Assembly: GCF_000478175.1 (NCBI RefSeq)
Contig: NZ_KI515774.1
Span: 245,594-309,593 of the forward strand
Origin: Corynebacterium sp. KPL1814
Lineage (GTDB): Bacteria; Actinomycetota; Actinomycetes; Mycobacteriales; Mycobacteriaceae
DNA length: 64,000 nt
Direction of reading: 5' to 3'
Part shown: positions 1 to 64,000 of the stretch, one piece after another
Numbering within the stretch: the stretch's first letter is position 1
Layout of the letters: every line of letters begins with the position of its first letter
Program-made: the position numbers and the translations under genes
Notes under the pieces: generated by a model
The model's input: the letters and a program-made list of their open reading frames with translations, nothing else
What the model was told of the DNA's origin: nothing
Database searches by the model: none

Positions 1-89
1 GACGTGCCTAGGTCATCAATCAGTTTCGCGATGTCAGGGTTAGCAAGCAGCTTCTTTTCAATCGCATCAATCTTGGCCTTATCAGCTTA
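1..89 (-). pseudogene. Fragment of an unrecognised reading frame running off the window
   Basis: On the minus strand the frame is open from about 86 to 1 and reads ADKAKIDAIEKKLLANPD followed by IAKLIDDLGT. A TAA stop sits at 87-89, directly before it and in the same frame, and no start codon with a ribosome binding site lies between the stop and the fragment. It looks like the coding interior of a helical protein that has lost its upstream part. I do not recognise the family, and the rest lies outside the window, so it could also be a chance frame. Confidence 0.3.
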
Positions 90-391
90 GATCTCGTCGT
101 GCCACACTAGTCATTCTGGTCCATCTCCTCATGCAGGCTGGGAACCTACACACAAACCATCAGACACTCTCATGCATTAGGCAACAGCCCTGGAATCTGG
201 TAGTACGTGTTGGCCAGTGCCGTCGGTGTTAGAACTTAACCTAAAATTTTGACTAGAACGAATGCACCGCCGCAGCATCGAGGGCATACCGGTACACCGT
301 AATGATTGGGAAAAGTCAAGTCTCATCTACCTCACCGGTTAAGAGATGGTGGGTCGATCGCATATGGAAATCGCGAAAATAGGCTGCACTA
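90..391. other. Gene-free stretch downstream of the Wadjet operon
   Basis: About 300 bases with no supportable gene on either strand. Short frames ending at 109-111 are not preceded by a convincing start. Together with the broken frame at 1-89 it looks like a decayed junction at the edge of the defence island. No clear terminator hairpin for jetD is visible here. Confidence 0.45.
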
Positions 392-1528
392 CTAAACCTT
401 ATGACCTCCGAATATAGATTGAATCTCGTCATCGGCATGCGCGAACGGAATCCGTTCCTGTTCGATGCGTAGCTTGCCTTCGGTGAAAAGGTGGCGATAG
501 GCGCGCTGCTCTTCGGTGGTGAGGTGGCTAAGTGCTGCGGAGCCGTCGCCGGGATCGGGGACCGCGAGGTGGCGGAACGCGGTGACGGTGGCGGTATCCA
601 TGAGCAGGGACTCCGTGTGGGGAAAGTGGGCGCGCACGCCGTTGAGGATGCTGAAGCCGGCGGCGTCAAGGTCGCCCCAGTAGGTGATTTCGGCATCGTG
701 GAGCCAGGCAAGGGCGTGAAGTTGGCGGGCGGCATGGCCGGCGCCGAGGATGGCGATGGTGGGTGGGGCGGCATCGGAAAGCAGGGGCAGGGCTAGGAAG
801 GTCTGCTTGTTTTCTACGATGAGAACGCGCGGGGGAGCGGCGGGAAAGAGCTGTGCAGCCTGGGAAAGGGGAACCTCGATATCGGACAGCGCTGGGGCGT
901 GGTTGAGGTAGCGCAGGCGCAGGCGGGCATCGGTGCGGCGCAGCCCCAAATCCGTGATGCCAAAGGGCGAAAGCAGGGCGAGCAGCAGGCGGCGGTGGGT
1001 GCCTATCCATTTGCCGTCTACTCCTTCAACTGGGACGGCGCGCTCCCACTCGCCGGAGTCCGGGTGGGCGCGCAGCCAAGTCAAGCATGGTGTCAAGCAG
1101 CGCAGATCGTATGCGTTTAGCTCCTTCCACTGGGCATAGGTGCGGTACACGGCGTCGGCGAATGCAGGGGAGTCGGGGAAGATCGCGGCGATGTCGTGTG
1201 CGCGCTGTTGCGCACGGGAGTATTCGGCGCTGAGGCCCGCGGCCGCGGCGATACGGGGCGCACCGGTAAGGACCGCGCGGGTGGGAACGGAATTGGTGCC
1301 TAGGCCCGTGCGGGACCAATTGCGCGGTTCGTAGTGGATCTCTTCTTGGTGCGGCCAGCGCTGCCAGACGCGGATGAACTCCTGGGTGGCGGGGACATCG
1401 CGCGCGGCGTTGGCGGCCGTTGGCGGGTGCAGCGGCCAATCGATACTCAGCGAATCGGGAGTCGACAAAGCCTTCGCAAAGTGGTTGCGCAGGTATTTTG
1501 CCGCATGGGTGTGCAGGTCATTAGGCAT
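392..1528 (-). CDS. jetD: Wadjet protein JetD (TOPRIM nuclease subunit; MksG-like)
   Basis: About 378 residues with the DUF3322 then DUF2220 layout. It is the subunit that cuts plasmid DNA once the Wadjet SMC complex has tested its topology. The C-terminal TOPRIM fold is visible: the catalytic glutamate in PRVLIVENKQTF (about residue 239) and the GDLD acidic motif in YWGDLDAAGFSILN (about residues 285-288). The frame is open further upstream, but I chose the ATG at 1528 because it gives the usual MPNDLHTHAAKYLRN start and an 8-base ATGCCTAA-type overlap with the end of jetC, implying translational coupling. It is the last gene of the operon. Length is normal for the family and no lesion is visible. 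Confidence 0.93.
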   Translation of the reverse strand: MPNDLHTHAAKYLRNHFAKALSTPDSLSIDWPLHPPTAANAARDVPATQEFIRVWQRWPHQEEIHYEPRNWSRTGLGTNSVPTRAVLTGAPRIAAAAGLSAEYSRAQQRAHDIAAIFPDSPAFADAVYRTYAQWKELNAYDLRCLTPCLTWLRAHPDSGEWERAVPVEGVDGKWIGTHRRLLLALLSPFGITDLGLRRTDARLRLRYLNHAPALSDIEVPLSQAAQLFPAAPPRVLIVENKQTFLALPLLSDAAPPTIAILGAGHAARQLHALAWLHDAEITYWGDLDAAGFSILNGVRAHFPHTESLLMDTATVTAFRHLAVPDPGDGSAALSHLTTEEQRAYRHLFTEGKLRIEQERIPFAHADDEIQSIFGGHKV

Positions 1529-4500
1529 CCGCATCGGTGGACTCCGGGGATTCCTGGGAGTAGGAGGTGGCATCGATAAGCGAATAGCCCGTACGCGCCT
1601 GCGGGCGGCCTTGGATAATGGGCTCGTCGTAATTGACCACGATGGTGCCATCCACGTACGGCGATAGCGTCTGAATGAGTTTGAATGGCGTTGCCAAAAT
1701 CATGTGGAAGCCAAAGGACGCAAACACGGACATGGCGGTGCGCGTAAAGGCCGGGTCGGCGCGGTCGAAGGCCTCATCCAAAATGATGGAACCGTAGGTA
1801 GGAACGTCCTGATCCGGCTCCGCCAGGCGGAAGCGCAGCGCCGCAGCCAAGCAGAAGAACACCAGCTTTTGGGCCTGGCCGCCGGAAAGAGAGGCGGAAT
1901 CCTGATACGTATTGGCGGTCGTGCCATCGGGATAGCACTCGCGGCCGATGAAGCTGACATGCTTTCGAGTATCGAGAACTAAGTTGCGCCACCGAATATC
2001 CTCCGTCTCAGACGAGCCCAAGCGGCTGAGAATCTTATCCAGGGCGTGGTAGCGCGCTACCGCAGCTTCAGGCTCATCGGCACTAATTTCCGCCAGGCTA
2101 TGGGACGTCGCGGCATCGAGATCGCGCTGGAAGTCCTGCACCACCTGGCCGCGGGCATCCTTCACATCGATCCGCAGTGTGCGATCGCCATTGAAGGGCG
2201 TGCGCTCCAGAGACTTATTAATAAACTCCATGCGCTGTTCGATATCGCTACGGGCATGGCGAAGTGAGGAGGCAAGGTGCGATAGGTTTTGCACCGTCGT
2301 GCCATTGAGCAGCTCCAAGAACTTCGCGCGAAAATCCGCCAGGCGGTCCGCGCGCAGGAATTTAAGCTTTTCCATACCCTCGCCGGCGAAGCTGGCCTGC
2401 GGCTCCAAATCCGCCGCTTCCGCCGGCCACTGCGATAGGTATTTGTGGAGGACGGAGACAATCTTGGTATTCGTCTCCTCGATGCGGCGCGCGGCCGTAC
2501 GCGCGGTTTCTTGCAGGTTAGCCTGCACCTCATCGCGCCGGGCATCGATGTCATCGATGGTGAGTTTTCTTCTGCCCTTGTGCAGGGCTTCTTCGACCGC
2601 CTTGGCGATGCCCTGATCCTCCACCCTGGGCACCGTGCCGATGCTCTGTCGCCGCTGGGTGGAGCGGTTTAGCTCGCCCTCCACGTTGCCGAGGTGTTTT
2701 TGGGTTTGATTGAGCTGAGTGCGGGCAGCGGTGAGCTTTTCTTTTGCCTGCTCGTGCGCCGTGGCTAGGGCCTGCGCCTCTGGGGAGGAAGCCAAAGAAT
2801 CATACTGTTCTTGCAAATCGCGCTTTCGCGCCTCAGCAGAAGCGGTATCAATATCCTGGAACTTAGTCTCCAGTACCCGCTGCGCTTTATCGCGCTGTGT
2901 GCGCAAGATATCCATCTTCCGGTTGAGCTCATGGACCTGTTTGGCCATGGCGCGAGCAGTGGCCTTCGCTTCCTCCAATTGGGCACGCAGGAGCTCAATT
3001 TTGGCGGTATTGGTAGAACCTACTCGGTACCACCGCGTGCCATTAAAGCGCGTGCGATCATCCTTGATAAAGCGCGTCGAGCCATCCTTATCCTTGGGCC
3101 GGCTTTCCAAGCCATCGCGCGTGACGGCCGGGGTCTTGGTTACCTGTTCGAGCGCCGCCACCGAGTTGACGCATTCGTAGTTAAAGCGGCTCGAAATATG
3201 GTGGCGCACCCACTGCGCCATGGGGTGATCTTGAAACTCCAATTTGTGGATGAGCTGTTGCGGGCTGCGCGCGGGCGCAGGCGCCGGTGCAAACTCCGGG
3301 ATAGTGCGGTACTCGAGCCGGGTACCCACATTGCGAGAATTGACCCACTGGTTAATGGCTTCCCGCGCGGTTTCCGGAACGAGCAGGGTGGCGGCGAATC
3401 CGTGCAGCAATTTTTGGATCACCGGTTCCCACTCCGCCTGCTGCGGGGCAATATCCAGTAGCTCGCCAGCGAAGGGAAGCTCCGATTCGGCATAGCCAGT
3501 ATCCCGCGCGAGTTGGGTGCGTAGCTCTACGAGGGCCTTATCGATATTGGTGCGCCGCGAGCTAAATGAGTGCAGCTCACTTTCTAAGGACGCGGATGCT
3601 GTCGCTGCATCGCGGGCGGCCACGCCGGCTTCTTGCTGCTGCTCAGTAAGCTGGGCCGAGTCAGCCTCGAAGTCCGCGATGCGCAGGTGGGCATTTGCCT
3701 GCAGCTCGGCGAAGCCGTGCGGGTTGAGCTCAAAGTGGTCGGTCCACTGGTCGGCGGCAGCGGCAAGGTGGTGAAACTCCTTGGAGCGGTGCTCAATTTC
3801 CTTCTCCGCGGTTTCAATTTTGGCTTCTAGGGCGGCCAGCTCGCCGGCACTGAGTTGGGAGACGGCTACGGCGGCGCGGCGCTCGGCATCGTCAAGGTGC
3901 GTGACCTCCGCTTCGAGCGCCTCGGCCGCAGAGTGTGCCTCTGCTTGCTGGGCGGTCAGCGCGCGGATGCGATAATCCAGTTCTTCTGCCACCAAGCGGG
4001 CGCGCACCGCCGGCAGCGCCTCATTCATCGCCTCGGCCTTGTGCTTATCCGCCTCCGCGGTGGTGCGCTGGGAGTGCAATTGGGGGAGGGGAGCCAGCGT
4101 CTCAATCTGGGCCTTGACGTCCTCTACCCGCAGGTATGCCTGGCGCAGATCTTCAAATTGCTCCACCGACTCCTCCGCCCGCTCAAAAGTAGACGGCGCA
4201 TCCAGCATATAGTCCCGGAAGAGCTGGTCCAGGCTGGATAGAGATTTGGCAGACTGCGTGCGGTGCAGCAGGACCTGCCCCTGCTCGCTCTTGATGCCCA
4301 GGCGTTTGCGGAAGCGATCCGCAAACGTGGTGTACGTCGGCGTAAATGACGCACCAGGCCCCTTGTACATGGCCTTAATCTTGCGGGTATCCAGGCCTCG
4401 GGTGAGTAGGGGGCTGAGCTTATCGATGTCCTCATCTCCCTGCACCACCCCATAGAGCCTTTTAATCTGGCTCACCGAATTTTCACCGCCGTTGAGGCGG

Positions 4501-4892
4501 AAGATGGCGATGAGGGTGTGCTGCGTGCCAGCCCCATTATCGTAGGTCAACGCCACCACCGAGTTTGTTGCACCCTCACGCAAATACTCCGGGGCAATTT
4601 CGCCCGTGTGCGCATTTTCTTGCTGCCGCCACGCCCCGCGAATATAGGAAACGAGGGTGCGCCCATTATGGCGCCCGAGGTCCTGCTGCGATGCCGCGTT
4701 GAACTTGAGGTCCTTCTGCGGCACCAATACCGCCGACATCGCATCAAGCAGCGTGGACTTACCCGAACCGGATCCGCCGGTGATGAGGAAGCCCTTGCGG
4801 GCTACCGGAATGGAAAAGTAGCCGTGAAAAGTACCCCAGTTAATAAGCTGGATACGGCTAATGCGGAATTGGCCTGGATACAGGTTAGTCAT
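1521..4892 (-). CDS. jetC: Wadjet protein JetC (SMC/MukB-like ATPase)
   Basis: About 1123 residues. It is the SMC-family motor that extrudes DNA loops and senses small circular plasmids. The N-terminal Walker A is GGSGSGKSTLLD at about residues 39-50. Long heptad-rich arms (many A/E/Q/R-rich segments, residues roughly 250-480 and 640-860) flank a hinge-like centre. The C-terminal half carries the ABC signature SLSGGQAQK and Walker B IILDEAFDRAD. The upstream frame is longer, but the ATG at 4892 starts MTNLYPGQFRISRIQ, typical of the family, and overlaps jetB by 8 bases (ATGACTAA). Both nucleotide-binding halves are intact, so the ATPase should be active. In Corynebacterium glutamicum the homologue is called MksB. 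Confidence 0.95.
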   Translation of the reverse strand: MTNLYPGQFRISRIQLINWGTFHGYFSIPVARKGFLITGGSGSGKSTLLDAMSAVLVPQKDLKFNAASQQDLGRHNGRTLVSYIRGAWRQQENAHTGEIAPEYLREGATNSVVALTYDNGAGTQHTLIAIFRLNGGENSVSQIKRLYGVVQGDEDIDKLSPLLTRGLDTRKIKAMYKGPGASFTPTYTTFADRFRKRLGIKSEQGQVLLHRTQSAKSLSSLDQLFRDYMLDAPSTFERAEESVEQFEDLRQAYLRVEDVKAQIETLAPLPQLHSQRTTAEADKHKAEAMNEALPAVRARLVAEELDYRIRALTAQQAEAHSAAEALEAEVTHLDDAERRAAVAVSQLSAGELAALEAKIETAEKEIEHRSKEFHHLAAAADQWTDHFELNPHGFAELQANAHLRIADFEADSAQLTEQQQEAGVAARDAATASASLESELHSFSSRRTNIDKALVELRTQLARDTGYAESELPFAGELLDIAPQQAEWEPVIQKLLHGFAATLLVPETAREAINQWVNSRNVGTRLEYRTIPEFAPAPAPARSPQQLIHKLEFQDHPMAQWVRHHISSRFNYECVNSVAALEQVTKTPAVTRDGLESRPKDKDGSTRFIKDDRTRFNGTRWYRVGSTNTAKIELLRAQLEEAKATARAMAKQVHELNRKMDILRTQRDKAQRVLETKFQDIDTASAEARKRDLQEQYDSLASSPEAQALATAHEQAKEKLTAARTQLNQTQKHLGNVEGELNRSTQRRQSIGTVPRVEDQGIAKAVEEALHKGRRKLTIDDIDARRDEVQANLQETARTAARRIEETNTKIVSVLHKYLSQWPAEAADLEPQASFAGEGMEKLKFLRADRLADFRAKFLELLNGTTVQNLSHLASSLRHARSDIEQRMEFINKSLERTPFNGDRTLRIDVKDARGQVVQDFQRDLDAATSHSLAEISADEPEAAVARYHALDKILSRLGSSETEDIRWRNLVLDTRKHVSFIGRECYPDGTTANTYQDSASLSGGQAQKLVFFCLAAALRFRLAEPDQDVPTYGSIILDEAFDRADPAFTRTAMSVFASFGFHMILATPFKLIQTLSPYVDGTIVVNYDEPIIQGRPQARTGYSLIDATSYSQESPESTDADA

Positions 4893-5535
4893 CGGAAGCA
4901 TCCTCTTGGTCGCCCTCGGCTTCTGCGAGGCGGGCGTATTCGTCCCGGATGGCGGTGACCGTGGCGGCATCGAAAAGCTGGCGCAAGACGGGCGATACCT
5001 CGTAACGCCCTTCCGTCTCGGTGACGCTCAGCAGCGAATATTCATTGCGGATGCGTTTAATCGCCGCATTGAAGCGGTTATTAAACCCAGCCTCATCGCG
5101 GTTATCAACCGCGCGGACGTATCCAATGCCCTCCCGGAGATCTTCTACATCCACAATCACGCGTTCACCGGGCAGCGCCAAACCAAGTTCCTGGCGCAGG
5201 TTCAGCAGGATGGCGGTATCGATGTGCTTGAGCTTATCCGTGCGCAGCACCTGCGGAATGGGCAGCGTTTCCTCTTCTACCATCCGGGTAAAGGCAAACC
5301 CTTCTCCTTCATCGACCACCAGCTCGAGGAATACCTCATGCAGGCGGGCGCGCAGGTTGTCTTCGTCCGAGATGATGGCGGACCATAAGACAGGTTCCTT
5401 GTGCGCACGCACCAGCGGGCCTTTCAAAAGCTGCACCAAGGCGCGGCGCGAATTATAGGTTAGCGATCCTTTATCGTTTTCCCACAGCGGGGGCTCATGC
5501 GCGGAATCGACGCGGTGGTTATCAGTAGCGGTCAC
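4885..5535 (-). CDS. jetB: Wadjet protein JetB (DUF4194; MksE-like KITE subunit)
   Basis: 216 residues of the DUF4194 family, the small winged-helix KITE subunit that sits on the kleisin JetA and bridges it to the JetC heads. The sequence shows the typical short helical and winged-helix pattern (RRALVQLLKGPLVRAHKEP near residues 30-48) and an acidic tail. The start is GTG, overlapping by one base the TAG stop of jetA (TAGTG), and the end overlaps jetC by 8 bases, so the three are translated as a coupled unit. No catalytic residues are expected. Assignment rests mainly on the family pattern and on the fixed gene order. Confidence 0.9.
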   Translation of the reverse strand: MTATDNHRVDSAHEPPLWENDKGSLTYNSRRALVQLLKGPLVRAHKEPVLWSAIISDEDNLRARLHEVFLELVVDEGEGFAFTRMVEEETLPIPQVLRTDKLKHIDTAILLNLRQELGLALPGERVIVDVEDLREGIGYVRAVDNRDEAGFNNRFNAAIKRIRNEYSLLSVTETEGRYEVSPVLRQLFDAATVTAIRDEYARLAEAEGDQEDASDD

Positions 5536-7004
5536 TACAACTCCTCAACGGTGGTGCTATCGAAATACATAGTAGGGATATACGCCGCGCGAATGGTCCC
5601 ATCTTCTTCGGTCCAAGTGACCTTTTCATGGGCGTCATGCAAAGCCGGTAGCGGGTGCTGGTCCGCAATGTGTACCAAACCCACGACGCTGGCCAGGCCC
5701 TGTGTGGGCGGGTACGCCTGTAATACCTGGCCAATCGTGCATGGACCCGCCTTGCCGACGGCCCCGCGAATCGCCGCATGCAGTTCCTCAAAGTCAATCT
5801 CTGACTCGCGCACTAACTCATACAACGCCTTCGCATTCTCTTGGCCTGGCTGGAAGGCCTCCGGTGCTTCCTCCACGACCTCGCGTCCCGGGTTGGCTAG
5901 TTGGATGCGCGAGACTGAATGAATGGACATGCCGATGCGCTGCAGGGGCGTTTCCATGCGGTGAAAGGCTTTCAGCTCCGATCCTTGCGCTGCATCAATG
6001 GCCATGCCCCGTGCCTCGCGCAGTAGCTCAATCATGCGGCGGTCTTCGGCAAATTGTTCTGAAGAGACATAGTTGCGCAAGCTGCGCGCCAGGCCAGTCA
6101 TCGTTTGATTGACTTCGAAGCTCGTTTCTTCCATATCGCGGAAGAGGTTCCGCAGCTGCCGCCGGTTTTCTGGCGCTAGCTCTTGGCCAACGTCGCTTTC
6201 TAGAACCTGCTTAATCCACTGGTCCAGCCACGCGCTGCGTTCTCTATCCATGAGGTAGGAATAGAATCCGCGAAAGCTACGCCCCGCGTCCGATTCTGCG
6301 ATGTGGTCTACACCGCTGAAGATTTCCTCGAGCACCTCGCCGCGGTAGCCTTCTGGATCCAACAGCTGCCGACGTAGCCTGTGATTGAGGGCTTCGAGTT
6401 CATGGCGCACCCTGGCGAAATCACTTGGTACCGCCATGGCCATGTTCAGCACGTCTTGGACGCGCTCCTGCGTCTCTGCCGCAGTCAGCCTTTCAAACTG
6501 CCCCAAATGAGCTTTTTCAATTTCGCGGTCAATGCGGTCTCGCTCCGCCTCTAAGCTGGCGACGCGGCTCGAAATATCCTCATTCGTATCCCGAGCCAAG
6601 CGCTGCAGAGCCGAGCCGATAGATTCCACACGCGATGCCGTGACCGTAGTAACCGGAGTTTCCCAACGCTCAACGGCCTCGAGCGCGGACAGCGCTTCCT
6701 CGCTTGGCTCCAAGGTTTCCCCGCGCGAGCTCCTGCCAGATTTGCGGACTAGCCAACCAGCTTTTACCCAATCATTGCAATAGCTTTGCGGTGTGCGCGG
6801 CATCGGGAACTCACTGGCAAGCACCTCGAAGTCGGTGACCATGAGCTCATATATCTCCGCCGCCGGCCGCGCTCGAGTACCGCGGGGGAAATACTCAGAA
6901 ATCAGCGCCAAAATCACCGGAGCGTTTTCGGCTGCCAGTAACCGCACGGCAGCGGAATCCTTTAATAACCGCCGCAGTGAAAGGGCGCGAGCTTCAACAG
7001 ACAT
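5535..7004 (-). CDS. jetA: Wadjet protein JetA (DUF3375; MksF-like kleisin)
   Basis: 489 residues of DUF3375. It is the kleisin of the complex and first gene of the operon. The start MSVEARALSLRRLLKDSAAV and the following winged-helix region match the family. The middle is helical (EAERDRIDREIEKAHLGQFE), and the C-terminal third (about 380-480) is the second winged helix. The ATG at 7004 follows a putative promoter at 7040-7070. With jetB, jetC and jetD it makes a complete type I Wadjet set, which protects cells from plasmids by recognising their small circular shape. No frameshift is seen. Confidence 0.93.
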   Translation of the reverse strand: MSVEARALSLRRLLKDSAAVRLLAAENAPVILALISEYFPRGTRARPAAEIYELMVTDFEVLASEFPMPRTPQSYCNDWVKAGWLVRKSGRSSRGETLEPSEEALSALEAVERWETPVTTVTASRVESIGSALQRLARDTNEDISSRVASLEAERDRIDREIEKAHLGQFERLTAAETQERVQDVLNMAMAVPSDFARVRHELEALNHRLRRQLLDPEGYRGEVLEEIFSGVDHIAESDAGRSFRGFYSYLMDRERSAWLDQWIKQVLESDVGQELAPENRRQLRNLFRDMEETSFEVNQTMTGLARSLRNYVSSEQFAEDRRMIELLREARGMAIDAAQGSELKAFHRMETPLQRIGMSIHSVSRIQLANPGREVVEEAPEAFQPGQENAKALYELVRESEIDFEELHAAIRGAVGKAGPCTIGQVLQAYPPTQGLASVVGLVHIADQHPLPALHDAHEKVTWTEEDGTIRAAYIPTMYFDSTTVEEL

Positions 7005-7047
7005 GATTCGATTTTGTCAGCTACGCCGGACACTTGCAGCGGAGTTT

Positions 7048-7068
7048 GATTCACTAATTCGAATCATA
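7048..7068 (-). promoter_or_regulatory. Putative jetA promoter with inverted-repeat operator
   Basis: On the minus strand TATGAT (7063-7068 on the plus strand as ATCATA) is a plausible -10 for jetA. It is overlapped by an inverted repeat TGATTC (7048-7053) and GAATCA (7061-7066) with 7 bases between, with the palindrome ATTCGAAT inside (7058-7065). A related GATTCGAT lies again just before the start codon. This looks like a repressor site, but no regulator gene is next to it. Confidence 0.35.
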
Positions 7069-7130
7069 GGGTTGGCCCGCGCACGGTGGCGCTGCGCAGG
7101 CCAAGAACTGAGAGTCCGTGCTAGTCCTGA

Positions 7131-7550
7131 TTAGTCCTGTGCGACGGTGACGTTGACGTCGATATTGCCGCGGGTGGCGTTGGAGTAGGGGCAGACCTGG
7201 TGGGCGGCATCGGCAAGCTCTTGTGCCTTGTCGTGGTCCTGTGCGGGGATGATGACCTCGAGCTCAACGGCGAGCTTGAAGCCTTCGCCTTCCTTGCCAA
7301 TGGACACGCGGGCGCCCACGGAGGAATCGCCCAACTCAGCCTTCTCGCTGCGGGCTACTGCCTGCAGGGCGGAGTGGAAGCAAGCGGCATAACCAGCAGC
7401 GAAGAGCTGCTCCGGGTTGGCTCCATTGCCATCGCCACCCATTTCCTTCGGGGTGGCCATATTGAAATCAAGGTCAGAATTTTGCACTACGGCGCGGCCA
7501 TCGCGGCCTGCTCCAGTAGCGAGTGCTTCAGTGGTGTAAAGGGCGTCCAT
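7131..7550 (-). CDS. ohr: Organic hydroperoxide resistance protein (Ohr, OsmC family)
   Basis: 139 residues, the usual Ohr length. It is a cytoplasmic thiol peroxidase that reduces organic and fatty-acid hydroperoxides, taking electrons from lipoylated proteins. Both redox cysteines are present: AGYAACFHSAL (about residue 57) and HQVCPYSNATRGN (about residue 122). The N-terminus MDALYTTEALATGAGRDG is typical. A good ribosome binding site (AAAAGGAG) precedes the ATG. It stands alone between the Wadjet operon and the CRISPR locus. No OhrR regulator gene is adjacent, although an inverted repeat overlaps its promoter. Confidence 0.95.
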   Translation of the reverse strand: MDALYTTEALATGAGRDGRAVVQNSDLDFNMATPKEMGGDGNGANPEQLFAAGYAACFHSALQAVARSEKAELGDSSVGARVSIGKEGEGFKLAVELEVIIPAQDHDKAQELADAAHQVCPYSNATRGNIDVNVTVAQD

Positions 7551-7588
7551 GATTACTCCTTTTCTAAAGTCATTTTCGTACTAGTAGT

Positions 7589-7611
7589 GAGTACAGACGC
7601 CGATTGTACTC
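7589..7611 (-). promoter_or_regulatory. ohr promoter with perfect inverted repeat
   Basis: GAGTACA (7589-7595) and TGTACTC (7605-7611) form a perfect 7-base inverted repeat with 9 bases between. On the minus strand the left arm contains TACAAT (7603-7608 region), a strong -10 hexamer about 55 bases before the ohr start. A repressor bound here would block transcription of ohr, as expected for a peroxide-sensing regulator, but the regulator is not in the window. Confidence 0.5.
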
Positions 7612-7679
7612 AGAATTTTTATCCGTGTTTTTCGAGGTCAGCGAAGGAAGCGGCTTTGGGAAGGGTGAGAAAAGGCAAT

Positions 7680-7760
7680 ATGCCTAAGCATGCGCCGAAG
7701 ACCTACTCAACCCGCGCCGGGGGAGTGGGCGCCCCTTCCGGTGGAAGGACCTTGGGGTAG
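7680..7760 (+). CDS. Possible 26-residue peptide or gene fragment
   Basis: ATG at 7680 with GAGAAAAGG shortly upstream encodes MPKHAPKTYSTRAGGVGAP and ends SGGRTLG before TAG at 7758. It is basic and glycine-rich. I do not recognise it. The same bases also form the hairpin CCTTCC-GGT-GGAAGG (7735-7749), so this may be a structured RNA or a remnant of a longer gene rather than a peptide. Confidence 0.2.
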   Translation: MPKHAPKTYSTRAGGVGAPSGGRTLG

Positions 7761-7836
7761 TGCTTTGATTGGCTTGCAAACTTAACCCACCGAAAAGACG
7801 GTGAAGACAAAGGGAGCCTTAAATTATGGAGATAGA

Positions 7837-7864
7837 AAATAATCCCCGCTGACGCGGGGAACTA
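7837..7864 (-). terminator. Repeat-like element 2 (psi-R2), hairpin plus T-tract
   Basis: The stem CCCCGC-GTCA-GCGGGG is identical to the array repeat except for one loop base, but the handle is replaced by ATTATTTT. It would end the crRNA-like transcript as an intrinsic terminator while still offering a Cas6e hairpin. The terminal repeat of the main array (18830) shows the same change. Confidence 0.65.
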
Positions 7865-7896
7865 GTCAATTGACTATTCAAGTGAGCACTGACATG

Positions 7897-7924
7897 GGCT
7901 CATCCCAGCGTTAGCTGGGAGTTT
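7897..7924 (-). repeat. Repeat-like element 1 of the mini array (psi-R1)
   Basis: Aligned to the array repeat it matches 19 of 28 positions. The last 13 positions differ only at one stem base and the 3' end GGGATGAGCC is identical, so the crRNA 5' handle is kept. In the stem, CCCCGC/GCGGGG of the array is CCCAGC/GCTGGG here: C-G at positions 9 and 18 became A-T, a compensated pair. The loop GTGA became TAAC. This pattern is expected if the element is still cut by Cas6e. Confidence 0.8.
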
Positions 7925-7942
7925 GGCATTGGGCCTTCTGCT

Positions 7943-7972
7943 ATCTTACCGCACAAATTAATGCAGATTTTA
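7943..7972 (-). promoter_or_regulatory. Putative promoter of the crRNA-like RNA
   Basis: Two minus-strand -10 candidates point at the mini array: TAAGAT (7948 to 7943), giving a start about 12 bases before psi-R1, and TAAAAT (7972 to 7967), with TTGCAT (7993 to 7988) as a -35 at short 15-base spacing. The second would overlap the cas3 promoter region head to head, so one Cascade complex could affect both. Which one is used cannot be told from sequence. Confidence 0.4.
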
Positions 7973-7990
7973 CACCCATCCTTAAAAATG

Positions 7991-8019
7991 CAACATGTCA
8001 GTGCTAAGCAGGGTATAGT
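7991..8019 (+). promoter_or_regulatory. Putative cas3 promoter containing the seed match
   Basis: TATAGT at 8014-8019 is the best -10 hexamer upstream of cas3; the -35 region (about 7990-7996) is weak, as usual in actinobacteria. The 12-base identity with the mini-array guide covers 7994-8005, between -35 and -10, and a 32-nt R-loop would extend to 8025, over the -10 and start site. The expected 5' leader is about 65 nt and contains a hairpin around 8044-8064. Confidence 0.55.
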
Positions 8020-8092
8020 CTTAAATCATTAGTTGATAACTCCAGTTCACCATAAAAAGTGGACTTGGTGAGCCTGTAGCGGAGATAGAACC

Positions 8093-10873
8093 ATGAAATT
8101 GCCAGCGAAGACAGTGGATTTTTGTACTCGTGCAGATGGTTGGGCTGGTCAACGCAGCCAGCAGGCGCGGAGCTTGTGGGCGAAATCGGGCGACGGTGTA
8201 GACCATCTCAACCTGCCGCAACATATGGTTGATTCCGCATGTGCTGCATCCTTGGTGTACAACTCTTGGCTTTCTCGTTCAGTAAAGGAGTTCCTGAAAG
8301 CCGAGTTACGTGTCTCAGAGACGGATATAGAAGTTCTCTACGTCTTTCTTGCTGGGTCCCATGATGTTGGAAAAGGTGTTAAGACTTTCCAGCGGCTTCT
8401 TCTTGACCGCAGTGACGTTGCGCATTTGGTCCACGCCGTTAGCGACGCGGGATTGGATATCGAATTGAGCGCCTCAGAGGCGAATATGTCCAAGCTTCCG
8501 CATGGTATTGCCTCTGGTGAAATTTTAGCAATCTGGCTTGTAGAACAGGGACTTACTCTGCCAAAAGCTAACTCATTGGCTGCGGTTGTCAATGCACATC
8601 ATGGTGCCGCAAGCGGGCCGAATAAAGCGGTCCGAGAATTGATTCAAGATTACCCTTCGGCGTGGCGAATTGTTCATGGTGAACTTCTTGATGCCATGGC
8701 GCAACTCTGCGGGGGAAATGAGCTTGCGCAGGTGCTTGCCAAGCTGCCGAAAGTCTCACCCGCCGCTGCGCAACTGCTTACCGGTTTAGTGGTTATGGCG
8801 GACTGGATTGCTTCCAATGAAAAGGCATTCAGTTTACGCGTGGAGGGAACTCAACTAGACAGAGTGGCACGGGCTGCAGAACTTATTGACCTGACCTCAC
8901 CCTGGGAACCGGAAACTCGATTGCATCAAGACATCGACGAGCAATTCCGGCAATCGTTTGGGTGGCCGGCCGAGTTTAAGGCGCGACAAGTACAGCAGGA
9001 AATGGTGAAGGCTGCCAAAGAGACCGATGAGCCAGTGCTCATAGTCCTAGAGGCTGAAACAGGCGTAGGAAAAACCGAAGCCGCCTTAGCAGCAGCGGAA
9101 GTGCTCGCGGCGCGGAGTGGAGCACAAGGAATCTACTTTGCCGCTCCGACCATGGCTACGGCGAATGGCCTACTGCAAAGGACCATCGAATGGAGCCGAA
9201 ACGTAACGACGGGTTCGGTTCGATCGATGTACCTTGCACATTCCAAAAATGCATTGGCTAAGCCTTATACGGATTTAAAATTTACGGGAATCAACCGTTA
9301 CGAAGAAGAAGGCGGCAACGTTGTTGCATCGCAGTGGATGTCGGGACGGCGGCTCGGCATTCTTTCCAATTTCGTGGTGGGTACCGTTGACCAAGTGCTC
9401 ATGATGGCGCTACAGCAGCGGTTTTCCATGCTGAGGCACGTCGGCCTGGCAGGCAAAGTAGTAATTTTTGATGAGGTTCATTCCTTTGATGTGTATTCCT
9501 CCGATTACCTCCGCAGTGCCATCGAATGGTTGGGATTTTATGGTGCCAGCATCATCGTCATGTCCGCCACGTTGCCGGCGGACAAGCGACGCGCATTGGT
9601 CAGCGCGTACTCCGACGGTCAATGGCCAGAGGAAGAGCCGACTGGCTACCCACTGATCACAGTGGCGACAGAAGACGAAATTCGTTCTCTAGAGGTTCCA
9701 GCGTCTCCAACAGATCTTGAAGCCACAATTAGTTTCCTTGCGGAAGGCGAAGATTCACTGCACGAACTTCTCGGGGAATGGCTCGTGGATGGCGGGTGTG
9801 TTCTTATTATCTGCAATACTATCGCACGAGCTCAGGCGGCGTATTCGGAACTCGCCGAAAGCTATGGTGATTGCGTGGAGCTTCATCATGCGGGTTTTGT
9901 GGCTTGGGAACGCGTAGAAAAAGAAGATTCATTACGGCGACAACTTGGCCCGGATGCCCACAGGGGAGCAGGTCGGCCGAAGCAAAAAATTGTGGTGGCT
10001 ACTCAGGTGGCGGAACAGAGCTTGGATATTGATGCCGATGCCCTGATTACTGATATCGCACCTATGGATCTGCTCATTCAGCGCATCGGGAGGCTGCACC
10101 GCCACGCGCGTCCTTTCAGCGATCGACCCGAAAACCTGCGCGAACCACAGGTTGTTATTCGCGGGCTAGAAACTTCCTCACCAGTCCCGGAATTTGAATC
10201 AGGTGCCGAGGCTATTTACGGCCGTGCGATATTGCTATCAACCTATGCAGTCTTGCCAAATAAGATTCGCCGTCCAGATGACATCGCTCCGCTTGTAGCA
10301 GCTGCATATGATCGCAACTTTAAGCCGCCAGAGGCGTGGAACGAATCGTGGGAAGAGGCCATTGCGACGCGTGATTTTGAGGAATCGACAGCGCATTCAG
10401 CGTCCTCAACGTTCCGATTGCCAGATCCATGGAGTACCAACGGCCTGGACGCTCTATTTGCACGGCTGCAGGATGATTCCGCAGACGATGCCGAGATCAA
10501 AGGCGCGGCCCAAGTTCGTGACGCAGAGCCCAGCGTTGAGGTGATCCCCATCATCGAGACTGATTATGGCTATCGCCCGTGGGGCTGGGATGAAGAAGTC
10601 ATCGAGGCTGCCGATATTCCGTATAAGCTGGCCTTTCATCTTGCGTCTAGTACAGTACGACTGCCTGTGCGAATGACCCGTTATGACTCGGACTTTGATG
10701 CAGTGGTCAATGACCTCGAAGGGGCAACCCCGGCCGAGTGGGGTTCACATTATTTACTGCGGGGACAACTGGCTCTGCCGTTAGATGAAGGGGAAGAGAC
10801 GCAGGTAGGACGCTTTGTTCTGCGGTATACGAGCCAGCTGGGAATCGAAATTATGAGTGATGGGCGTGAGTGA
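8093..10873 (+). CDS. cas3: CRISPR-associated helicase-nuclease Cas3 (type I-E)
   Basis: 926 residues. Cas3 is recruited by Cascade bound to target DNA, then nicks, unwinds and degrades it. The N-terminal HD nuclease shows H44 in LPQHMVDSA, H90-D91 in GSHDVGKG, and MADWIAS near residue 236. The superfamily 2 helicase follows: Walker A ETGVGKTEAA at about 322-331, DEVH at 460-463, SATLP at 491, and motif VI QRIGRLHRH near 663-671. All catalytic motifs are intact. The ATG at 8093 follows GGAGATAGAACC. The gene is separated from cas8e by 99 bases, so Cascade may have its own promoter. Confidence 0.97.
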   Translation: MKLPAKTVDFCTRADGWAGQRSQQARSLWAKSGDGVDHLNLPQHMVDSACAASLVYNSWLSRSVKEFLKAELRVSETDIEVLYVFLAGSHDVGKGVKTFQRLLLDRSDVAHLVHAVSDAGLDIELSASEANMSKLPHGIASGEILAIWLVEQGLTLPKANSLAAVVNAHHGAASGPNKAVRELIQDYPSAWRIVHGELLDAMAQLCGGNELAQVLAKLPKVSPAAAQLLTGLVVMADWIASNEKAFSLRVEGTQLDRVARAAELIDLTSPWEPETRLHQDIDEQFRQSFGWPAEFKARQVQQEMVKAAKETDEPVLIVLEAETGVGKTEAALAAAEVLAARSGAQGIYFAAPTMATANGLLQRTIEWSRNVTTGSVRSMYLAHSKNALAKPYTDLKFTGINRYEEEGGNVVASQWMSGRRLGILSNFVVGTVDQVLMMALQQRFSMLRHVGLAGKVVIFDEVHSFDVYSSDYLRSAIEWLGFYGASIIVMSATLPADKRRALVSAYSDGQWPEEEPTGYPLITVATEDEIRSLEVPASPTDLEATISFLAEGEDSLHELLGEWLVDGGCVLIICNTIARAQAAYSELAESYGDCVELHHAGFVAWERVEKEDSLRRQLGPDAHRGAGRPKQKIVVATQVAEQSLDIDADALITDIAPMDLLIQRIGRLHRHARPFSDRPENLREPQVVIRGLETSSPVPEFESGAEAIYGRAILLSTYAVLPNKIRRPDDIAPLVAAAYDRNFKPPEAWNESWEEAIATRDFEESTAHSASSTFRLPDPWSTNGLDALFARLQDDSADDAEIKGAAQVRDAEPSVEVIPIIETDYGYRPWGWDEEVIEAADIPYKLAFHLASSTVRLPVRMTRYDSDFDAVVNDLEGATPAEWGSHYLLRGQLALPLDEGEETQVGRFVLRYTSQLGIEIMSDGRE

Positions 10874-10972
10874 TATGTCCGAGGCACTAGTTAGGCTGAG
10901 AGCACCTCCTTTTACTAGGGGCAGCCACATCATCCACCAAATCACTTTTTAAAAGAAAGGAGGCGAAAGATA

Positions 10973-12718
10973 ATGACTGATACAGAAACCTTTAACCTGC
11001 TCGATGAGCCATGGATTTTGTGCATGGACAGTGCGGATAATCGCAAGGCGTTGAGCATCCGGGACATATTTTCTGGACAGGGCGATGCCCATAAGATTGT
11101 GGGCGATTCACCGACCCAGGATTATGTGGTCATAAGGCTGTTATTGGCTATATTTTGGCGTGCTCATGCGCAAGAATTAGCGGAAGCAGCAGGCGGAAGG
11201 CGGAAACGCGCCAGCTTTGATTGGGGCGAATGGTTCGCGGAAATGCGTGAAGAATTATGCGAGACGAAGCGGGACCAAGTTGTTTTAGATTATCTTGATG
11301 CCTTTAGAGACCGATTCGACTTACTCTCTGACACTGTTCCCTTCATGCAGGTGGCGGATCTTCACTCGCAGAAAAATGAGACTCGACCGATTTCCTATAT
11401 AGTTCCAGAAGCCGCTGATGATCATTTCACGATGCGTACGGCTGAGGGGCGGCGGGCAATTCCTCTAGATGAGGCCGCCCGTTGGTTGCTTCACCTGCAA
11501 GCTTATGATTATTCCGGTATTAAAACCGGCGCAGTAGGAGACCCTCGCGTAAAGGGTGGTAGAGGTTACCCCATCGGCACAGGTTGGACTGGTCGAACGG
11601 GCGGAACTTTGGTGCTTGGAACTGAAGGTCTCCTAGAAACACTTTTGCTGAATACTCCTATGGCAGCTGTTATGACGGAGCAGGGAACTAACCCAATTGA
11701 GCTGGATGAACCGGTATGGGAAAGAGAACCTGATACCGCTGCGCAGCGCCGTGGATCGGATGACAAGCTTGGTGCTGTGCCCCAAGGAGCGGCTGATTTG
11801 GCAACTTGGCAGGCACGACGAGTGCGCCTAGTAGCTGAAGAAGGCCAGATTACTCGCGTCCTCGTATCGAATGGTGATCGCATTCCGGATGCGGGAAAGA
11901 ATGTCATGGGTGATCCCATGACGCCGTATCGGTATAGCCCTAACCAGTCGAAGGCCGGCCAAGATGCTTACTACGCGCGTCCCTACAATTCCACCCAGAC
12001 CATGTGGCGCGCACTTGATGCTTTGGTTGCCGTCGAAGACGACCCAGGTTTCGACCAGAAAAAGGCAAAAGCTCACAAGCGACCAGCCAATCTCAGCAAT
12101 CTCGCTGCGCTTGACGTTGATGGATATCTAAACCAAGGCGCCTTTGATATTGCCTTGGTTTCGATGGAATACGGACCGCAGGAATCTTCAGTAGCCACCA
12201 CTTTCAGCACCACGATCGGGCTTCCCCTAGTGGTATTGCGCGAAGATGATCTTGGCAGGCAAGCGCGTAACGCTGTCCGCACTGCCGCACAAAAGACCTA
12301 TGAAACAGCTGTGAGCTTGGGCTGGTTTGAAGGTCAACTGCGGGTAGCCGCGGGCGATGATTATGAATTCGGCGTTAAGTCTAAGGACAGGTTTTACGCC
12401 CAGTTAGAGCCGGAGTTTATTGCGTGGATGCAGACCATTTCTGCTGAAAATGCAGACAGCGCTCAAATCAACTGGCAGGAACGAGTTCGAACAGTAGCCG
12501 TCTCCCACGCATTGGAACTGCTGCGCGGCGCCGGGATGAAGGCAATTATCGGCAGGGAAGTAGACGCAGGAGAAGACGGAAGGGGCCGAATCGTCTCAGC
12601 TGGATCCCTTTTTCAGCAGCTACAGCGGCGTTTTGATAAGAACCTGCCGTTAACAGGCAAGTCCACACGAAATCAGAATCCTAGCTCACCTATGAAGGAA
12701 GGTGTTGCTCATGCATGA
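10973..12718 (+). CDS. cas8e: Cascade large subunit Cas8e (CasA/Cse1)
   Basis: 581 residues. It is the large Cascade subunit that reads the PAM and helps load Cas3. The N-terminus FNLLDEPWILCMD is the typical Cse1 opening, and GVGDPRVKGGRG-like and YPIGTGWTGRTGG segments (about 187-207) match the conserved glycine-rich region near the L1 loop. A very strong ribosome binding site AAAGGAGG lies 9 bases before the ATG. It starts the Cascade gene block and overlaps cse2 at its end. Confidence 0.95.
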   Translation: MTDTETFNLLDEPWILCMDSADNRKALSIRDIFSGQGDAHKIVGDSPTQDYVVIRLLLAIFWRAHAQELAEAAGGRRKRASFDWGEWFAEMREELCETKRDQVVLDYLDAFRDRFDLLSDTVPFMQVADLHSQKNETRPISYIVPEAADDHFTMRTAEGRRAIPLDEAARWLLHLQAYDYSGIKTGAVGDPRVKGGRGYPIGTGWTGRTGGTLVLGTEGLLETLLLNTPMAAVMTEQGTNPIELDEPVWEREPDTAAQRRGSDDKLGAVPQGAADLATWQARRVRLVAEEGQITRVLVSNGDRIPDAGKNVMGDPMTPYRYSPNQSKAGQDAYYARPYNSTQTMWRALDALVAVEDDPGFDQKKAKAHKRPANLSNLAALDVDGYLNQGAFDIALVSMEYGPQESSVATTFSTTIGLPLVVLREDDLGRQARNAVRTAAQKTYETAVSLGWFEGQLRVAAGDDYEFGVKSKDRFYAQLEPEFIAWMQTISAENADSAQINWQERVRTVAVSHALELLRGAGMKAIIGREVDAGEDGRGRIVSAGSLFQQLQRRFDKNLPLTGKSTRNQNPSSPMKEGVAHA

Positions 12719-13382
12719 CACCAGTCATCCGCAGGCAGAAACTGCTGCGGAGTACACAGGCCCGCGTTTGCGAACCTCCGTGGCGCGTACCGCAGAGGCG
12801 CTGCAGAATGATTATTTGCATTCGCCACAACACAATAAACAAGCGCGAGCACGTGCAGTCCTAGCCCAATTGCGCAAGTATTCTGCGGTACGTCTTGAAC
12901 AACATCCCGTGGCACTTGAAGAGGTCCTCCTTTTATTGGAGCCCGCATTGAGTGAACAAGAGATGGGAAAGGGCGCCGCACCATCCGCATCAGAGCTCGC
13001 GGCCTTTCAAGCCATGACGATGCTAGGTATCCATCTACAAAGCGCTAGCACTGAAGCACATATTAAAGGCCAAAGCTTCGCACGGGCCTGCGGTCGTTTC
13101 TATGCGCACAGTCAGTCACAATCCACGAAACCGCGGTTTGATGCGATGCTCGTATCTCCCGATGAGGCTTCCCGCCTCATACATATTCGTTCCTTGGTAA
13201 CGCTATTGCGCGGGGAAAATTTGGGGTTTGACTACGGTGCATTTGCACAGGACCTGCGGGTTCTAGGCAGCAAAAACGCTACTCAAAAAGCTCATACACA
13301 GCGACAAGGCGTGCTATTGAAATGGGCACGTGACTTCGCACTCGGTTCTTATGCGTCTTCCCAGACCGAACCGACTTCTTAA
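12711..13382 (+). CDS. cse2: Cascade small subunit Cse2 (CasB)
   Basis: About 223 residues. Cse2 is a helical protein present as a dimer in the belly of Cascade, where it stabilises the R-loop. The sequence is helical throughout and contains the family-typical basic patches (HSPQHNKQARARAVLAQLRK near 40-60, SFARACGRFYAHSQ near 125). The frame opens at a GTG at 12702, but I prefer the ATG at 12711, which has AAGGAAGG 9 bases upstream and overlaps the cas8e stop codon. Identification rests on family pattern plus its position between cas8e and cas7e. Confidence 0.93.
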   Translation: MHDTSHPQAETAAEYTGPRLRTSVARTAEALQNDYLHSPQHNKQARARAVLAQLRKYSAVRLEQHPVALEEVLLLLEPALSEQEMGKGAAPSASELAAFQAMTMLGIHLQSASTEAHIKGQSFARACGRFYAHSQSQSTKPRFDAMLVSPDEASRLIHIRSLVTLLRGENLGFDYGAFAQDLRVLGSKNATQKAHTQRQGVLLKWARDFALGSYASSQTEPTS

Positions 13383-13417
13383 AATCAATTTTCACATTCT
13401 AGAAAGGAATTTTCGCA

Positions 13418-14560
13418 ATGACTTTGACCATCGATATCCACGCTCTGCAGACTCTTCCGCCTTCTCTGATCAATCGTGACGACACCGGGGCGCCCAAGTC
13501 TGCCGTTTACGGCGGCGTGCCACGTCAGCGAGTCTCTTCGCAGGCATGGAAGCGTGCAATCCGCAAGTACTTTGAATCTGAAATCGATGCTGAATCTGTG
13601 GGGGATCGCTCGAAGCGGCTTCCAGAGAAGATCGCACGAAAGGTTCAAGAACACGAAGGCTGGGATGCGGAGCGAGCTCAAAAGGAAGTTGCTGAGCTTT
13701 TCAAAGCTGCTGGAATTAAGACGGAAGTGGACGCGAAGCGTATCAAGGCGCTGAAAGATTCCGAGGAAACCACCGAAGAAGAACTAGTAGCAGCGCAGTA
13801 TCCGCAGACCAAATACTTGTTGTTCTTGAGCCCACACCAGATTGAACGTGCCGCGGAGGCGATTATTGCGGCCGACGGTGAAAAGATTAAGAAGAAGGAT
13901 GCGCTGGAGATCCTTGATACCCAGCACTCGGTAGATATGGCGTTGTTTGGGCGCATGGTTGCCGATGATGCTGCGTATAACGTCGATGCCGCCGTACAGG
14001 TTGCGCATGCACTGGGAATCCATGCCAGCGCTCCTGAATTCGACTATTTCACCGCGGTCGATGACTTGGCCGAGGAAGGCGAAGAAACTGGTGCAGGCAT
14101 GATTGGCACCGTACAAATGATGTCTTCTACCTTGTACCGCTATGCCACGGTGAATCTAGATGGACTGACGCGAAATCTCGACTCGGCAGAAAACGCAAAG
14201 CAAGCCGCAGTGAACTTCGTTGATGCATTCATCAAGTCCATGCCCACGGGCAAAATCAATACCTTTGCCAATCAAACAATGCCTGAGCTCATCTATATTG
14301 CGGTTCGCGATACCCGCCCGGTTAGCCTGGTTACTGCCTTCGAAGAACCAGTAGAGCCAACCACCGGGCAGAGCTTGCGCGTCGCCGGTGCCGAAGCATT
14401 GGCGAAAGAAGAAGCAGAGTTTGAAGAAAACTATGGGCTGCAGCCTAAGGCAGCCTTTGTGGTTGGGTTGAGCGAGGCCCGTCAGGCTTTCGCACACATC
14501 GCTGACGAAGTGACGCTGCCAGAGCTTTCGCAGCGTTTGTCTTCCGCGCTTTCGGAGTAG
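13418..14560 (+). CDS. cas7: Cascade backbone subunit Cas7e (CasC/Cse4)
   Basis: 380 residues. Six copies of Cas7e form the crRNA-covering backbone of Cascade. The N-terminus DIHALQTLPPSLINRDD and the segment VPRQRVSSQAWKRAIRKYF (about 40-58) are diagnostic. SVDMALFGRMVADD (about 168-181) and the GKINTFANQTMPE region (about 277-289) are also conserved. The ribosome binding site AAAGGAA precedes the ATG. It sits 35 bases after cse2 and 13 bases before cas5e, consistent with one transcript. Confidence 0.97.
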   Translation: MTLTIDIHALQTLPPSLINRDDTGAPKSAVYGGVPRQRVSSQAWKRAIRKYFESEIDAESVGDRSKRLPEKIARKVQEHEGWDAERAQKEVAELFKAAGIKTEVDAKRIKALKDSEETTEEELVAAQYPQTKYLLFLSPHQIERAAEAIIAADGEKIKKKDALEILDTQHSVDMALFGRMVADDAAYNVDAAVQVAHALGIHASAPEFDYFTAVDDLAEEGEETGAGMIGTVQMMSSTLYRYATVNLDGLTRNLDSAENAKQAAVNFVDAFIKSMPTGKINTFANQTMPELIYIAVRDTRPVSLVTAFEEPVEPTTGQSLRVAGAEALAKEEAEFEENYGLQPKAAFVVGLSEARQAFAHIADEVTLPELSQRLSSALSE

Positions 14561-14573
14561 GAGGCTTAAAACG

Positions 14574-15290
14574 ATGACAGCATCATTGTTGTTGCTGCTT
14601 AAAGGGCCGATGCAGTCTTGGGGAACGGAATCTCGCTACGCTACCCGTGCAACTTCGTCCTTGCCCTCAAAGTCAGGAGTTCTTGGCATGCTAGCTGCAG
14701 CTGAAGGACGCAGGCGTGATGAAGATATGGCCGATTTGGCGGGCCTCAAGTTCGCGGTGCGTGTTGACCAATCCGGTAGCCTTTTGCGCGATTATCAGAC
14801 CGCGCAAAACTGGCAAAAGGATCCACAGGCATCCGCAAAGCTCATCACTCGCTATTTCCTATCAGATGCCGCATTCGTTGCGGCAATTGAAAGTGAGGAT
14901 CGCGAGCAACTCGAGAATTTTGCGGAGAACCTAAACCGACCAGTATTTCCGCTCTATTTGGGCCGACGTTCGTGCCCGGCTCCGCCCAATGTGGTGCTTG
15001 GTGTGGTTGAAAAGCCTGCGGTTACGGCATTACAAGAGCACGGCACGTGGCACGCCACCAAGGAGTATATGAAATCAAGTGGTGGGGAAGTATCGCTGCC
15101 GATTTACCGGGACTCCCTCCCAGGAGAATCCGGCGTGGCTTGCCAGGATGTACCGAACTCTTTTGATCCGCAGCACCGCAAGTATTCATGGCGCACCGTG
15201 GTGCAAAAGGAGTTTGCGAATGTGGACAACCCCTTAGATAGCGCCGAGCGGCGCCCGGATCCCTTTTTGGAGGCGGTGATGAATGTATGA
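14574..15290 (+). CDS. cas5: Cascade subunit Cas5e (CasD)
   Basis: 238 residues. Cas5e caps the 5' handle of the crRNA in Cascade. The start LLLLLKGPMQSWGTESRYATR is the diagnostic Cas5e opening, followed by PSKSGVLGMLAAAEGRRR (about 31-48). FPLYLGRRSCPAPPNV (about 128-143) is the conserved glycine-rich segment. GGAGG lies 11 bases before the ATG. Its stop overlaps the cas6e start in ATGA. In the crRNA-like model it would hold the GATGAGCC handle conserved in psi-R1. Confidence 0.96.
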   Translation: MTASLLLLLKGPMQSWGTESRYATRATSSLPSKSGVLGMLAAAEGRRRDEDMADLAGLKFAVRVDQSGSLLRDYQTAQNWQKDPQASAKLITRYFLSDAAFVAAIESEDREQLENFAENLNRPVFPLYLGRRSCPAPPNVVLGVVEKPAVTALQEHGTWHATKEYMKSSGGEVSLPIYRDSLPGESGVACQDVPNSFDPQHRKYSWRTVVQKEFANVDNPLDSAERRPDPFLEAVMNV

Positions 15291-15985
15291 GTACGTTAAC
15301 CAAAATTCTTATCAATCCTCAGCGGCGTCAAGGGCGAAAGTTGCTTGCTAATCCACAAGCAATGCACGCTGCAGTTGCCGCGTCATTTCCACCAGACATG
15401 GATCAAGAATCCGGGCGTATTTTATGGCGCCTTGATGAAGGTGCGCATCACCATTCCCTCTACGTGGTGGGGCCAGAAAAACCGACTGACCATGTGATTG
15501 TGGAACAAGCAGGGTGGGATACAAGGCCGGGACAATCGGTTGAGTATGACCGGCTGCTTAATTCACTGACTAAGGGGCAAAGATGGATCTTTGAGCTAGT
15601 AGCCAACCCAACGTATTCGCAGGCTAATGAAGGCAAGCGAGGCAAAGTGAAGGCCCATGTGTCCGTGGAACACCAGTTGGAGTGGCTATATCGGCGAGCA
15701 GAAAATGCCGGATTCGAACTAGCCCCCCGGGAAAGTGATGACGTCAGCGATGATGAGCGTCCTCGGTGGTCCGCGGAAGAAGAAACCGCGATTATTGAGC
15801 GAAAAACGTTGGATTTCCGGAAAGGAAATGGCAACAGGCGTGTGCGTATCGCCACAGCCCGATACCGCGGAACCTTAGAAGTCAAAGACCCTGAGGCTTT
15901 TCGGCACACCCTTACTCATGGGATAGGAAGAGCTCGTGGTTATGGTTGCGGCCTGATGACCCTAGCCCGACCGATGGGGTCTTGA
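15287..15985 (+). CDS. cas6e: crRNA-processing endoribonuclease Cas6e (CasE/Cse3)
   Basis: 232 residues. Cas6e cuts the repeat hairpin of the precursor RNA at the 3' base of the stem and stays bound. The likely catalytic histidine is H27 in NPQAMHAAVAASFP, equivalent to His20 of the E. coli enzyme. The C-terminal glycine-rich loop GIGRARGYGCGLMTL is present. It overlaps cas5e by ATGA and cas1 by one base (TGATG). Its substrate should include the array repeats and, if transcribed, psi-R1 and psi-R2, whose stems are preserved. Confidence 0.95.
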   Translation: MSTLTKILINPQRRQGRKLLANPQAMHAAVAASFPPDMDQESGRILWRLDEGAHHHSLYVVGPEKPTDHVIVEQAGWDTRPGQSVEYDRLLNSLTKGQRWIFELVANPTYSQANEGKRGKVKAHVSVEHQLEWLYRRAENAGFELAPRESDDVSDDERPRWSAEEETAIIERKTLDFRKGNGNRRVRIATARYRGTLEVKDPEAFRHTLTHGIGRARGYGCGLMTLARPMGS

Positions 15986-16923
15986 TGTCCAATCCGAGCG
16001 AAGTCCCTGTCACCCGCCAAGCATTGTCCCGGATGGGAGACCGAATCAGTTTCCTGTACGCCGAGCGCTGCGTGATCAATAGGGATGGTAATTCTCTAAC
16101 GATCACGGACCAGCGCGGCGTCGCACATGTGCCAGCCACACAGCTGGCGGCACTGTTGCTTGGTCCAGGGACGAGGATTACTTACGCGGGCATGGCTTTG
16201 CTTGGCGATGCCGGGGTTACCACCCTTTGGGTAGGGGAGCGCGGCGTTCGGTACTATGCGCACGGTCGGCCACCAGCGAAATCGTCCCGTATGGCTGAAA
16301 TTCATGCGCAGGTAGTTTCTCACCAGCGGAAGCGTTTGGACGTGGCTCGCAGAATGTATGCCATGCGTTTCCCAGGAGAAGACGTTTCTCAGCTGACGAT
16401 GTCCCAGCTGCGTGGCCGCGAAGGTGCACGCATGAAGCGGATTTATGCTGCTGAAGCCGAGCGTACTGGAGTCTATTGGAATCGAAGGTCTTACGATCCC
16501 AATGATTTCGATTCTTCTGACCCAATTAACCAGGCCCTGACTGCAGGCAGCGCCGCGCTATATGGAGTCGCTCACGCTGTCGTTGCAGCGCTTGGCTTCA
16601 TCCCTGCCTTGGGGATAGTACATACAGGCACCGATAGGTCATTCGTCTACGACATTGCTGACCTCTATAAAGCAGAGATTTCTATCCCAGCGGCATTTGA
16701 TGCTGTCGCAGCACAACAGGGTAATCCTTCCGTGGAAGTGCGTCGTTTCGTGCGGGATCAAGTTGTCTCACGCCGCCTCATGCCGAGGATGGTTCAAGAC
16801 CTTAAAGCACTTTTTGATGTACCAGATGACGAGCTTGTCAGTGATGCCGAGTTAATGCTGTGGAGTGAACTTGAAGTCATTGCTTCGGGTCTTAACTGGG
16901 CAGAAGAGGAAACGCTGTCATGA
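15985..16923 (+). CDS. cas1: CRISPR adaptation integrase Cas1 (type I-E)
   Basis: 312 residues from the ATG at 15985. Cas1 with Cas2 inserts new spacers at the leader end of the array. The metal ligands are visible: E146 in LRGREGARMK, H213 in GIVHTGTDRSF, and D223 and D226 in VYDIADLYKAE. The frame is open from 15946, but the ATG at 15985 overlaps the cas6e stop by one base and gives the usual MSNPSEVPVTRQALSRMGDR start. It overlaps cas2e by ATGA. It looks intact, so adaptation should be possible. Confidence 0.96.
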   Translation: MSNPSEVPVTRQALSRMGDRISFLYAERCVINRDGNSLTITDQRGVAHVPATQLAALLLGPGTRITYAGMALLGDAGVTTLWVGERGVRYYAHGRPPAKSSRMAEIHAQVVSHQRKRLDVARRMYAMRFPGEDVSQLTMSQLRGREGARMKRIYAAEAERTGVYWNRRSYDPNDFDSSDPINQALTAGSAALYGVAHAVVAALGFIPALGIVHTGTDRSFVYDIADLYKAEISIPAAFDAVAAQQGNPSVEVRRFVRDQVVSRRLMPRMVQDLKALFDVPDDELVSDAELMLWSELEVIASGLNWAEEETLS

Positions 16924-17276
16924 TGGTGCTGGTTATTACTGCTTGTCCCGCTGGACTACGCGGCGATCTGTCTAAGTGGCTCATCGAGCTGACTCCCGGT
17001 GTGTTCGTCGGACGTCCCTCTGCTCGTATACGAGATTTGCTCTGGGATCGTACAACCGAGCTTTGCAAAGATGGCCGCGCACTTTTGGTGTATTCAGCCG
17101 CGAATGAGCAGGGAATGGAGTTCAAGACTCACAGACATCATTGGGAACCTACGGATTTCGACGGGATTACCTTGATGACGCGACCGACTAAGTCTAAGCA
17201 ACCACAGCGAAGGACTGGATGGTCTCAAGCCCGACGCAACCGTATTTCTTATAAGAAACAGAAGGGAGGATATTAG
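16920..17276 (+). CDS. cas2: CRISPR adaptation protein Cas2e
   Basis: 118 residues, the CasI-E form of Cas2 that holds two Cas1 dimers together. MVLVITACPAGLRGDLSKWL followed by TPGVFVGRPSARIRDLLWDR is the signature of Cas2e. The tail is basic. It starts within the cas1 stop (ATGA). It is the last cas gene and is followed after 89 bases by the first repeat, so new spacers would be added at its side. Confidence 0.96.
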   Translation: MMVLVITACPAGLRGDLSKWLIELTPGVFVGRPSARIRDLLWDRTTELCKDGRALLVYSAANEQGMEFKTHRHHWEPTDFDGITLMTRPTKSKQPQRRTGWSQARRNRISYKKQKGGY

Positions 17277-17365
17277 GCCGCGTGGAGCTTCGAGAGTAGC
17301 TTTCCCCAAAATACAAGTCGTATGTAAAATACGGTTAAGGCTCGAATTTCTGCTGTTCAGCAAGT
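17277..17365 (+). promoter_or_regulatory. CRISPR leader with putative array promoter
   Basis: The 89 bases between cas2e and the first repeat. TAAAAT at 17325-17330 is a good -10 hexamer and would start the precursor RNA near 17337, about 30 bases before repeat 1. A clear -35 is lacking. The cas2 side carries the consensus repeats and the far end the degenerate one, which fixes this as the leader end. I see no clear IHF-like site. Confidence 0.6.
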
Positions 17366-18857
17366 GTGCTCCCCGCGTGAGCGGGGATGAGCCTAGACGC
17401 TGCGATATGGAAGAAATTATGACGTAGTGCTCCCCGCGTGAGCGGGGATGAGCCCGCCCGCCACCTCATCGAAAACAAGTACTTCACGTGCTCCCCGCGT
17501 GAGCGGGGATGAGCCCATTCTTCCCCTCCTCCGTGGTGTACGGGTTCAGTGCTCCCCGCGTGAGCGGGGATGAGCCCGGGTTCGGCCCAGCCCAATCGTC
17601 CACATCGTCGTGCTCCCCGCGTGAGCGGGGATGAGCCTTGTCAACATGTTTAGATTTATTTTGATAATTCGTGCTCCCCGCGTGAGCGGGGATGAGCCCT
17701 CGTCCAAATTCTGGGGGGCCGATGGGGCGGTGTGCTCCCCGCGTGAGCGGGGATGAGCCGAAGGCGGAGACAAACGAATCTGCTGGTATCCGGTGCTCCC
17801 CGCGTGAGCGGGGATGAGCCACCGGCGTGTAGCCGTATCCGAATACAGCGGCGGTGCTCCCCGCGTGAGCGGGGATGAGCCCAGGAATATTACAAGGAAG
17901 TGATTACAACCATGGTGCTCCCCGCGTGAGCGGGGATGAGCCCCGCGAGCAGGCAATGTTCGCCATGACCTTATTGTGCTCCCCGCGTGAGCGGGGATGA
18001 GCCCTGGGGTTCGGGTTGCCGTTTCCGTCGTGGCCGGTGCTCCCCGCGTGAGCGGGGATGAGCCTATTACCGTCCTGATGCAGGGTTAGCAACTTTGGTG
18101 CTCCCCGCGTGAGCGGGGATGAGCCCTATGCGCATCGGTGGCAGATATCGAGGCCCCCGTGCTCCTCGCGTGAGCGGGGATGAGCCGGAATACAAACTCA
18201 TATCTGCCGTCGTGTATGAGTGCTCCCCGCGTGAGCGGGGATGAGCCGGCAGCAGGGCAGAATTATCTGCCTTATTCACAGTGCTCCCCGCGTGAGCGGG
18301 GATGAGCCCCCCAACTGGCGGTTTAGCTCAATATTCTCACTGTGCTCCCCGCGTGAGCGGGGATGAGCCCTACATGGCTCACGAAATCACCCTGCCCGAA
18401 GCGTGCTCCCCGCGTGAGCGGGGATGAGCCCACCATAAATGTGGGGGATCCGCACCAGTCAGAGTGCTCCCCGTGTGAGCGGGGATGAGCCCAAACCACC
18501 CCAAGAGTTGGGATTCTCTGGTTCGTGCTCCCCGCGTGAGCGGGGATGAGCCCTAATGCGTGAATTTAAGACCCGTAAGCCCTCCGTGCTTCCCGCGTGA
18601 GCGGGGATGAGCCGATGCGTGAGGTTCGCTTCCCACGGCCCATACAGTGCTCCCCGCGTGAGCGGGGATGAGCCGAGAGCAACACCAGAAAAGGAAACAA
18701 CAATGACGTGCTCCCCGCGTGAGCGGGGATGAGCCGTAGCCAGCATGTTGGTTAAGCCACTACAGGCAGTGCTCCCCGCGTGAGCGGGGATGAGCCCGGG
18801 CTAGGAATCTCGCTTTTTCTCAATAACACGTGCTCCTCGCGTGAGCGGGGATAAATT
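17366..18857 (+). CRISPR. Type I-E CRISPR array, 25 repeats and 24 spacers
   Basis: Repeats of 28 nt start every 61 bases from 17366 to 18830 without exception, giving 24 spacers of 33 nt. Each repeat has the stem CCCCGC-GTGA-GCGGGG and ends GGGGATGAGCC, so the crRNA handle is GATGAGCC. Variants: repeat 14 (18159) C to T at position 8, repeat 19 (18464) CCCCGTG, repeat 21 (18586) GCTTCCC, and the terminal repeat 25 (18830), which has the position-8 change and a lost handle. Transcription is on the plus strand from the cas2 side. No spacer obviously matches elsewhere in this window. Confidence 0.99.
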
Positions 18858-18866
18858 TTTTTGATT
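18830..18866 (+). terminator. Terminal repeat acting as an intrinsic terminator
   Basis: Repeat 25 keeps the hairpin, but the handle is replaced by ATAAA followed directly by a run of seven T. This should end the array transcript and parallels psi-R2 of the mini array. Confidence 0.6.
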
Positions 18867-19129
18867 TAATGCCTAAAATTTCCTGCTAACCCAATAATCA
18901 ACAAATCGAAAGGAGATCTAGCAACGACGATCAGCACTTCGGTTATGAGGGCAGAATTCAACTTCACTGAGGCTCTAACGTGGGATCCAGTCGCAGCACG
19001 GACATCCACGGTTGGGCGTCGCGCACTCAACTGGGGTTATTTTATGAGGGGCCGTGAATTGGTCTTTCGTGAGCTATTGACTAATCTTTTGGGAGCGGAG
19101 TGTCGTATTTTGCGACATGACTTCCGTGT
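18867..19129 (+). other. Gene-poor gap between CRISPR array and tRNA
   Basis: No supportable gene. A 64-residue frame from 18945 runs into the tRNA and has no ribosome binding site at its ATG, so it is unlikely to be real, although GAAAGGAG at 18909 hints at a decayed gene. TTGACT near 19076 may be the -35 of the tRNA promoter, and TGTCG-N7-CGACA near 19100 can form a small hairpin. Confidence 0.4.
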
Positions 19130-19203
19130 GGGGCTATAGCTCAGTCGGTTAGAGCTCCGGACTCATAATCCGTCGGTCCCGGGTTCGAGCCCCGGTGGCC
19201 CCA
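19130..19203 (+). tRNA. tRNA with CAT anticodon (elongator Met, or Ile2 if lysidine-modified)
   Basis: The cloverleaf folds: acceptor GGGGCTA with TGGCCCC, D arm GCTC/GAGC, anticodon loop CTCATAA with anticodon CAT, T arm CCGGG-TTCGAGC-CCCGG. CCA is not encoded. It is not the initiator form because the acceptor begins with a G-C pair. CAT tRNAs may charge with Met or, after lysidine modification, with Ile; sequence alone does not settle this. The anticodon stem has one C-T mismatch at its outer pair. Confidence 0.93.
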
Positions 19204-19209
19204 CGGTAG

Positions 19210-19248
19210 AAGGAGGCGTCGGCAAGCAATGCTGGCGCCTCCTTTTTA
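19210..19248 (+). terminator. Terminator after the tRNA
   Basis: AGGAGGCG (19211-19218) pairs with CGCCTCCT (19236-19243), followed by TTTTT. On the other strand it lies right at the stop codon of the convergent lipoprotein gene and may serve both. Confidence 0.85.
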
Positions 19249-19806
19249 GTATTCGGTGTGCACGCGCTCGGAGAAAATCGGCCTGGCGGTCAGCTCGATG
19301 CGGGTGCCGATATTTGCGTCGTCTGGGTTTCTGCAGTGGACGGATTTTTGATTCGTGGCCATGATGCAGTGGAGATCGTAGCTGTCACCAGAGTTTGGGT
19401 TCTTTACAGTAATATCGCTCTGCCAGGCTTCAGTAACCGTCGGATGAGGGGTTTCGAGCCTGTATGTGGCATCCATCGCGTGCTTATAAATGTCCAGGGC
19501 AAAGGCGCAGTCGGTGGCGTCGTCGGCGATGATTTGTGCGTAATCGCGGATGCCGCAAATGCCGCCTACCTGCGCAGCGAGCGCGGAATCATCGTCTTTC
19601 TCCGCTTTCTGCAGCTTGAAAGGTGCGGCAGGCGCGGAAGAAGCGGAAGCCGTGGAATCAGTATTGGCGTCGGCATCGGCAAGCGTAGTGCTGTCTGAAT
19701 TGGTGCTGTGCGGGGTGGTATCGGTGAAATTGGGCTCATCGTCTGCGGGGGAGGACGAGCAACCAACCAGCAGGAGCGCCGGCAAGAGCGGGAGAATCTT
19801 TTTCAT
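19246..19806 (-). CDS. Secreted lipoprotein of unknown function
   Basis: 186 residues from the ATG at 19806, which gives the signal peptide MKKILPLLPALLLVGCSSS with lipobox LVGC. An earlier ATG in frame would place odd proline-rich residues before the signal. A Ser/Thr/Asp-rich linker follows, then a C-terminal domain of about 100 residues with four cysteines (GGICGIRDYA, ATDCAF, YDLHCIM, VHCRN), likely two disulfides. It is clearly paralogous to the lipoprotein at 22679. Function unknown; the location is the outer face of the membrane. Confidence 0.82.
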   Translation of the reverse strand: MKKILPLLPALLLVGCSSSPADDEPNFTDTTPHSTNSDSTTLADADANTDSTASASSAPAAPFKLQKAEKDDDSALAAQVGGICGIRDYAQIIADDATDCAFALDIYKHAMDATYRLETPHPTVTEAWQSDITVKNPNSGDSYDLHCIMATNQKSVHCRNPDDANIGTRIELTARPIFSERVHTEY

Positions 19807-19916
19807 GCGGAATATAGGGAGAGGTAGAAGGGGCATGGGAACAGGAAAGTGCAGCACCGCAGTGCGTGTGGGTAGGCGAATTGCGCGCGGGTAAGCAGTG
19901 CAGTCTAATAAACGAC

Positions 19917-20969
19917 ATGACAGAAGTAGATCCGCTCATTGAGTCCCTCTATCGCTGGTCCGATGTCAGCGGTGTATTGCTGATGGGAATTATCGGTGGC
20001 ACCATTGCGCGCAAACGCGGATACGACATCATCGGGTTTTTCTTTATTGCGATGTTTTCTTCCCTGGGCGGGGGAATGGTGCGCGATGTGCTTATCAATC
20101 GCGGCACCGTGGCGGCGATGAGCGAGCCGGAGTACCTGTATCTGGCGTTCACGGGTGCGTTGATTGCGCGCTTTGTCTACTTCAAGGGCAAGACCTGGGA
20201 TTATATCCAGGCGCATGGTGATGCCGTCGTTTCTGGCCTGTGGGCCGGCACCGGCGCTGTGAAGGCCATTACCTATGGGCTGCCGCCGATTCCGTGCATC
20301 ATGATGGGCGTGTTTACCGCTACCGGCGGTTCCATGATTCGCGATATCGCTATGGGGCGCGAGCCCGCCGTCTTTGGCGATAACCAGCCGACGGTGATTC
20401 CGGCCATCGCCTGTGCGGTGATCGTGCTGGTGGGAAACCACTTCGATATGTTGGCCGTCGGCATGATCGTGGGGCCATTGGTTTCCATTTTCTTGGCGCT
20501 GCTGGGCATTTGGGCCGGTTGGCGCGTGCCCGCGAACCAGGAGTGGGCGCCGATTAATGATACGGCTGCGCAGGTTAAGGCGCTGGCGAAGAAGGCCGAG
20601 AACAAGAGCCGCGCGGTCGGGCGCAAGCTTGAGCCGCACCGCGTGCGCTCTTGGCGCCACCGGCAGATGGAAGAGGCGTTGCAGCGGCGCATCGAAAAGC
20701 AAGTGCGCTCCGGCAAGCGCCGCCAGGATGCGGCGGAGGAGGCCAGCGAGTTTTTGCAGTCCTTCGAATCAGATGTCGATCAGTTGAGTAGCGTCTCAGC
20801 TGAGTCTGAGGACATGGACTTTGGAGTGGACTTTACCGGCGATTCCTATGAGGAGGAGCAGACCTCCAGCGAGGAATCCCAGCGGCTGCTCGATACGATT
20901 CTGGAAGATGACAAGCTTACTGATGAATTGATTGACCGCCTGATGGACCGCTACCAATCGCGCGACTAG
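19917..20969 (+). CDS. TRIC-family (UPF0126) membrane protein
   Basis: 350 residues from the ATG at 19917, starting MTEVDPLIESLYRWSDVSG. Two repeated halves carry the glycine-rich signature (FSSLGGGMVRDVL and FTATGGSMIRDIAMGR) and about seven membrane segments up to residue 210. This family forms trimeric cation channels. A long hydrophilic C-terminal tail (about 220-350), basic then acidic, is an extension not found in short family members. The ATG follows TAATAA by 6 bases, suggesting a leaderless transcript. It diverges from the lipoprotein gene at 19806. Confidence 0.88.
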   Translation: MTEVDPLIESLYRWSDVSGVLLMGIIGGTIARKRGYDIIGFFFIAMFSSLGGGMVRDVLINRGTVAAMSEPEYLYLAFTGALIARFVYFKGKTWDYIQAHGDAVVSGLWAGTGAVKAITYGLPPIPCIMMGVFTATGGSMIRDIAMGREPAVFGDNQPTVIPAIACAVIVLVGNHFDMLAVGMIVGPLVSIFLALLGIWAGWRVPANQEWAPINDTAAQVKALAKKAENKSRAVGRKLEPHRVRSWRHRQMEEALQRRIEKQVRSGKRRQDAAEEASEFLQSFESDVDQLSSVSAESEDMDFGVDFTGDSYEEEQTSSEESQRLLDTILEDDKLTDELIDRLMDRYQSRD

Positions 20970-21076
20970 GCCCCTAGGCCTCTGCTTGCCGATGCCCCCT
21001 AAATTAAGCACCTGAGTCCGGATTCCTGGTAGAAAACTGGCATCAATTTTTCAGCTAGGTGCCATATCCTTGAACC

Positions 21077-22675
21077 ATGAATTTGAGGTATTACTTTTTT
21101 GAGCTGTGGGGCCTCATTGTTGACCATGGCTTGCCGCTCATCGCATTTGTGATAATCGGCATTCTTCTGCCCCGCATGGGCCGCCTAGCCATCCGGATCA
21201 TTGAACATAATTTGGATGAGCAAGAAGAGTCCACGAAGGCACGGCTGGCGCTGACCGGAGCATTGGTCTACATCGTCCAGGCGGTTGCGTACTTCCTATT
21301 GGTCGCCGCCGCGCTGACTAACCTCGGCGTTCCGGCGCTGGGTGCTGCGGTGCCTGCGACGATAGTTTCCGCGGCGGTTGGTTTCGGTGCCCAGTCCGTG
21401 ATTTCGGATTTCCTCTCCGGATTTTTCATCCTCACGGAAAAGCAATTCGGCGTGGGTGACTACGTCTCCTTTGCTGGCATTCCTGGGGTGGAAGGCGATG
21501 TGGTGACGCTGACCCTGCGCACCACGAAGGTGCGCACCCCAACTGGTGAGCTGGTGACTATCCCCAATAGTTCTGCCGGTGTGGTGACCAACTATTCCAA
21601 GGAATGGTCCCGTGCGGTGGTTAATATCAACGTCCCCGTGCACGAGGGCGAATCCTTGCCGGAGATTACGAGCCGCGTCAAAGAGATTTCGGAGCACGCT
21701 ATTGAAGCCCCAGATATCTCTGTCGATGTCGCCGGCGAGCTCACGGTTCTTCCCGCTACGCAATTGGTCAGCCCGCAGGTTGCCGGTCAGCCGTGGCAGG
21801 TGGGCTACCGCATCATGGTGACTGTGAATCCCGCCCGCCAGTGGTCCGTGGAGCGCGCTATCCGCTCGGCGTTGCTTTCGGAATTCTGGGACCACTACGG
21901 TTCCGCCATCGACTTTGATGAGCTGCAGGAACAGAAAAAGAAGCATTCGGCAGAACCAAAGCATGCCGCGGCGCAATCGGCCAAGGACGCCTTGGATGCC
22001 GGGGAAGGATCCCGCCCCAATACGCCAGTGGATGACCCCACGGTGGAAGAGGAACTGGCCCCAGAGGAAGTTGAGCTTGCTGAGACCAAGCTCGATGAGC
22101 AGGCAGTCACGGATGAAGCGGGCGAAGATGCCGCAGAAGACGAGGCGACATCGCGCCGGAAGATCTGGCGCTCGATTCAGACAAATACGCGATTCCAGAA
22201 GATCGCCACCATCGGCGGGCGCGTGCGCGCCTCCACCACAGGCCTTGTGGCGGCCCTTCTCGTCGTTGGGCTGCTCATCCTCGCGGCAAGCAACCCAGAG
22301 GACGCGGATGCAGGTTGGCTATCGCCAGAGTATTGGAAGGAAAGGGATACGCAATCTTCTTCCGAGGCGCCGACGGAATCTGAAGAGAATGTGCCCTCGG
22401 AAGACCCTCTTACTACCGGCACCCCAACCGAGCCGACGGATGCTGAGTCAACACCGACGACCACCAATACGCCGACCGTTCCTAGTTACCCCAGCCAGGA
22501 CCCCAATTCCACTCCGAATTCCGGCGACGGGCACGGCAGCAATCAAGACGGGCCCGCTGACTCGAACGGCGATTCTGGCGATGGCCAAGGGAATGGAGAT
22601 GGAGACTCGGGAGCAGACGGAAATAGCGGGGCGGCAAATAGCCAACAGACCGCGATTCCTTCAGAACCCCACTAG
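21077..22675 (+). CDS. mscCG: Mechanosensitive channel MscCG (MscS family, glutamate export type)
   Basis: 532 residues, nearly the length of the C. glutamicum channel. The MscS core is clear: the pore helix PALGAAVPATIVSAAVGFG (about 83-101), QSVISDFLSGFFILTEKQFGVGD next to it, and the beta domain with VTLTLRTTKVRTPTGE. After a charged acidic linker (about 280-365) comes an extra membrane segment TTGLVAALLVVGLLILAAS (about 391-409) and an outside Ser/Pro/Gly-rich tail rich in GDG repeats. That fourth segment and tail are known only from corynebacterial MscCG, which releases glutamate on membrane tension. Confidence 0.93.
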   Translation: MNLRYYFFELWGLIVDHGLPLIAFVIIGILLPRMGRLAIRIIEHNLDEQEESTKARLALTGALVYIVQAVAYFLLVAAALTNLGVPALGAAVPATIVSAAVGFGAQSVISDFLSGFFILTEKQFGVGDYVSFAGIPGVEGDVVTLTLRTTKVRTPTGELVTIPNSSAGVVTNYSKEWSRAVVNINVPVHEGESLPEITSRVKEISEHAIEAPDISVDVAGELTVLPATQLVSPQVAGQPWQVGYRIMVTVNPARQWSVERAIRSALLSEFWDHYGSAIDFDELQEQKKKHSAEPKHAAAQSAKDALDAGEGSRPNTPVDDPTVEEELAPEEVELAETKLDEQAVTDEAGEDAAEDEATSRRKIWRSIQTNTRFQKIATIGGRVRASTTGLVAALLVVGLLILAASNPEDADAGWLSPEYWKERDTQSSSEAPTESEENVPSEDPLTTGTPTEPTDAESTPTTTNTPTVPSYPSQDPNSTPNSGDGHGSNQDGPADSNGDSGDGQGNGDGDSGADGNSGAANSQQTAIPSEPH

Positions 22676-22678
22676 ACG

Positions 22679-23293
22679 CTAGTGCAAACCGCCGTATACC
22701 TCGAGGCGGTCGGGCCAACGGCGATCGTTCTTCTCGTCTTGGTAGGTGACTCTTAAGCTATTGTCTCCGTCTTTTCCGCATATGAGTGCGCGACCATCTG
22801 ATCCAATAAAACAGTGAAGATCATAGGTCTTACCGGTGGTGGGGCTGGCGACGGAAATCTCGGTGCTATACGCGCCGTTGGCCTTCGGATCGGACTGCCG
22901 GAATGGATAGGAGTGCTTGATCGCTTCATCGAAAATAGCACCGGTAAATTCGCAGGATGTATGCTCGCCGGCTTCGATGGTGTCTCCCTGGTCGGTATAT
23001 CCGCAGTCGCCGCCAATTTTCCCAGCGTAAATCGTGTGATTTCCAGCTGGGGGAGCGTCATCATTGGAGGCGGCATCGCCATGCTCGGCGCCTTCTTTAT
23101 CGCCTTTTTCCTCGGTGGAGTCTTGAGAATTCTCCATGGTTTCCGTCACGGTCGTAGGAGCCGTGGAAGCCTCGCTGGGAACAAAAGCGGGTTCGGGATC
23201 GGCAGAATCGGAATCATTGGAGGTACCGCAGGCGCTCAGCACGGTAAGGGACAAGGCGGCAAGCATTAAGGAAGAGTGGCGTTTCATCATCAT
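22679..23293 (-). CDS. Secreted lipoprotein of unknown function, paralogue of the one at 19246
   Basis: 204 residues. The signal peptide ends in LTVLSACGT (lipobox LSAC). An acidic, Glu/Asp-rich linker follows, then a C-terminal domain sharing GKIGGDCGYTDQ, a cysteine at HTSCEF, the motif GKTYDLHCFI and LICGKDGD with the other copy. Three ATG codons in a row (23293, 23290, 23287) leave the exact start open. It converges on mscCG with 3 bases between. The pair flank the channel and TRIC genes; no function is known. Confidence 0.8.
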   Translation of the reverse strand: MMMKRHSSLMLAALSLTVLSACGTSNDSDSADPEPAFVPSEASTAPTTVTETMENSQDSTEEKGDKEGAEHGDAASNDDAPPAGNHTIYAGKIGGDCGYTDQGDTIEAGEHTSCEFTGAIFDEAIKHSYPFRQSDPKANGAYSTEISVASPTTGKTYDLHCFIGSDGRALICGKDGDNSLRVTYQDEKNDRRWPDRLEVYGGLH

Positions 23294-23421
23294 AAAAACT
23301 GGTAGGAATCGACGGTGTGAACGGTGAAAACTTTAGCATTCAAACCAGCATCTAGCTGCGGACTTATAGGAAATGCGGCAAAAGGTGGAACAAATTTAAA
23401 CCACGGGCTGTTTCAGTAGAC

Positions 23422-24510
23422 ATGACATCATTATTTACACCTTTGGAACTTGGCCGTTATACGTTGAACAACCGCGTGACCATGGCGCCGCTGACGCGTC
23501 AGCGTGCAGGTCACAGCGGTGTACCCAGCGAGCTACACAAAAAGTATTATTCCCAGCGCGCTAGCGCCGGTCTCGTCGTGACGGAGGGAACCTTCCCCGC
23601 ATGGACCAACCGCGCGTTCCCTGGTCAGGCGGGCATCGTCGATGACGAGCAAGCCGCTGGTTGGCGCGAGGTAGCTGACGAAGTACATGACAAGGGCGGC
23701 GTGCTGTTCATGCAGATCATGCACGGCGGCCGCACCAGCCACCCGGATCTCATTGATGGCGCCCAAGCAGAAGCCCCCAGCGCCTTGGATTGGGACGGCC
23801 AGGTTCGAGGCTTCGCCGGCAAGATGGATGCACCGGTGCCGCGCGCACTAGAGGTTGATGAGCTTCCGCGCATCGTTGAGGAATTCCGCGCTGCCGCACG
23901 CCGGGCCGTCGACGCGGGCGTTGATGGTGTAGAGATTCACAATGCGAATGGCTACCTGCTGCACGAATTCATGGCTCCGTCTGCCAACCAGCGCGACGAT
24001 GAATTTGGTGGCAGCCCAGAAAACCGGTGGCGCCTGCCTGAGATGGTCATTCGTGCTGTCGTAGATGAAATTGGTGCTGACCGCGTGGGCGTGCGCTTCT
24101 CCCCAGCCCACGTTGTACAAGGCATTGTTGAAGATGACGAGGCGGATATGCTGGCCACCTACGGCGGCCTTTTGGACGCCATTGCCCCGCTGAACCTGGC
24201 TTATGTCTCGTTCCTGCACGCCGAGCCTGAAGGCGAGCTCATCACGGCCTTGGCAAAGAAGGCTCGTGCCAATGGCGAAACCAAGGTCTTGATGAATGAT
24301 GGTTTCGGCACTGTCACCACTAAGGAAGATGCCGAGCGCGAGCTGGATTTGGACCACGTGGATGCCGTTGTCGTGGGTCGTCAGCTCATCGCTAACCCGG
24401 ATTTGGTACGCCGGTGGGAAGAAGGTCTGGCTCTTAATGAGCCAGATCAGGCTACGTTCTACGTCGGCGGCGAGCGCGGCTACATTGATTATGAAACTGC
24501 CGCGGACTAA
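23422..24510 (+). CDS. Old Yellow Enzyme family NADH:flavin oxidoreductase (NemA-like)
   Basis: 362 residues of the FMN-dependent TIM barrel family that reduces activated double bonds, for example in maleimides and enones. MAPLTRQRA near residue 22 (FMN binding), FMQIMHGGRTSH (about 93-104), VDGVEIHNANGYLLHEFMAP (about 168-187) and SANQRDDEFGGSPENRWR (about 189-206) are diagnostic. It stands alone. Substrate cannot be told. Confidence 0.93.
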   Translation: MTSLFTPLELGRYTLNNRVTMAPLTRQRAGHSGVPSELHKKYYSQRASAGLVVTEGTFPAWTNRAFPGQAGIVDDEQAAGWREVADEVHDKGGVLFMQIMHGGRTSHPDLIDGAQAEAPSALDWDGQVRGFAGKMDAPVPRALEVDELPRIVEEFRAAARRAVDAGVDGVEIHNANGYLLHEFMAPSANQRDDEFGGSPENRWRLPEMVIRAVVDEIGADRVGVRFSPAHVVQGIVEDDEADMLATYGGLLDAIAPLNLAYVSFLHAEPEGELITALAKKARANGETKVLMNDGFGTVTTKEDAERELDLDHVDAVVVGRQLIANPDLVRRWEEGLALNEPDQATFYVGGERGYIDYETAAD

Positions 24511-24527
24511 CGCGTAGTCCGCGGCAG
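24497..24527. terminator. Perfect 13-bp hairpin over the oxidoreductase stop codon
   Basis: CTGCCGCGGACTA (24497-24509) and TAGTCCGCGGCAG (24515-24527) pair perfectly with a 5-base loop. The left arm contains the stop codon. There is no T-run after it, so it may be a processing or stabilising stem rather than a classic terminator. Confidence 0.5.
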
Positions 24528-24550
24528 GTAGGGGGTGAGAGCGCGAGTGA

Positions 24551-24590
24551 TAGAGAGTGAAATATCCCAGAGAGGATCTTTCACTCTCTA
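24551..24590. terminator. Second perfect inverted repeat (12 bp) between convergent genes
   Basis: TAGAGAGTGAAA (24551-24562) and TTTCACTCTCTA (24579-24590) with 16 bases between. It lies in the convergent gap between the oxidoreductase and phoD and probably terminates one or both, although T-runs are short. Confidence 0.45.
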
Positions 24591-24635
24591 TATCGAACGT
24601 GCACCCAGCGAGCGTTAACAACTGCCCGCTAAATA

Positions 24636-26342
24636 TTATGAACTAAAGCCCTCATCCGGGCGCCATGTCAGCGTGACGGCTTCGTTTACTGCTGCGGCGG
24701 GATTGAGGAGATCCTCAACGCGCAGCCAGTGCATTTCCGCAGAATCAGGGCGGATGGTGACGTAGCTATATCCGTGGTGATCGAGGTTTACGTGGCGTGT
24801 ATGGGGGTTTGCCTCCAAAAGGAAGCGCTCTGCCAGCTTGGAAAGCTCGTTGTCCTCGGGAAGGTGAAGCTGTTCGTTGACATTGGGCGCGGAGACAGAT
24901 GAGCACACCAATTCGGCCCCGAAGATGTGCCCGTCCTTGCTGATATTATGCGCCCATTCGGAGTGGATATCGCCGGTAACAAAGAGGGCGTGAGAGTCGT
25001 GCTTCGCAAGGGCATCGATAAGCATCCGGCGTTCTGCCGAGTATCCATCCCATTGGTCGCCATTGACAGGAATGCCGGTGATATTGGACGACAGCGAGGA
25101 CGATACGGGTGCCAGCTTGTCGTCGCGCTGCAGGGTAGCCAGGTTCATGGGGGAGAACATGACGGAGTTGCCCAGCATATTCCACGCGGCGGCGGAGGTA
25201 TCGATCTTGTTCACCAGCCAGTCGTACTGCTCCGAACCGAGCATGCTTCGCCCCTCTGCGGACATCCTGGCGGGTCCAAAGAGCACCTGTTTATCGCGGT
25301 ACGTGCGCAGATCCATCATGGTCAGTTCCACGAGATCGCCAAAGGTCAAGCATCGGTAGAGATGTCCATCATTGGAAGGGTTGCTTGCCCGTACCGGCAT
25401 CCATTCAAAGTAGGCCTGCATCGCGGCGTTGCGACGATCGAGCCAAGCGCCTTCCTTTCCCTCCGTGTGGTTTTTGGCGCCGTCCCTCCAAGAATTATCT
25501 GCGGTTTCGTGGTCATCCCAGACCGCGATCCACGGCAGAGCAGCATGTGCCGCTTGGAGATTTTCATCGGTGCGGTAGCGGCCAAGGCGCGTGCGATAAT
25601 CTTCCAGCGTCGTAATCTCGTGCGCGGGGTGGTGCAGACGCACTGGACCAAAACCGGCGTACTCGCGCTGTGGGTATTCGTAAATATAGTCTCCCAGAAA
25701 GACCATATAATCTAGTTGCCCGGCTCGTCCGCGCTGTGCGATATCGCCATAGGCTTGAAAGAAACCGGACTCCCAGTTGGCACAGCTGGCTACACCGAAG
25801 GTTAGCTCCCCTGGGGATGCCGTTACCGCCGGCGCGGTTTTGGTGCGACCCACTGGGGAGAACTTATCTTGGGCATGAAAGCGGAAGTAATACACGCTGT
25901 CTGGTTCGAGGCCGTGAGGATCCACGTGGACGGTGTGGTCTTGAGCGGGATCGGTGGTGACCTCGCCGCGCTTGACGATGTCCCTAAACTCCTCATCCCG
26001 CGCGATCTCCCATTCCACGGTGGTAGGCGCGCCCGCACCGGAGCCAGGCATCGCATCCGCATCTGGTGTCACGCGTGTCCACAAAACAACGGAATCAGGA
26101 ATGGGATCCCCCGAGGCTACCCCGTGCAGGAAGGGGCGTTCACCGAGCGTGGGCTCTACCATGTGTGGTTCTGGGCGCGAGGAGAGGCTGCTTTGTGCAT
26201 GAGCAGTGCTGGCGTTGGCCGTGCTGGCAGTAGTGGTCAGCGCGAGGGCGGCGCCGACTGTGCCGCTGGTTTGGAGGAATTTGCGGCGGTTGACATGTGA
26301 CATCTCTGTTTGCGGGCTGTGGTTTCTGCTAGTCATACTCAT
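24636..26342 (-). CDS. phoD: Alkaline phosphatase/phosphodiesterase PhoD, Tat-exported
   Basis: 568 residues. A Tat signal (VNRRKFLQTSGTVGAALALT) is followed by an N-terminal fibronectin-like domain (PFLHGVASGDPIPDSVVLWTR) and the metallophosphoesterase domain: FGVASCANWESG, MVFLGDYIYEYP (metal-binding Asp), IAVWDDHETADNSW (Asp-Asp-His), LFVTGDIHSEWAHN (Asp-His). PhoD releases phosphate outside the cell and needs calcium and iron. ATG at 26342 or 26336. Regulation by phosphate is likely from family knowledge, but no PhoP site was identified. Confidence 0.95.
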   Translation of the reverse strand: MSMTSRNHSPQTEMSHVNRRKFLQTSGTVGAALALTTTASTANASTAHAQSSLSSRPEPHMVEPTLGERPFLHGVASGDPIPDSVVLWTRVTPDADAMPGSGAGAPTTVEWEIARDEEFRDIVKRGEVTTDPAQDHTVHVDPHGLEPDSVYYFRFHAQDKFSPVGRTKTAPAVTASPGELTFGVASCANWESGFFQAYGDIAQRGRAGQLDYMVFLGDYIYEYPQREYAGFGPVRLHHPAHEITTLEDYRTRLGRYRTDENLQAAHAALPWIAVWDDHETADNSWRDGAKNHTEGKEGAWLDRRNAAMQAYFEWMPVRASNPSNDGHLYRCLTFGDLVELTMMDLRTYRDKQVLFGPARMSAEGRSMLGSEQYDWLVNKIDTSAAAWNMLGNSVMFSPMNLATLQRDDKLAPVSSSLSSNITGIPVNGDQWDGYSAERRMLIDALAKHDSHALFVTGDIHSEWAHNISKDGHIFGAELVCSSVSAPNVNEQLHLPEDNELSKLAERFLLEANPHTRHVNLDHHGYSYVTIRPDSAEMHWLRVEDLLNPAAAVNEAVTLTWRPDEGFSS

Positions 26343-26481
26343 AAGTTTTCTTAGATAGAAAGGGCCTGCAACCGCTCAGACCGCATTACACCAGAAATTC
26401 CTCTATCAGTAACCACGGGTTTACCTCCGCACCGATCGGCACGCCTTATTCAGAGGTCTAGAGCACAGTAGGCTGGAAGAC

Positions 26482-27276
26482 ATGAGCGAGTTGCAGCAGA
26501 TAAATCAATGGCCCGTAGATACCGTGGCCGGAGCATTGATCCACAGCGGTGAGATGATAGACACGGTAGGAGATACATCGCGCCAATTTCCGGTTGCCTC
26601 AGTTACCAAGCTGGTGTCGGCGTACGCGGTGATGATGGCAGTGGAAGAAGGTGCGGTGGATTTGAAGCAGCCCGCCGGTCCGGAAGGTTCTACCCTCGAG
26701 CATTTGCTCGCACACGCCTCGGGCGTGAAGTTCGATTCGCGTGAACAACAAAAACCAGTGGGAGAGCGGCGCATCTATTCCTCTGCCGGTTATGAATGGG
26801 CCGCAGAGATCGTTGAAGAAGCCACTGGCATCGAGTTTGCGGAGTACCTGCGCGAAGGCGTGTGCGAGCCGCTTGGAATGTCCTCCACCCGCTTGGAGGG
26901 CTCGGCTGGACACGGCTTGGTGTCTACTGTGGAGGATCTCGCTGCATTTGCTGCCGAGGTCCAGGACTCGCAGCTCTTGCACCCCAGCACCGTGGCCGAT
27001 ATGCGCCGCGTTCACTTTGCTGGTTTGCGCGGCATCGTGCCCGGTTACGGGAGCTTTAAGGATTGCACCTGGGGGCTTGGATTTGAGATCCGCGGTGAGA
27101 AAGACCACTGGATGGGAGCCCTGCCTGCCGATGCCACCGGGCACTTCGGCATGTCCGGAACCTACCTCTGGCTGGCCGACGACTACGCCATGGTGGCATT
27201 AACGGACCGAGATTTTGGCGATTGGGCAAAGCCGCTGTGGAATGAAACCAATACGAAGATCTGGCAGGCACTGTAG
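26482..27276 (+). CDS. Serine hydrolase of the beta-lactamase/penicillin-binding class C fold
   Basis: 264 residues. The nucleophile motif SVTK (in FPVASVTKLVSAYAVM, about residue 41) and the second motif YSSAGYE (about 97) are present, and HFGMSGT (about 225) takes the KTG place. No signal peptide, so it is cytoplasmic, as for many esterase- or peptidase-like family members; antibiotic resistance should not be assumed. The ATG follows TAGGCT by 7 bases, suggesting leaderless transcription. Confidence 0.87.
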   Translation: MSELQQINQWPVDTVAGALIHSGEMIDTVGDTSRQFPVASVTKLVSAYAVMMAVEEGAVDLKQPAGPEGSTLEHLLAHASGVKFDSREQQKPVGERRIYSSAGYEWAAEIVEEATGIEFAEYLREGVCEPLGMSSTRLEGSAGHGLVSTVEDLAAFAAEVQDSQLLHPSTVADMRRVHFAGLRGIVPGYGSFKDCTWGLGFEIRGEKDHWMGALPADATGHFGMSGTYLWLADDYAMVALTDRDFGDWAKPLWNETNTKIWQAL

Positions 27277-27321
27277 GAGGCTACTTCGCAGATTTCCCTT
27301 AATGGGAAAACGGGAAAAGCT

Positions 27322-27342
27322 CCCCATTCCAGTGGAGTGGGG
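27322..27342 (-). terminator. Terminator of the 35-residue peptide gene
   Basis: CCCCATTCC-AGT-GGAGTGGGG forms a 9-pair stem, followed on the minus strand by AGCTTTTCCCGTTTT. It lies between the hydrolase and the small gene and fits termination of the latter. Confidence 0.5.
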
Positions 27343-27378
27343 GCTTAGGAGTGGGGGGCTTAGGAGTGGGGGGCTTAA
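27334..27378. repeat. Three tandem 15-base repeats
   Basis: GGAGTGGGGGGCTTA occurs three times in a row (the first copy lacks one G), ending just before the small gene's stop. A short tandem repeat of this kind can vary in copy number between strains. Confidence 0.7.
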
Positions 27379-27389
27379 TGCTGCTCTGT

Positions 27390-27497
27390 TTAGAACACCT
27401 GCAGACCAAGGCCTTCGAGGAACATGGCGAACTGGGTGAAGATGCCGTCAACGAGGGAGAGAATCTGGAATCCGAGAGCAGAAGAAAGATCAAACAT
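27390..27497 (-). CDS. 35-residue amphipathic peptide, possibly a small cell-wall porin-like protein
   Basis: The gene is too short for usual ORF calls. It reads MFDLSSALGFQILSLVDG followed by IFTQFAMFLEGLGLQVF. AAAAGGAAC lies 7 bases before the ATG. Upstream is TTGACA (27580-27575), 18 bases, TATACT (27556-27551), the best promoter in the window, and a hairpin at the expected mRNA 5' end. The peptide is helical, acidic and amphipathic, without a signal peptide or cysteine, which resembles the tiny PorA/PorH porins of corynebacteria in size and character only. I see no firm sequence match, so the function is inference. Confidence 0.72.
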   Translation of the reverse strand: MFDLSSALGFQILSLVDGIFTQFAMFLEGLGLQVF

Positions 27498-27520
27498 AGG
27501 GGGTTCCTTTTGGTAGGGAG

Positions 27521-27580
27521 AATTCAAACCGGATTGTTTGAATTTATCTCAGTATAAGCAGGGTGCGAGTACCGTGTCAA
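27521..27580 (-). promoter_or_regulatory. Near-consensus promoter and 5' stem-loop of the 35-residue peptide gene
   Basis: TTGACA at 27580-27575 and TATACT at 27556-27551 on the minus strand, spaced by 18 bases. Downstream, AATTCAAAC (27521-27529) and GTTTGAATT (27536-27544) form a perfect 9-pair stem with a 6-base loop, right at the predicted start of the mRNA. Such a stem could protect the message from decay or bind a regulator. Confidence 0.75.
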
Positions 27581-28109
27581 ACTGTTTCTTAGCCCAAAAT
27601 AAAGTTATATCGACCTTCCGCCCGCGGGTCGTCCGTTTATTTCTATAAAGCGGGGTGTGGGAACGGGGTGCGGGGGCTGGCTACCCCCGCTGCGGTTTTA
27701 CCGCGCGGGACTTTTGGAGAGTTTTGCCCCTAGGGGGATTGGGGTAGTTTCCGGCCGAGGTTTTAGGGGATGAGTGCTAATAGGCGAGTGTTTCTGCTGG
27801 TATCTGCCTTGTAGGCGGCTCCTGTCGGAAACCCGCTTCAGACAATCAGTTAAAGGGGGCAAACCTCACAAATTTCACTGTTGTAAATTTAATTTCTTTA
27901 GTCACTTTAATCACAGTCTGGACTTTGGGTTGAGGTTTAGAAGTTGGGGGTTGAAGTGAAAGTTGAGGGTTGTAGAGGGCAGTGTGGCGCAGGAAAATTG
28001 GGTGCAGACGCAAAAGACAGTTCGTTGGGGAAGACGAAGCTCGTCTTTCACTGCGCCGCACGCCACGCGTGTGGATCGCAGTGGTGATTTGTCGAGGGAG
28101 ATATCGGCT
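27581..28109. other. 530-base intergenic region with hairpins and a strand-biased tract
   Basis: No supportable gene. GCGGGGG (27670-27676) pairs with CCCCCGC (27684-27690), directly followed by GCGGT-TTT-ACCGC. From about 27916 to 27980 the plus strand is almost free of C and rich in GTTGAGG-like words. The promoter of the downstream gene must lie here, but I cannot place it. A structured RNA is possible; it fits no family I recognise. Confidence 0.4.
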
Positions 28110-28526
28110 ATGAATATTTGCGTCAATACAGTGCCGGTTGATCAACCGGCCTCTAACTACACGTGGCCCAGCCGCAATGGTGCGGCCGTCGTGGTTACTG
28201 GTGTGCTGAAAATTTCTGGGATGCCGCGTGCGCTGCGCCCGGAGGTAGAGCGCGCCATGGATCGGTGCATTCGCACTGAATCGGAGTTCATCGTCCCAGG
28301 CGATGACCCGCTGACCGCCCAGTGGTGCACTCGGTGGTATCGCGATGAGATCTTTATGGAGGCACTCGTGCGTGGTGAAGCCACGGGGCCGGGGATTGAT
28401 TCCGGCATCGGTATTGGCTGCCACCAGGTGCTTACCGGAACCGAGGCGGAGCTTGCCGCGCTCGAGAGCGCGGTGTGCTACCTTGCGCAGCGCTATGGCT
28501 TTAGCGCCACCGTGCGTTTTAGCTAA
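28110..28526 (+). CDS. Hypothetical protein
   Basis: 138 residues from the ATG at 28110, starting MNICVNTVPVDQPASNYTW. The frame is open from 27963, but that part has unusual composition and the ATG at 28110 has GAGGGAG 10 bases upstream. The protein is soluble, with a possible nucleic-acid or ligand-binding alpha/beta fold (AAVVVTGVLKISGMPRALR; DSGIGIGCHQVLTG). Four cysteines are scattered. I do not recognise the family. Confidence 0.6.
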   Translation: MNICVNTVPVDQPASNYTWPSRNGAAVVVTGVLKISGMPRALRPEVERAMDRCIRTESEFIVPGDDPLTAQWCTRWYRDEIFMEALVRGEATGPGIDSGIGIGCHQVLTGTEAELAALESAVCYLAQRYGFSATVRFS

Positions 28527-28530
28527 GACG

Positions 28531-28594
28531 CTCGAGCGACTCGGCTCGAGCGCGGCCAAAATGAGCTAAGCCGCACGAGCTAGGTCGTGCGGCG
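28531..28594. terminator. Two perfect hairpins between convergent genes
   Basis: CGCTCGAGC-GACTCG-GCTCGAGCG (28531-28554) and GCCGCACGA-GCTAGG-TCGTGCGGC (28571-28594), both 9-pair perfect stems. They lie between the hypothetical gene and the nagD-like gene and probably act as a bidirectional terminator. Confidence 0.6.
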
Positions 28595-28603
28595 GGGTGC
28601 CGT

Positions 28604-29392
28604 TTAGGATTCGTCGTCGGCGAAAGGATCCATGATCTTTTCGGGAATCTCCGCAACCGACTTAAACACGGCGGTCGGGCGATACGGGTAGCGGGAGATC
28701 TCGCGGTCATCGGAAATGCCGGAGCGTACCAAAATGGAGCGCATACCAGCCTCTAGGCCCGCCTTGACATCGGTATCCATGCGGTCACCAATCATGATGG
28801 TGTTTTCAGAGTGCGCGCCGATGTGATTGAGGGCCGAGCGCATCATGACAGGGTTGGGCTTTCCCACGTAATAGGGCTCGCGGTGGGTAGCGGCGGTGAT
28901 CAATGCTGCTACCGCGCCGGTTGCTGGGAGCACGCCTTCGGGAGCAGGCCCCGTAACGTCCGGGTTGGTGGCAATGAAGCGGGCGCCATTGCGGATGAGG
29001 TTGATAGCGGTGGTAATCGCCTCAAAGGAGTAGGTGCGGGTTTCACCAAGGACCACGAAGTCGGCGTCATCGTTGGTAAGAATCCAACCGGCCTCGTGCA
29101 GCGCGGTGGTCAGGCCGGACTCTCCCACGACGTAGGCCTTGCTGGAGCTGGCCTGGGTGGCCAAGAAATTTGCCGTCGCCGTGGCGGAGGTCCAGATGCG
29201 CTCGGCCGGAATATCCAGTCCGGTATTGCGCAGCCGCGCCGCCAAGTCACGTGGGGTGGACATGGAGTTATTGGTCAGCACCATGTACTCAATATCGTTA
29301 TCTTTCAGCGTCTGAATGAATTTGTCGGCGCCGGGGATCATTTCCCCTTCCCTGATGAGCACGCCGTCCATATCGGATAGGTAAGAAATCAT
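28604..29392 (-). CDS. HAD-superfamily phosphatase, NagD-like
   Basis: 262 residues. The HAD motifs are clear: SDMDGVLIREG (nucleophile Asp), VLTNNSMS (motif II), YVGKPNPVMM (Lys) and IMIGDRMDTDVKAG (metal Asp). The cap domain is of the NagD/p-nitrophenyl phosphatase type. Substrate unknown; NMP or sugar phosphates are typical. Its ATG overlaps the stop of the acyl carrier gene (ATGA), so the two are coupled, an odd pairing with no known logic. Confidence 0.88.
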   Translation of the reverse strand: MISYLSDMDGVLIREGEMIPGADKFIQTLKDNDIEYMVLTNNSMSTPRDLAARLRNTGLDIPAERIWTSATATANFLATQASSSKAYVVGESGLTTALHEAGWILTNDDADFVVLGETRTYSFEAITTAINLIRNGARFIATNPDVTGPAPEGVLPATGAVAALITAATHREPYYVGKPNPVMMRSALNHIGAHSENTIMIGDRMDTDVKAGLEAGMRSILVRSGISDDREISRYPYRPTAVFKSVAEIPEKIMDPFADDES

Positions 29393-29688
29393 TGGTGGTC
29401 CTCCAAATAGTCAGCGATATCGCCGATGGTCTCGCAGTTAAGCATTGTTTCCTCAGTAAGTCGCACCTTAAAGAGCTCTTCTGCACGCACGGTGAGCTCT
29501 ATAAGCTCTAGGGATTCAACGCCGACATCGGAAAGCGCGGTGTCTTTGCCAAGTTCAGCCTCGGTACCGGTGACTTTGATGATGAGGGCGATGAGCTCGC
29601 CCAGCGTATCCCGATCTGGGTCTTGGTCCTTATCCGGGTCAGAACCCTGAAACTTTGCCTGCAATTGGGCACTGAGGTCATTTGCCAT
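29389..29688 (-). CDS. acpP: Acyl carrier protein
   Basis: About 99 residues from the ATG at 29688 (MANDLSAQLQAKF). The phosphopantetheine attachment serine is in DVGVESLELIEL. An acidic stretch DPDKDQDPDRD precedes the four-helix core. It carries growing acyl chains on a phosphopantetheine arm; in corynebacteria, which use type I fatty acid synthases, the role of a free carrier may be in special lipid or mycolate-related steps. The frame opens earlier, but MANDL is the better start. It is in an operon with the nagD-like gene. Confidence 0.85.
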   Translation of the reverse strand: MANDLSAQLQAKFQGSDPDKDQDPDRDTLGELIALIIKVTGTEAELGKDTALSDVGVESLELIELTVRAEELFKVRLTEETMLNCETIGDIADYLEDHQ

Positions 29689-29782
29689 AGTGACTAGTGT
29701 AGTAGCGATTGGTGCGTGGCATAGGAGAAATAAGGACAAGCGGAACTGCTAACAACGTAATGGGGGGAATTGGGCAAAATAT

Positions 29783-29817
29783 TCAGGCGCTCCCAGCATT
29801 AAGCCGGAAGCGCCTGA
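29783..29817 (-). terminator. Terminator of aceE
   Basis: TCAGGCGCT (29783-29791) and AGCGCCTGA (29809-29817) form a perfect stem; on the minus strand it is followed by ATATTTTG. Located 33 bases after the aceE stop. Confidence 0.7.
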
Positions 29818-29849
29818 GTTACATCTCCATTGCGGAGGGGAGGGCGATA

Positions 29850-32594
29850 TTACTCGCCGCTATTAGGTGCAGTTGGGTCATCCAACCTCAGCTCGGAGGC
29901 CGCCTTTTCTACGACGGAACGCTCAATCTTGCCTTCGCGGGCAAGACCATCGAGCACGGCGACGACGATGGATTCCGCATCGTTGTTGAAGAAGCGGCGG
30001 GCACCCTCGCGCGTATCGGAGAAGCCGAAGCCGTCTGCGCCCAAGGTGATGTAGGTACCTGGGACGTAGGGGCGAATCTGCTCCTGCAACTCGGTGGTGA
30101 AATCCGAGACACCAACAAATGGGCCCTCGAAGTCCTTGAGCTGGGAGGTAGCAAATGCCTCGGTGGGCTCTTCGCCTTTGCGCAGCGCTTCCTTATTGCG
30201 GCGGGCACCGTCACGGGCCAGCTCGTTCCAAGAGGTCACGGAGAACAGCGAAGCCTTGACATCGTAATCCTCAGCCAGCATCTTCTGTGCGCGAAGAGCT
30301 TCGTGCACGCCAACCCCCGATGCCAGGATATTGGCCGGGGTGGAGCCATTCTCGGCGGTATTGAAGTGGTAGATACCCTTGTGCAGGCCTTCCACGTCCA
30401 AGTTCTCCGGCTCGGCCGGCTGGTGGACCGGCTCGTTGTACACGGTGAGGTAGTACATGACCGGCTCGTTGTCCTCGCCGTACATGCGCTCGATACCGCG
30501 CGCTACCAGGTGTGCGACCTCGAAGCCGAAGGCTGGGTCATAAGAAATGACCGCTGGGTTGGTGGCTGCCAGGACAGGGGAGTGGCCGTCCATGTGCTGC
30601 AGTCCCTCACCGGTCAGGGTGGTGCGGCCGGCGGTAGCACCGATGATAAAACCGCGGCCCATTTGGTCGCCGGCGGCCCAGAAGGCATCGCCAGTGCGCT
30701 GGAAGCCGAACATCGAGTAGAAGATGTACAGCGGGATCATGGCCTCACCCTGGGTGGCATAGGAGGTAGCTGCGGCGGTAAAGGATGCCGCAGCACCGGC
30801 CTCAGAAATGCCCTCGTGCAGGATCTGGCCATCGGTGGCCTCGCGGTAGGACAACATCAGATCGTGGTCCACCGGCACATAGTTCTGGCCGCGGGGGTTC
30901 CAGATCTTCATGGTGGGGAACCAGGAGTCCATACCGAAGGTGCGGGCCTCATCCGGGATGATGGGGACGACGCGCTTGCCCAGTTCCTTATTGCGCATGA
31001 CTTCCTTGAAGGTGCGCACCAAGGCCATGGTGGTAGCGACTTCCTGCTTTCCGGAGCCCTTGCGTACGGAGCGCAGCTTGTCCAAGGCAGGTGCTTCCAG
31101 CGGGGTGAAGTCCGTGCGGCGCTCTGGCAGGAAGCCGCCAAGCTCTTTACGGCGCTCCAACATGTACTTGATCTCCGGGGAATCCTTACCCGGGTGGTAG
31201 TACGGCGGCAGGTAAGGATCCTTTTCCAGCTCTTCATCAGTGAAGGGGATCTCTTGCTTATCGCGGAAGTTCTTGAGATCCTCCAGCGTCAGCTTCTTCA
31301 TCTGGTGGGTAGCATTGCGGCCCTCGAAGTTGTGGCCCAAGCCGTAGCCCTTAATGGTGTGGGCCAAGATGACGGTCGGCTTGCCGGAGCCCTTGTTCTC
31401 CAAGGCGCGGGCATACGCTGCGTAGACCTTTCGGTAGTCGTGGCCGCCGCGGCGCAGTGCCCAAATTTCGTCATCGGAGACGTCTTCTACCAGCTTTGCG
31501 GTGCGCTCATCGCGGCCGAAGAAGTGCTCGCGCACATAAGCGCCGTCATTGGCCTTGAAGGTCTGGTAGTCACCATCAGAGGTGGTGTTCATGACGTTGA
31601 CGAGGGCACCTTCGGTGTCCTTTTCCAGCAGCTTGTCCCAGCCGCGGCCCCAAATGACCTTGATGACATCCCAGCCGGCGCCACGGAAGAAGGACTCCAG
31701 CTCCTGGATGATCTGGGTATTACCACGTACGGGGCCGTCGAGGCGCTGCAGGTTGCAGTTAACCACGAAGGTGAGGTTATCCAGCTCGTACAGAGCAGCG
31801 GTTTGCAGCAGGCCGCGGGATTCTGGCTCGTCCATTTCGCCATCGCCCAAGAAGGCCCAAACGTGCTGCTTGGAGGTGTCCTTGATGCCGCGGGTTTCCA
31901 AGTACTTATTAAAGCGTGCCTGGTAAATGGCGTTAATTGGACCAAGACCCATGGACACGGTGGGAAACTCCCAGAACCATGGCATCAGGCGCGGGTGCGG
32001 ATAGGAGGGCAGACCCTTGCCTTCGCCAAGGGAGACTTCCTGGCGGAAGCCATCGAGGTCTTCCTCAGAGAGGCGGCCTTCCATGTAGGCGCGGGCGTAC
32101 ATGCCCGGGGAGGCGTGGCCTTGGAAGAAGACCTGGTCGCCGCCTGAAGGATCGTCCTTACCCTTGAAGAAGTGGTTGAGGCCGACTTCGTACAGCGGGG
32201 CCGCACCCGCATAGGTGGAGATGTGGCCACCAACGCCGATGCCGGGGCGCTGCGCACGGTGCACCATGATGGCAGCGTTCCAGCGGATCCAACGGCGGTA
32301 GCGCTTTTCTAGTTCTTCATCGCCAGGAAATTCCGGCTCCATGTTGGTGGGGATGGTGTTGACGAAGTCCGTCGACGTCAACGAGGGGAGCTCCACGCGC
32401 TTGGCGGTGGCGCGCTCTAGAAGGCGCAGCATCAGGTAACGTGCGCGTTCTTGGTCAGAATGGTCCAGCAGACCATCGAGGGAATCCATCCACTCGCGAG
32501 TTTCTTCTGGGTCGCTGTCGTGAAGGTACGATGCAACACCATCGCGGATAAGCGGGAAGTTGGAATCGCCCTTGGCAGGGTCCTTCTCGGCCAT
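29850..32594 (-). CDS. aceE: Pyruvate dehydrogenase E1 component (AceE, homodimeric type)
   Basis: 914 residues, close to the C. glutamicum enzyme. It decarboxylates pyruvate with thiamine diphosphate and passes the acetyl group to the lipoyl E2. [20 protein letters not shown] (about 121-140), the ThDP motif [12 protein letters not shown] with downstream [11 protein letters not shown], and [21 protein letters not shown] near the C-terminus are conserved. GGAGG lies 8 bases before the ATG. In this window the lipoyl group it depends on would be made by LipB and LipA at 61-63 kb. No E2 gene is adjacent. Confidence 0.97.
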
Positions 32595-32952
32595 GTAAAC
32601 CTCCTAATTAAGGGTCTGCAGAGTTTATCTCCTACGATACGCGTTCCCAGATCGCGAGTGGGAGTCTAGGCCGTCTAAAACGCGGCGCTTTCCGATGCAC
32701 CCCCTACCACCTGCGGTTTGCTGCCCCAACCCCGCGTGCAAACGTGGGTAGTAGGCCCCTAAACGGCGCTAGTTGTCCCACAAAACAGACGCCGGTGTGA
32801 GCAGAAAAGGGCCTGCAAATTGGGGGAAAGGGGTGCTATAGCAAGTAAAAGACGCCCTGGGACGTTAAACTACATGTAATAACACACGTCCTCCCTGCCA
32901 AGCACGGGCTGGGCGTGAGCAAGAATTCACCGAATGAGGAAGGAAATGCATA
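32595..32952. other. 358-base divergent region between aceE and the DUF3052 gene
   Basis: It must hold both promoters. I see CTATAG near 32838 and TTAAAC near 32865 as possible -10 elements toward DUF3052, and no clear element for aceE. A GC-rich stretch at 32690-32780 has short inverted repeats only. No gene or known regulatory motif could be supported. Confidence 0.4.
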
Positions 32953-33351
32953 GTGGCTGACGCTGCAGTCAAGCTCGGAATCAAGGAAGGGCAAATCGCT
33001 CTAGAGCTTGGTTGGGACGAGGATTGTGACACCACAATCTCTGAATCTATCGAAGCCGTACTCGGTGAGGATTTCCTCGAAGAGGAAAATGATGAGCTGT
33101 GCGATGTAGTCCTTCTTTGGTGGCGCGAGGAAGACGGTGACCTCGTGGACGGCCTGGTGGATGCCAGCCGTCCCCTCGCGGATAACGGATCCGTGTGGTT
33201 GCTGACCCCAGGCGCTGGCAAGCCCGGCACCGTGGAGCCTGGTCTCATTTCTGAATCCGCACAGCTGGCCGGCTTGGTGCAGACCAAAGCTGAGCGATTT
33301 GGCGAGTGGCAGGGTTCCTGCCTGGTACCGCGCGGATACACCAAAAAATAG
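32953..33351 (+). CDS. DUF3052 family protein
   Basis: 132 residues, start GTG with GAGGAAGGAAATG upstream. The family is restricted to actinobacteria. LGIKEGQIALELGWDEDCD, DVVLLWWREEDGDLVD and VWLLTPGAGKPGTVEP are typical. It is acidic and soluble with no known catalytic motif. It is usually near aceE and tRNA-Val, as here. Function unknown. Confidence 0.88.
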   Translation: MADAAVKLGIKEGQIALELGWDEDCDTTISESIEAVLGEDFLEEENDELCDVVLLWWREEDGDLVDGLVDASRPLADNGSVWLLTPGAGKPGTVEPGLISESAQLAGLVQTKAERFGEWQGSCLVPRGYTKK

Positions 33352-33418
33352 CCCTCACCAGCTGATTTGTGTAGCTTCACAATCCTGCGCTACTGTACAT
33401 AACAGCGCAAGGGCGCAT

Positions 33419-33491
33419 GCGGCTTTAGCTCAGCTGGAAGAGCAATTGGTTTACACCCAATAGGTCGGGGGTTCGATCCCCTCAGGCCGCA
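33419..33491 (+). tRNA. tRNA-Val (TAC anticodon)
   Basis: Acceptor GCGGCTT with AGGCCGC, D arm GCTC/GAGC, anticodon stem ATTGG/CCAAT with loop TTTACAC (anticodon TAC), T arm GGGGG-TTCGATC-CCCTC. The CCA end is encoded at 33492-33494. Confidence 0.96.
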
Positions 33492-33501
33492 CCATTTTTC
33501 A

Positions 33502-33545
33502 AGTCTCGAGACATCGTTCCTAGAACGGTGGCTCGAGACTTTTTC
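33502..33545 (+). terminator. Terminator after tRNA-Val
   Basis: AGTCTCGAG (33502-33510) pairs with CTCGAGACT (33532-33540), followed by TTTTT. Confidence 0.85.
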
Positions 33546-33639
33546 GTTGTGTGGGGATTCATGGATGGGGGAAGGCTGCAGCCTAAACGGCAAAATGTGT
33601 TGTTTCCGGTGTGCAGCCTCGATGAATGGGCTTTCAGGG

Positions 33640-34245
33640 TCAAATGTCGGCCTCGGCTTGTGCCTCCAGCCCATCAAGCATGAGGTCTATGAGCCGTGGA
33701 GTAAGTGCGTCAGGGGCGAGTGAGGGCTTGGGCTCTATCGGGATGGGGCGGGTGATTATCCCAAGGCCCATGTGAAAATCCAGCGCATTGAGGCTTTCCG
33801 GGCATAGGTGTGCCTTTTTAGCGGGGATTAGCAGTTTGTCGTAAATGCCGGTTAATTCCTGGGCGCGCTTATCAATGATCCGGTCCTTTTGTTTCCGGGT
33901 TTCCGGATCGCGCATGGCATCTTCATATATTGCTTGGGCAAGGGTTGCTAGCTGCAAAGTTCCTATGGAATGGACGGTGGTGCGCCACGCGGTACGTGCA
34001 TCGCTAGCAAATTCCCCACTGTGGGCTTCGATGATTGCGGCGATATCGGCCGATGCTTGCGCGCTTACTGCATCGAGGAGTTCGATGCGCTCGGGGAAGT
34101 GCCGGGTGGCCGTGGCCACACCCACTGAAGCGGCTTTCGCAATGGTCCGCATGGAAATACCAGGCCCCTCAGTGGTGAGTAGTTGCCTGGTGGCGGTGAC
34201 TATCGCCGCACGATTATTGGCTGCATCTTGTCTCATGGTTGACAT
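33640..34245 (-). CDS. TetR-family transcriptional repressor
   Basis: 201 residues (or 198 from the second ATG). The N-terminal helix-turn-helix is typical: GISMRTIAKAASVGVATAT followed by RHFPERIELLDAV. The C-terminal ligand domain is not diagnostic. It is divergently transcribed from a membrane protein gene, with 68 bases between that contain an inverted repeat, so it most likely controls its neighbour and itself. The inducer is unknown. Confidence 0.9.
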   Translation of the reverse strand: MSTMRQDAANNRAAIVTATRQLLTTEGPGISMRTIAKAASVGVATATRHFPERIELLDAVSAQASADIAAIIEAHSGEFASDARTAWRTTVHSIGTLQLATLAQAIYEDAMRDPETRKQKDRIIDKRAQELTGIYDKLLIPAKKAHLCPESLNALDFHMGLGIITRPIPIEPKPSLAPDALTPRLIDLMLDGLEAQAEADI

Positions 34246-34254
34246 CTTAACAAA

Positions 34255-34298
34255 TGGAACACTATGTTTTATTTAAGTAACTGAAATACACTGTTCCA
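34255..34298. promoter_or_regulatory. Candidate TetR operator in the divergent promoter region
   Basis: TGGAACA (34255-34261) and TGTTCCA (34292-34298) are a perfect 7-base inverted repeat 30 bases apart in the gap between the TetR gene and the membrane protein. The wide spacing could mean two half-sites or a looped arrangement. Confidence 0.45.
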
Positions 34299-34313
34299 GA
34301 TAAGGGGATTGTC

Positions 34314-35297
34314 ATGAGTTCTACTGCGACTCGCAGGCGGCAAAACACGACCGTAAAAATCGTTGCCGCCGTGATTGGGGTACCAGTCATTATCGGGCTA
34401 ATGCTATTTGCGTTCCTTGCTCCCAACTTTTCTTCCGGACCGCAAGGCGTGCCCATTGCTGTGGCCGGGCCCGAGCAGATGGTTAAGCACATGACCGATA
34501 AAGCAGGCGAGGGCGGACCCGATTTAAGGGTTTATGAATCCGATGCCGATGTGCGCGATGCGATTGAAAACCGAGACGTCGTAGGCGGTCTGGTTATCAC
34601 CCCATCGGGAGCACAAACCTATACCGCTTCTGGCAACGGTGCTGCCTACACAGAGATGGTGAACCAATTGGGTAAGTCATTCGAGGCGCAAGGCATGGAG
34701 GTTGCTACCGAAGACCTTGCACCGACATCGGAAGAAGACCCGCAAGCTAATGGCATTGGGCTGCTAGGGCTGCCTTTGGCCTTTGGCGGCATCGTTTCCG
34801 CAGTCATCGCCACCTTTGTTTTCCGCCGCCGAAAGTGGGTCAAGTTTGTAGTACTCGTTGGCATAGCAGCAGGGGGATCGCTCGTTGCGACGTGGATGCT
34901 GCACACCGTGTACGGCACGTTAATTGGCAAATTCGGTATGGAATGGTTGGCCATCGCCCTGGGTATTCTTTCCACCTCATTGCTCACGGCAGGCCTAGCT
35001 GCGGTGATCGGTACTGCAGGTGTAGGAATTGGTGCGGTGCTCACCATTTTCCTAGGTAATCCACTTTCGGGCTTGGCCACCGGACCTTGGTTGCTTCCTG
35101 ATGGCTGGGCTACCTTGGGGCAGTGGATGCCCATTGGTGCAACGGGGTACCTTGTTCGTTCTTTGTCCTATTTTGATGGCCAGGGCGTGGGACACGCGTG
35201 GTGGGTATTCGCGCTCTGGATCGCAGTAGGTTTCGCATTACTCATGTGGGACCGGTCTGCCAGCACTACAGAATCGAAAGCAGGTCAGGCGGGCTAG
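34314..35297 (+). CDS. Membrane protein of the ABC-2 permease/YhgE type
   Basis: 327 residues. One N-terminal membrane segment (VAAVIGVPVIIGLMLFAFLA), an outside domain of about 110 residues, then five further segments (LGLPLAFGGIVSAVIATFVF; VVLVGIAAGGSLVATWML; and others), the layout of ABC-2 permease-like export proteins such as YhgE. No ATPase gene is next to it. Under the adjacent TetR regulator it may export a toxic or lipid-like compound; substrate unknown. Confidence 0.75.
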   Translation: MSSTATRRRQNTTVKIVAAVIGVPVIIGLMLFAFLAPNFSSGPQGVPIAVAGPEQMVKHMTDKAGEGGPDLRVYESDADVRDAIENRDVVGGLVITPSGAQTYTASGNGAAYTEMVNQLGKSFEAQGMEVATEDLAPTSEEDPQANGIGLLGLPLAFGGIVSAVIATFVFRRRKWVKFVVLVGIAAGGSLVATWMLHTVYGTLIGKFGMEWLAIALGILSTSLLTAGLAAVIGTAGVGIGAVLTIFLGNPLSGLATGPWLLPDGWATLGQWMPIGATGYLVRSLSYFDGQGVGHAWWVFALWIAVGFALLMWDRSASTTESKAGQAG

Positions 35298-35302
35298 GAA
35301 AG

Positions 35303-36244
35303 TTAGTAGCGCTCGCGGCGGCGCTTTTTCAGCTTGGCATAGTGATCCGGCTTGGAATCGCCGTAGCGGGAGCGGTTGCGCAGCGCGGCGGCGTGAGGTG
35401 CAGCATCCGTAGCGGTGTCGGTGCCAGGTTCGTCGTTGACGGAGGAGCTGGACGTGGGGGCATCGGCAAGCGATTCCGCATCCGCGTCGAGGGTCTGCAT
35501 GGCGGCTTCTTCTTCGCGCAGGCGGCGGCGCTCGCGGATTTCGGACCAGATAAAATAGCCCAACCCCAGCGGGGCCATGATACCAAAGGCGATCCACTGG
35601 TAGCCGTAGGAAAGGTGGTTGCCGCGGTCGAGCTGCGGAATGGGCATTGCGTTGAGCACGCCCGGCTGGTCCTCGGAGAGCTGGATGTAGTCTTGGCCTA
35701 AGTCGGCACCGATAAGCGAGCCCACTTGCTCGGTGTGGATGGAGTAGACCTGCTGGTAGCCCTCCTGCGTGATGGGGGCGGTCTGGTGCTCGGCCTCATT
35801 CGAGCGCACCATGCCGGTAATGGTTATCTCTCCGGAAGGGGCGGGCGGAATATCCGGCACCGCATTGCCCTCCTCGGCGCTGACCCAACCGCGGTTAATC
35901 AGCATGGTCAAACCCGCATCGGTGCGGAAAGGCACCAAGGACTGATAGGACGGGCCGGAACCTGCGGGGCGCAGGCGGAGCAGCACCTCATCCTCGGGCA
36001 GGTAGTGCCCCTTGAGCGTGGTGCGGGACCATTCATCACCGGAAATGGCGCCGTCAGCGTCCACGACCTGGTCAATCGGCTGCGGATCGGCCTCATAGGC
36101 GTGGGTGATGTTTTCATTGCGCTCCACAATGTCATCGTCCTTTCCCAATTGCCATGGGGCAAGGACACTAAAGGCCAAGTAAGAAAATGCCACCACGAAA
36201 AGCAGCATGAGCACCCAGCCAGGCTTGAGGAACGTCTTTAGCAT
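35303..36244 (-). CDS. SURF1 family protein (cytochrome oxidase assembly)
   Basis: 313 residues. The family helps assemble cytochrome aa3 oxidase. An N-terminal membrane segment (WVLMLLFVVAFSYLAFSVLA), the conserved RGWV motif in LTMLINRGWVSAEEG, and the C-terminal segment LSYGYQWIAFGIMAPLGLGYF are present. A hydrophilic tail of about 75 residues rich in Asp, Ala and Arg extends beyond the core. It follows the tyrosine phosphatase gene by 10 bases on the same strand. Confidence 0.92.
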   Translation of the reverse strand: MLKTFLKPGWVLMLLFVVAFSYLAFSVLAPWQLGKDDDIVERNENITHAYEADPQPIDQVVDADGAISGDEWSRTTLKGHYLPEDEVLLRLRPAGSGPSYQSLVPFRTDAGLTMLINRGWVSAEEGNAVPDIPPAPSGEITITGMVRSNEAEHQTAPITQEGYQQVYSIHTEQVGSLIGADLGQDYIQLSEDQPGVLNAMPIPQLDRGNHLSYGYQWIAFGIMAPLGLGYFIWSEIRERRRLREEEAAMQTLDADAESLADAPTSSSSVNDEPGTDTATDAAPHAAALRNRSRYGDSKPDHYAKLKKRRRERY

Positions 36245-36254
36245 GCCCCCAAGT

Positions 36255-36746
36255 CTAGTCGCGGTTCTCGCGAATCCAATCCAGCAGGCCGGGGACCGCG
36301 GCTTCGATATTCTTGCGCGCGGTTTCGAAGTCTTCTTCGGTGCCGTAGTAGGGGTCGGCGACCTCTGCGCCTTCCGGGGAATTGGGATCGAAGCTGCGCA
36401 TCAGACGGACCTTGGCAGGATCGATACCTAGATCGATGAGCGAATCATAGTGTCCGGAATCCATCGCGATGAATAGGTCAGCGTCCATGTGTTCCTCGCC
36501 CAATTTGGATGCGCGGTGGGATGCCCCATCGTGTCCGGCGCGGCGCAGCTCCGCCACGGCCCGCTCATCGGCGCCTTGCCCCACGTGCCAACCACCGAGC
36601 CCGCAGGAATCCACCGTGGCTAGGAGATCGAGCATGTCATCTTCCATTTCATCGCGCACGATGATTTCAGCCATGGGCGACCGGCAAATATTGCCGGTGC
36701 ACACAAAGACGAGGTAGAGACCCGAGTGAGAAGAAGATTCAGTCAT
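36255..36746 (-). CDS. Low-molecular-weight protein tyrosine phosphatase
   Basis: 163 residues from the ATG at 36746 (MTESSSHSGLYLVFVCTG). The P-loop VCTGNICRSPMAE carries the nucleophile cysteine and the arginine, and DPYYGTEEDFE near residue 128 is the general-acid loop. It dephosphorylates tyrosine on proteins. The frame opens earlier, but the upstream part is not conserved in character. It is transcribed with SURF1. Confidence 0.93.
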   Translation of the reverse strand: MTESSSHSGLYLVFVCTGNICRSPMAEIIVRDEMEDDMLDLLATVDSCGLGGWHVGQGADERAVAELRRAGHDGASHRASKLGEEHMDADLFIAMDSGHYDSLIDLGIDPAKVRLMRSFDPNSPEGAEVADPYYGTEEDFETARKNIEAAVPGLLDWIRENRD

Positions 36747-36839
36747 GCGAAAACCCTTTGCGCAGATAGTACTGTAGTGCGGGAGACAGGATATAGCACT
36801 AGCGTAATTTACAAGAATCGAGCATAAAGGAGTATCGCC

Positions 36840-37982
36840 ATGTCTGCTGTGCGAGTGGGCGATGTGCGCCGCGTTTTGGACAAGGCTTACCCGCCCCATT
36901 TGGCCGAAAAGTGGGATGCCGTAGGCCTTATTTGCGGCGACCCCGCAGACGAGGTGCGTACCGTCGCCTTTGCTTTAGATTGCACCCAAGAGGTAGCGGA
37001 CCGCGCGGTTGAGCTCGGCGCGGATATGTTGGTAGTCCACCACCCGCTGCTACTGCGCGGCGTGGAATCCGTGGCGGCCGATACCCCTAAGGGCAAGGTT
37101 GTTCATACCTTGATTAAAAATGGGGTGGCGCTTTTTGCCGCCCACACCAACGCAGATAAGGCTCGCCCCGGGGTTAACGATAAGTTGGCGGAACTCGTTG
37201 GCATTACCCCAGGTCGGCCCATCGTGCCGGAGGCTCCAGACGCCATTGATAAGTGGGGGGTGCATATCCCTACCGGCAGCGTGGAGCAGGTAAAGCAGGC
37301 GCTTTTCGATGCCGGCGCGGGCCACATCGGCGCCTACTCCCACTGCTCATTCGATATCGCGGGCGCAGGCCAATTCCAGCCGGAGGAGGGCGCGGATCCG
37401 GTTGAAGGGAGCATCGGCAAGCTGCACCGCGGCGACGAGGTACGGGTGGAATTCGTGGCTCCCGCCTCGTTGCGGTCCACGTTGATTGCGGCGCTGCACG
37501 CGGCGCACCCGTATGAGGTGCCCGCCTATGACATCGTGGAAACGGCCGGAAGCGGCGATCTTGATACCGCACTGGGGCTCGGGCGCGTGGGCGAGCTGCC
37601 CCGCGAGATGACCCTGCGGGAGTTTACGCAACAGGTGGCCAACGCCCTGCCCGAAACCGCGTGGGGCATCCGAGCCGCGGGTGACCCAGAGCAAAAGGTG
37701 CGCACAGTGGCGGTATCGTCCGGCGCTGGGGATTCCTTCCTGGGGGCTGCGGCGAAGCTGGGCGTCGATGTGTACGTCACCTCCGATTTGCGCCACCACC
37801 CGGTGGACGAGCATCTGCGCGCCGGGGGACCAGCCGTCATCGATACGGCCCACTGGGCCAGCGAGTTTCCTTGGACGGCGCAAGCAAGCGATATCGTAGA
37901 AGCAGCATTAGAACTAGATACGGAAATTATTAGCCTGCGAACTGATCCGTGGACTATCTCCGCGCACCCAAAGGAGTCATAA
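36840..37982 (+). CDS. Nif3-like dinuclear metal-binding protein
   Basis: 380 residues. The family (also called GTP cyclohydrolase 1 type 2 homologue) forms toroidal hexamers with two metals per subunit. MLVVHHPLLLRGV (His pair), FAAHTNADKARPGVND and the late H-x-x-x-E pair in DTAHWASEFPW are visible. A middle domain (about 130-260, PII-like insert) is present as in longer members. AAAGGAG precedes the ATG. First gene of a three-gene coupled operon. Confidence 0.92.
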   Translation: MSAVRVGDVRRVLDKAYPPHLAEKWDAVGLICGDPADEVRTVAFALDCTQEVADRAVELGADMLVVHHPLLLRGVESVAADTPKGKVVHTLIKNGVALFAAHTNADKARPGVNDKLAELVGITPGRPIVPEAPDAIDKWGVHIPTGSVEQVKQALFDAGAGHIGAYSHCSFDIAGAGQFQPEEGADPVEGSIGKLHRGDEVRVEFVAPASLRSTLIAALHAAHPYEVPAYDIVETAGSGDLDTALGLGRVGELPREMTLREFTQQVANALPETAWGIRAAGDPEQKVRTVAVSSGAGDSFLGAAAKLGVDVYVTSDLRHHPVDEHLRAGGPAVIDTAHWASEFPWTAQASDIVEAALELDTEIISLRTDPWTISAHPKES

Positions 37983-38702
37983 GTGAAACTATCGCAAGAA
38001 CTACAACCGGTACTGCTGGAATTGGCCAACCTGGAACGCTCGCAAGGCATTGGCGGGGATAAAGAGCTGCCAGAAAAGGTCGAGTATGACAAGGCACAGC
38101 AGGAACACAAGCGCTTGCTCGATGCCTCCGGTTCCGCACAAATGGCAGTCGATGACATGGAAAATGAAATCCTGCGCATCCAGGCCGATGAGCGTAAGCT
38201 GCGCAGGCGCGAACGCGATGACAAGGGCCAGCTTGGCGCCGAGTTGGATACCGAAAAGCGCAAGGACATCGAGCACGATCTCTACGCCACGAAGTCCCGC
38301 ATCGCCGATCTGATGAGTGAGCTGCAAGAAGCTCACAACGAAATTCACGCGCTGCGCTCCAACCTGGACGTGCACGGTGCGCGCGTCTCAGATTCTGAAC
38401 GCAAGCTAGAAATGCTGCGCCGCGCCGCAGACGCCGCGCAAGAGGCTGCGGATAACCAGCCCGATCCCGCCGTGCGCATCGCGGATTTGCGCGAACAGCT
38501 GCCTTCCGATGTTTTGGAGGAATACGACGCGCAGCGGCAAGAAAACGGTGTTGGCGCCGCGCAGTTTAAGGCCAACCGGGCCTGCGGCGGCTGTTTCATC
38601 GTCTTGCCGCCCGCCGATAAGAACGCCGTGCGCAATGCGCCTGCCGATGAGCTTCCGCAATGCACCGACTGCGGTTCCTACCTGGTGCGCCTGGCATCAT
38701 GA
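37983..38702 (+). CDS. Coiled-coil protein with C4 zinc ribbon (CdsZ-like)
   Basis: 239 residues, GTG start directly after the Nif3-like stop. An N-terminal coiled coil (about 10-170, heptad-rich with KAQQEHKRLL and DELRKLRRRERDDK-type segments) is followed by a zinc ribbon with CGGC near 200 and CTDC near 230. The mycobacterial counterpart is linked to cell division and RNase H processing. Its stop overlaps the next gene in ATGA. Confidence 0.88.
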   Translation: MKLSQELQPVLLELANLERSQGIGGDKELPEKVEYDKAQQEHKRLLDASGSAQMAVDDMENEILRIQADERKLRRRERDDKGQLGAELDTEKRKDIEHDLYATKSRIADLMSELQEAHNEIHALRSNLDVHGARVSDSERKLEMLRRAADAAQEAADNQPDPAVRIADLREQLPSDVLEEYDAQRQENGVGAAQFKANRACGGCFIVLPPADKNAVRNAPADELPQCTDCGSYLVRLAS

Positions 38703-39874
38703 AGGTCATTATCTACGCCGATGGTGGCTCGCGCGGCAATCCCGGAGTAGCCGGTTCAGGCACTGTGGTTTATGCCGCGGATGGCACGACCACCCTGCGC
38801 GAAATCGTCTATGTGGTTGGCACTGAGGCCACCAATAATGTGGCCGAATACCACGGCTTATTGCGCGGGCTCGAGGCCGCCTCCGAGCTAGGTGCCAGCG
38901 AGGTGGAGTTCTATATGGACTCCAAGCTCGTCGTGGAACAGATCAATGGACGCTGGAAAATCAAGCACCCGGATATGCAAAAGCTGGCCCTTGAGGCCCG
39001 CACGCATATCGACGGGTTTTCTTCCTTCAGCCTGGAGTGGGTTCCGCGCGCAAAAAATAAGGTGGCGGATGCGCTATCCAATGACGCGATGGACGCGGCT
39101 GCGGCGGGGCATAAGGTGGGCATCGTCAAGAGCGAAACCGATGCGCCTGCCGCCGAGCCTTCGTCCGATGCCGCGCCGGGTGAGCCTACGCCTGCCGAGG
39201 ACAACCAGGAGTGGGATACCTCCGCGCCGCACCCTTCTGACTGGCTGGGCGAGCGCGGCGATAAGACCCGCTTTATCCTGCTGCGTCATGGCCAAACCGA
39301 AATGTCTGCCAACAAGCAATACTCAGGGCGCGCCAATCCGGAGCTTACTGAACTGGGCAAAAAGCAGGCGCTCGCCGCCGCGCAAGCCCTTGCCGGTACC
39401 ACCATCGACGCCATCGTGTCCTCGCCGCTGAAGCGCTGTCAGGAAACAGCGGCCGCCGTCGCGCATGGCCGCGATATCGACGTGGTGACCGAAGACGGCC
39501 TGATCGAGGTGGACTTTGGCGAGTGGGAAGGAAAGACCGCGGCCGAAGCGCACCAGCGCGACCCAGAGATACACGAGCAATGGCTGCACGATGCCGCTAC
39601 ACCGTGCCCCGGCGGGGAATCGCTGCAGGCCGTCAACCGTCGCGTGCGTGCTGCCCGCAAGGAATTGCAGCGGCGCTATAGCGGCAAGACGGTGCTGATT
39701 GTCAGCCACGTCAACCCCATCAAATCCTTCCTCTGCCAGGCCCTGAACGCGGGCCCGGCCACCTTCCAACACCTGTTTTTGGATCTGGCGGCGCTATCAG
39801 ATGTCGAGTTCTGGGACGGCGGCTCTATGGTGCATGGATTCAACGATGTGGGACACCTAGAGGGGCTGCGCTAG
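38699..39874 (+). CDS. Bifunctional RNase HI / acid phosphatase (histidine phosphatase)
   Basis: 391 residues. The N-terminal RNase HI domain (IYADGGSRGNPGVAGSG, NNVAEYHGLLRGLEAA, FYMDSKLVVEQI, KNKVADALSNDAM) degrades RNA in RNA-DNA hybrids; the active acidic residues are D7, E49, D73 and the late D. After an Ala/Pro-rich acidic linker (about 135-185) comes a phosphoglycerate-mutase-like domain with FILLRHGQTEMSANKQYSG and VSHVNPIKSF. This fusion is typical of actinobacteria (Rv2228c type). The ATG at 38699 overlaps the CdsZ-like stop. All motifs intact. Confidence 0.95.
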   Translation: MKVIIYADGGSRGNPGVAGSGTVVYAADGTTTLREIVYVVGTEATNNVAEYHGLLRGLEAASELGASEVEFYMDSKLVVEQINGRWKIKHPDMQKLALEARTHIDGFSSFSLEWVPRAKNKVADALSNDAMDAAAAGHKVGIVKSETDAPAAEPSSDAAPGEPTPAEDNQEWDTSAPHPSDWLGERGDKTRFILLRHGQTEMSANKQYSGRANPELTELGKKQALAAAQALAGTTIDAIVSSPLKRCQETAAAVAHGRDIDVVTEDGLIEVDFGEWEGKTAAEAHQRDPEIHEQWLHDAATPCPGGESLQAVNRRVRAARKELQRRYSGKTVLIVSHVNPIKSFLCQALNAGPATFQHLFLDLAALSDVEFWDGGSMVHGFNDVGHLEGLR

Positions 39875-39881
39875 ACTAAGT

Positions 39882-40348
39882 AGCGCGAATGAGCCGGCCG
39901 GGCGATCGCGTCGCCGCAAACGGGCAGCGTTGATGCTGCAACGTGGGCGCCGAGGAAAGTCCGGACTCCACAGAGCACGGTGGTTGCTAACGGCAACCCG
40001 GGGTGACCCGCGGGCAAGTGCAACAGAAAGTAGACCGCCTTGTGCCTTCACTTGCGTTTCGACCCAAGTAGGGGCCACAAGGTAAGGGTGAAACGGTGCG
40101 TTAAGAGCGCACCAGCACCGTCAGCGATGGCGGTGGCTGGGTAAACCCCACCGGGAGCAAGGCATCACGGCCCTGCCACGTTGCAGGGCCCGATCAGGCG
40201 TTTTAAGGCTGCTCGCTCGAGCCTGAAGGTAGCTGCTGGAACTAACTGGCAACGGTTGGTCTAGATGGATGTTCGCCGCGCGGTGCCCCACTTGCTGGGG
40301 CAACGCGGTTAGACAGAATCCGGCTTATAGGCCGGCTCATTCGCGCTT
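39882..40348 (+). ncRNA. rnpB: RNase P RNA, class A
   Basis: The ends pair (GCGCGAATGAGCCGGCC at 39883 with GGCCGGCTCATTCGCGC at 40330), forming P1. The conserved core GAGGAAAGTCCGGACTCC begins at 39950, and ACAGAAAGTAGACCGCC, later GGTAAGGGTGAAACGGTG and the 3' core are in order. It processes the 5' end of tRNAs. It follows the RNase H gene by 7 bases and its 3' end touches the stop codon of the convergent galactokinase-like gene. Confidence 0.96.
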
Positions 40349-41621
40349 AATCTTCTACCTTGGCTGGCTCGCCAGCGGCCAGTTTCACAAGCAGAAAACC
40401 ATCCTCTGCCAAGTCCGCCGCGAAGTTTTCCGCGCGGTTGCTGGGGACATAAGCAATAACGGCGCTAGAAAGTCCCGCGTGCGCCGAGCGCGCGGCCACC
40501 CCGCCGCGGACCGTGACCAGCTCCGCCAGCTTTTCTGCGGAATCGAAGCCATAAATATTGGTCAGCGAGGCCTGCGATTGCAACACAATGGGGAAGAGCT
40601 CATTGCGGCGGTGCGAGCGTAGGTAGCGCACAAAGTGCTCCACACGGGTGGTCTCTTCCTCATAAAATGCCATCCACTCGGTGGCCGCATTGATGCTGGG
40701 CCGGCCCTCTTCGCCGTAGACCTTGTGTACCGCCTTGAGCCACTCCACTACGCGCTGCTGCGCATCGGGCAATAAGCGCAGCGACTCCGTGCCGAAGGAA
40801 TGGCAGGCATCATCAATAAACTGCTGGCGCTGGCGGATGTCACTAATTGCCTGCGCTTGCTCTTGCGAATTGTCCTCGGGCACCGCCACGGCAAAGGCCA
40901 CCACATCCTGGCCCACCACATGGGGCGCGTGGGTGACCGAGCCATCGGCATAGTCGATGATGCACACGCCGTCACCACTGCTGCGCAGCGCGGCCGTGTG
41001 GCGCGCGCGAAGGGCGGGCTTATGAGCAAAGGTGGTCACCGCTTGGGTGCAGACATCCGCAACGCGCACGCGCAAAGGTGCGTCGAGGTTTTCGGCTGGA
41101 CCCATTAAGGCAAGCGCAACGGCAACATCCGCCGCCGATGCAGCGCCTAAGCCGATATCGGCAGGGATATCGCTCACAATAGTGATATCCGCCCCAGCCG
41201 TTTCCCGGGAGAGCAACTGGCGGTTCACCATGGTGTGCACGATGCCGCCGATGCGCGCAGCCAGCCCACCCTCTGGTGCGGGAGGAATGACCGGTTGGCC
41301 TTCTGAGTCCGTCGTGGGTTGTTGCGCCGCGGCGAGCACAGCCACCTCCTGGAGGCCAATAGAATCGTGCGCAGGCTCCCCACAAGCCGGCACGTAGTGG
41401 ACGGAAACGATGCCATCCGTGCGCGAACTGACGGCCGCTGCTGCGCGGAGATCCGACAAGCTTGCGGCGACGATGCCTCCGTAATGATCGATATGCTCAC
41501 CAATAAGTGGCCAGGTCGCGGGCGCGCTGGCGACATGGGTGGGCTCCGTTCCCACGATAGTGGCGTGTCGTTGTGCAACGCGCTCAGTAATAGGGGACTT
41601 AGGCGTCGACCACAGTGGCAT
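40347..41621 (-). CDS. Galactokinase-like GHMP kinase
   Basis: 424 residues from the ATG at 41621 (MPLWSTPKSPITERVAQRHA). PLIGEHIDHYGG near residue 40 is the galactokinase signature, SDIPADIGLGAASAADVAVA (about 150-170) is the ATP-binding GHMP loop in altered form, and GGVAARSAHAGLSSAVIAYV is the third motif. The GHMP loop has lost the usual G-L-S-S-S-A pattern (it reads GLGAASAA), so a divergent substrate or weak activity is possible. No gal genes are adjacent. Its stop overlaps the end of rnpB. Confidence 0.82.
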   Translation of the reverse strand: MPLWSTPKSPITERVAQRHATIVGTEPTHVASAPATWPLIGEHIDHYGGIVAASLSDLRAAAAVSSRTDGIVSVHYVPACGEPAHDSIGLQEVAVLAAAQQPTTDSEGQPVIPPAPEGGLAARIGGIVHTMVNRQLLSRETAGADITIVSDIPADIGLGAASAADVAVALALMGPAENLDAPLRVRVADVCTQAVTTFAHKPALRARHTAALRSSGDGVCIIDYADGSVTHAPHVVGQDVVAFAVAVPEDNSQEQAQAISDIRQRQQFIDDACHSFGTESLRLLPDAQQRVVEWLKAVHKVYGEEGRPSINAATEWMAFYEEETTRVEHFVRYLRSHRRNELFPIVLQSQASLTNIYGFDSAEKLAELVTVRGGVAARSAHAGLSSAVIAYVPSNRAENFAADLAEDGFLLVKLAAGEPAKVED

Positions 41622-41873
41622 GAAGGCACAAGCTCCTTTTCCAATTCGGCGGATAAAAATCACGTGGCTACGTGGCGCGGGCTAGCGCCATGGACAAAGT
41701 AGCCGATAAAGCGGCTCCCTTGCTCTGCTTAAGAGAGCAGGGAGAGGCATCAAAAGAAATACTGCCCTCATATTCTAGCGGGCACGTGTTTTCGTGCATG
41801 GGTAGTGTGGGCACCAACCACAAACAGGCGGCGCACACGTGCTGCCCAGAGTATATAGACGAAAGGGACTACC
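41622..41873. other. 252-base divergent region with a hairpin
   Basis: CCCTTGCTCT-GCTTA-AGAGAGCAGGG (near 41720) forms a strong stem. No gene is visible. It must hold the promoters of the galactokinase-like gene and of the small protein that follows, but I could not assign hexamers with confidence. Confidence 0.4.
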
Positions 41874-42068
41874 GTGGCGACTACAGCAGATGAGAAATGG
41901 TATTACGACCCCTCCACCAAGGAAGTCAGCAAGGGCAAAGTATCCGGCTGGGAAAACCGCATGGGCCCCTATGACACCCGCGAAGAGGCCGAGCACGCCA
42001 TAGAAATCGCGCGCGCCCGCACCAAGGCAGCCGATGCCGCAGATAAAGAAGATGATGGCTGGGACTAG
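41874..42068 (+). CDS. Small conserved protein, 64 residues, SPOR-like
   Basis: GTG start after GAAAGGGACTACC. It reads MATTADEKWYYDPSTKEVS, then GKVSGWENRMGPYDTREEAE with an acidic end. The pattern (Tyr-Trp rich start, MGPYDTREEAEHAI) is known from small corynebacterial proteins with SPOR-like character. Soluble and probably single domain. Function unknown. Confidence 0.72.
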   Translation: MATTADEKWYYDPSTKEVSKGKVSGWENRMGPYDTREEAEHAIEIARARTKAADAADKEDDGWD

Positions 42069-42138
42069 TTAATTTCCCAACCATCACCTGACAGTGACTA
42101 AAGCGGCCTAACGCGGCACATCTGGTGCCGCTGCAGCA

Positions 42139-43896
42139 CTACTTCTTCAGCTTCTTGCGCAGCGGCTTAAACGCGGCCTTGATGTCCTTGAAAGATTCGT
42201 TGTAATCATCCAAGGCGGCGAGGCCGATGGAGCGTTCGCGCTGGTATAGCAGGCCGTAACCGAAGGTATCTTCTCCGCGGCGGTGCGCATTGTGGGCCAG
42301 TTCTAGCAATTTATCCCGCGAGGTGACCGAGTCTTGGAAATCCCCCAAGACCGATTGCATCTTTTTGCAGGCCTTGTACAGGCGCTTGGTCTTTAGCTTC
42401 GTTGCTGAACCGGCCGCCTCTGCTGCGTAACGCAGTTTCTTGGCAGCCTTGCGCATATCGTGGAAATAATCCTCGCGCTCGTGCAGCGAAAGCTCCGCGT
42501 TATCCCAGTTCTCCACGGCCTTCTTATGCCGCTTGACCAGCTTCTTATAGGCCTTTTCTAGATGGCGTGCCATTACGGCATCGACGTCCTCGGCCTCCGC
42601 TTCGCCAGCGCTAGACGGTTCTTCCGTCTTCTTTTCAGCGGCCGATTCTTCCTCTGCGGTATGCGCTTCCGCAGATTCTTCGGCTGAATTATCGGTTGCA
42701 TCCTCGGACGCTTGCGCAGTCGCGTCCACGGCAGTGGAAACGTCATCACCGTCGGCATCTTCTGCGGATTGAGAGCCGGCCGTAGGGGGATCCGCCAAAA
42801 GGCGGTCGAGGGACTCGAGCAATTCGAGGTATTCCTCAGAATTTAGCGCGGCGATAACCCTGCGGTGCGCCCGCCGGTAGGCGGTACCCATATCGCGGGA
42901 GATGTGTTCGCGGGTGGCGGCATCCAAGGTATCGGAATCCTCGGACTCCAGGAGCTCTTGCCAGCGCTCTTCTACGACCTCTGCATCGCGGGCTACGCCC
43001 AAAATACCGGCCAGCTCTTTGAGGTCGGCTTCGATTTTTTCAATCTGCGGGCCGACGACGATGCCATGAAAAGTTTGTAGGTGGCTGCGCAGCTCGCGGG
43101 TAGCCACGCGCATTTGGTGCACCGAGTCCCACTCATCGCGGCGAACGCGCGGATCGTAATCAATCAGTTTGTCGCGGTTGGCCTGCAGCGCTGTAATCAC
43201 TGCTGCTGCCGGGGAATCCTCATCAACATCCGGGGTTACGAGCGCGGGCGGCAGGGGAGCATTGTTGTAGGAATCTCCCAAGGCCGACTTCAACTTAGAC
43301 GGGGACGAAGAAACGCGAGCCCCAGCGCCGATGAGAAGTGAAGTAGCGCGGCGGATGAACTGGCTTCCTTCTTCGGTGCCTGGAAGATCACCGGCAAGCT
43401 CCACTTCCCATTCGCGCCAAGATTGCTGCTGCCCGCCGGGCAGGAAAGAAAAGGCGGTAACGTGGTCATCGCAGAATTCCGCGACCGGATTATTGTGCTC
43501 GTCAGCCAGCAGCATCTCGGTGCGGTTATTATCCACCTGCGCAATGGGGTTTAATTCATTGTGGCGAATGATGGAGCGCACCTGCTGTACCAGCTCTTGG
43601 GGGACCTCGTATTTGCCGTCTACCGGTTCTCCCAGTTCGGTATGAATCTCGGTCCGTCCGCCCTCGCTGGGGATCTTGATGTGCCAGCCATCGTCATTGC
43701 CGCCGGTGCGGCGGCGCAAGGTGATTTTGGCGTGCGTTAGGCGCAAATCTTCCGTGTCGTAATAAATAGCAGATAGAGCGTGGTGGCGCGTTTCTGCAAT
43801 ATGGTCAACTGATTTGAGTCGAGTGAGTTCAGGCAGCTGAGTCGATTCTGCTACGGCGAATTTCGCTTCTACTTCCAGAAAAGTCTGTGTTGACAT
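42139..43896 (-). CDS. CYTH and CHAD domain protein (polyphosphate-related)
   Basis: 585 residues. The CYTH domain opens with LEVEAKFAVAE (the ExExK motif) and carries basic strands KITLRRRTGG and WHIKIPSEGG: a triphosphate tunnel enzyme that binds metal and triphosphate. The CHAD domain follows with VHQMRVATRELRSHLQTF and, at the end, FHDMRKAAKKLRYAAEAAG, the histidine helices that bind polyphosphate. In the middle of CHAD sits an acidic insert of about 75 residues rich in Glu, Asp and Ala (about 375-450), unusual in length. Confidence 0.92.
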   Translation of the reverse strand: MSTQTFLEVEAKFAVAESTQLPELTRLKSVDHIAETRHHALSAIYYDTEDLRLTHAKITLRRRTGGNDDGWHIKIPSEGGRTEIHTELGEPVDGKYEVPQELVQQVRSIIRHNELNPIAQVDNNRTEMLLADEHNNPVAEFCDDHVTAFSFLPGGQQQSWREWEVELAGDLPGTEEGSQFIRRATSLLIGAGARVSSSPSKLKSALGDSYNNAPLPPALVTPDVDEDSPAAAVITALQANRDKLIDYDPRVRRDEWDSVHQMRVATRELRSHLQTFHGIVVGPQIEKIEADLKELAGILGVARDAEVVEERWQELLESEDSDTLDAATREHISRDMGTAYRRAHRRVIAALNSEEYLELLESLDRLLADPPTAGSQSAEDADGDDVSTAVDATAQASEDATDNSAEESAEAHTAEEESAAEKKTEEPSSAGEAEAEDVDAVMARHLEKAYKKLVKRHKKAVENWDNAELSLHEREDYFHDMRKAAKKLRYAAEAAGSATKLKTKRLYKACKKMQSVLGDFQDSVTSRDKLLELAHNAHRRGEDTFGYGLLYQRERSIGLAALDDYNESFKDIKAAFKPLRKKLKK

Positions 43897-44070
43897 TCAC
43901 ATACCCTTAAGCTTTTACAACAATTAATTTCACCTGAGATCCTACCCGTGACGCGCAGCAGGCGCCTGAAAAATTTCGCAGCGTTTGCTGTGCGCACAGG
44001 TAGAAATGTACCGCTGACACCATGGGGCTAAAAGCAGACAGAGGAGGCCACGGAGCAAGGGCCGCCGGTA
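43897..44070. other. 174-base gap, no feature found
   Basis: It separates the CYTH gene from the DUF2786 gene, both on the minus strand. I see no clear terminator or promoter and no open frame of note. Confidence 0.35.
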
Positions 44071-45111
44071 TTAAGAATCGATGCCAGTAGCGGGTCTGCC
44101 TAAGTGAGACCTATCCGCGGCCGTGATGCCGTCAGTGATGCCATGCAAGCTGTTCATGGATAGCGAGGATGTAGTTAGGTTGGGAAATAAGCGGTTTCGG
44201 GTTTCCTCGGCATGATCGGTGCGCGCTTGGAGCGCAGGCAGTGTCTGAGTGGCGATGAGCTCTGCGTGGTGGCTGCAATAGGGAGACTCATCGAGTTTTT
44301 CTTCGATGCCGTCTTCATTGGCTAGCTGCAGCAGTTCCCCAATTCGGGCGGCATAGGAAAGCCGGAAGCTACGACGATAGGCTGCGGTGGTCTGCGTTGC
44401 CCGCGCAAACTCGGCACCCTCACTGTTGCGCATATACCAATCGCATTGGCGGTTCAGGGAGGAGAAAAGATCGGCGCAGTGGGCGGTATCTTCGGGCGCG
44501 CCAATGATGCAGGCAAGGCCCTTTTCGTGGATGAGGAGAGTGGTGCAGCCATTGGCACTGGCGATAGTGCCTAACAAGGTGACCTGGTGCTTGATATATG
44601 GTGGGTGAACATGCACGCGGTGGGAAATGAGGCGGGGCTGGTCACCGGTTAGGAGGTCTTCGATGCGGTATTTTTGCTGCAGCGACTGCGCCTTGGAAAT
44701 GAGTATCTCTGCCTCTTCTGCAAAAGAGGTGGATTCTGCCTTCCGCAATAGTCCCAAGACCTTGTGGCGTATTTTATCCTGCTTGTCGCTAGGGCCGTCG
44801 GTCTGGCTCAGCTCGCCGCCTGCTAGAAGTTCGGTATCGCGCAAACGCGGAAGATGCACCAGTTCTTTCATGATGGCGCGCATTTTATCGCGGGGAATGA
44901 AATTTTCTTGTGGGGCTTCTAATTGCAACCACGCTTTGCGCAGCGCGGGTGAGGTGATGCGGGCAGGTACGTGCGGGCTAGCGCGGTAGATGAGGGGATA
45001 GGAATAAGAGCCTAGGACGTGGCGTAAATCGTCCGGGGACCACCCGTATTGGGCGGCGGTCACTACGGCATCGATAACGCTGGCAGAAAGTTCATCAACG
45101 TGGGAGGTCAT
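44071..45111 (-). CDS. DUF2786 domain protein
   Basis: 346 residues from the ATG at 45111 (MTSHVDELSASVID), with AAGGAAG upstream. DUF2786 is visible as IRHKVLGLLRKAESTSFAEEAEI then AQSLQQKYRIEDLL (about 115-155). A second domain around 200-270 (QCDWYMRNSEGAEFARATQ; RRSFRLSYAARIGELL) matches the pattern of DUF7168-like partners. The frame opens further upstream. Function unknown, perhaps nucleic-acid binding. Confidence 0.8.
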   Translation of the reverse strand: MTSHVDELSASVIDAVVTAAQYGWSPDDLRHVLGSYSYPLIYRASPHVPARITSPALRKAWLQLEAPQENFIPRDKMRAIMKELVHLPRLRDTELLAGGELSQTDGPSDKQDKIRHKVLGLLRKAESTSFAEEAEILISKAQSLQQKYRIEDLLTGDQPRLISHRVHVHPPYIKHQVTLLGTIASANGCTTLLIHEKGLACIIGAPEDTAHCADLFSSLNRQCDWYMRNSEGAEFARATQTTAAYRRSFRLSYAARIGELLQLANEDGIEEKLDESPYCSHHAELIATQTLPALQARTDHAEETRNRLFPNLTTSSLSMNSLHGITDGITAADRSHLGRPATGIDS

Positions 45112-45306
45112 TGTAATTTCTTCCTTTAGATAGCTTGTACAGGTGTTCGCTTGCCCCACTAGCAAAGCACGTGCGCGCAGCCGTACCTGCTCCTATAGCC
45201 CCCGCTAGCTACCCCCTGAATACTCTGGCGACCTGCGAATCTGACCATGTGGAAATTGACTAATGAACTGCACACTGCTTAGCGGTGAGCCGGTAAGGTT
45301 TAGGGC

Positions 45307-46644
45307 ATGAATAGCCAACACGAATTCGTCTTACGCACCGTTGAGGAACGCGATATCCGCTTTATCCGCTTGTGGTTTACGGATATCATGGGCGCCCTCA
45401 AATCCGTAGTGATGAGCCCCTCCGAACTCGAATCCGCCTTTGAGGAGGGGATTGGCTTTGATGGCTCGTCGGTAGAGGGATTTTCCCGCATCTCTGAATC
45501 GGACACCATTGCGCTGCCGGATCCCTCCACCTTTCAAATCCTGCCGTTTGATGACAATGAGCCGGACCTGCAAACGGCGCGCATGTTCTGCGATATTGCG
45601 CAGCCGGATGGCCAGCCTTCCGTGGTGGATCCGCGCCATATCCTGCGCCGCCAGGTCACCGAGGCGGCTAATGATGGATTTACCTGCATGGTCTCGCCGG
45701 AAATTGAGTTCTACCTGCTGGAACACAGCCGGGAGCTAACAGATCTTGTCCCCACCGATAATGGCGGGTATTTCGATCAAGCGACTCACGATACTGCGCC
45801 GCTCTTTCGCCGCCGCGCCATGTTGGCGTTGGAATCGCTCGGCATCGCCACCGAATTTAGCCACCACGAAACCGCGCCGGGCCAGCAGGAAATCGATCTC
45901 CGCCATGCCGATGTGTTGACCATGGCGGATAATATTATGACCTTCCGGCGGGTTATTAAGCAGGTAGCCACGGATTCAAATGTGCGTGCTACGTTTATGC
46001 CCAAGCCCTTTGAGGATCTCCCGGGCTCCGGAATGCACACACACTTTAGCCTTTTTGAAGGCCAGTCCAATGCCTTCCACGATCCGGACGATGAATTTTC
46101 GCTCTCACACACCGCCAAGCAGTTCATCGCCGGAATTTTGGAGCACTCTACGGAGATGAGCCCCATTATCAACCAGTGGCCCAACTCCTATAAGAGGCTG
46201 ATGTTTGGCAATGAGGCGCCGGGTTCGGCCACGTGGGGAGTGCAGAACCGTTCCGCCCTAGTGCGCGTGCCGACGTACCGCTTGACCAAGGAGGAATCGC
46301 GCCGGGTGGAAATCCGTTCCATCGATGCTTCCATGAACCCATACTTGGGCTATGCGGTCATCCTCGCAGCCGGGCTGCGCGGCATCCGAGAAGGCTACGA
46401 ATTAGACGATCCCGCGGAAGACGATGTCCACCAGCTCACCCACCGGGAACGCCGCGCCATGGGGTATAAGGATCTTCCCTCCAGCATGGACCAGGCACTG
46501 CGCGAGTTCGAAAAGTCCGAATTTATGGCGGAGGTCTTGGGCGAGCACGTCTTCGAGTTCTTCTTGCGCGCCAAGTGGGAAGAATGGCGCGATTACCAGC
46601 GCCAAATTACTACAGTCGAGCTGCGCAACAACCTGAATTTCTAG
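45307..46644 (+). CDS. glnA2: Glutamine synthetase type I, GlnA2
   Basis: 445 residues, almost the length of C. glutamicum GlnA2. RFIRLWFTDIMGALKSV, GFDGSSVEGF, EIEFYLLE, MPKPFEDLPGSGMHTHFSLF (ATP and metal) and NSYKRLMFGNEAPGSATWG are present. The adenylylation site region differs from GlnA, consistent with the GlnA2 group, which is not the main assimilation enzyme. TAAGGT lies 8 bases before the ATG, so the message is probably leaderless. glnE follows after 7 bases. Confidence 0.96.
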   Translation: MNSQHEFVLRTVEERDIRFIRLWFTDIMGALKSVVMSPSELESAFEEGIGFDGSSVEGFSRISESDTIALPDPSTFQILPFDDNEPDLQTARMFCDIAQPDGQPSVVDPRHILRRQVTEAANDGFTCMVSPEIEFYLLEHSRELTDLVPTDNGGYFDQATHDTAPLFRRRAMLALESLGIATEFSHHETAPGQQEIDLRHADVLTMADNIMTFRRVIKQVATDSNVRATFMPKPFEDLPGSGMHTHFSLFEGQSNAFHDPDDEFSLSHTAKQFIAGILEHSTEMSPIINQWPNSYKRLMFGNEAPGSATWGVQNRSALVRVPTYRLTKEESRRVEIRSIDASMNPYLGYAVILAAGLRGIREGYELDDPAEDDVHQLTHRERRAMGYKDLPSSMDQALREFEKSEFMAEVLGEHVFEFFLRAKWEEWRDYQRQITTVELRNNLNF

Positions 46645-46651
46645 GAGAATA

Positions 46652-49600
46652 ATGCGTCCTGCCACGGTGCCTTCGCCGGCGTCGCTGGGCCTTAGCCGGT
46701 CCCATGCCGCACAAGACTTAGAACAACTGGGATGGAATAACCCGGAGTCCGTTGACCTTCTATGGACGCTGGCTGCGGTCGGTGATCCAGATTTGGCGCT
46801 TAATAACCTCGTGCGCATTTACGAGCAAGCCCCGGAGCTCGATGCGGAAATCCGCAGCAATGAGCAAGTGCGGGTGCGCCTTCTCGCGCTCTTGGGTGCG
46901 TCGACGGCGTTTGGGGATCACCTCGCTGCCCACCCAGAGTTGTGGGAAGAGCTGAAAAAGCCCCTGCCGGAGCCAGAGGAGATGCTCACCAGCCTGCTTG
47001 AAACGGTGGGGGCGCAGCCGGCAACGTTTGCCGCAGAGCTCGATGCTCCTGATCCAGCGAGGGAGGATCTCAGCGCACCGGGCACGTACCGCGCGAGCGA
47101 AGGTGAGCACAAAAAGGAGATGCGTACCCAGTACCGCACGCTGATGATGCGGCTTGCCGCGCACGATGTGGCGGGTACCTTCCACTCCCGCAAGGGGCAA
47201 TCCCGCCCGCAGCCGGCGGTAAGCTTTCGGCAGGTCACCACGCTGACGACTGCGCTTGCCGATGCCGCCCTTACCGCATCCCTTGCCGTTGCGGTGCGCA
47301 AGATTTACGGCGATGATCCGCTCGATGCGCAGCTTGCCGTCATGGCGATGGGCAAGTGCGGTGCCGGCGAGCTCAATTACATTTCCGATGTGGACGTTAT
47401 CTTCGTCGGCAGCGAGGCAACGCCCAAGGCCACCCGGCTCGCCGCGGAGTTTAACCGGATTGGGTCGACGACATTTTTTGATGTCGATGCGAACCTGCGG
47501 CCGGAGGGTAAGTCTGGGGCGCTGGTGCGCACGCTGGATTCGCACGTGACCTACTACCGCCGGTGGGCAGAGACCTGGGAATTCCAGGCGCTGCTCAAGG
47601 CGCGGGCGATGACCGGCTACCTGCCGTTGGGGCAGGATTACCTGGAACAAATCCGGCCGATGGTCTGGACGGCTTCGCAGCGCGATTCCTTCGTGGAAGA
47701 CGTCCAAGCCATGCGCCGGCGCGTATTGGATAATGTGCCGGATGAGCTCAAACACCGAGAGCTCAAGCTGGGCGTCGGCGGGCTGCGCGATATCGAATTT
47801 GCGGTGCAATTGCTGCAATTGGTGCACGGGCGCTCCGATGAATCTCTGCGCGCGCTTTCGACAGTGGATGCCCTCGACGCGCTTATCTCCGCAGGCTACG
47901 TGGGCCGCGAAGATGGCACGCAGCTCATTGAGGCTTATGAATTTTTGCGCCTTTTAGAACACCGCCTGCAATTGGAGCGCTTCCGCCGCACACACACGCT
48001 GCCGGCAAATGATGATGAAGCGGGCATGAACTGGCTCGCGGTGATTTCGGGATTCTCGCCGCAGGGCACAAAGTCTGCGGTGCAGGGCATGTTAGCGCAT
48101 TTGCGGCGCATTAGGATGCGCATTTCTGAGTTGCACTCGCGCCTGTTTTATCGCCCGTTGCTCAATTCCGTGGTGACCATGTCCGCCGATGAGCTAAAGC
48201 TTTCGCCGGAGGCGGCAAAGCTGCAGCTTGCGGCATTGGGGTATAGCTCGCCGGTGCGCGCCTTTGAGCACCTGACCTCGCTAGCCTCCGGTACGTCCCG
48301 CAAGGCACGCATTCAAGCCATCTTGCTGCCCACCTTGATGGAATGGCTGGCAGACACCGCGGATCCGGATATGGGGTTGCTCAATTACCGCAAGCTATCA
48401 GAGGCGGCCCGCGATAAGTCATGGTTCCTGCGGATTTTGCGGGATGAGGGGATCGTCGGCCAGCGCCTGATGCATATCCTAGGGACCTCGCCATTTACCG
48501 CGGACCTTATTATCAGCGCCCCGGATTCGGTAAAGCAGCTTTCCGATGGCGCGACCGGCCCCAAGTTGCTCGAAACCAAGCCTGAGCAGGTGTCCAAGGC
48601 TCTGGTTAATTCCAGCAAGCGCCATGCGCACCCGGATAAGGCGGTGGCGGTCGCGCGCTCGCTACGCAGGGTGGAGCTGGCGCGCATCGCCAGCGGTGAT
48701 CTTCTAGGGATAATCCCCGTTGAGCAGGTGTGCCAAGAACTGTCGACCATCTGGAACGCAGTCTTGGAAGCCGCCCTGCGCGCTGAGGTGCGGGCCTGGC
48801 GGATGGACCACGAGGATGCGGAACCGCCGGCGCGCATTGCAGTTATTGGCATGGGCCGGCTCGGTGGCCGTGAGCTTGGGTTCGGCTCCGATGCAGATGT
48901 CCTTTTTGTGGCAGAGCCTGAAGCTGCAGACGATGAAGGCGAGGCTATGCGGTGGGCTATCGGGATCGTCGATAAGCTGCGCCGTCGCCTTGCCAAGCCT
49001 TCTGGGGATCCTCCCTTGGACGTTGACTTGGGCTTGCGCCCAGAGGGACGATCTGGCGCGGTGGTGCGCAGCATTGCCTCCTACAAGCGCTATTACCGCG
49101 AGTGGGGCGAGGCTTGGGAAATGCAGGCGCTGCTGCGTGCGGCCTTCATCGCCGGGGACGAGGAAGTGGGCCAGCGCTTTATGGAGATGATCGATGAATA
49201 CCGCTACCCGGATAGCGGCGCGAGCCAGTCCACCATTCGCGCCATCCGGCGCATGAAGGCTCGGGTGGATAATGAGCGCCTGCCGCGTGGGGCCGACCGC
49301 ACCACCCACACGAAGCTGGGGCGCGGGGCGCTGACCGATATTGAATGGACGGTGCAGCTGCTTATTATGATGCACGGGCATGAGCATCCCGAGCTGCGGC
49401 AACCAGGGACCTTGCCGGTGCTGGAGGCGCTGGAACAAAGCGGCATCTTAAGCGCCGATCAAACCAGTGACCTGCGAGATGCGTGGTTGATGGCAACGGA
49501 CGCCCGCAACGCGTTGGTGCTGGTGCGCGGCAAGCGCGTGGACCAATTGCCTGGGCCTGGCCCACAATTGGCCCAGGTAGCCGGCGCGGCCGGCTGGACG

Positions 49601-49711
49601 CCGGAGAATAACCAGGATTTCCTGGATACGTACCTGAAATTGACCCGGCACGCGCGCAAGGTGGTCGATGAAGTCTTTTGGGGAGAGGAGGAATCCTTCG
49701 AGCATTCTTAA
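46652..49711 (+). CDS. glnE: Bifunctional glutamine synthetase adenylyltransferase/deadenylase
   Basis: 1019 residues. Two nucleotidyltransferase domains: the N-terminal with MGKCGAGELNYISDVDVIFVG (about 232-252), the C-terminal with GMGRLGGRELGFGSDADVLFV (about 733-753). Each has the GSD-type metal motif. It attaches or removes AMP on glutamine synthetase (the gene at 57744) according to nitrogen status. AGGAG precedes the ATG. In operon with glnA2. Confidence 0.97.
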   Translation: MRPATVPSPASLGLSRSHAAQDLEQLGWNNPESVDLLWTLAAVGDPDLALNNLVRIYEQAPELDAEIRSNEQVRVRLLALLGASTAFGDHLAAHPELWEELKKPLPEPEEMLTSLLETVGAQPATFAAELDAPDPAREDLSAPGTYRASEGEHKKEMRTQYRTLMMRLAAHDVAGTFHSRKGQSRPQPAVSFRQVTTLTTALADAALTASLAVAVRKIYGDDPLDAQLAVMAMGKCGAGELNYISDVDVIFVGSEATPKATRLAAEFNRIGSTTFFDVDANLRPEGKSGALVRTLDSHVTYYRRWAETWEFQALLKARAMTGYLPLGQDYLEQIRPMVWTASQRDSFVEDVQAMRRRVLDNVPDELKHRELKLGVGGLRDIEFAVQLLQLVHGRSDESLRALSTVDALDALISAGYVGREDGTQLIEAYEFLRLLEHRLQLERFRRTHTLPANDDEAGMNWLAVISGFSPQGTKSAVQGMLAHLRRIRMRISELHSRLFYRPLLNSVVTMSADELKLSPEAAKLQLAALGYSSPVRAFEHLTSLASGTSRKARIQAILLPTLMEWLADTADPDMGLLNYRKLSEAARDKSWFLRILRDEGIVGQRLMHILGTSPFTADLIISAPDSVKQLSDGATGPKLLETKPEQVSKALVNSSKRHAHPDKAVAVARSLRRVELARIASGDLLGIIPVEQVCQELSTIWNAVLEAALRAEVRAWRMDHEDAEPPARIAVIGMGRLGGRELGFGSDADVLFVAEPEAADDEGEAMRWAIGIVDKLRRRLAKPSGDPPLDVDLGLRPEGRSGAVVRSIASYKRYYREWGEAWEMQALLRAAFIAGDEEVGQRFMEMIDEYRYPDSGASQSTIRAIRRMKARVDNERLPRGADRTTHTKLGRGALTDIEWTVQLLIMMHGHEHPELRQPGTLPVLEALEQSGILSADQTSDLRDAWLMATDARNALVLVRGKRVDQLPGPGPQLAQVAGAAGWTPENNQDFLDTYLKLTRHARKVVDEVFWGEEESFEHS

Positions 49712-49808
49712 AGTTGCCGCATAACTTGGTCTATGCAGCGCTAATTCCCTTAACTTTTAAAGTATCGGACTCTAAAGTAGGAACAAGTTAGAGAAAGGAT
49801 CTTTGGTT

Positions 49809-50180
49809 ATGTCATTTCAGCTGCAGCTCGATGTGGACTCCGCTACGGTTGGAGAATTGGCCGCGTTGCTTTCTGCCGCTCGCGCGGCTGGGGTCCGTGA
49901 TGATGACGTCCTAGAATTAGATGGCACCACCTTGACCATCGCGGTCTCGGCCCCGCAGACGGGCGCGTCCCGCGCCGGGCAGAACGTCGGTGCGCCGCAG
50001 CGCGCAGACGACTTCGAACGCGAGGGCAGTGCGGACTCCCGCTCCCGCGGGCGCGGCGACCGCATTGGGGAGGCCACGATCCGCTCGCTTATCGATATCT
50101 TGAATGAACGCGGCACTGGCAATTCCTCGCGCGGTAATGGATACGGATTCTTCGGGGGAAGTTCGGATTACCATGGCTAA
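49809..50180 (+). CDS. Hypothetical protein, Gly/Arg/Ser-rich middle
   Basis: 123 residues from ATG 49809 (MSFQLQLDVDSATVGELAAL). An upstream TTG is less likely; AAAGGAT lies 10 bases ahead of the ATG. The N-terminal 50 residues look like a small alpha/beta fold; the middle is Arg/Gly/Ser/Asp rich; the end is FFGGSSDYHG. The next gene overlaps by 8 bases, so they are coupled. I do not recognise the family. Confidence 0.65.
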   Translation: MSFQLQLDVDSATVGELAALLSAARAAGVRDDDVLELDGTTLTIAVSAPQTGASRAGQNVGAPQRADDFEREGSADSRSRGRGDRIGEATIRSLIDILNERGTGNSSRGNGYGFFGGSSDYHG

Positions 50181-50640
50181 ATCACCGGGGGCCCACCGCA
50201 GAAAGCTTATCTACCTCTGGGGCTGTATCGCCGTGGCGGCCATAATCGCCGTCGTCGTTGGCACGTGGGCAACCAACCGCCATCACCCGCCTAAAGGGAC
50301 GATGACCGTGGGCGATGCCGTAGCCGGGGGCGTGGTGCAGGAAGAAGCGCCCGCCCAGGTTAATGGTGCAGTGGGAGGCGATGCGTCTTCAGAGGCCAAT
50401 CGCGTGATGTCGCTGGCGAAGGCGTTGGGTATTCCGTTGGAATCGGTGCCGCGCGATATTACCCAGAATAAATCCGGAAAGTCTGATGTCCGGCAGTATC
50501 TAGAGCGCGAGTTAAAGAGCGCCGTGGCCTCTGGTGAGCTGGATGAAGACGATGAAAAGGCCATCATCGGTGCCTTTGAAAAGGGGATTGTCATCCCAGC
50601 CAGCGATGGCATCGTGGCTGAAAGCGCCCCGGCGAATTAG
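50173..50640 (+). CDS. Membrane-anchored hypothetical protein
   Basis: 155 residues from the ATG at 50173 (MAKSPGAHRRK), overlapping the previous stop by 8 bases (ATGGCTAA). One N-terminal membrane segment (LWGCIAVAAIIAVVVGTWA), then a soluble outside part rich in acidic residues with a helical region NRVMSLAKALGIPLESV. Function unknown. Confidence 0.7.
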   Translation: MAKSPGAHRRKLIYLWGCIAVAAIIAVVVGTWATNRHHPPKGTMTVGDAVAGGVVQEEAPAQVNGAVGGDASSEANRVMSLAKALGIPLESVPRDITQNKSGKSDVRQYLERELKSAVASGELDEDDEKAIIGAFEKGIVIPASDGIVAESAPAN

Positions 50641-50800
50641 ACCAGTGCCGTGGCCCCGGATTGCCTGCGAATGGTCCCCGCGAAGTTTCAGGAAACCGGC
50701 AGACTGACGGCATGGCTTTAACAGCTCGTCTCCCTAGAGTTATCCCATAACGAAACGGTAACGAAGCAAGCTGAGCGTTACCGAGGGACTGGAGGAGACG

Positions 50801-50998
50801 ATGACAATCAAGAATAAGTTATCCACAACCGCGGCGGTGGCCGCAGCCATAGTCTTTCCTATTAGCGGGGGATTAGGTATTGCCTTTGCGGTAAACGCGG
50901 TTCCAGCAGAGACCATAGCCCAAGCAGCAACCGGGGACCCATTACTCCTGCACCTCAAGTCCGCATTCGATCTAGCAACTGCAATAGCGCGGCGATGA
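50801..50998 (+). CDS. Small secreted or membrane peptide, 65 residues
   Basis: GGAGGAGACG directly precedes the ATG. The N-terminus MTIKNKLSTTAAVAAAIVFP with a following ISGGLGIAFAVNAVPA looks like a signal peptide with a possible cleavage after AVNA. The mature part would be about 33 residues. Not recognised. The strong ribosome binding site is the main support. Confidence 0.55.
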   Translation: MTIKNKLSTTAAVAAAIVFPISGGLGIAFAVNAVPAETIAQAATGDPLLLHLKSAFDLATAIARR

Positions 50999-51045
50999 CG
51001 TGAATACCCCATCCGCGCACCGCCGCAGCTGCTAAAGTGCCAGGC

Positions 51046-51831
51046 ATGTTGGTTGATGCCGTTCGCCTGAAATCCATGCCGCGGGATTATCGCCGTAGCC
51101 TGCCTGTCTTTGATTACCTGGCAGATTTAAGGCGCTTTTCCTTTACCCGCCCGGTGACGATTTTCGTCGGTGATAACGGCATAGGAAAATCCAGCCTGCT
51201 GGCCGCCATGGCAACGGATCTTGGGTGTTCTCCCAAGGGCGGCCGGATGGGGGATCCGGAAGCAATCTTGCCGTTAAGCCCGGTGGTCTGCGAGGGCACG
51301 GGACTCATTCAGCGGGCCTATTTTTTGCGCGCGGAAACCCATGAATACCTCCTTTCGCGCGAGCAATCCCCCGAGGAATCCGGCGGGCGTTCCATCCTGC
51401 CCTCCCAGGTGGACGTGCAGGCCCGCTCGCACGGCGAGTCCGTTTTCGATGTGCTCTATGAGCGCGTCGATGGCGCGGGGGTATATATCTTTGACGAACC
51501 AGAATCGGGCTTATCCGTTGTCCGGCAACTGGCGCTGATCGCTGAAATCGCCCAAGCCGTTGACCGCGGTGCACAGTTATTTATCGCCACGCATTCACCG
51601 ATCCTGCTGGGCTGCCCCAATGCCGATATCGTGGAATTAAATGACACCGGCTTCCAGCGCATTTCCTTTGATGAGGCCGAAGCCGTGGCAGCGACCAAGG
51701 AGTTCCTCGCGGATCCAGAGGGAACCATCAACTTTATCTTGGACCCAAAGGCAGAAGAAGCGGAAGAAGAGACGGAAGCCACGGAGATAGCGGCTGTCGA
51801 TGAGGCCGAAGGACCGAATAAGCAGCGTTAG
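51046..51831 (+). CDS. AAA-family ATPase of the ABC/OLD type
   Basis: 261 residues from ATG 51046. Walker A is VGDNGIGKSSLLAAMA, Walker B VYIFDEPESGLSV, and the switch histidine is in FIATHSPILLG. TAAAGT 7 bases upstream of the ATG suggests a leaderless message; a GTG at 51037 is an alternative start. The C-terminal 30 residues are Glu-rich. Such small stand-alone ATPases are often of unknown role. It converges on the MFS gene with overlapping stop codons. Confidence 0.85.
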   Translation: MLVDAVRLKSMPRDYRRSLPVFDYLADLRRFSFTRPVTIFVGDNGIGKSSLLAAMATDLGCSPKGGRMGDPEAILPLSPVVCEGTGLIQRAYFLRAETHEYLLSREQSPEESGGRSILPSQVDVQARSHGESVFDVLYERVDGAGVYIFDEPESGLSVVRQLALIAEIAQAVDRGAQLFIATHSPILLGCPNADIVELNDTGFQRISFDEAEAVAATKEFLADPEGTINFILDPKAEEAEEETEATEIAAVDEAEGPNKQR

Positions 51832-53135
51832 GTTACCTCCACGATCCTCACTGATGGACCCGCGTAGCCGCCGCGTCGGCGCAGGATGTGGGTGATGACG
51901 ACACCAGCCATGCCGCACAGCCATACGGCTAGGACGGCAAGTGAAGCGGAGGTGAAATCGGGCATGGAGTAATTGGGGGCATCGGCAGAGTGGTCCAAGA
52001 CCATGCCAAATAACTGCGCGCCCAACATGCCGGAGGTAAACCCGCCCATATTGCCCAGGCCGGTAGCGGTAGCGACGACAGAGCGGTCCATGTTCTCGCG
52101 GATGATGTCGAAGCCATAATTCGACGTCGGCGTGCACAGCGCGAGGATAAAGGAGACCGCGGTGATCGCCGCCAGACCCCCGCCGGTGCCGAAGGCGAAG
52201 AATAGTACCCAGGTCAGTACGTGCAGGCTTACGAACCCGAGCGCGACCCAGGGGCGGATATTCTGCGCGCGGGAGGAAATCCGGCCGTGCAAGGGTCCGA
52301 CCAGAACCAAAAACACGGCCAAGAGGGTCAGTACGAGGCTGGCCTTGCCCTTGGACAACTCCATGCCTTGGGTCATCATGGGCATGCCCCACAGCATGAC
52401 AAAGACAATCAGCGGCAACATGCCGCTGTAGTGGATAAAGTATGCCTGCCAGGCAATAGGCGAGGTAAAGACCGCCTTCAAGCGCGCACCGATGCTGCTG
52501 CCCTGGGAGTTTGGTGGTTCCTTCTCCAGCGGAATAACCCCGAGCTTTTCTGGGGAGTCAGCGACCGCGACTGCGGCGGCAATGGCGACGAGGATGCCCA
52601 CTGCACCCAAGGTCACGAATGCCGCGGTCCATCCGGCTGTTCCTAGTAACCAGAGGAACGGGACGGCGGAAATGAATTGACCCATCTGGCCAATGGAGGA
52701 GGTCACCTGGGTAAACATTGGCGTGCGATGCAGCGGGAACCAGTAGGGCAGAATGCGCATCACCGACAGGAAGCCTGTGGCATCACCGGCGCCGATGAGC
52801 ACGCGCGCGATGATGGCTACCCCGTAATTGCTGGTAAAACCGAGCATGACCTGGCCGACGCCCATAATGACCGCACCTACCACGAGTAGGATGCGGGGGC
52901 CAAATTTATCGATGAGCATGCCGGTTGGGATCTGCGCGATGGCATAAACACCCAATTGCACGGAGGTAAATACCGCGATGCGCCCGGCATCGACGTCAAA
53001 GCGCTCGATGGCATCGAGGCCGGCAACGCCGAAGGAAGACCGCCCGGTAATGGCTACAAGGTAGACCGCCATGGCCGCCACCCAAATCATTAACGCCTGG
53101 GTTGTGATAACTTCTCTCGGATTTGGCTGCGACAT
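51828..53135 (-). CDS. MFS transporter
   Basis: 435 residues with 12 predicted membrane segments (for example VAAMAVYLVAITGRSSFGVAG; VVGAVIMGVGQVMLGFTS). The loop 2-3 motif is IDKFGPRILL (G-x-x-x-D-R/K type). It resembles nitrate/sialate-like sugar-acid carriers only in general layout; substrate unknown. Divergent from thrC with 38 bases between start codons. Confidence 0.88.
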   Translation of the reverse strand: MSQPNPREVITTQALMIWVAAMAVYLVAITGRSSFGVAGLDAIERFDVDAGRIAVFTSVQLGVYAIAQIPTGMLIDKFGPRILLVVGAVIMGVGQVMLGFTSNYGVAIIARVLIGAGDATGFLSVMRILPYWFPLHRTPMFTQVTSSIGQMGQFISAVPFLWLLGTAGWTAAFVTLGAVGILVAIAAAVAVADSPEKLGVIPLEKEPPNSQGSSIGARLKAVFTSPIAWQAYFIHYSGMLPLIVFVMLWGMPMMTQGMELSKGKASLVLTLLAVFLVLVGPLHGRISSRAQNIRPWVALGFVSLHVLTWVLFFAFGTGGGLAAITAVSFILALCTPTSNYGFDIIRENMDRSVVATATGLGNMGGFTSGMLGAQLFGMVLDHSADAPNYSMPDFTSASLAVLAVWLCGMAGVVITHILRRRGGYAGPSVRIVEVT

Positions 53136-53173
53136 GGCTGATACCTTACGCGTTAACTACTAGGATTCATCTT

Positions 53174-54616
53174 GTGAAGTATATTTCGACCCGTGATACC
53201 ACCGGCCAGCCCGCATCCTTTACGGATATCCTCTTAGGAGGGCTCGCGCCCGATGGTGGCCTATACCTGCCTGAAACCTACCCGCAACTGGATTCCGCCA
53301 CGTTGGATGCGTGGCGCGATGTGGTGAAAACCGACGGCTATGCCGCCCTTGCGGCCGAGGTCCTCAAGCTGTTCATCGATGATATTCCAGAAGAAGATCT
53401 GGATAAAATCGCCGCCCGGGCATATACCAGCCCGAAGTTTGCCTCCCCAGAGATCGCCCCGGTCACGGAGCTTGGTGATGACCTCTTTATCGGCCACCTA
53501 TCCGAGGGGCCCACCGCTGCATTTAAAGATATGGCCATGCAGCTTTTGGGCGAGCTTTTTGAATATGAGCTTGCCCGCCGCGGGGAGACGCTGAACATTT
53601 TGGGCGCTACCTCTGGCGATACTGGCTCTTCTGCCGAATACGCCATGCGCGGTCGCGACGGCATCCGCGTTTTTATGCTGACCCCGGCCGGGCGCATGAC
53701 CGCCTTCCAGCAGGCGCAAATGTTCGGCTTGGATGATCCGAATATTTTCAATATCGCCCTCGATGGTGTCTTTGATGATTGCCAGGACGTGGTAAAGGCC
53801 GTCTCCAGCGATGCAGAGTTTAAGGCCAACTACCGCATCGGTGCGGTCAACTCCATTAACTGGGCTCGACTGTTGGCCCAGGTGGTTTACTATATTTGCT
53901 GCTGGATCAAGGTCACCGATAGTAACGAGCAAAAGGTATCCTTTAGCGTTCCAACCGGTAACTTCGGCGATATTTGCGCCGGGCATATCGCGCGCAGCAT
54001 GGGCCTTCCCATCGATCGCCTCATTGTGGCGACGAATGAGAATGATGTATTGGATGAGTTCTTCCGCACCGGCAACTACCGCCCGCGCCCAGCTGCGGAA
54101 ACCATGGCCACCTCATCGCCGTCAATGGATATTTCCCGCGCCTCCAACTTCGAGCGCTTCGCCTTCGATCTTCTAGGGCGCGATGCCGCCCGCGTCGCGG
54201 ATCTCTTTGGCATCAAGGTCAAAGAAGGCGGGTTCAACCTTGAAGAAGACCTTATTACGGCCGCGCGCGAGGATTACGGTTTCTTGTCCGGATCCTCCAC
54301 CCACGATGACCGCCTAGCCACCATCAAGGACGTGCACGAGCGCTATGGCTACCTAGCGGATCCACACACGGCCGACGGCATCAAGGTGGCGCGTGCGGCC
54401 CAAAAAGAGGGCGTGACGACTCCCATCGTCTGCTTAGAGACCGCACTGCCGGTAAAATTCAGCGAAACCATCACCGAGGCCATCGGGAGCGCACCGCAGC
54501 CACCGGAGCGTTTTGCTGACATCCTGAACGCGGAGCGCCACGTGGCGGATCTGCCCAACGATGCCGCAGCGGTGAAGGACTTTATTACCTCAAGCATCAA
54601 GAACACGGAGGTGTAG
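53174..54616 (+). CDS. thrC: Threonine synthase
   Basis: 480 residues from the GTG at 53174, giving MKYISTRDTTGQPASFTDIL, as in C. glutamicum. The PLP lysine is in GPTAAFKDMAMQLLGE; GATSGDTGSSAEYAMRGRDG binds the phosphate. It turns O-phosphohomoserine into threonine. TAGGAT lies 7 bases before the GTG, so the message is likely leaderless. Length normal. Confidence 0.97.
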   Translation: MKYISTRDTTGQPASFTDILLGGLAPDGGLYLPETYPQLDSATLDAWRDVVKTDGYAALAAEVLKLFIDDIPEEDLDKIAARAYTSPKFASPEIAPVTELGDDLFIGHLSEGPTAAFKDMAMQLLGELFEYELARRGETLNILGATSGDTGSSAEYAMRGRDGIRVFMLTPAGRMTAFQQAQMFGLDDPNIFNIALDGVFDDCQDVVKAVSSDAEFKANYRIGAVNSINWARLLAQVVYYICCWIKVTDSNEQKVSFSVPTGNFGDICAGHIARSMGLPIDRLIVATNENDVLDEFFRTGNYRPRPAAETMATSSPSMDISRASNFERFAFDLLGRDAARVADLFGIKVKEGGFNLEEDLITAAREDYGFLSGSSTHDDRLATIKDVHERYGYLADPHTADGIKVARAAQKEGVTTPIVCLETALPVKFSETITEAIGSAPQPPERFADILNAERHVADLPNDAAAVKDFITSSIKNTEV

Positions 54617-54623
54617 CTACCAC

Positions 54624-54770
54624 ATGGCATTAGAAAACTTCGCCGGACCGGAGCACTATACCGAGTTCGATCTGGAAAAATTTATCCGCGACTTAAAAGC
54701 ACAAGCAGAGGCGGATAAGGAAGAACAAGACAAGGACTCTGCAGGTGACGCGGGTACGGATAGCCAGTAG
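54624..54770 (+). CDS. Small acidic protein, 48 residues, downstream of thrC
   Basis: ATG at 54624, seven bases after the thrC stop, reads MALENFAGPEHYTEFDLEKF, then a helical stretch IRDLKAQAEADKEEQDKD and an acidic end. It is too short for routine ORF calling. The frame shows coding character and overlaps the start of the next gene (GTG 54745) by 26 bases, with AAGGA for that gene inside. Function unknown. Confidence 0.6.
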   Translation: MALENFAGPEHYTEFDLEKFIRDLKAQAEADKEEQDKDSAGDAGTDSQ

Positions 54771-55587
54771 TCTGCTGGCAGCAGCAGGGCTCTTTACGGT
54801 GGCATCGTGTAGCACCGATGCCCCCCAGCAGCAGGATGGGGTGGTTGCGCAATCCACCGACACGCCACCGCCAGCACCGAATGAATTTTATGAGCCCGCG
54901 GTGGTGCCGGTGCCCCCAGGTGCCGCGCTGAATTTAACCACGAGCGACCCGCAGCCGGGCGAGTACTTTAACTTCCAGTCCTGCACCGCGGCGTGGTCTT
55001 TCGCGCTTGCCGATGGCCGCACCATCGCCGTGACAGTCTCCCATTGCGGCAAACCTGGCGATAAGGTCTGGGCCGGAACCCAAGAGGGCGACTTCGCCTA
55101 CCCAGCAGATCCAGTAGGCGAGGTGATCTATTCGGACTTCTTTGCAGAGGAGACCAATCATTTAGACGTTGCCTTCATCGAGCTTTACCGCGATGCGCAG
55201 TACTTCACCCCAGAAGAGGTGGCCACCACCGTGGCCACGCAGCTGGACAAGCTGCCGGATGCGGTGTGCAAGCTAGGCAGTTCCACCATTGTGACCTGTG
55301 GGAACGTGAAAAACGCGGTGGATTCCACGCAGCTCAACTACCAGGGCCTAGAACACGATTCCAACGCCGCCTTGGCAGAGATGTGCAGCGCCGTCGGGGA
55401 TTCCGGCGGGCCCGTCTATGGCGATGTGGATGGACGGCAGACTATCGTCGGCTTGGTTTCTGGAATCACCGAGCCCCTGGACGAAGGACATAGCTGCGAA
55501 GACACGGAACAAAACATTGACGTGGCCTTTACCACCGCGCCGGATATCCAAGAACTGGCGCTGAAGGTCCTCGGCCCCGTGGCGTAG
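54745..55587 (+). CDS. Secreted trypsin-like serine protease, lipoprotein
   Basis: 280 residues, GTG start. Signal peptide MTRVRIASSLLAAAGLF ending in VASCST (lipobox). The catalytic triad is visible: His in AVTVSHCGKPG, Asp in HLDVAFIEL, Ser in VGDSGGPVYG. Two or more disulfides are likely (six cysteines). Proteases of this chymotrypsin fold in corynebacteria are usually of unknown target. Confidence 0.87.
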   Translation: MTRVRIASSLLAAAGLFTVASCSTDAPQQQDGVVAQSTDTPPPAPNEFYEPAVVPVPPGAALNLTTSDPQPGEYFNFQSCTAAWSFALADGRTIAVTVSHCGKPGDKVWAGTQEGDFAYPADPVGEVIYSDFFAEETNHLDVAFIELYRDAQYFTPEEVATTVATQLDKLPDAVCKLGSSTIVTCGNVKNAVDSTQLNYQGLEHDSNAALAEMCSAVGDSGGPVYGDVDGRQTIVGLVSGITEPLDEGHSCEDTEQNIDVAFTTAPDIQELALKVLGPVA

Positions 55588-55617
55588 GGTCAGGCAAGAT
55601 TGGCTACGCTAGGTGGT

Positions 55618-56163
55618 ATGCCAACGCCTGATTATATTGTGAAGCTGCGCGAATCCATCGGCCACGATCAGATCTTCGTCCCCGCGTGCAGCGCCATCAT
55701 TCTCCGCGATGTACCTACCGGTGCTGCCTTGTGGGAGGTGCCATCCGTGCTTCTGGTCAAGCGCGCCGATAACGCGGTGTGGACCCCGGTGGAAGGCATC
55801 TGTGAGCCGGGTGAGGAGATTACGATCACCGCCTTGCGCGAGGTCAAAGAAGAAGTAGGCCTCGATGCCAAGGTGGAAGCGCTCCTGGGCGTTGGCCAGT
55901 CGGGCCCGGTAACCTATCCCAATGGCGATGAATGCATGTTCATGGGCACCGCGCTGCGCCTGTCTGTCGCCGACGACGCCGAGCCCGTCATCAGCGATGA
56001 AGAAAATACCGAAGCACAGTGGTTTTCGGTGGCCCACCTTCCAGATAGCTTGTCGCGCCGCCATCGCCTGATGATCGCGGATGCCGTGGCGCATCTTAAG
56101 CACCCGCAAGGCTTTTCTCCCCGCATGGGTTGGATGAAGCGCAGCGAGCAGCCCGGGCTCTAG
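55618..56163 (+). CDS. NUDIX hydrolase
   Basis: 181 residues from the ATG at 55618 (MPTPDYIVKLRESIG), preceded by TACGCT at -10 distance, so likely leaderless. The Nudix box is GICEPGEEITITALREVKEE followed by VG, complete. It cleaves a nucleoside diphosphate linked to another group; the substrate is unknown. An upstream TTG is less likely. Confidence 0.92.
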   Translation: MPTPDYIVKLRESIGHDQIFVPACSAIILRDVPTGAALWEVPSVLLVKRADNAVWTPVEGICEPGEEITITALREVKEEVGLDAKVEALLGVGQSGPVTYPNGDECMFMGTALRLSVADDAEPVISDEENTEAQWFSVAHLPDSLSRRHRLMIADAVAHLKHPQGFSPRMGWMKRSEQPGL

Positions 56164-56534
56164 CGCGTCTCCTGCGTGCCGATGAGCAGAAGTTGTAGCT
56201 CCTCCGCGCTATTCGCCACGACCAACTCTTGGGCGATACACTCCCGAGCCTCCGCCACGTCTTCATCGGACCCGCAGCATATGACCGTGGCATCGATAGT
56301 CAGCAGCAGCTTGCCGCGTCGCGCCAGCTCAAAAAATAACTCGCTATCTTCTGGTCCCCATTCCCAGGCGGTGCCGTAGAAATCCCGGGCGCCATCGCCA
56401 AGCCAAGAAGTTTCAAGCGTTAGGCCTGCTCGGCATAAGTAGACTCCGTCGCGACGCAAGCCGGCGAGCACCTCCCGCACTCCAGCGAGGTGCGCAGCAT
56501 CCCAGGCGATGAAGGTAATAGGAGAAGAGCTCAT
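56160..56534 (-). CDS. Hypothetical protein, about 124 residues
   Basis: From the ATG at 56534 (MSSSPITFIAWDAAHLAGV); an earlier ATG at 56561 is possible. A small soluble alpha/beta protein with LTIDATVICCGSDEDVAEAR. Its stop overlaps the NUDIX stop from the other strand. Not recognised. Confidence 0.6.
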   Translation of the reverse strand: MSSSPITFIAWDAAHLAGVREVLAGLRRDGVYLCRAGLTLETSWLGDGARDFYGTAWEWGPEDSELFFELARRGKLLLTIDATVICCGSDEDVAEARECIAQELVVANSAEELQLLLIGTQETR

Positions 56535-56564
56535 GGCCCGATGATAGATGAGGGAAGACATCTC

Positions 56565-57509
56565 CTAGTGAATCAATTCTTTGCGCGTGCGGCCTTCCCA
56601 GAGCCAGCCTAAGAACCGCGCCGAACACAGGCACCAGTGCGCAACAAGGAGCAAGGGAATGCTCAGCGCGATAACGTCAAGCCATTGCGATCCATTGACC
56701 AATGCCGTTTGATGCCCGCCCATGCTCACGGTGCCAGGCGGGAAGGTGCACGCCCACCACGCGGGAGAGTAGGGGACCCAGCGGGCAGCTCGCGGATAAA
56801 AAGTCACCATTGCATAAAGCGATAGCGGGATGGCAATAGCTAGGGCTATAAGCCCGTAGTACACGGAGATACTGCCTGGGTAGAGGACCTGCATTGCGGT
56901 AGTAGATTGCCCTACCACGCCTAATGGCACCCACGCGGTGGCGGATTTTCCACCACTAAAATCCACTTTGCCGTGCCAGGCTGCCCAGTAGACGTAGACA
57001 AATACCGGGACTGCCGTCAGCAAGGACATAGCGAAGAGCACGGTGCCCATGATGTGGTAGATCTGCCCGTAATCGAGGGCAAGCCATCCAGCCACCGATG
57101 CCGAAATCATCGGCCCCACCAAAGGAAGACCCCAGGTAAAGCGCGGCTCTCCATCGAAGCGGGTGAGCTGAATACCCCACGTAATGACGGTGACGGGGCC
57201 ACCCACCCAAAAGCCGACGAGGCGGAATATTCCAATGCCCGTCAACCCTGATAATGCCGCCCCAAGCGCGAGGACGCCGATGAAAAACATGGACCACTCC
57301 GCCATGGTGGTCCGCTCAAAACGAGGACTGCGGTAGCGGGCGTAACCAGCGGTCAAAACGACGAAAATGGCGCACGCAAATGCAGCAAATACTCCAGCGG
57401 CAATGAACATTTCTTCTTCAACCAACATGCGCGAGACGATGGAGGTACCCATAAGGCTGCCGGCCCAAGCCGGACCAGGCGGGGGAAGGTGGCGGAATTT
57501 ATCAGTCAC
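56565..57509 (-). CDS. TDT-family transporter (TehA/SLAC1-like)
   Basis: 314 residues, about ten membrane segments. PPPGPAWAGSLMGTSIVSRM at the start and the mid-region VGQSTTAMQVLYPG are in the TDT pattern (tellurite, dicarboxylate or anion channels). PPGTVSMGGHQTA lies near 255-267. Substrate unknown. Confidence 0.85.
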   Translation of the reverse strand: MTDKFRHLPPPGPAWAGSLMGTSIVSRMLVEEEMFIAAGVFAAFACAIFVVLTAGYARYRSPRFERTTMAEWSMFFIGVLALGAALSGLTGIGIFRLVGFWVGGPVTVITWGIQLTRFDGEPRFTWGLPLVGPMISASVAGWLALDYGQIYHIMGTVLFAMSLLTAVPVFVYVYWAAWHGKVDFSGGKSATAWVPLGVVGQSTTAMQVLYPGSISVYYGLIALAIAIPLSLYAMVTFYPRAARWVPYSPAWWACTFPPGTVSMGGHQTALVNGSQWLDVIALSIPLLLVAHWCLCSARFLGWLWEGRTRKELIH

Positions 57510-57670
57510 TACCTAGACTCTAGTTTCATCCAGAGCTTCTTACTTGGACTGAGCCGCTTTTTGCCCGGTGAAAACCCTCATGTGCGCGCTGGGGAGCGGC
57601 CACCGTCAAAGTGGGCGGCGGGTATGACGAAACTCTCGGGCACACTTACCTGTGCCAATGCAAGCAAAAA
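57510..57670. other. Gap between transporter and glnA terminator, no feature found
   Basis: I see no gene here; short frames lack starts. The transporter promoter must lie in it on the minus strand. Confidence 0.35.
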
Positions 57671-57705
57671 GAAAGCAGCCACCTAAGCATTGGTTAGGTG
57701 GCTGC
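57671..57705 (-). terminator. Terminator of glnA
   Basis: GCAGCCACCTAA (57675-57686) and TTAGGTGGCTGC (57694-57705), perfect 12-pair stem with 7-base loop; on the minus strand followed by TTTCTTTTT. Confidence 0.85.
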
Positions 57706-57743
57706 CTCGTAACTGAAGCTAGCTAAGAACTAGCAGCGACGCC

Positions 57744-59177
57744 TTAGCAGTCGAAGTAGAGCTCGAACTCCTGCGGGGTGGGACGCAGGCGCGCTGGGTT
57801 GATCTCGTTTTCGTACTTGTAGTTGATGTAGGTCTCGAGGAGGTCCTCGGTAAAGACATCACCCTCGGTCAGGAAGTCCATGTCTTCCTTCAGCGCCTCC
57901 AGGGAAGCCTCCAGGGAGGTTGGTGCCTGCGGGATGGACTCGGCCTCTGCTGGCGGCAGCTCATAGAGGTCCTTATCCACTGGGGCGTGCGGCTCGATGC
58001 GGTTCTTCACGCCATCCACACCGGCCATCATCATGGCGGCAAAGGCCAGGTATGGGTTGCTGGATGGGTCCGGTGCGCGGAACTCGATGCGCTTAGCCTT
58101 CGGGTTGGAACCAGTAATCGGGATGCGGATCGCGGCCGAACGGTTGCGCTGGGAGTACACCAGGTTGATCGGCGCCTCGAAGCCAGGAACCAAGCGGTGG
58201 TAGGAATTCAGCGTTGGGTTGGTAAAGGCGAGCACGGCGCCGGCGTGGTGCAGGATACCGCCGATGAAGTAGCGGGCGATATCGGAAAGCCCTGCGTAGC
58301 CAGCCTCATCGTGGAAGAGTGGCTCGCCGTCCTTCCACAGGGACATGTGGGCGTGCATGCCGGAACCATTATCGCCAGCCAGCGGCTTAGGCATGAAGGT
58401 CGCGGCCTTGCCCCACTCCTGGGCGGTGCGCTTGACCACGTACTTGAAGGTCTGAATGTCATCGCCGGCGTGCAGCAAGGAGTTGAAGCGGTAGTTGATC
58501 TCGTTTTGAGCCGCGCCCACCTCGTGGTGGAAGCGCTCGATCTGGAAGCCGACCTCTTGCAGGTTGGCCACGATGTCATCGCGGACCTCGCTGTGCTTAT
58601 CGTACGGCGGGGTGGGGAAGTAGCCACCCTTCACGCGGGTCTTGTATCCGGTATTGGGAGTGCCGTCCAGGTTGGTCTCGTTATCGCGGTTCCACCAGCC
58701 TTCATTGGAGTCCACCTCATAGAAACCGTGCTGCATATCGGTGCCATAGCGCACGGAATCGAAGAGGTAGAACTCGGCCTCGGCGCCGAAGTTACAGGTA
58801 TCGGCGATGCCCGTGGACTGCAAGTATTCCTCGGCCTTGCGGGCAATATTGCGCGAGTCACGGGTAAAAGGCTCAAAGGTAAAGGGATCGTGGACGAAGA
58901 ACTTGATATTCAGGGTCTTCGCCGAACGGAAGGGATCGATATGCGCGGTGGCCGGATCCGGCAGCAGCGTCATATCGGATTCTTCGATGGTGGTAAAACC
59001 ACGAATCGAAGAACCATCAAAGGCCAAGCCATTTTCGGCATCTTCTTCAGTAAATTCGCTGGCAGGGATGGAAAAGTGGTGCTCGGTGCCGGGGACGTCC
59101 GTAAAGCGGACATCCACGAACTTTACGTCCTCATCCTGAATAAATTGGACGATGTCCTGCACTGTCTCGAAAGACAA
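57744..59177 (-). CDS. glnA: Glutamine synthetase type I, GlnA
   Basis: 477 residues, the main ammonium-assimilating enzyme. [82 protein letters not shown] and the adenylylation loop [10 protein letters not shown] (Tyr target of GlnE) are intact. GGAGG precedes the ATG. It lies alone; its modifying enzyme is encoded at 46652. Confidence 0.98.
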
Positions 59178-59200
59178 GATTGCCTCCTGTTTGTTGGCCG

Positions 59201-59217
59201 ATGAATTATCTGCCTAT
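59201..59217 (-). promoter_or_regulatory. Possible AmtR-like site upstream of glnA
   Basis: On the minus strand CTATAGGCAGATAAT (59217 to 59203) resembles the C. glutamicum AmtR nitrogen-control motif CTAT-N6-ATAG, with one mismatch. It is about 30-40 bases before the ATG, in the expected promoter region, and TATAGG or GATAAT could be the -10. Confidence 0.3.
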
Positions 59218-59295
59218 AGCCTACTAGTTTTATCCACCCGGCATGGCCATTGGCCTCGTTTCACTTCTGGGTGAGGGGCAACTAAATTGGTGAGC

Positions 59296-59769
59296 ATGGC
59301 AGACAAGCGCACGTGGCTCGATGGGCCCAATATTCCGGGCGAATATGACGATGCAGGAACCCCCGGCCGGTGGCCAGGTGAAAACTTGGGCTTGCCGGAA
59401 TCTGGGCCTGGGTCCATGGCGTCGGTAGGCCGCCGCGCAGGCGCCGTAGCCATTGACTGGATCATTTGCATGCTGCTGGCCAATCTCATCCACATGTTCA
59501 CCACGCAGCTCGGAGGCGTATCCTTTTTAGGCTACGCGCTCTGGGCGTTAATGGGCATCGTGTGCGGCTGGCTATTCGCACGCACCCCGGGCATGCTCAT
59601 CCTCGGCATGGGCGTGGCCCGCCTAGATGTGCCTGGCGCGCAGGTGGGCCTGTGGCGCGCGGCAGTGCGCACGTTGCTTACCGGCGTCATCTTTCCCGCC
59701 GCCATGGTGGACGCGGACGGCCGCGGCATGCACGACCGCGCAACTGGCACCATCGTTATTAACTCTTAG
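59296..59769 (+). CDS. RDD-family membrane protein
   Basis: 157 residues from the ATG at 59296 (MADKRTWLDGPNIPGEYDD). The RDD pattern is ASVGRRAGAVAIDWIICMLL (Arg, then Asp in the first membrane segment). Three membrane segments in all. Function not known; often next to glnA in actinobacteria. Confidence 0.88.
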   Translation: MADKRTWLDGPNIPGEYDDAGTPGRWPGENLGLPESGPGSMASVGRRAGAVAIDWIICMLLANLIHMFTTQLGGVSFLGYALWALMGIVCGWLFARTPGMLILGMGVARLDVPGAQVGLWRAAVRTLLTGVIFPAAMVDADGRGMHDRATGTIVINS

Positions 59770-59773
59770 CGGC

Positions 59774-59865
59774 GCGCGGGGATAAGTCCCGCGCACCGTA
59801 AAATTACGAAAACCACGACAGTCCCTGCAACCTTTCCCAATCGGGTGGTTGCAGGGACTGTTTCT
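59774..59865. terminator. Terminator hairpins between RDD and DUF4191 genes
   Basis: GCGCGGG (59774-59780) with CCCGCGC (59788-59794), then a perfect 15-pair stem ACAGTCCCTGCAACC (59818-59832) with GGTTGCAGGGACTGT (59847-59861) followed by TTCTGCTT. The second is a strong bidirectional terminator. Confidence 0.8.
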
Positions 59866-59922
59866 GCTTAAGAGCAAGGCGAGAGCCGAAAGCCTAGCCG
59901 GGGTGAGTGGCTAAAGCAGTAT

Positions 59923-60708
59923 TTAGCCCTTGCCTTTGCGCTGTTGCGCGCGGCGCATGCGGCGGTTCATACCGGACATGTTCTGCGCCTGTTGCGGCAT
60001 TGGGCCCTTAGGCATGCCGGGCATTGTTCCCGGCATGGAGTCCATGGCCTCAATGCGGCGGATATTTTCGTAGGTAGCGTTCTTATTGTAGTTGCGCGGC
60101 AGCTTCATGAGGTGGTTGCGCAGCTTGGAAACCGGCACCTCGTCCTCGCCGGTGCCGACGTAGACCTCATAGACCGGCACGCCGCCGGCAATCTTGTCCA
60201 CGCGTTTCTTTAGCTGGTTAAGGGAGGGGCGAAGGCGGTTCTTATTGCCCTCGCACACGAAGATGACGCCCGCATTACCGATGACCCTGTGGATAAGGTC
60301 CTGCTGGCGGGTAGCGGCGATGCCAGATTTTACGGACCATACGATGCCGACGGTATTGCGCAGCTGCTGCTCCAAGGCCCAACCGGCGGCGCCGGGTTGG
60401 TCTTCGACGCGCTTGTACATATCGCGTTCTAGGCGGCGGGTAAAAAGGAACATCGCCAAAAGCGCGCCCAAGCCCAGGCCGATAATCAGCATGAACCATT
60501 GACCGTTAAAGAGCGTACCAATGAGGAAGAACAAAAGGCCGACGCCGAGGAAGGCGGCCAGCATGATAGGGATGAGCGCCTTATCCTGCTTGCGTTGCAA
60601 ATTGAAGGCCTGCCACAACTGTGACCAGGTTTGCTTACGCTTTTGGCGCTTGGCCGCGCGTTCTTGCTTCTTGGCAGCTTTCATGGCTGCTTTGTCATCT
60701 TTCGCCAT
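59923..60708 (-). CDS. DUF4191 membrane protein
   Basis: 261 residues. A Lys/Arg-rich start, two membrane segments (LIPIMLAAFLGVGLLFFLIG; WFMLIIGLGLGALLAMFLF), then a soluble domain and a Met/Pro/Gly-rich tail ending basic. The family is confined to actinobacteria and is nearly always next to lipA, as here. Function unknown, but the link to lipoylation is constant. Confidence 0.9.
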   Translation of the reverse strand: MAKDDKAAMKAAKKQERAAKRQKRKQTWSQLWQAFNLQRKQDKALIPIMLAAFLGVGLLFFLIGTLFNGQWFMLIIGLGLGALLAMFLFTRRLERDMYKRVEDQPGAAGWALEQQLRNTVGIVWSVKSGIAATRQQDLIHRVIGNAGVIFVCEGNKNRLRPSLNQLKKRVDKIAGGVPVYEVYVGTGEDEVPVSKLRNHLMKLPRNYNKNATYENIRRIEAMDSMPGTMPGMPKGPMPQQAQNMSGMNRRMRRAQQRKGKG

Positions 60709-60791
60709 AGTTCCTACTTTAAGGGTCAGGTGACAAAAATGTTAAACGGCCCCCGCAGATGGCGAGGGCCGAGTAAGAATATTCCGGGATT

Positions 60792-61883
60792 TTAGCGCAC
60801 GGTTGCCGCGACCGAATTAGCATTGGCCGGAGTCTTGGCCATGCGGGTGGTTACCGGGGTTTCTTCCGAAGGACCGTACTTATCCAGCAAGGTGGATGCC
60901 TCTTGAGCGGTAGCGCCCTGGGAGGTCTCCTTAAGGTGCTTGAGGTTCTCCGGCAGCTCCAGGCCGCGCTTTTCCATGGCCTGCACGTACAGGCGGCCGG
61001 CGCGGTAGGAAGAGCGAACCAGCGGGCCGGACATGACGCCGCCGAAGCCCAGTTCCTTAGCCAGCTTGGAGTGAGCCACGAATTCCTCCGGGCGCACCCA
61101 GCGCTCGATGGGGTGGAAGCGCGGGCCGGGGCGCAGGTACTGGGTGATGGTGATGATGTCGCAGCCAGCCTCGCGCAGGTCGCGCAATGCTTCCTCGACC
61201 TCGTCCTCGGTCTCGCCCATGCCCAAAATCAGGTTGGACTTGGTAATAAGGCCGTAGTCGTGGGCCTGGCGGATAACATCGAGGGAGCGCTCGTAGCGGA
61301 AGGCCGGGCGGATGCGCTTGAAGATGCGCGGCACGGTCTCCAGGTTGTGGGCGAAGACCTCGGGCTGCGCCTCGAAGACCTCTTCGAGCAGGTCCGGCTT
61401 GCCAGAGAAATCTGGGGTGAGGTTCTCTACGCCGGTGTGCGGGTTGAGCTCGTGGATCTTGCGCACGATCTCCGCATACAGCCATGCGCCCTCATCCGGG
61501 AGGTCATCGCGGGTCACACCGGTAATGGTGGTGTAGTTGAGGTCCATTTCCTGGATGTTTTCGGCCACGCGGCGCGGCTCGTCGCGGTCGAGCGGCTCCG
61601 GCTTGCCGGTAGCGATATCGCAGAAGTCGCAACGGCGCGTGCACTTATCGCCGCCGATGAGGAAGGTTGCCTCGCGGGATTCCCAGCATTCGTGGATATT
61701 CGGACACCCGGCTTCTTGGCAGACGGTGTGCAGGGAAGCGCCGGCCACGCGGGATTTCATGTCCTCGTAGCCCGGTCCGGTGCGAACCTGGTTGCGGATC
61801 CACCGCGGCTTTTGTTCGATGGGCGACTCCGCATTTTTCTTCTCAATGCGGAGCATCTTGCGTCCTTCAGGCTTTACAGTCAC
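60792..61883 (-). CDS. lipA: Lipoyl synthase
   Basis: 363 residues, GTG start giving [17 protein letters not shown]. Radical SAM enzyme that inserts two sulfurs into octanoyl groups. The SAM cluster cysteines are in [13 protein letters not shown] and the second cluster in [20 protein letters not shown]-type and [14 protein letters not shown] segments are conserved. The tail beyond about residue 335 is variable. Downstream of lipB on the same strand. Confidence 0.97.
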
Positions 61884-61993
61884 AAATACTCACTTTATCG
61901 ATCAAAGATGGTGATGGCTAATAGCTCTTCTTGGTATAAGGCGCGCGGGCGCACAACTATTCCACGCTAGCCCCAAACTAGGGCCATGGGGGC

Positions 61994-62797
61994 TTAAGCC
62001 TGCGCTTGCCGACGCCGCTTTCGCGCCTTCTCATTCGCAAGCTTTGTGGGATCGGGTGCGGAACCGAAACTGTGATCGGCAACGATGAGGCGGCCCGAGA
62101 GGGCATCATCAAGCGCCTGCAAGAGTGGCTGTGCGGCCTCTTCCATCGTGACCTCGCGGCCGAGTTCCAGCGAGAGCGTGGTGATATCTGCATCATCGAT
62201 GCCACAGGCCACGATGTGATCGTAATACTCCAGCGTATTGCTGCAGTTGAGTGCCAAGCCGTGCATGGTAACCCCGCGGGTGATGCGGATTCCCAGCGCG
62301 GCGATCTTGCGATCGCGCTGCGAGGCTGAAGGATCTTTTGCCTGGGTGGTAGAAGGCACCCACACCCCGGAGCGGCCGTCGATGCGACCTGCGGTCGTCA
62401 CGCCCAACTCCCGTACGGCCTGGATGGTGGCCTCCTCGAGGCGGCGGACATAATCGACGACATCGACAGGCTCTGCCAGCTTGATGATGGGGTAGAGCAC
62501 CAACTGCCCTTCGCCGTGCCAGGTAATGCGCCCACCGCGGTCCACGGTGATGACCGGCAGATCGTTATCCGGCATGTCCTCAGGCTGCGTGCGCTTGCCC
62601 GCGGTGTAGATATTGGGGTGTTCGACTACTAAGACCACATCGTCCTGCGTGCCCTGCGCGCGCGCAGCCGCCACTTCCGCCTGATAATCCCACGCCTCTT
62701 GGTAATCCATGCGGCCCAAATGGCGTATTTCAAGGGGGTTGTCCGAGGCGCGAATGGAGCGTTCAGCGGGAAAGAAAGGATCGCGTGGTGCAGTCAT
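61994..62797 (-). CDS. lipB: Lipoyl(octanoyl) transferase
   Basis: 267 residues from the ATG at 62797 ([20 protein letters not shown]). It moves octanoate from acyl carrier protein onto lipoyl domains such as Gcv[30 protein letters not shown], the catalytic Lys in KIAALGIRI and the Cys in [11 protein letters not shown] are present. The last 30 residues are basic. The frame opens earlier without support. Confidence 0.96.
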
Positions 62798-62915
62798 AAT
62801 CTCTAGTGTCGTCTTCTTTGGTAGGGAAAAGCAAAGCGAGGAAAAGTAAAGCGGGAGAATGCCATAGCATCCTCCCGCCAATTTTATGCTCGAGGGGGTC
62901 TCGAATTAGACGCCT

Positions 62916-63308
62916 TTAGTCGAGGCCGTTCGCGGAGGCGTATTCCTCTGCCTCCATGAGCTCGCCTGCTTCATCCACCTCGACTTCGATGAGCCAGCCT
63001 TCGCCGAAGGGGTCGTTGTTGATGACGGCGTAGTCATCGTGTACGGCATCGTTGACGGCCTTCACGGTGCCGGTGACCGGGGAAAACAGGTCGGATACGG
63101 ACTTGGTGGATTCGACCTCGCCACAAGAATCACCGGCGGTGACGGTATCGCCTACCTCTGGCAGTTCTGCAAAGACGACCTCGCCCAGGCGGTCTGCGGC
63201 AACGGAGGTGATGCCGATGCGAACGGTCTTGCCTTCTACGGCGTCCTTGGCGGCGTTAATCCATTCGTGGTCTTCGGAGTAGGAAAAGTCTTGGGGCAGG
63301 TTAGACAT
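62916..63308 (-). CDS. gcvH: Glycine cleavage system H protein
   Basis: 130 residues. It carries the aminomethyl group on lipoyl-lysine between glycine dehydrogenase and GcvT. The lipoylation lysine is in GEVESTKSVSDLFSPV (about residue 69). GAAAGGA lies 10 bases before the ATG. It follows gcvT by 45 bases and precedes lipB by 118. Confidence 0.97.
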   Translation of the reverse strand: MSNLPQDFSYSEDHEWINAAKDAVEGKTVRIGITSVAADRLGEVVFAELPEVGDTVTAGDSCGEVESTKSVSDLFSPVTGTVKAVNDAVHDDYAVINNDPFGEGWLIEVEVDEAGELMEAEEYASANGLD

Positions 63309-63353
63309 GGTATGTAGTCCTTTCGGGCTGAGATTTTAGGGTGTGTGGGTGGC

Positions 63354-64000
63354 TTACTTGTCGCGCTTGTAGAACGGCAACGCGGTTACCTCAAAAGGAT
63401 AACGTTTGCCGCGGATTTCTACCTCCACCGCGGTGCCCGGTTCGAGCTCCGCGCTGGTATCAAGCAGCGCAATGGCCACTGGGTGGCCAAGCGTGGGGGA
63501 GGGCTGACCCGAGGTGACGGTGCCGACCTTGGTGTCATTGAGGTAGACCTCGGCGCCGGCACGCGCCGCGCGGCGCTGATCCGAGGTGAGCCCGGAGATA
63601 ACGACCTGTGGGCCTTCCTCGGCACGCTTGCGGATGACGTCTGCGCCCACGAAGTCAGCTTCTTTCTTGGCAAAGGCGCGCGACATGCCCGCCTCTACCG
63701 GGGTGATATCGCGGGAGAGCTCGTTGCCGTAGAGCGGCATGCCAGCCTCCAAGCGCAGGGAATCGCGCGCGGCTAGGCCGCACGGCTTGATGTCATATTC
63801 CGCGCCCGCCTTGAGCAATTCTTCCCACAACTGCGGGGCATCGGAGTTGTAGACGATGAGCTCGAAGCCATCCTCGCCGGTATAACCGGTGCGTGCGATG
63901 ATGGCGAAGGTGCGTGCCACCTTGCCCATCGTGGCGGCGTAGTAGCCCAGTTCGTAGACGGCTTCTTGCTTATTGTCCTCTACCAGCGGGACGAGGATTT
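63354..64000 (-). CDS. gcvT: Aminomethyltransferase GcvT, partial (start outside window)
   Basis: The C-terminal 215 residues are in the window; the frame stays open to 64000 (ILVPLVEDNKQEAVYELGYY at the edge). ARTGYTGEDGFELIV, CGLAARDSLRLEAGMPLYG and GHPVAIALL are typical. GcvT takes the aminomethyl group from GcvH, releases ammonia and makes methylene-tetrahydrofolate. The N-terminal folate domain is missing only because the window ends. Confidence 0.95.
   Translation of the reverse strand, partial: ILVPLVEDNKQEAVYELGYYAATMGKVARTFAIIARTGYTGEDGFELIVYNSDAPQLWEELLKAGAEYDIKPCGLAARDSLRLEAGMPLYGNELSRDITPVEAGMSRAFAKKEADFVGADVIRKRAEEGPQVVISGLTSDQRRAARAGAEVYLNDTKVGTVTSGQPSPTLGHPVAIALLDTSAELEPGTAVEVEIRGKRYPFEVTALPFYKRDK

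Follow-up and report, generated by a model that had tools for sequence, protein, structure and literature searches.

Between ohr and cas3 in Corynebacterium sp. KPL1814 lies a short element that resembles a single spacer with its two repeats, and the beginning of that spacer recurs just ahead of cas3. This raises the question of whether a type I-E CRISPR system carries, outside its array, a guide that would hold down its own cas genes, and whether the same arrangement is found elsewhere in the genus. An earlier note on this DNA had proposed such a guide. Here, the element was examined in the window (the whole stretch of 64,000 nucleotides that was analysed), in four close relatives and across Corynebacterium.

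A mini-CRISPR unit between ohr and cas3

The cas genes of the window, all on the plus strand, form a complete type I-E set in which each gene lies over the curated cut-off of its Cas family: cas3 (8093 to 10873; cas3_core and cas3_HD of NCBIfam, above cut-off), cse1/casA (10973 to 12718; TIGR02547), cse2/casB (12702 to 13382; TIGR02548), cas7e (13418 to 14560; TIGR01869), cas5e (14574 to 15290; TIGR01868), cas6e (15287 to 15985; TIGR01907), cas1e (15985 to 16923; TIGR03638) and cas2e (16920 to 17276; TIGR01873). The CRISPR array (17366 to about 18857, plus strand) has a 61-nt period and the repeat GTGCTCCCCGCGTGAGCGGGGATGAGCC. The gap between cas3 and cse1 is 99 bases long and the scan found no terminator-like site in it, so the whole operon is probably under the promoter of cas3; a promoter scan of the same gap is uninformative, since none was found at cas3 either. 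On the divergent side lies ohr (7131 to 7550, minus strand; Ohr family of NCBIfam). The type I Wadjet genes JetA, JetB and JetC (PADLOC; 1521 to 7004 of the window, minus strand) directly adjoin ohr and the CRISPR locus, and the two defence loci together are a defence island.

The mini array described in the earlier note, two degenerate repeats around a 32-nt spacer, was confirmed on the minus strand at 7924 to 7837, about 9.4 kb from the array. The first repeat, psiR1 (7897 to 7924, minus strand; AAACTCCCAGCTAACGCTGGGATGAGCC), still has the handle ATGAGCC as well as a 6-bp hairpin, in which one stem pair is swapped on both sides (CCCAGC/GCTGGG vs. CCCCGC/GCGGGG in the array repeat). It is followed by the guide (7865 to 7896, minus strand) and by psiR2 (7837 to 7864, minus strand; TAGTTCCCCGCGTCAGCGGGGATTATTT), in which the hairpin is retained, the handle is gone and a T-rich tail scored as terminator-like. 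Agreement with the array repeat extends to 19 of the 28 positions in psiR1 and 20 of the 28 in psiR2, and the spacer is 1 nt shorter than those of the array (33 nt when the repeat is counted as 28 nt). With its single spacer, its 8 and 9 repeat differences out of 28 and its 60-nt period, the unit is not an ordinary type I-E array. Folding of 7935 to 7825 formed both hairpins (z = -4.87). A likely -10 element for the unit, TAAGAT (7943 to 7948, minus strand), lies in a GTAAGAT block identical in the window and the four relatives; a scan for the sigma-70 consensus found no full promoter for the mini-CRISPR or for cas3. An Rfam search of 7551 to 8120 returned only mir-3660 and U12, both far under their gathering scores.

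In E. coli, the first spacer base is at once the eighth base of the handle and the counterpart of the third PAM base. By this analogy, position 7896 is handle base 8 (PAM3) and the matching seed comprises the 11 bases from 7895 to 7885. The processed RNA predicted from the repeat geometry and from E. coli Cas6e spans 60 nt (7844 to 7903, minus strand), which agrees with the length of roughly 60 nt given in the earlier note; its 5' end, by the same analogy, should be AUGAGCCC and not GATGAGCC as stated there. A perfect 14-bp palindrome, TAGTCAATTGACTA, spans the border between guide and psiR2 at 7863 to 7876. It is the sole exact copy in the genome and is identical in three of the four relatives and one base off in the fourth.

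Target of the guide in the cas3 promoter

The 12 bases at the start of the guide, CATGTCAGTGCT, were said to recur in the cas3 promoter behind AA, and in the 2,499,604 bases (2.50 Mb) of the genome they are indeed found exactly twice, in the guide and at 7994 to 8005 (expectation in the window from shuffles, 0.01). The AA stands, but the first of the 12 bases is PAM3 by the E. coli analogy, and the target core is better described as the PAM AAC (7992 to 7994, plus strand) followed by 11 matching bases (7995 to 8005). A search for AAN and the seed, any base being allowed at position 7, gave one genomic occurrence. Beyond 8005 there is a mismatch at an unpaired position and then one further match, so pairing is continuous to about position 13, with 19 matches out of 32 overall. 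The full protospacer footprint (7995 to 8025, plus strand) would lie over the likely cas3 -10 element, TATAGT (8014 to 8019, plus strand), which is kept in the window and three of the four relatives and altered in the other (G102). In the arrays of the 96 loci compared below, the first base of 4,131 spacers is C in 57%, G in 32%, T in 10% and A in 1%, and in this it resembles the third PAM base, which suggests, as far as spacer first bases can tell, an AAC/AAG-leaning PAM in Corynebacterium.

The features described so far are those of CreR, crRNA-like guides that repress cas promoters: a single spacer between CRISPR-like repeats, beside the cas genes and outside the array; a seed match of limited length, next to a PAM, in a cas promoter (AAC plus 11 bases); and complementarity too short for interference by the figure for E. 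coli, where interference or priming takes more than 18 bp according to excerpts of PMC5904413. Excerpts on CreR describe it for type I and type V-A systems (PMC12737573) and name types I-B, I-E and V-A (PMC13131331); the statement in the earlier note that such guides are known in a few CRISPR types is thus borne out in print, type I-E among them (PMC13131331).

A similar anatomy is known from CreTA addiction modules, in which the targeted promoter would drive a hidden toxin that the guide represses, and loss of Cascade is thereby punished. Their creA likewise consists of two degenerate repeats and a seed match to a promoter (PMC8501985, in part), and excerpts on six haloarchaeal systems describe a psiR1 that keeps the Cas5-binding handle and a psiR2 that largely loses it (PMC9458426). 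A type I-E case has been described from Citrobacter rodentium, where the crRNA-like unit lies opposite the strand of the repressed gene and the target is PAM-adjacent; there, in the text available to us, the module is located between cas3 and casA, represses a toxic frame of 96 bp and has a PAM given as ATG (PMC12055562). In the window, by contrast, the targeted promoter leads to a cas gene and apparently to no toxin, with cas3 following directly, about 70 nt further on. No conserved frame and no candidate toxin were seen by eye between target and cas3, and a short frame noticed there begins with a TTG that is missing from the four relatives. Furthermore, in eight other loci of the genus the target is in or near the gap between cas3 and cse1, again ahead of a cas gene. 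We therefore consider a CreTA-type module highly improbable at this locus, and return to the reading of the unit as a guide against its own cas promoter.

The four close relatives (Cas3 93 to 97% identical to that of the window) allow guide and target to be followed over a short evolutionary distance. Loss of the match in relatives that keep the repeats had been set beforehand as a refutation; it did not occur, and all four agree at 10 of the 10 core positions (positions 2 to 6 and 8 to 12 of the guide). The full 12 bases match in three of them, and L036 differs only at the unpaired position 7. The sequence CATGTC has become CACGTC in both guide and target of two relatives and CATGTT in both guide and target of the two others, one of which has the mismatch at position 7. 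Among 127 pairs of loci with similar seeds, the core shows 404 two-sided changes with the match kept, 11 changes in the guide only and 36 in the target only, while position 7 shows 4 two-sided, 52 guide-only and 12 target-only changes; these counts are descriptive, because the pairs depend on one another and matching was a criterion in choosing the core. On this sequence evidence, guide and target change together across the genus.

Conservation was also compared by counting invariant columns among the window and its four relatives, which amount to 27 of 28 in psiR2, 28 of 32 in the guide, 25 of 28 in psiR1 and 11 of 14 in the target. Elsewhere, the counts are 159 of 286 on the ohr side, 18 of 42 from the mini-CRISPR promoter to the target and 57 of 73 in the cas3 leader. 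At the cas3 -10 element, four of the eight columns from 8012 to 8019 are invariant.

Recurrence and pairing pattern across the genus

When 242 genomes of the genus were searched with Cas3, 97 matches were obtained, including that of the genome itself. The surroundings of cas3 were fetched for 95 of the 96 other genomes (in the one left out, G211, the Cas3 match lacks the N-terminal part), which together with the window gave 96 loci. Units were sought from -900 to +60 of the cas3 start as a handle and hairpin with another repeat-like hairpin after them, and targets from -500 to +60 as at least 9 of the 10 core positions behind AA, with arrays masked. A mini-CRISPR unit was found upstream of cas3 in 69 of the 96 loci, and its guide matches at least 9 core positions in 58 loci and all 10 in 42. 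The remaining 38 loci fail this strict test: in 27 the scan gave no upstream unit, and in 11 the match is weaker; wider searches credit 10 of them, which leaves 68 of the 96 loci credited and 28 not, four of these 28 reaching 8 out of 10. In the 58 matching loci, the psiR1 handle is ATGAGCC in 47, a loosely defined T-rich stretch follows psiR2 in 37, and the base at PAM3 is C in the target of 48 and in the guide of 23. The psiR1 hairpin is not rigidly kept: scored with a fixed 4-nt loop, although loop size varies, 82 of 348 stem pairs are broken, 26 have changed on both sides and still pair, and 39 have changed on one side and still pair. The exact position of the target within the promoter also varies, as TANNNT shows no more than a weak preference for one distance from it (9 of the 53 plus-strand targets at offset 20, with equally many at -3).

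The matches are far more frequent than expected by chance. Shuffled guides reach at least 9 core positions in 0.16% of cases and never reach 10 (about 6,900 shuffles), and guides placed on the promoters of other loci reach at least 9 in about 1.2%, part of which may be due to relatives with common seeds. Both nulls were computed for an earlier tally (57 of 69 at 9 or more, with targets from -400) that included array-derived candidates in L051 and L087; the final counts use masked arrays. In 635 control windows 3.3 to 10 kb past the cas3 start, mostly within cas genes, 15 candidate units were found, none with a match of 9 or more. Since the rules of the scan had been adjusted to these same loci, the less biased checks weigh most. 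When the PAM requirement was dropped, the best sites still lay behind AA in 58 of the 58 loci, and reversed or complemented guides gave at least 9 in 0 of 69. No second 10/10 target behind AA was found anywhere in the fetched stretches of the 58 loci.

The third of the less biased checks concerns the phase of the mismatches. The 58 matching loci represent 47 distinct seeds, among which guide and target agree in 45 to 47 at positions 2 to 6 and in 42 to 47 at positions 8 to 12, and at chance level at positions 1 (15 of 47), 7 (16) and 13 (10). Agreement returns at position 14 (42 of 47) and then declines through positions 15 (34), 16 (26), 17 (22), 18 (14) and 19 (8). The jump from position 13 to position 14 (P = 1.7e-11, Fisher's exact test) is nearly clean, because position 13 was unused in site selection and positions from 14 onward served for tie-breaking only. 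When positions 7 and 13 were skipped, 42 perfect cores were obtained, each the single one in its locus, whereas the other five phases gave 3 to 4 (at least 9 in 21 to 25 loci, as one mismatch allows). Cascade leaves every sixth base of its guide unpaired, and judged by their positions in these alignments the mismatches are that pattern. The core at positions 2 to 6 and 8 to 12 corresponds to the 1-to-5 and 7-to-11 core of haloarchaeal CreA, in which, according to an excerpt, mutation found these positions to be needed and positions 6 and 12 to be free (PMC8501985).

These patterns also bear on two other explanations. The unit could be a functionless remnant of a CRISPR array in decay, whose agreement with the cas3 promoter arose by chance or was inherited from an ancestor; the degeneracy of both repeats and the full second arrays that some loci carry on the divergent side of cas3 are in keeping with this. 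For the genus, however, it is contradicted by the shuffles, the control windows, and the PAM-free and phase checks. The 47 distinct seeds, the AA in all 58 loci, the joint changes and the six-base periodicity likewise argue against a relic, as does the conservation of the unit above most of its surroundings, and such an origin is extremely improbable. Alternatively, the paired sites could be operators of a protein regulator, of which the palindrome at 7863 to 7876, perfect and unique in the genome, would form a part. A protein would not be predicted to keep differing words identical at two places, nor does it account for AA always standing 5' of one copy and the repeat handle 5' of the other, or for free positions every six bases; this explanation is scarcely credible. 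Thus, the element is best read as CreR, because the unit and its seed match extend over the genus, the target lies behind AA, mismatches fall on every sixth base, and guide and target change jointly.

Several loci showed further arrangements. Full second CRISPR arrays, farther out than the mini-CRISPR on the divergent side of cas3, are present in 14 of the 96 loci (L047 to L051, L053, L054, L056, L057, L060, L062 to L064 and L069), and in L054 two neighbouring array spacers, at about -287 and -348, have the same sequence, which points to array duplication. L126 and L127, whose Cas3 is distant and whose repeat begins CTCTTCTCCGC, carry a 21-nt mini-CRISPR about 650 bases upstream of cas3, for which the search gave no target at 9 or above. 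Matches of 9/10 from the relaxed search in L114, L122, L124 and L126, located within arrays or having no convincing unit, and a 9/10 match of an array-like unit in L104 from the whole-locus search, were treated as chance. A scan of named genomes yielded five loci, four of them from Corynebacterium (including C. macginleyi and C. aurimucosum); the fifth, weak and partial, was left unused. Outside the genus, 298 genomes of the order gave 42 Cas3 matches and 29 loci, in which units with 10/10 (L141, L151 and L155) and 9/10 (L133) matches were found under looser rules and with no null, so that they serve as a lead only. L135 and L159 (10/10, no second hairpin), L137 (9/10, 25-nt spacer) and several loci at 8 were not credited.

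Guide lengths, proposed regulation and significance

The guides fall into two lengths. Among the 58 loci, the spacer is 20 to 21 nt in 36 and 32 to 33 nt in 22 (with repeats counted as 28 nt), and the guide of the window belongs to the long class; of the 4,381 array spacers, 4,155 have 33 nt and 173 have 34 nt. A wider search that admitted spacers of 2 to 81 nt gave 20 to 22 nt in 40 loci, 32 to 33 nt in 25 and seven single outliers. On a FastTree phylogeny of Cas3 (92 of the 96 rows, 66 of them labelled with a length; L095 and L106 carry no label owing to an atypical second repeat), the length class changes at least eight times, a figure that is approximate because support is poor at some forks and long branches were flagged. 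Matching at positions 14 to 17 is more frequent in short guides (89 of 124) than in long ones (35 of 64; P = 0.02). The targets differ in place as well. A relaxed search recovered 10/10 targets in L095 and L106, close to where cas3 starts, and a whole-locus search, which had no shuffle null of its own, placed the targets of L083, L104, L109, L111, L113 and L114 (10/10) and of L097 and L110 (9/10) about 2.9 to 3.1 kb after the cas3 start, which are the eight targets in or near the cas3-cse1 gap.

Published work indicates what shortened guides may do. Excerpts report that truncating type I-E Cascade by 6 or 12 slows target degradation but does not abolish it (PMC7296934), and that in a type I-B host lengths of 30 or below no longer allowed interference and those of 24 or below no longer allowed priming, repression persisting to a varying extent (PMC10989794). 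We lean, by a modest margin over even chances, toward the view that Corynebacterium keeps a fast-changing pair of guide and promoter as a usual part of type I-E systems, in two interchangeable formats, one full-length and matching chiefly through its seed, the other 12 nt (two Cas7 footprints) shorter and giving a smaller regulatory Cascade; this may perhaps extend to other families of the order.

With high confidence, judged from the sequence comparisons, the element would be a CreR-type mini-CRISPR that guides Cascade to the cas3 promoter and represses its own operon. The mini-CRISPR would be transcribed leftward from the promoter near 7943 to 7948, and Cas6e would cut the short transcript in both degenerate repeat hairpins. 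The resulting 60-nt RNA would be loaded into type I-E Cascade and bring it to the PAM AAC and the 11 bases at 7995 to 8005, where the complex would cover the cas3 -10 element. Cas3 is not expected to cut, because continuous pairing ends after about 13 positions. With Cascade over the -10 element, cas3 and probably the genes behind it would be held down for as long as Cascade has spare capacity; competition by ordinary crRNAs for Cascade, or a phage inhibitor that disables it, would lift repression and lead to more Cas protein. The self-repressing guide proposed in the earlier note thus gains support from the genus-wide statistics, the PAM and the six-base periodicity, and repression would follow from them by inference.

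Work on E. coli supports binding through a short match, as pairing of only 5 bp is enough for Cascade to bind there (PMC5904413, in excerpt). Other observations weigh against the reading. In the same study, genes lying within 1 kb of off-target Cascade sites did not change in expression, which by analogy may argue against ready repression. In addition, 28 of the 96 loci have no credited match, the psiR1 hairpin is not rigidly kept, the consensus scan gave no sigma-70 promoter for either gene, and the cas3 -10 element is altered in one close relative.

The element of the window belongs to the already known CreR kind: excerpted accounts of CreR likewise describe a guide that resembles a crRNA, pairs in part with a cas promoter and generally has no toxin (PMC12737573, PMC13131331, PMC12948488). 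They differ in that the genus-wide spread, the guides shorter by 12 nt and the choice between cas3 and cse1 as target, known here from sequence, are absent from those excerpts. No report of CreR in Corynebacterium was recognised among the literature matches listed, a scope outside which the primary CreR paper falls; the words CreR, crRNA-like and mini-CRISPR are absent from the accessible part of a review of actinomycete CRISPR systems (PMC12231136), as are "intergenic", "degenerate" and "upstream" from that of a paper on type I-E in C. striatum (PMC9944170). The short-guide class and the genus-wide turnover may be new. A more distant parallel is autorepression by SpyCas9 of type II, in which, as excerpted, the effector also limits its own expression and phage inhibitors relieve it, although RNA and effector are unrelated (PMC13131331).

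The mini-CRISPR would thus act as a feedback brake built into the immune system, and brakes of this kind have been described in other microbes. Its distribution suggests that self-control of type I-E systems is common across the whole genus and not a curiosity of a few model strains. The 47 seeds provide an evolutionary read-out of the rules of Cascade, namely an AAN PAM, every sixth base unpaired, and about 12 to 16 paired positions for repression, and from the coupling one would expect Cas production in these species to rise under anti-CRISPR attack. The natural short guides make it testable whether cells build a smaller regulatory Cascade; if they do, such a complex would be the natural counterpart of the laboratory Cascades with truncated spacers.
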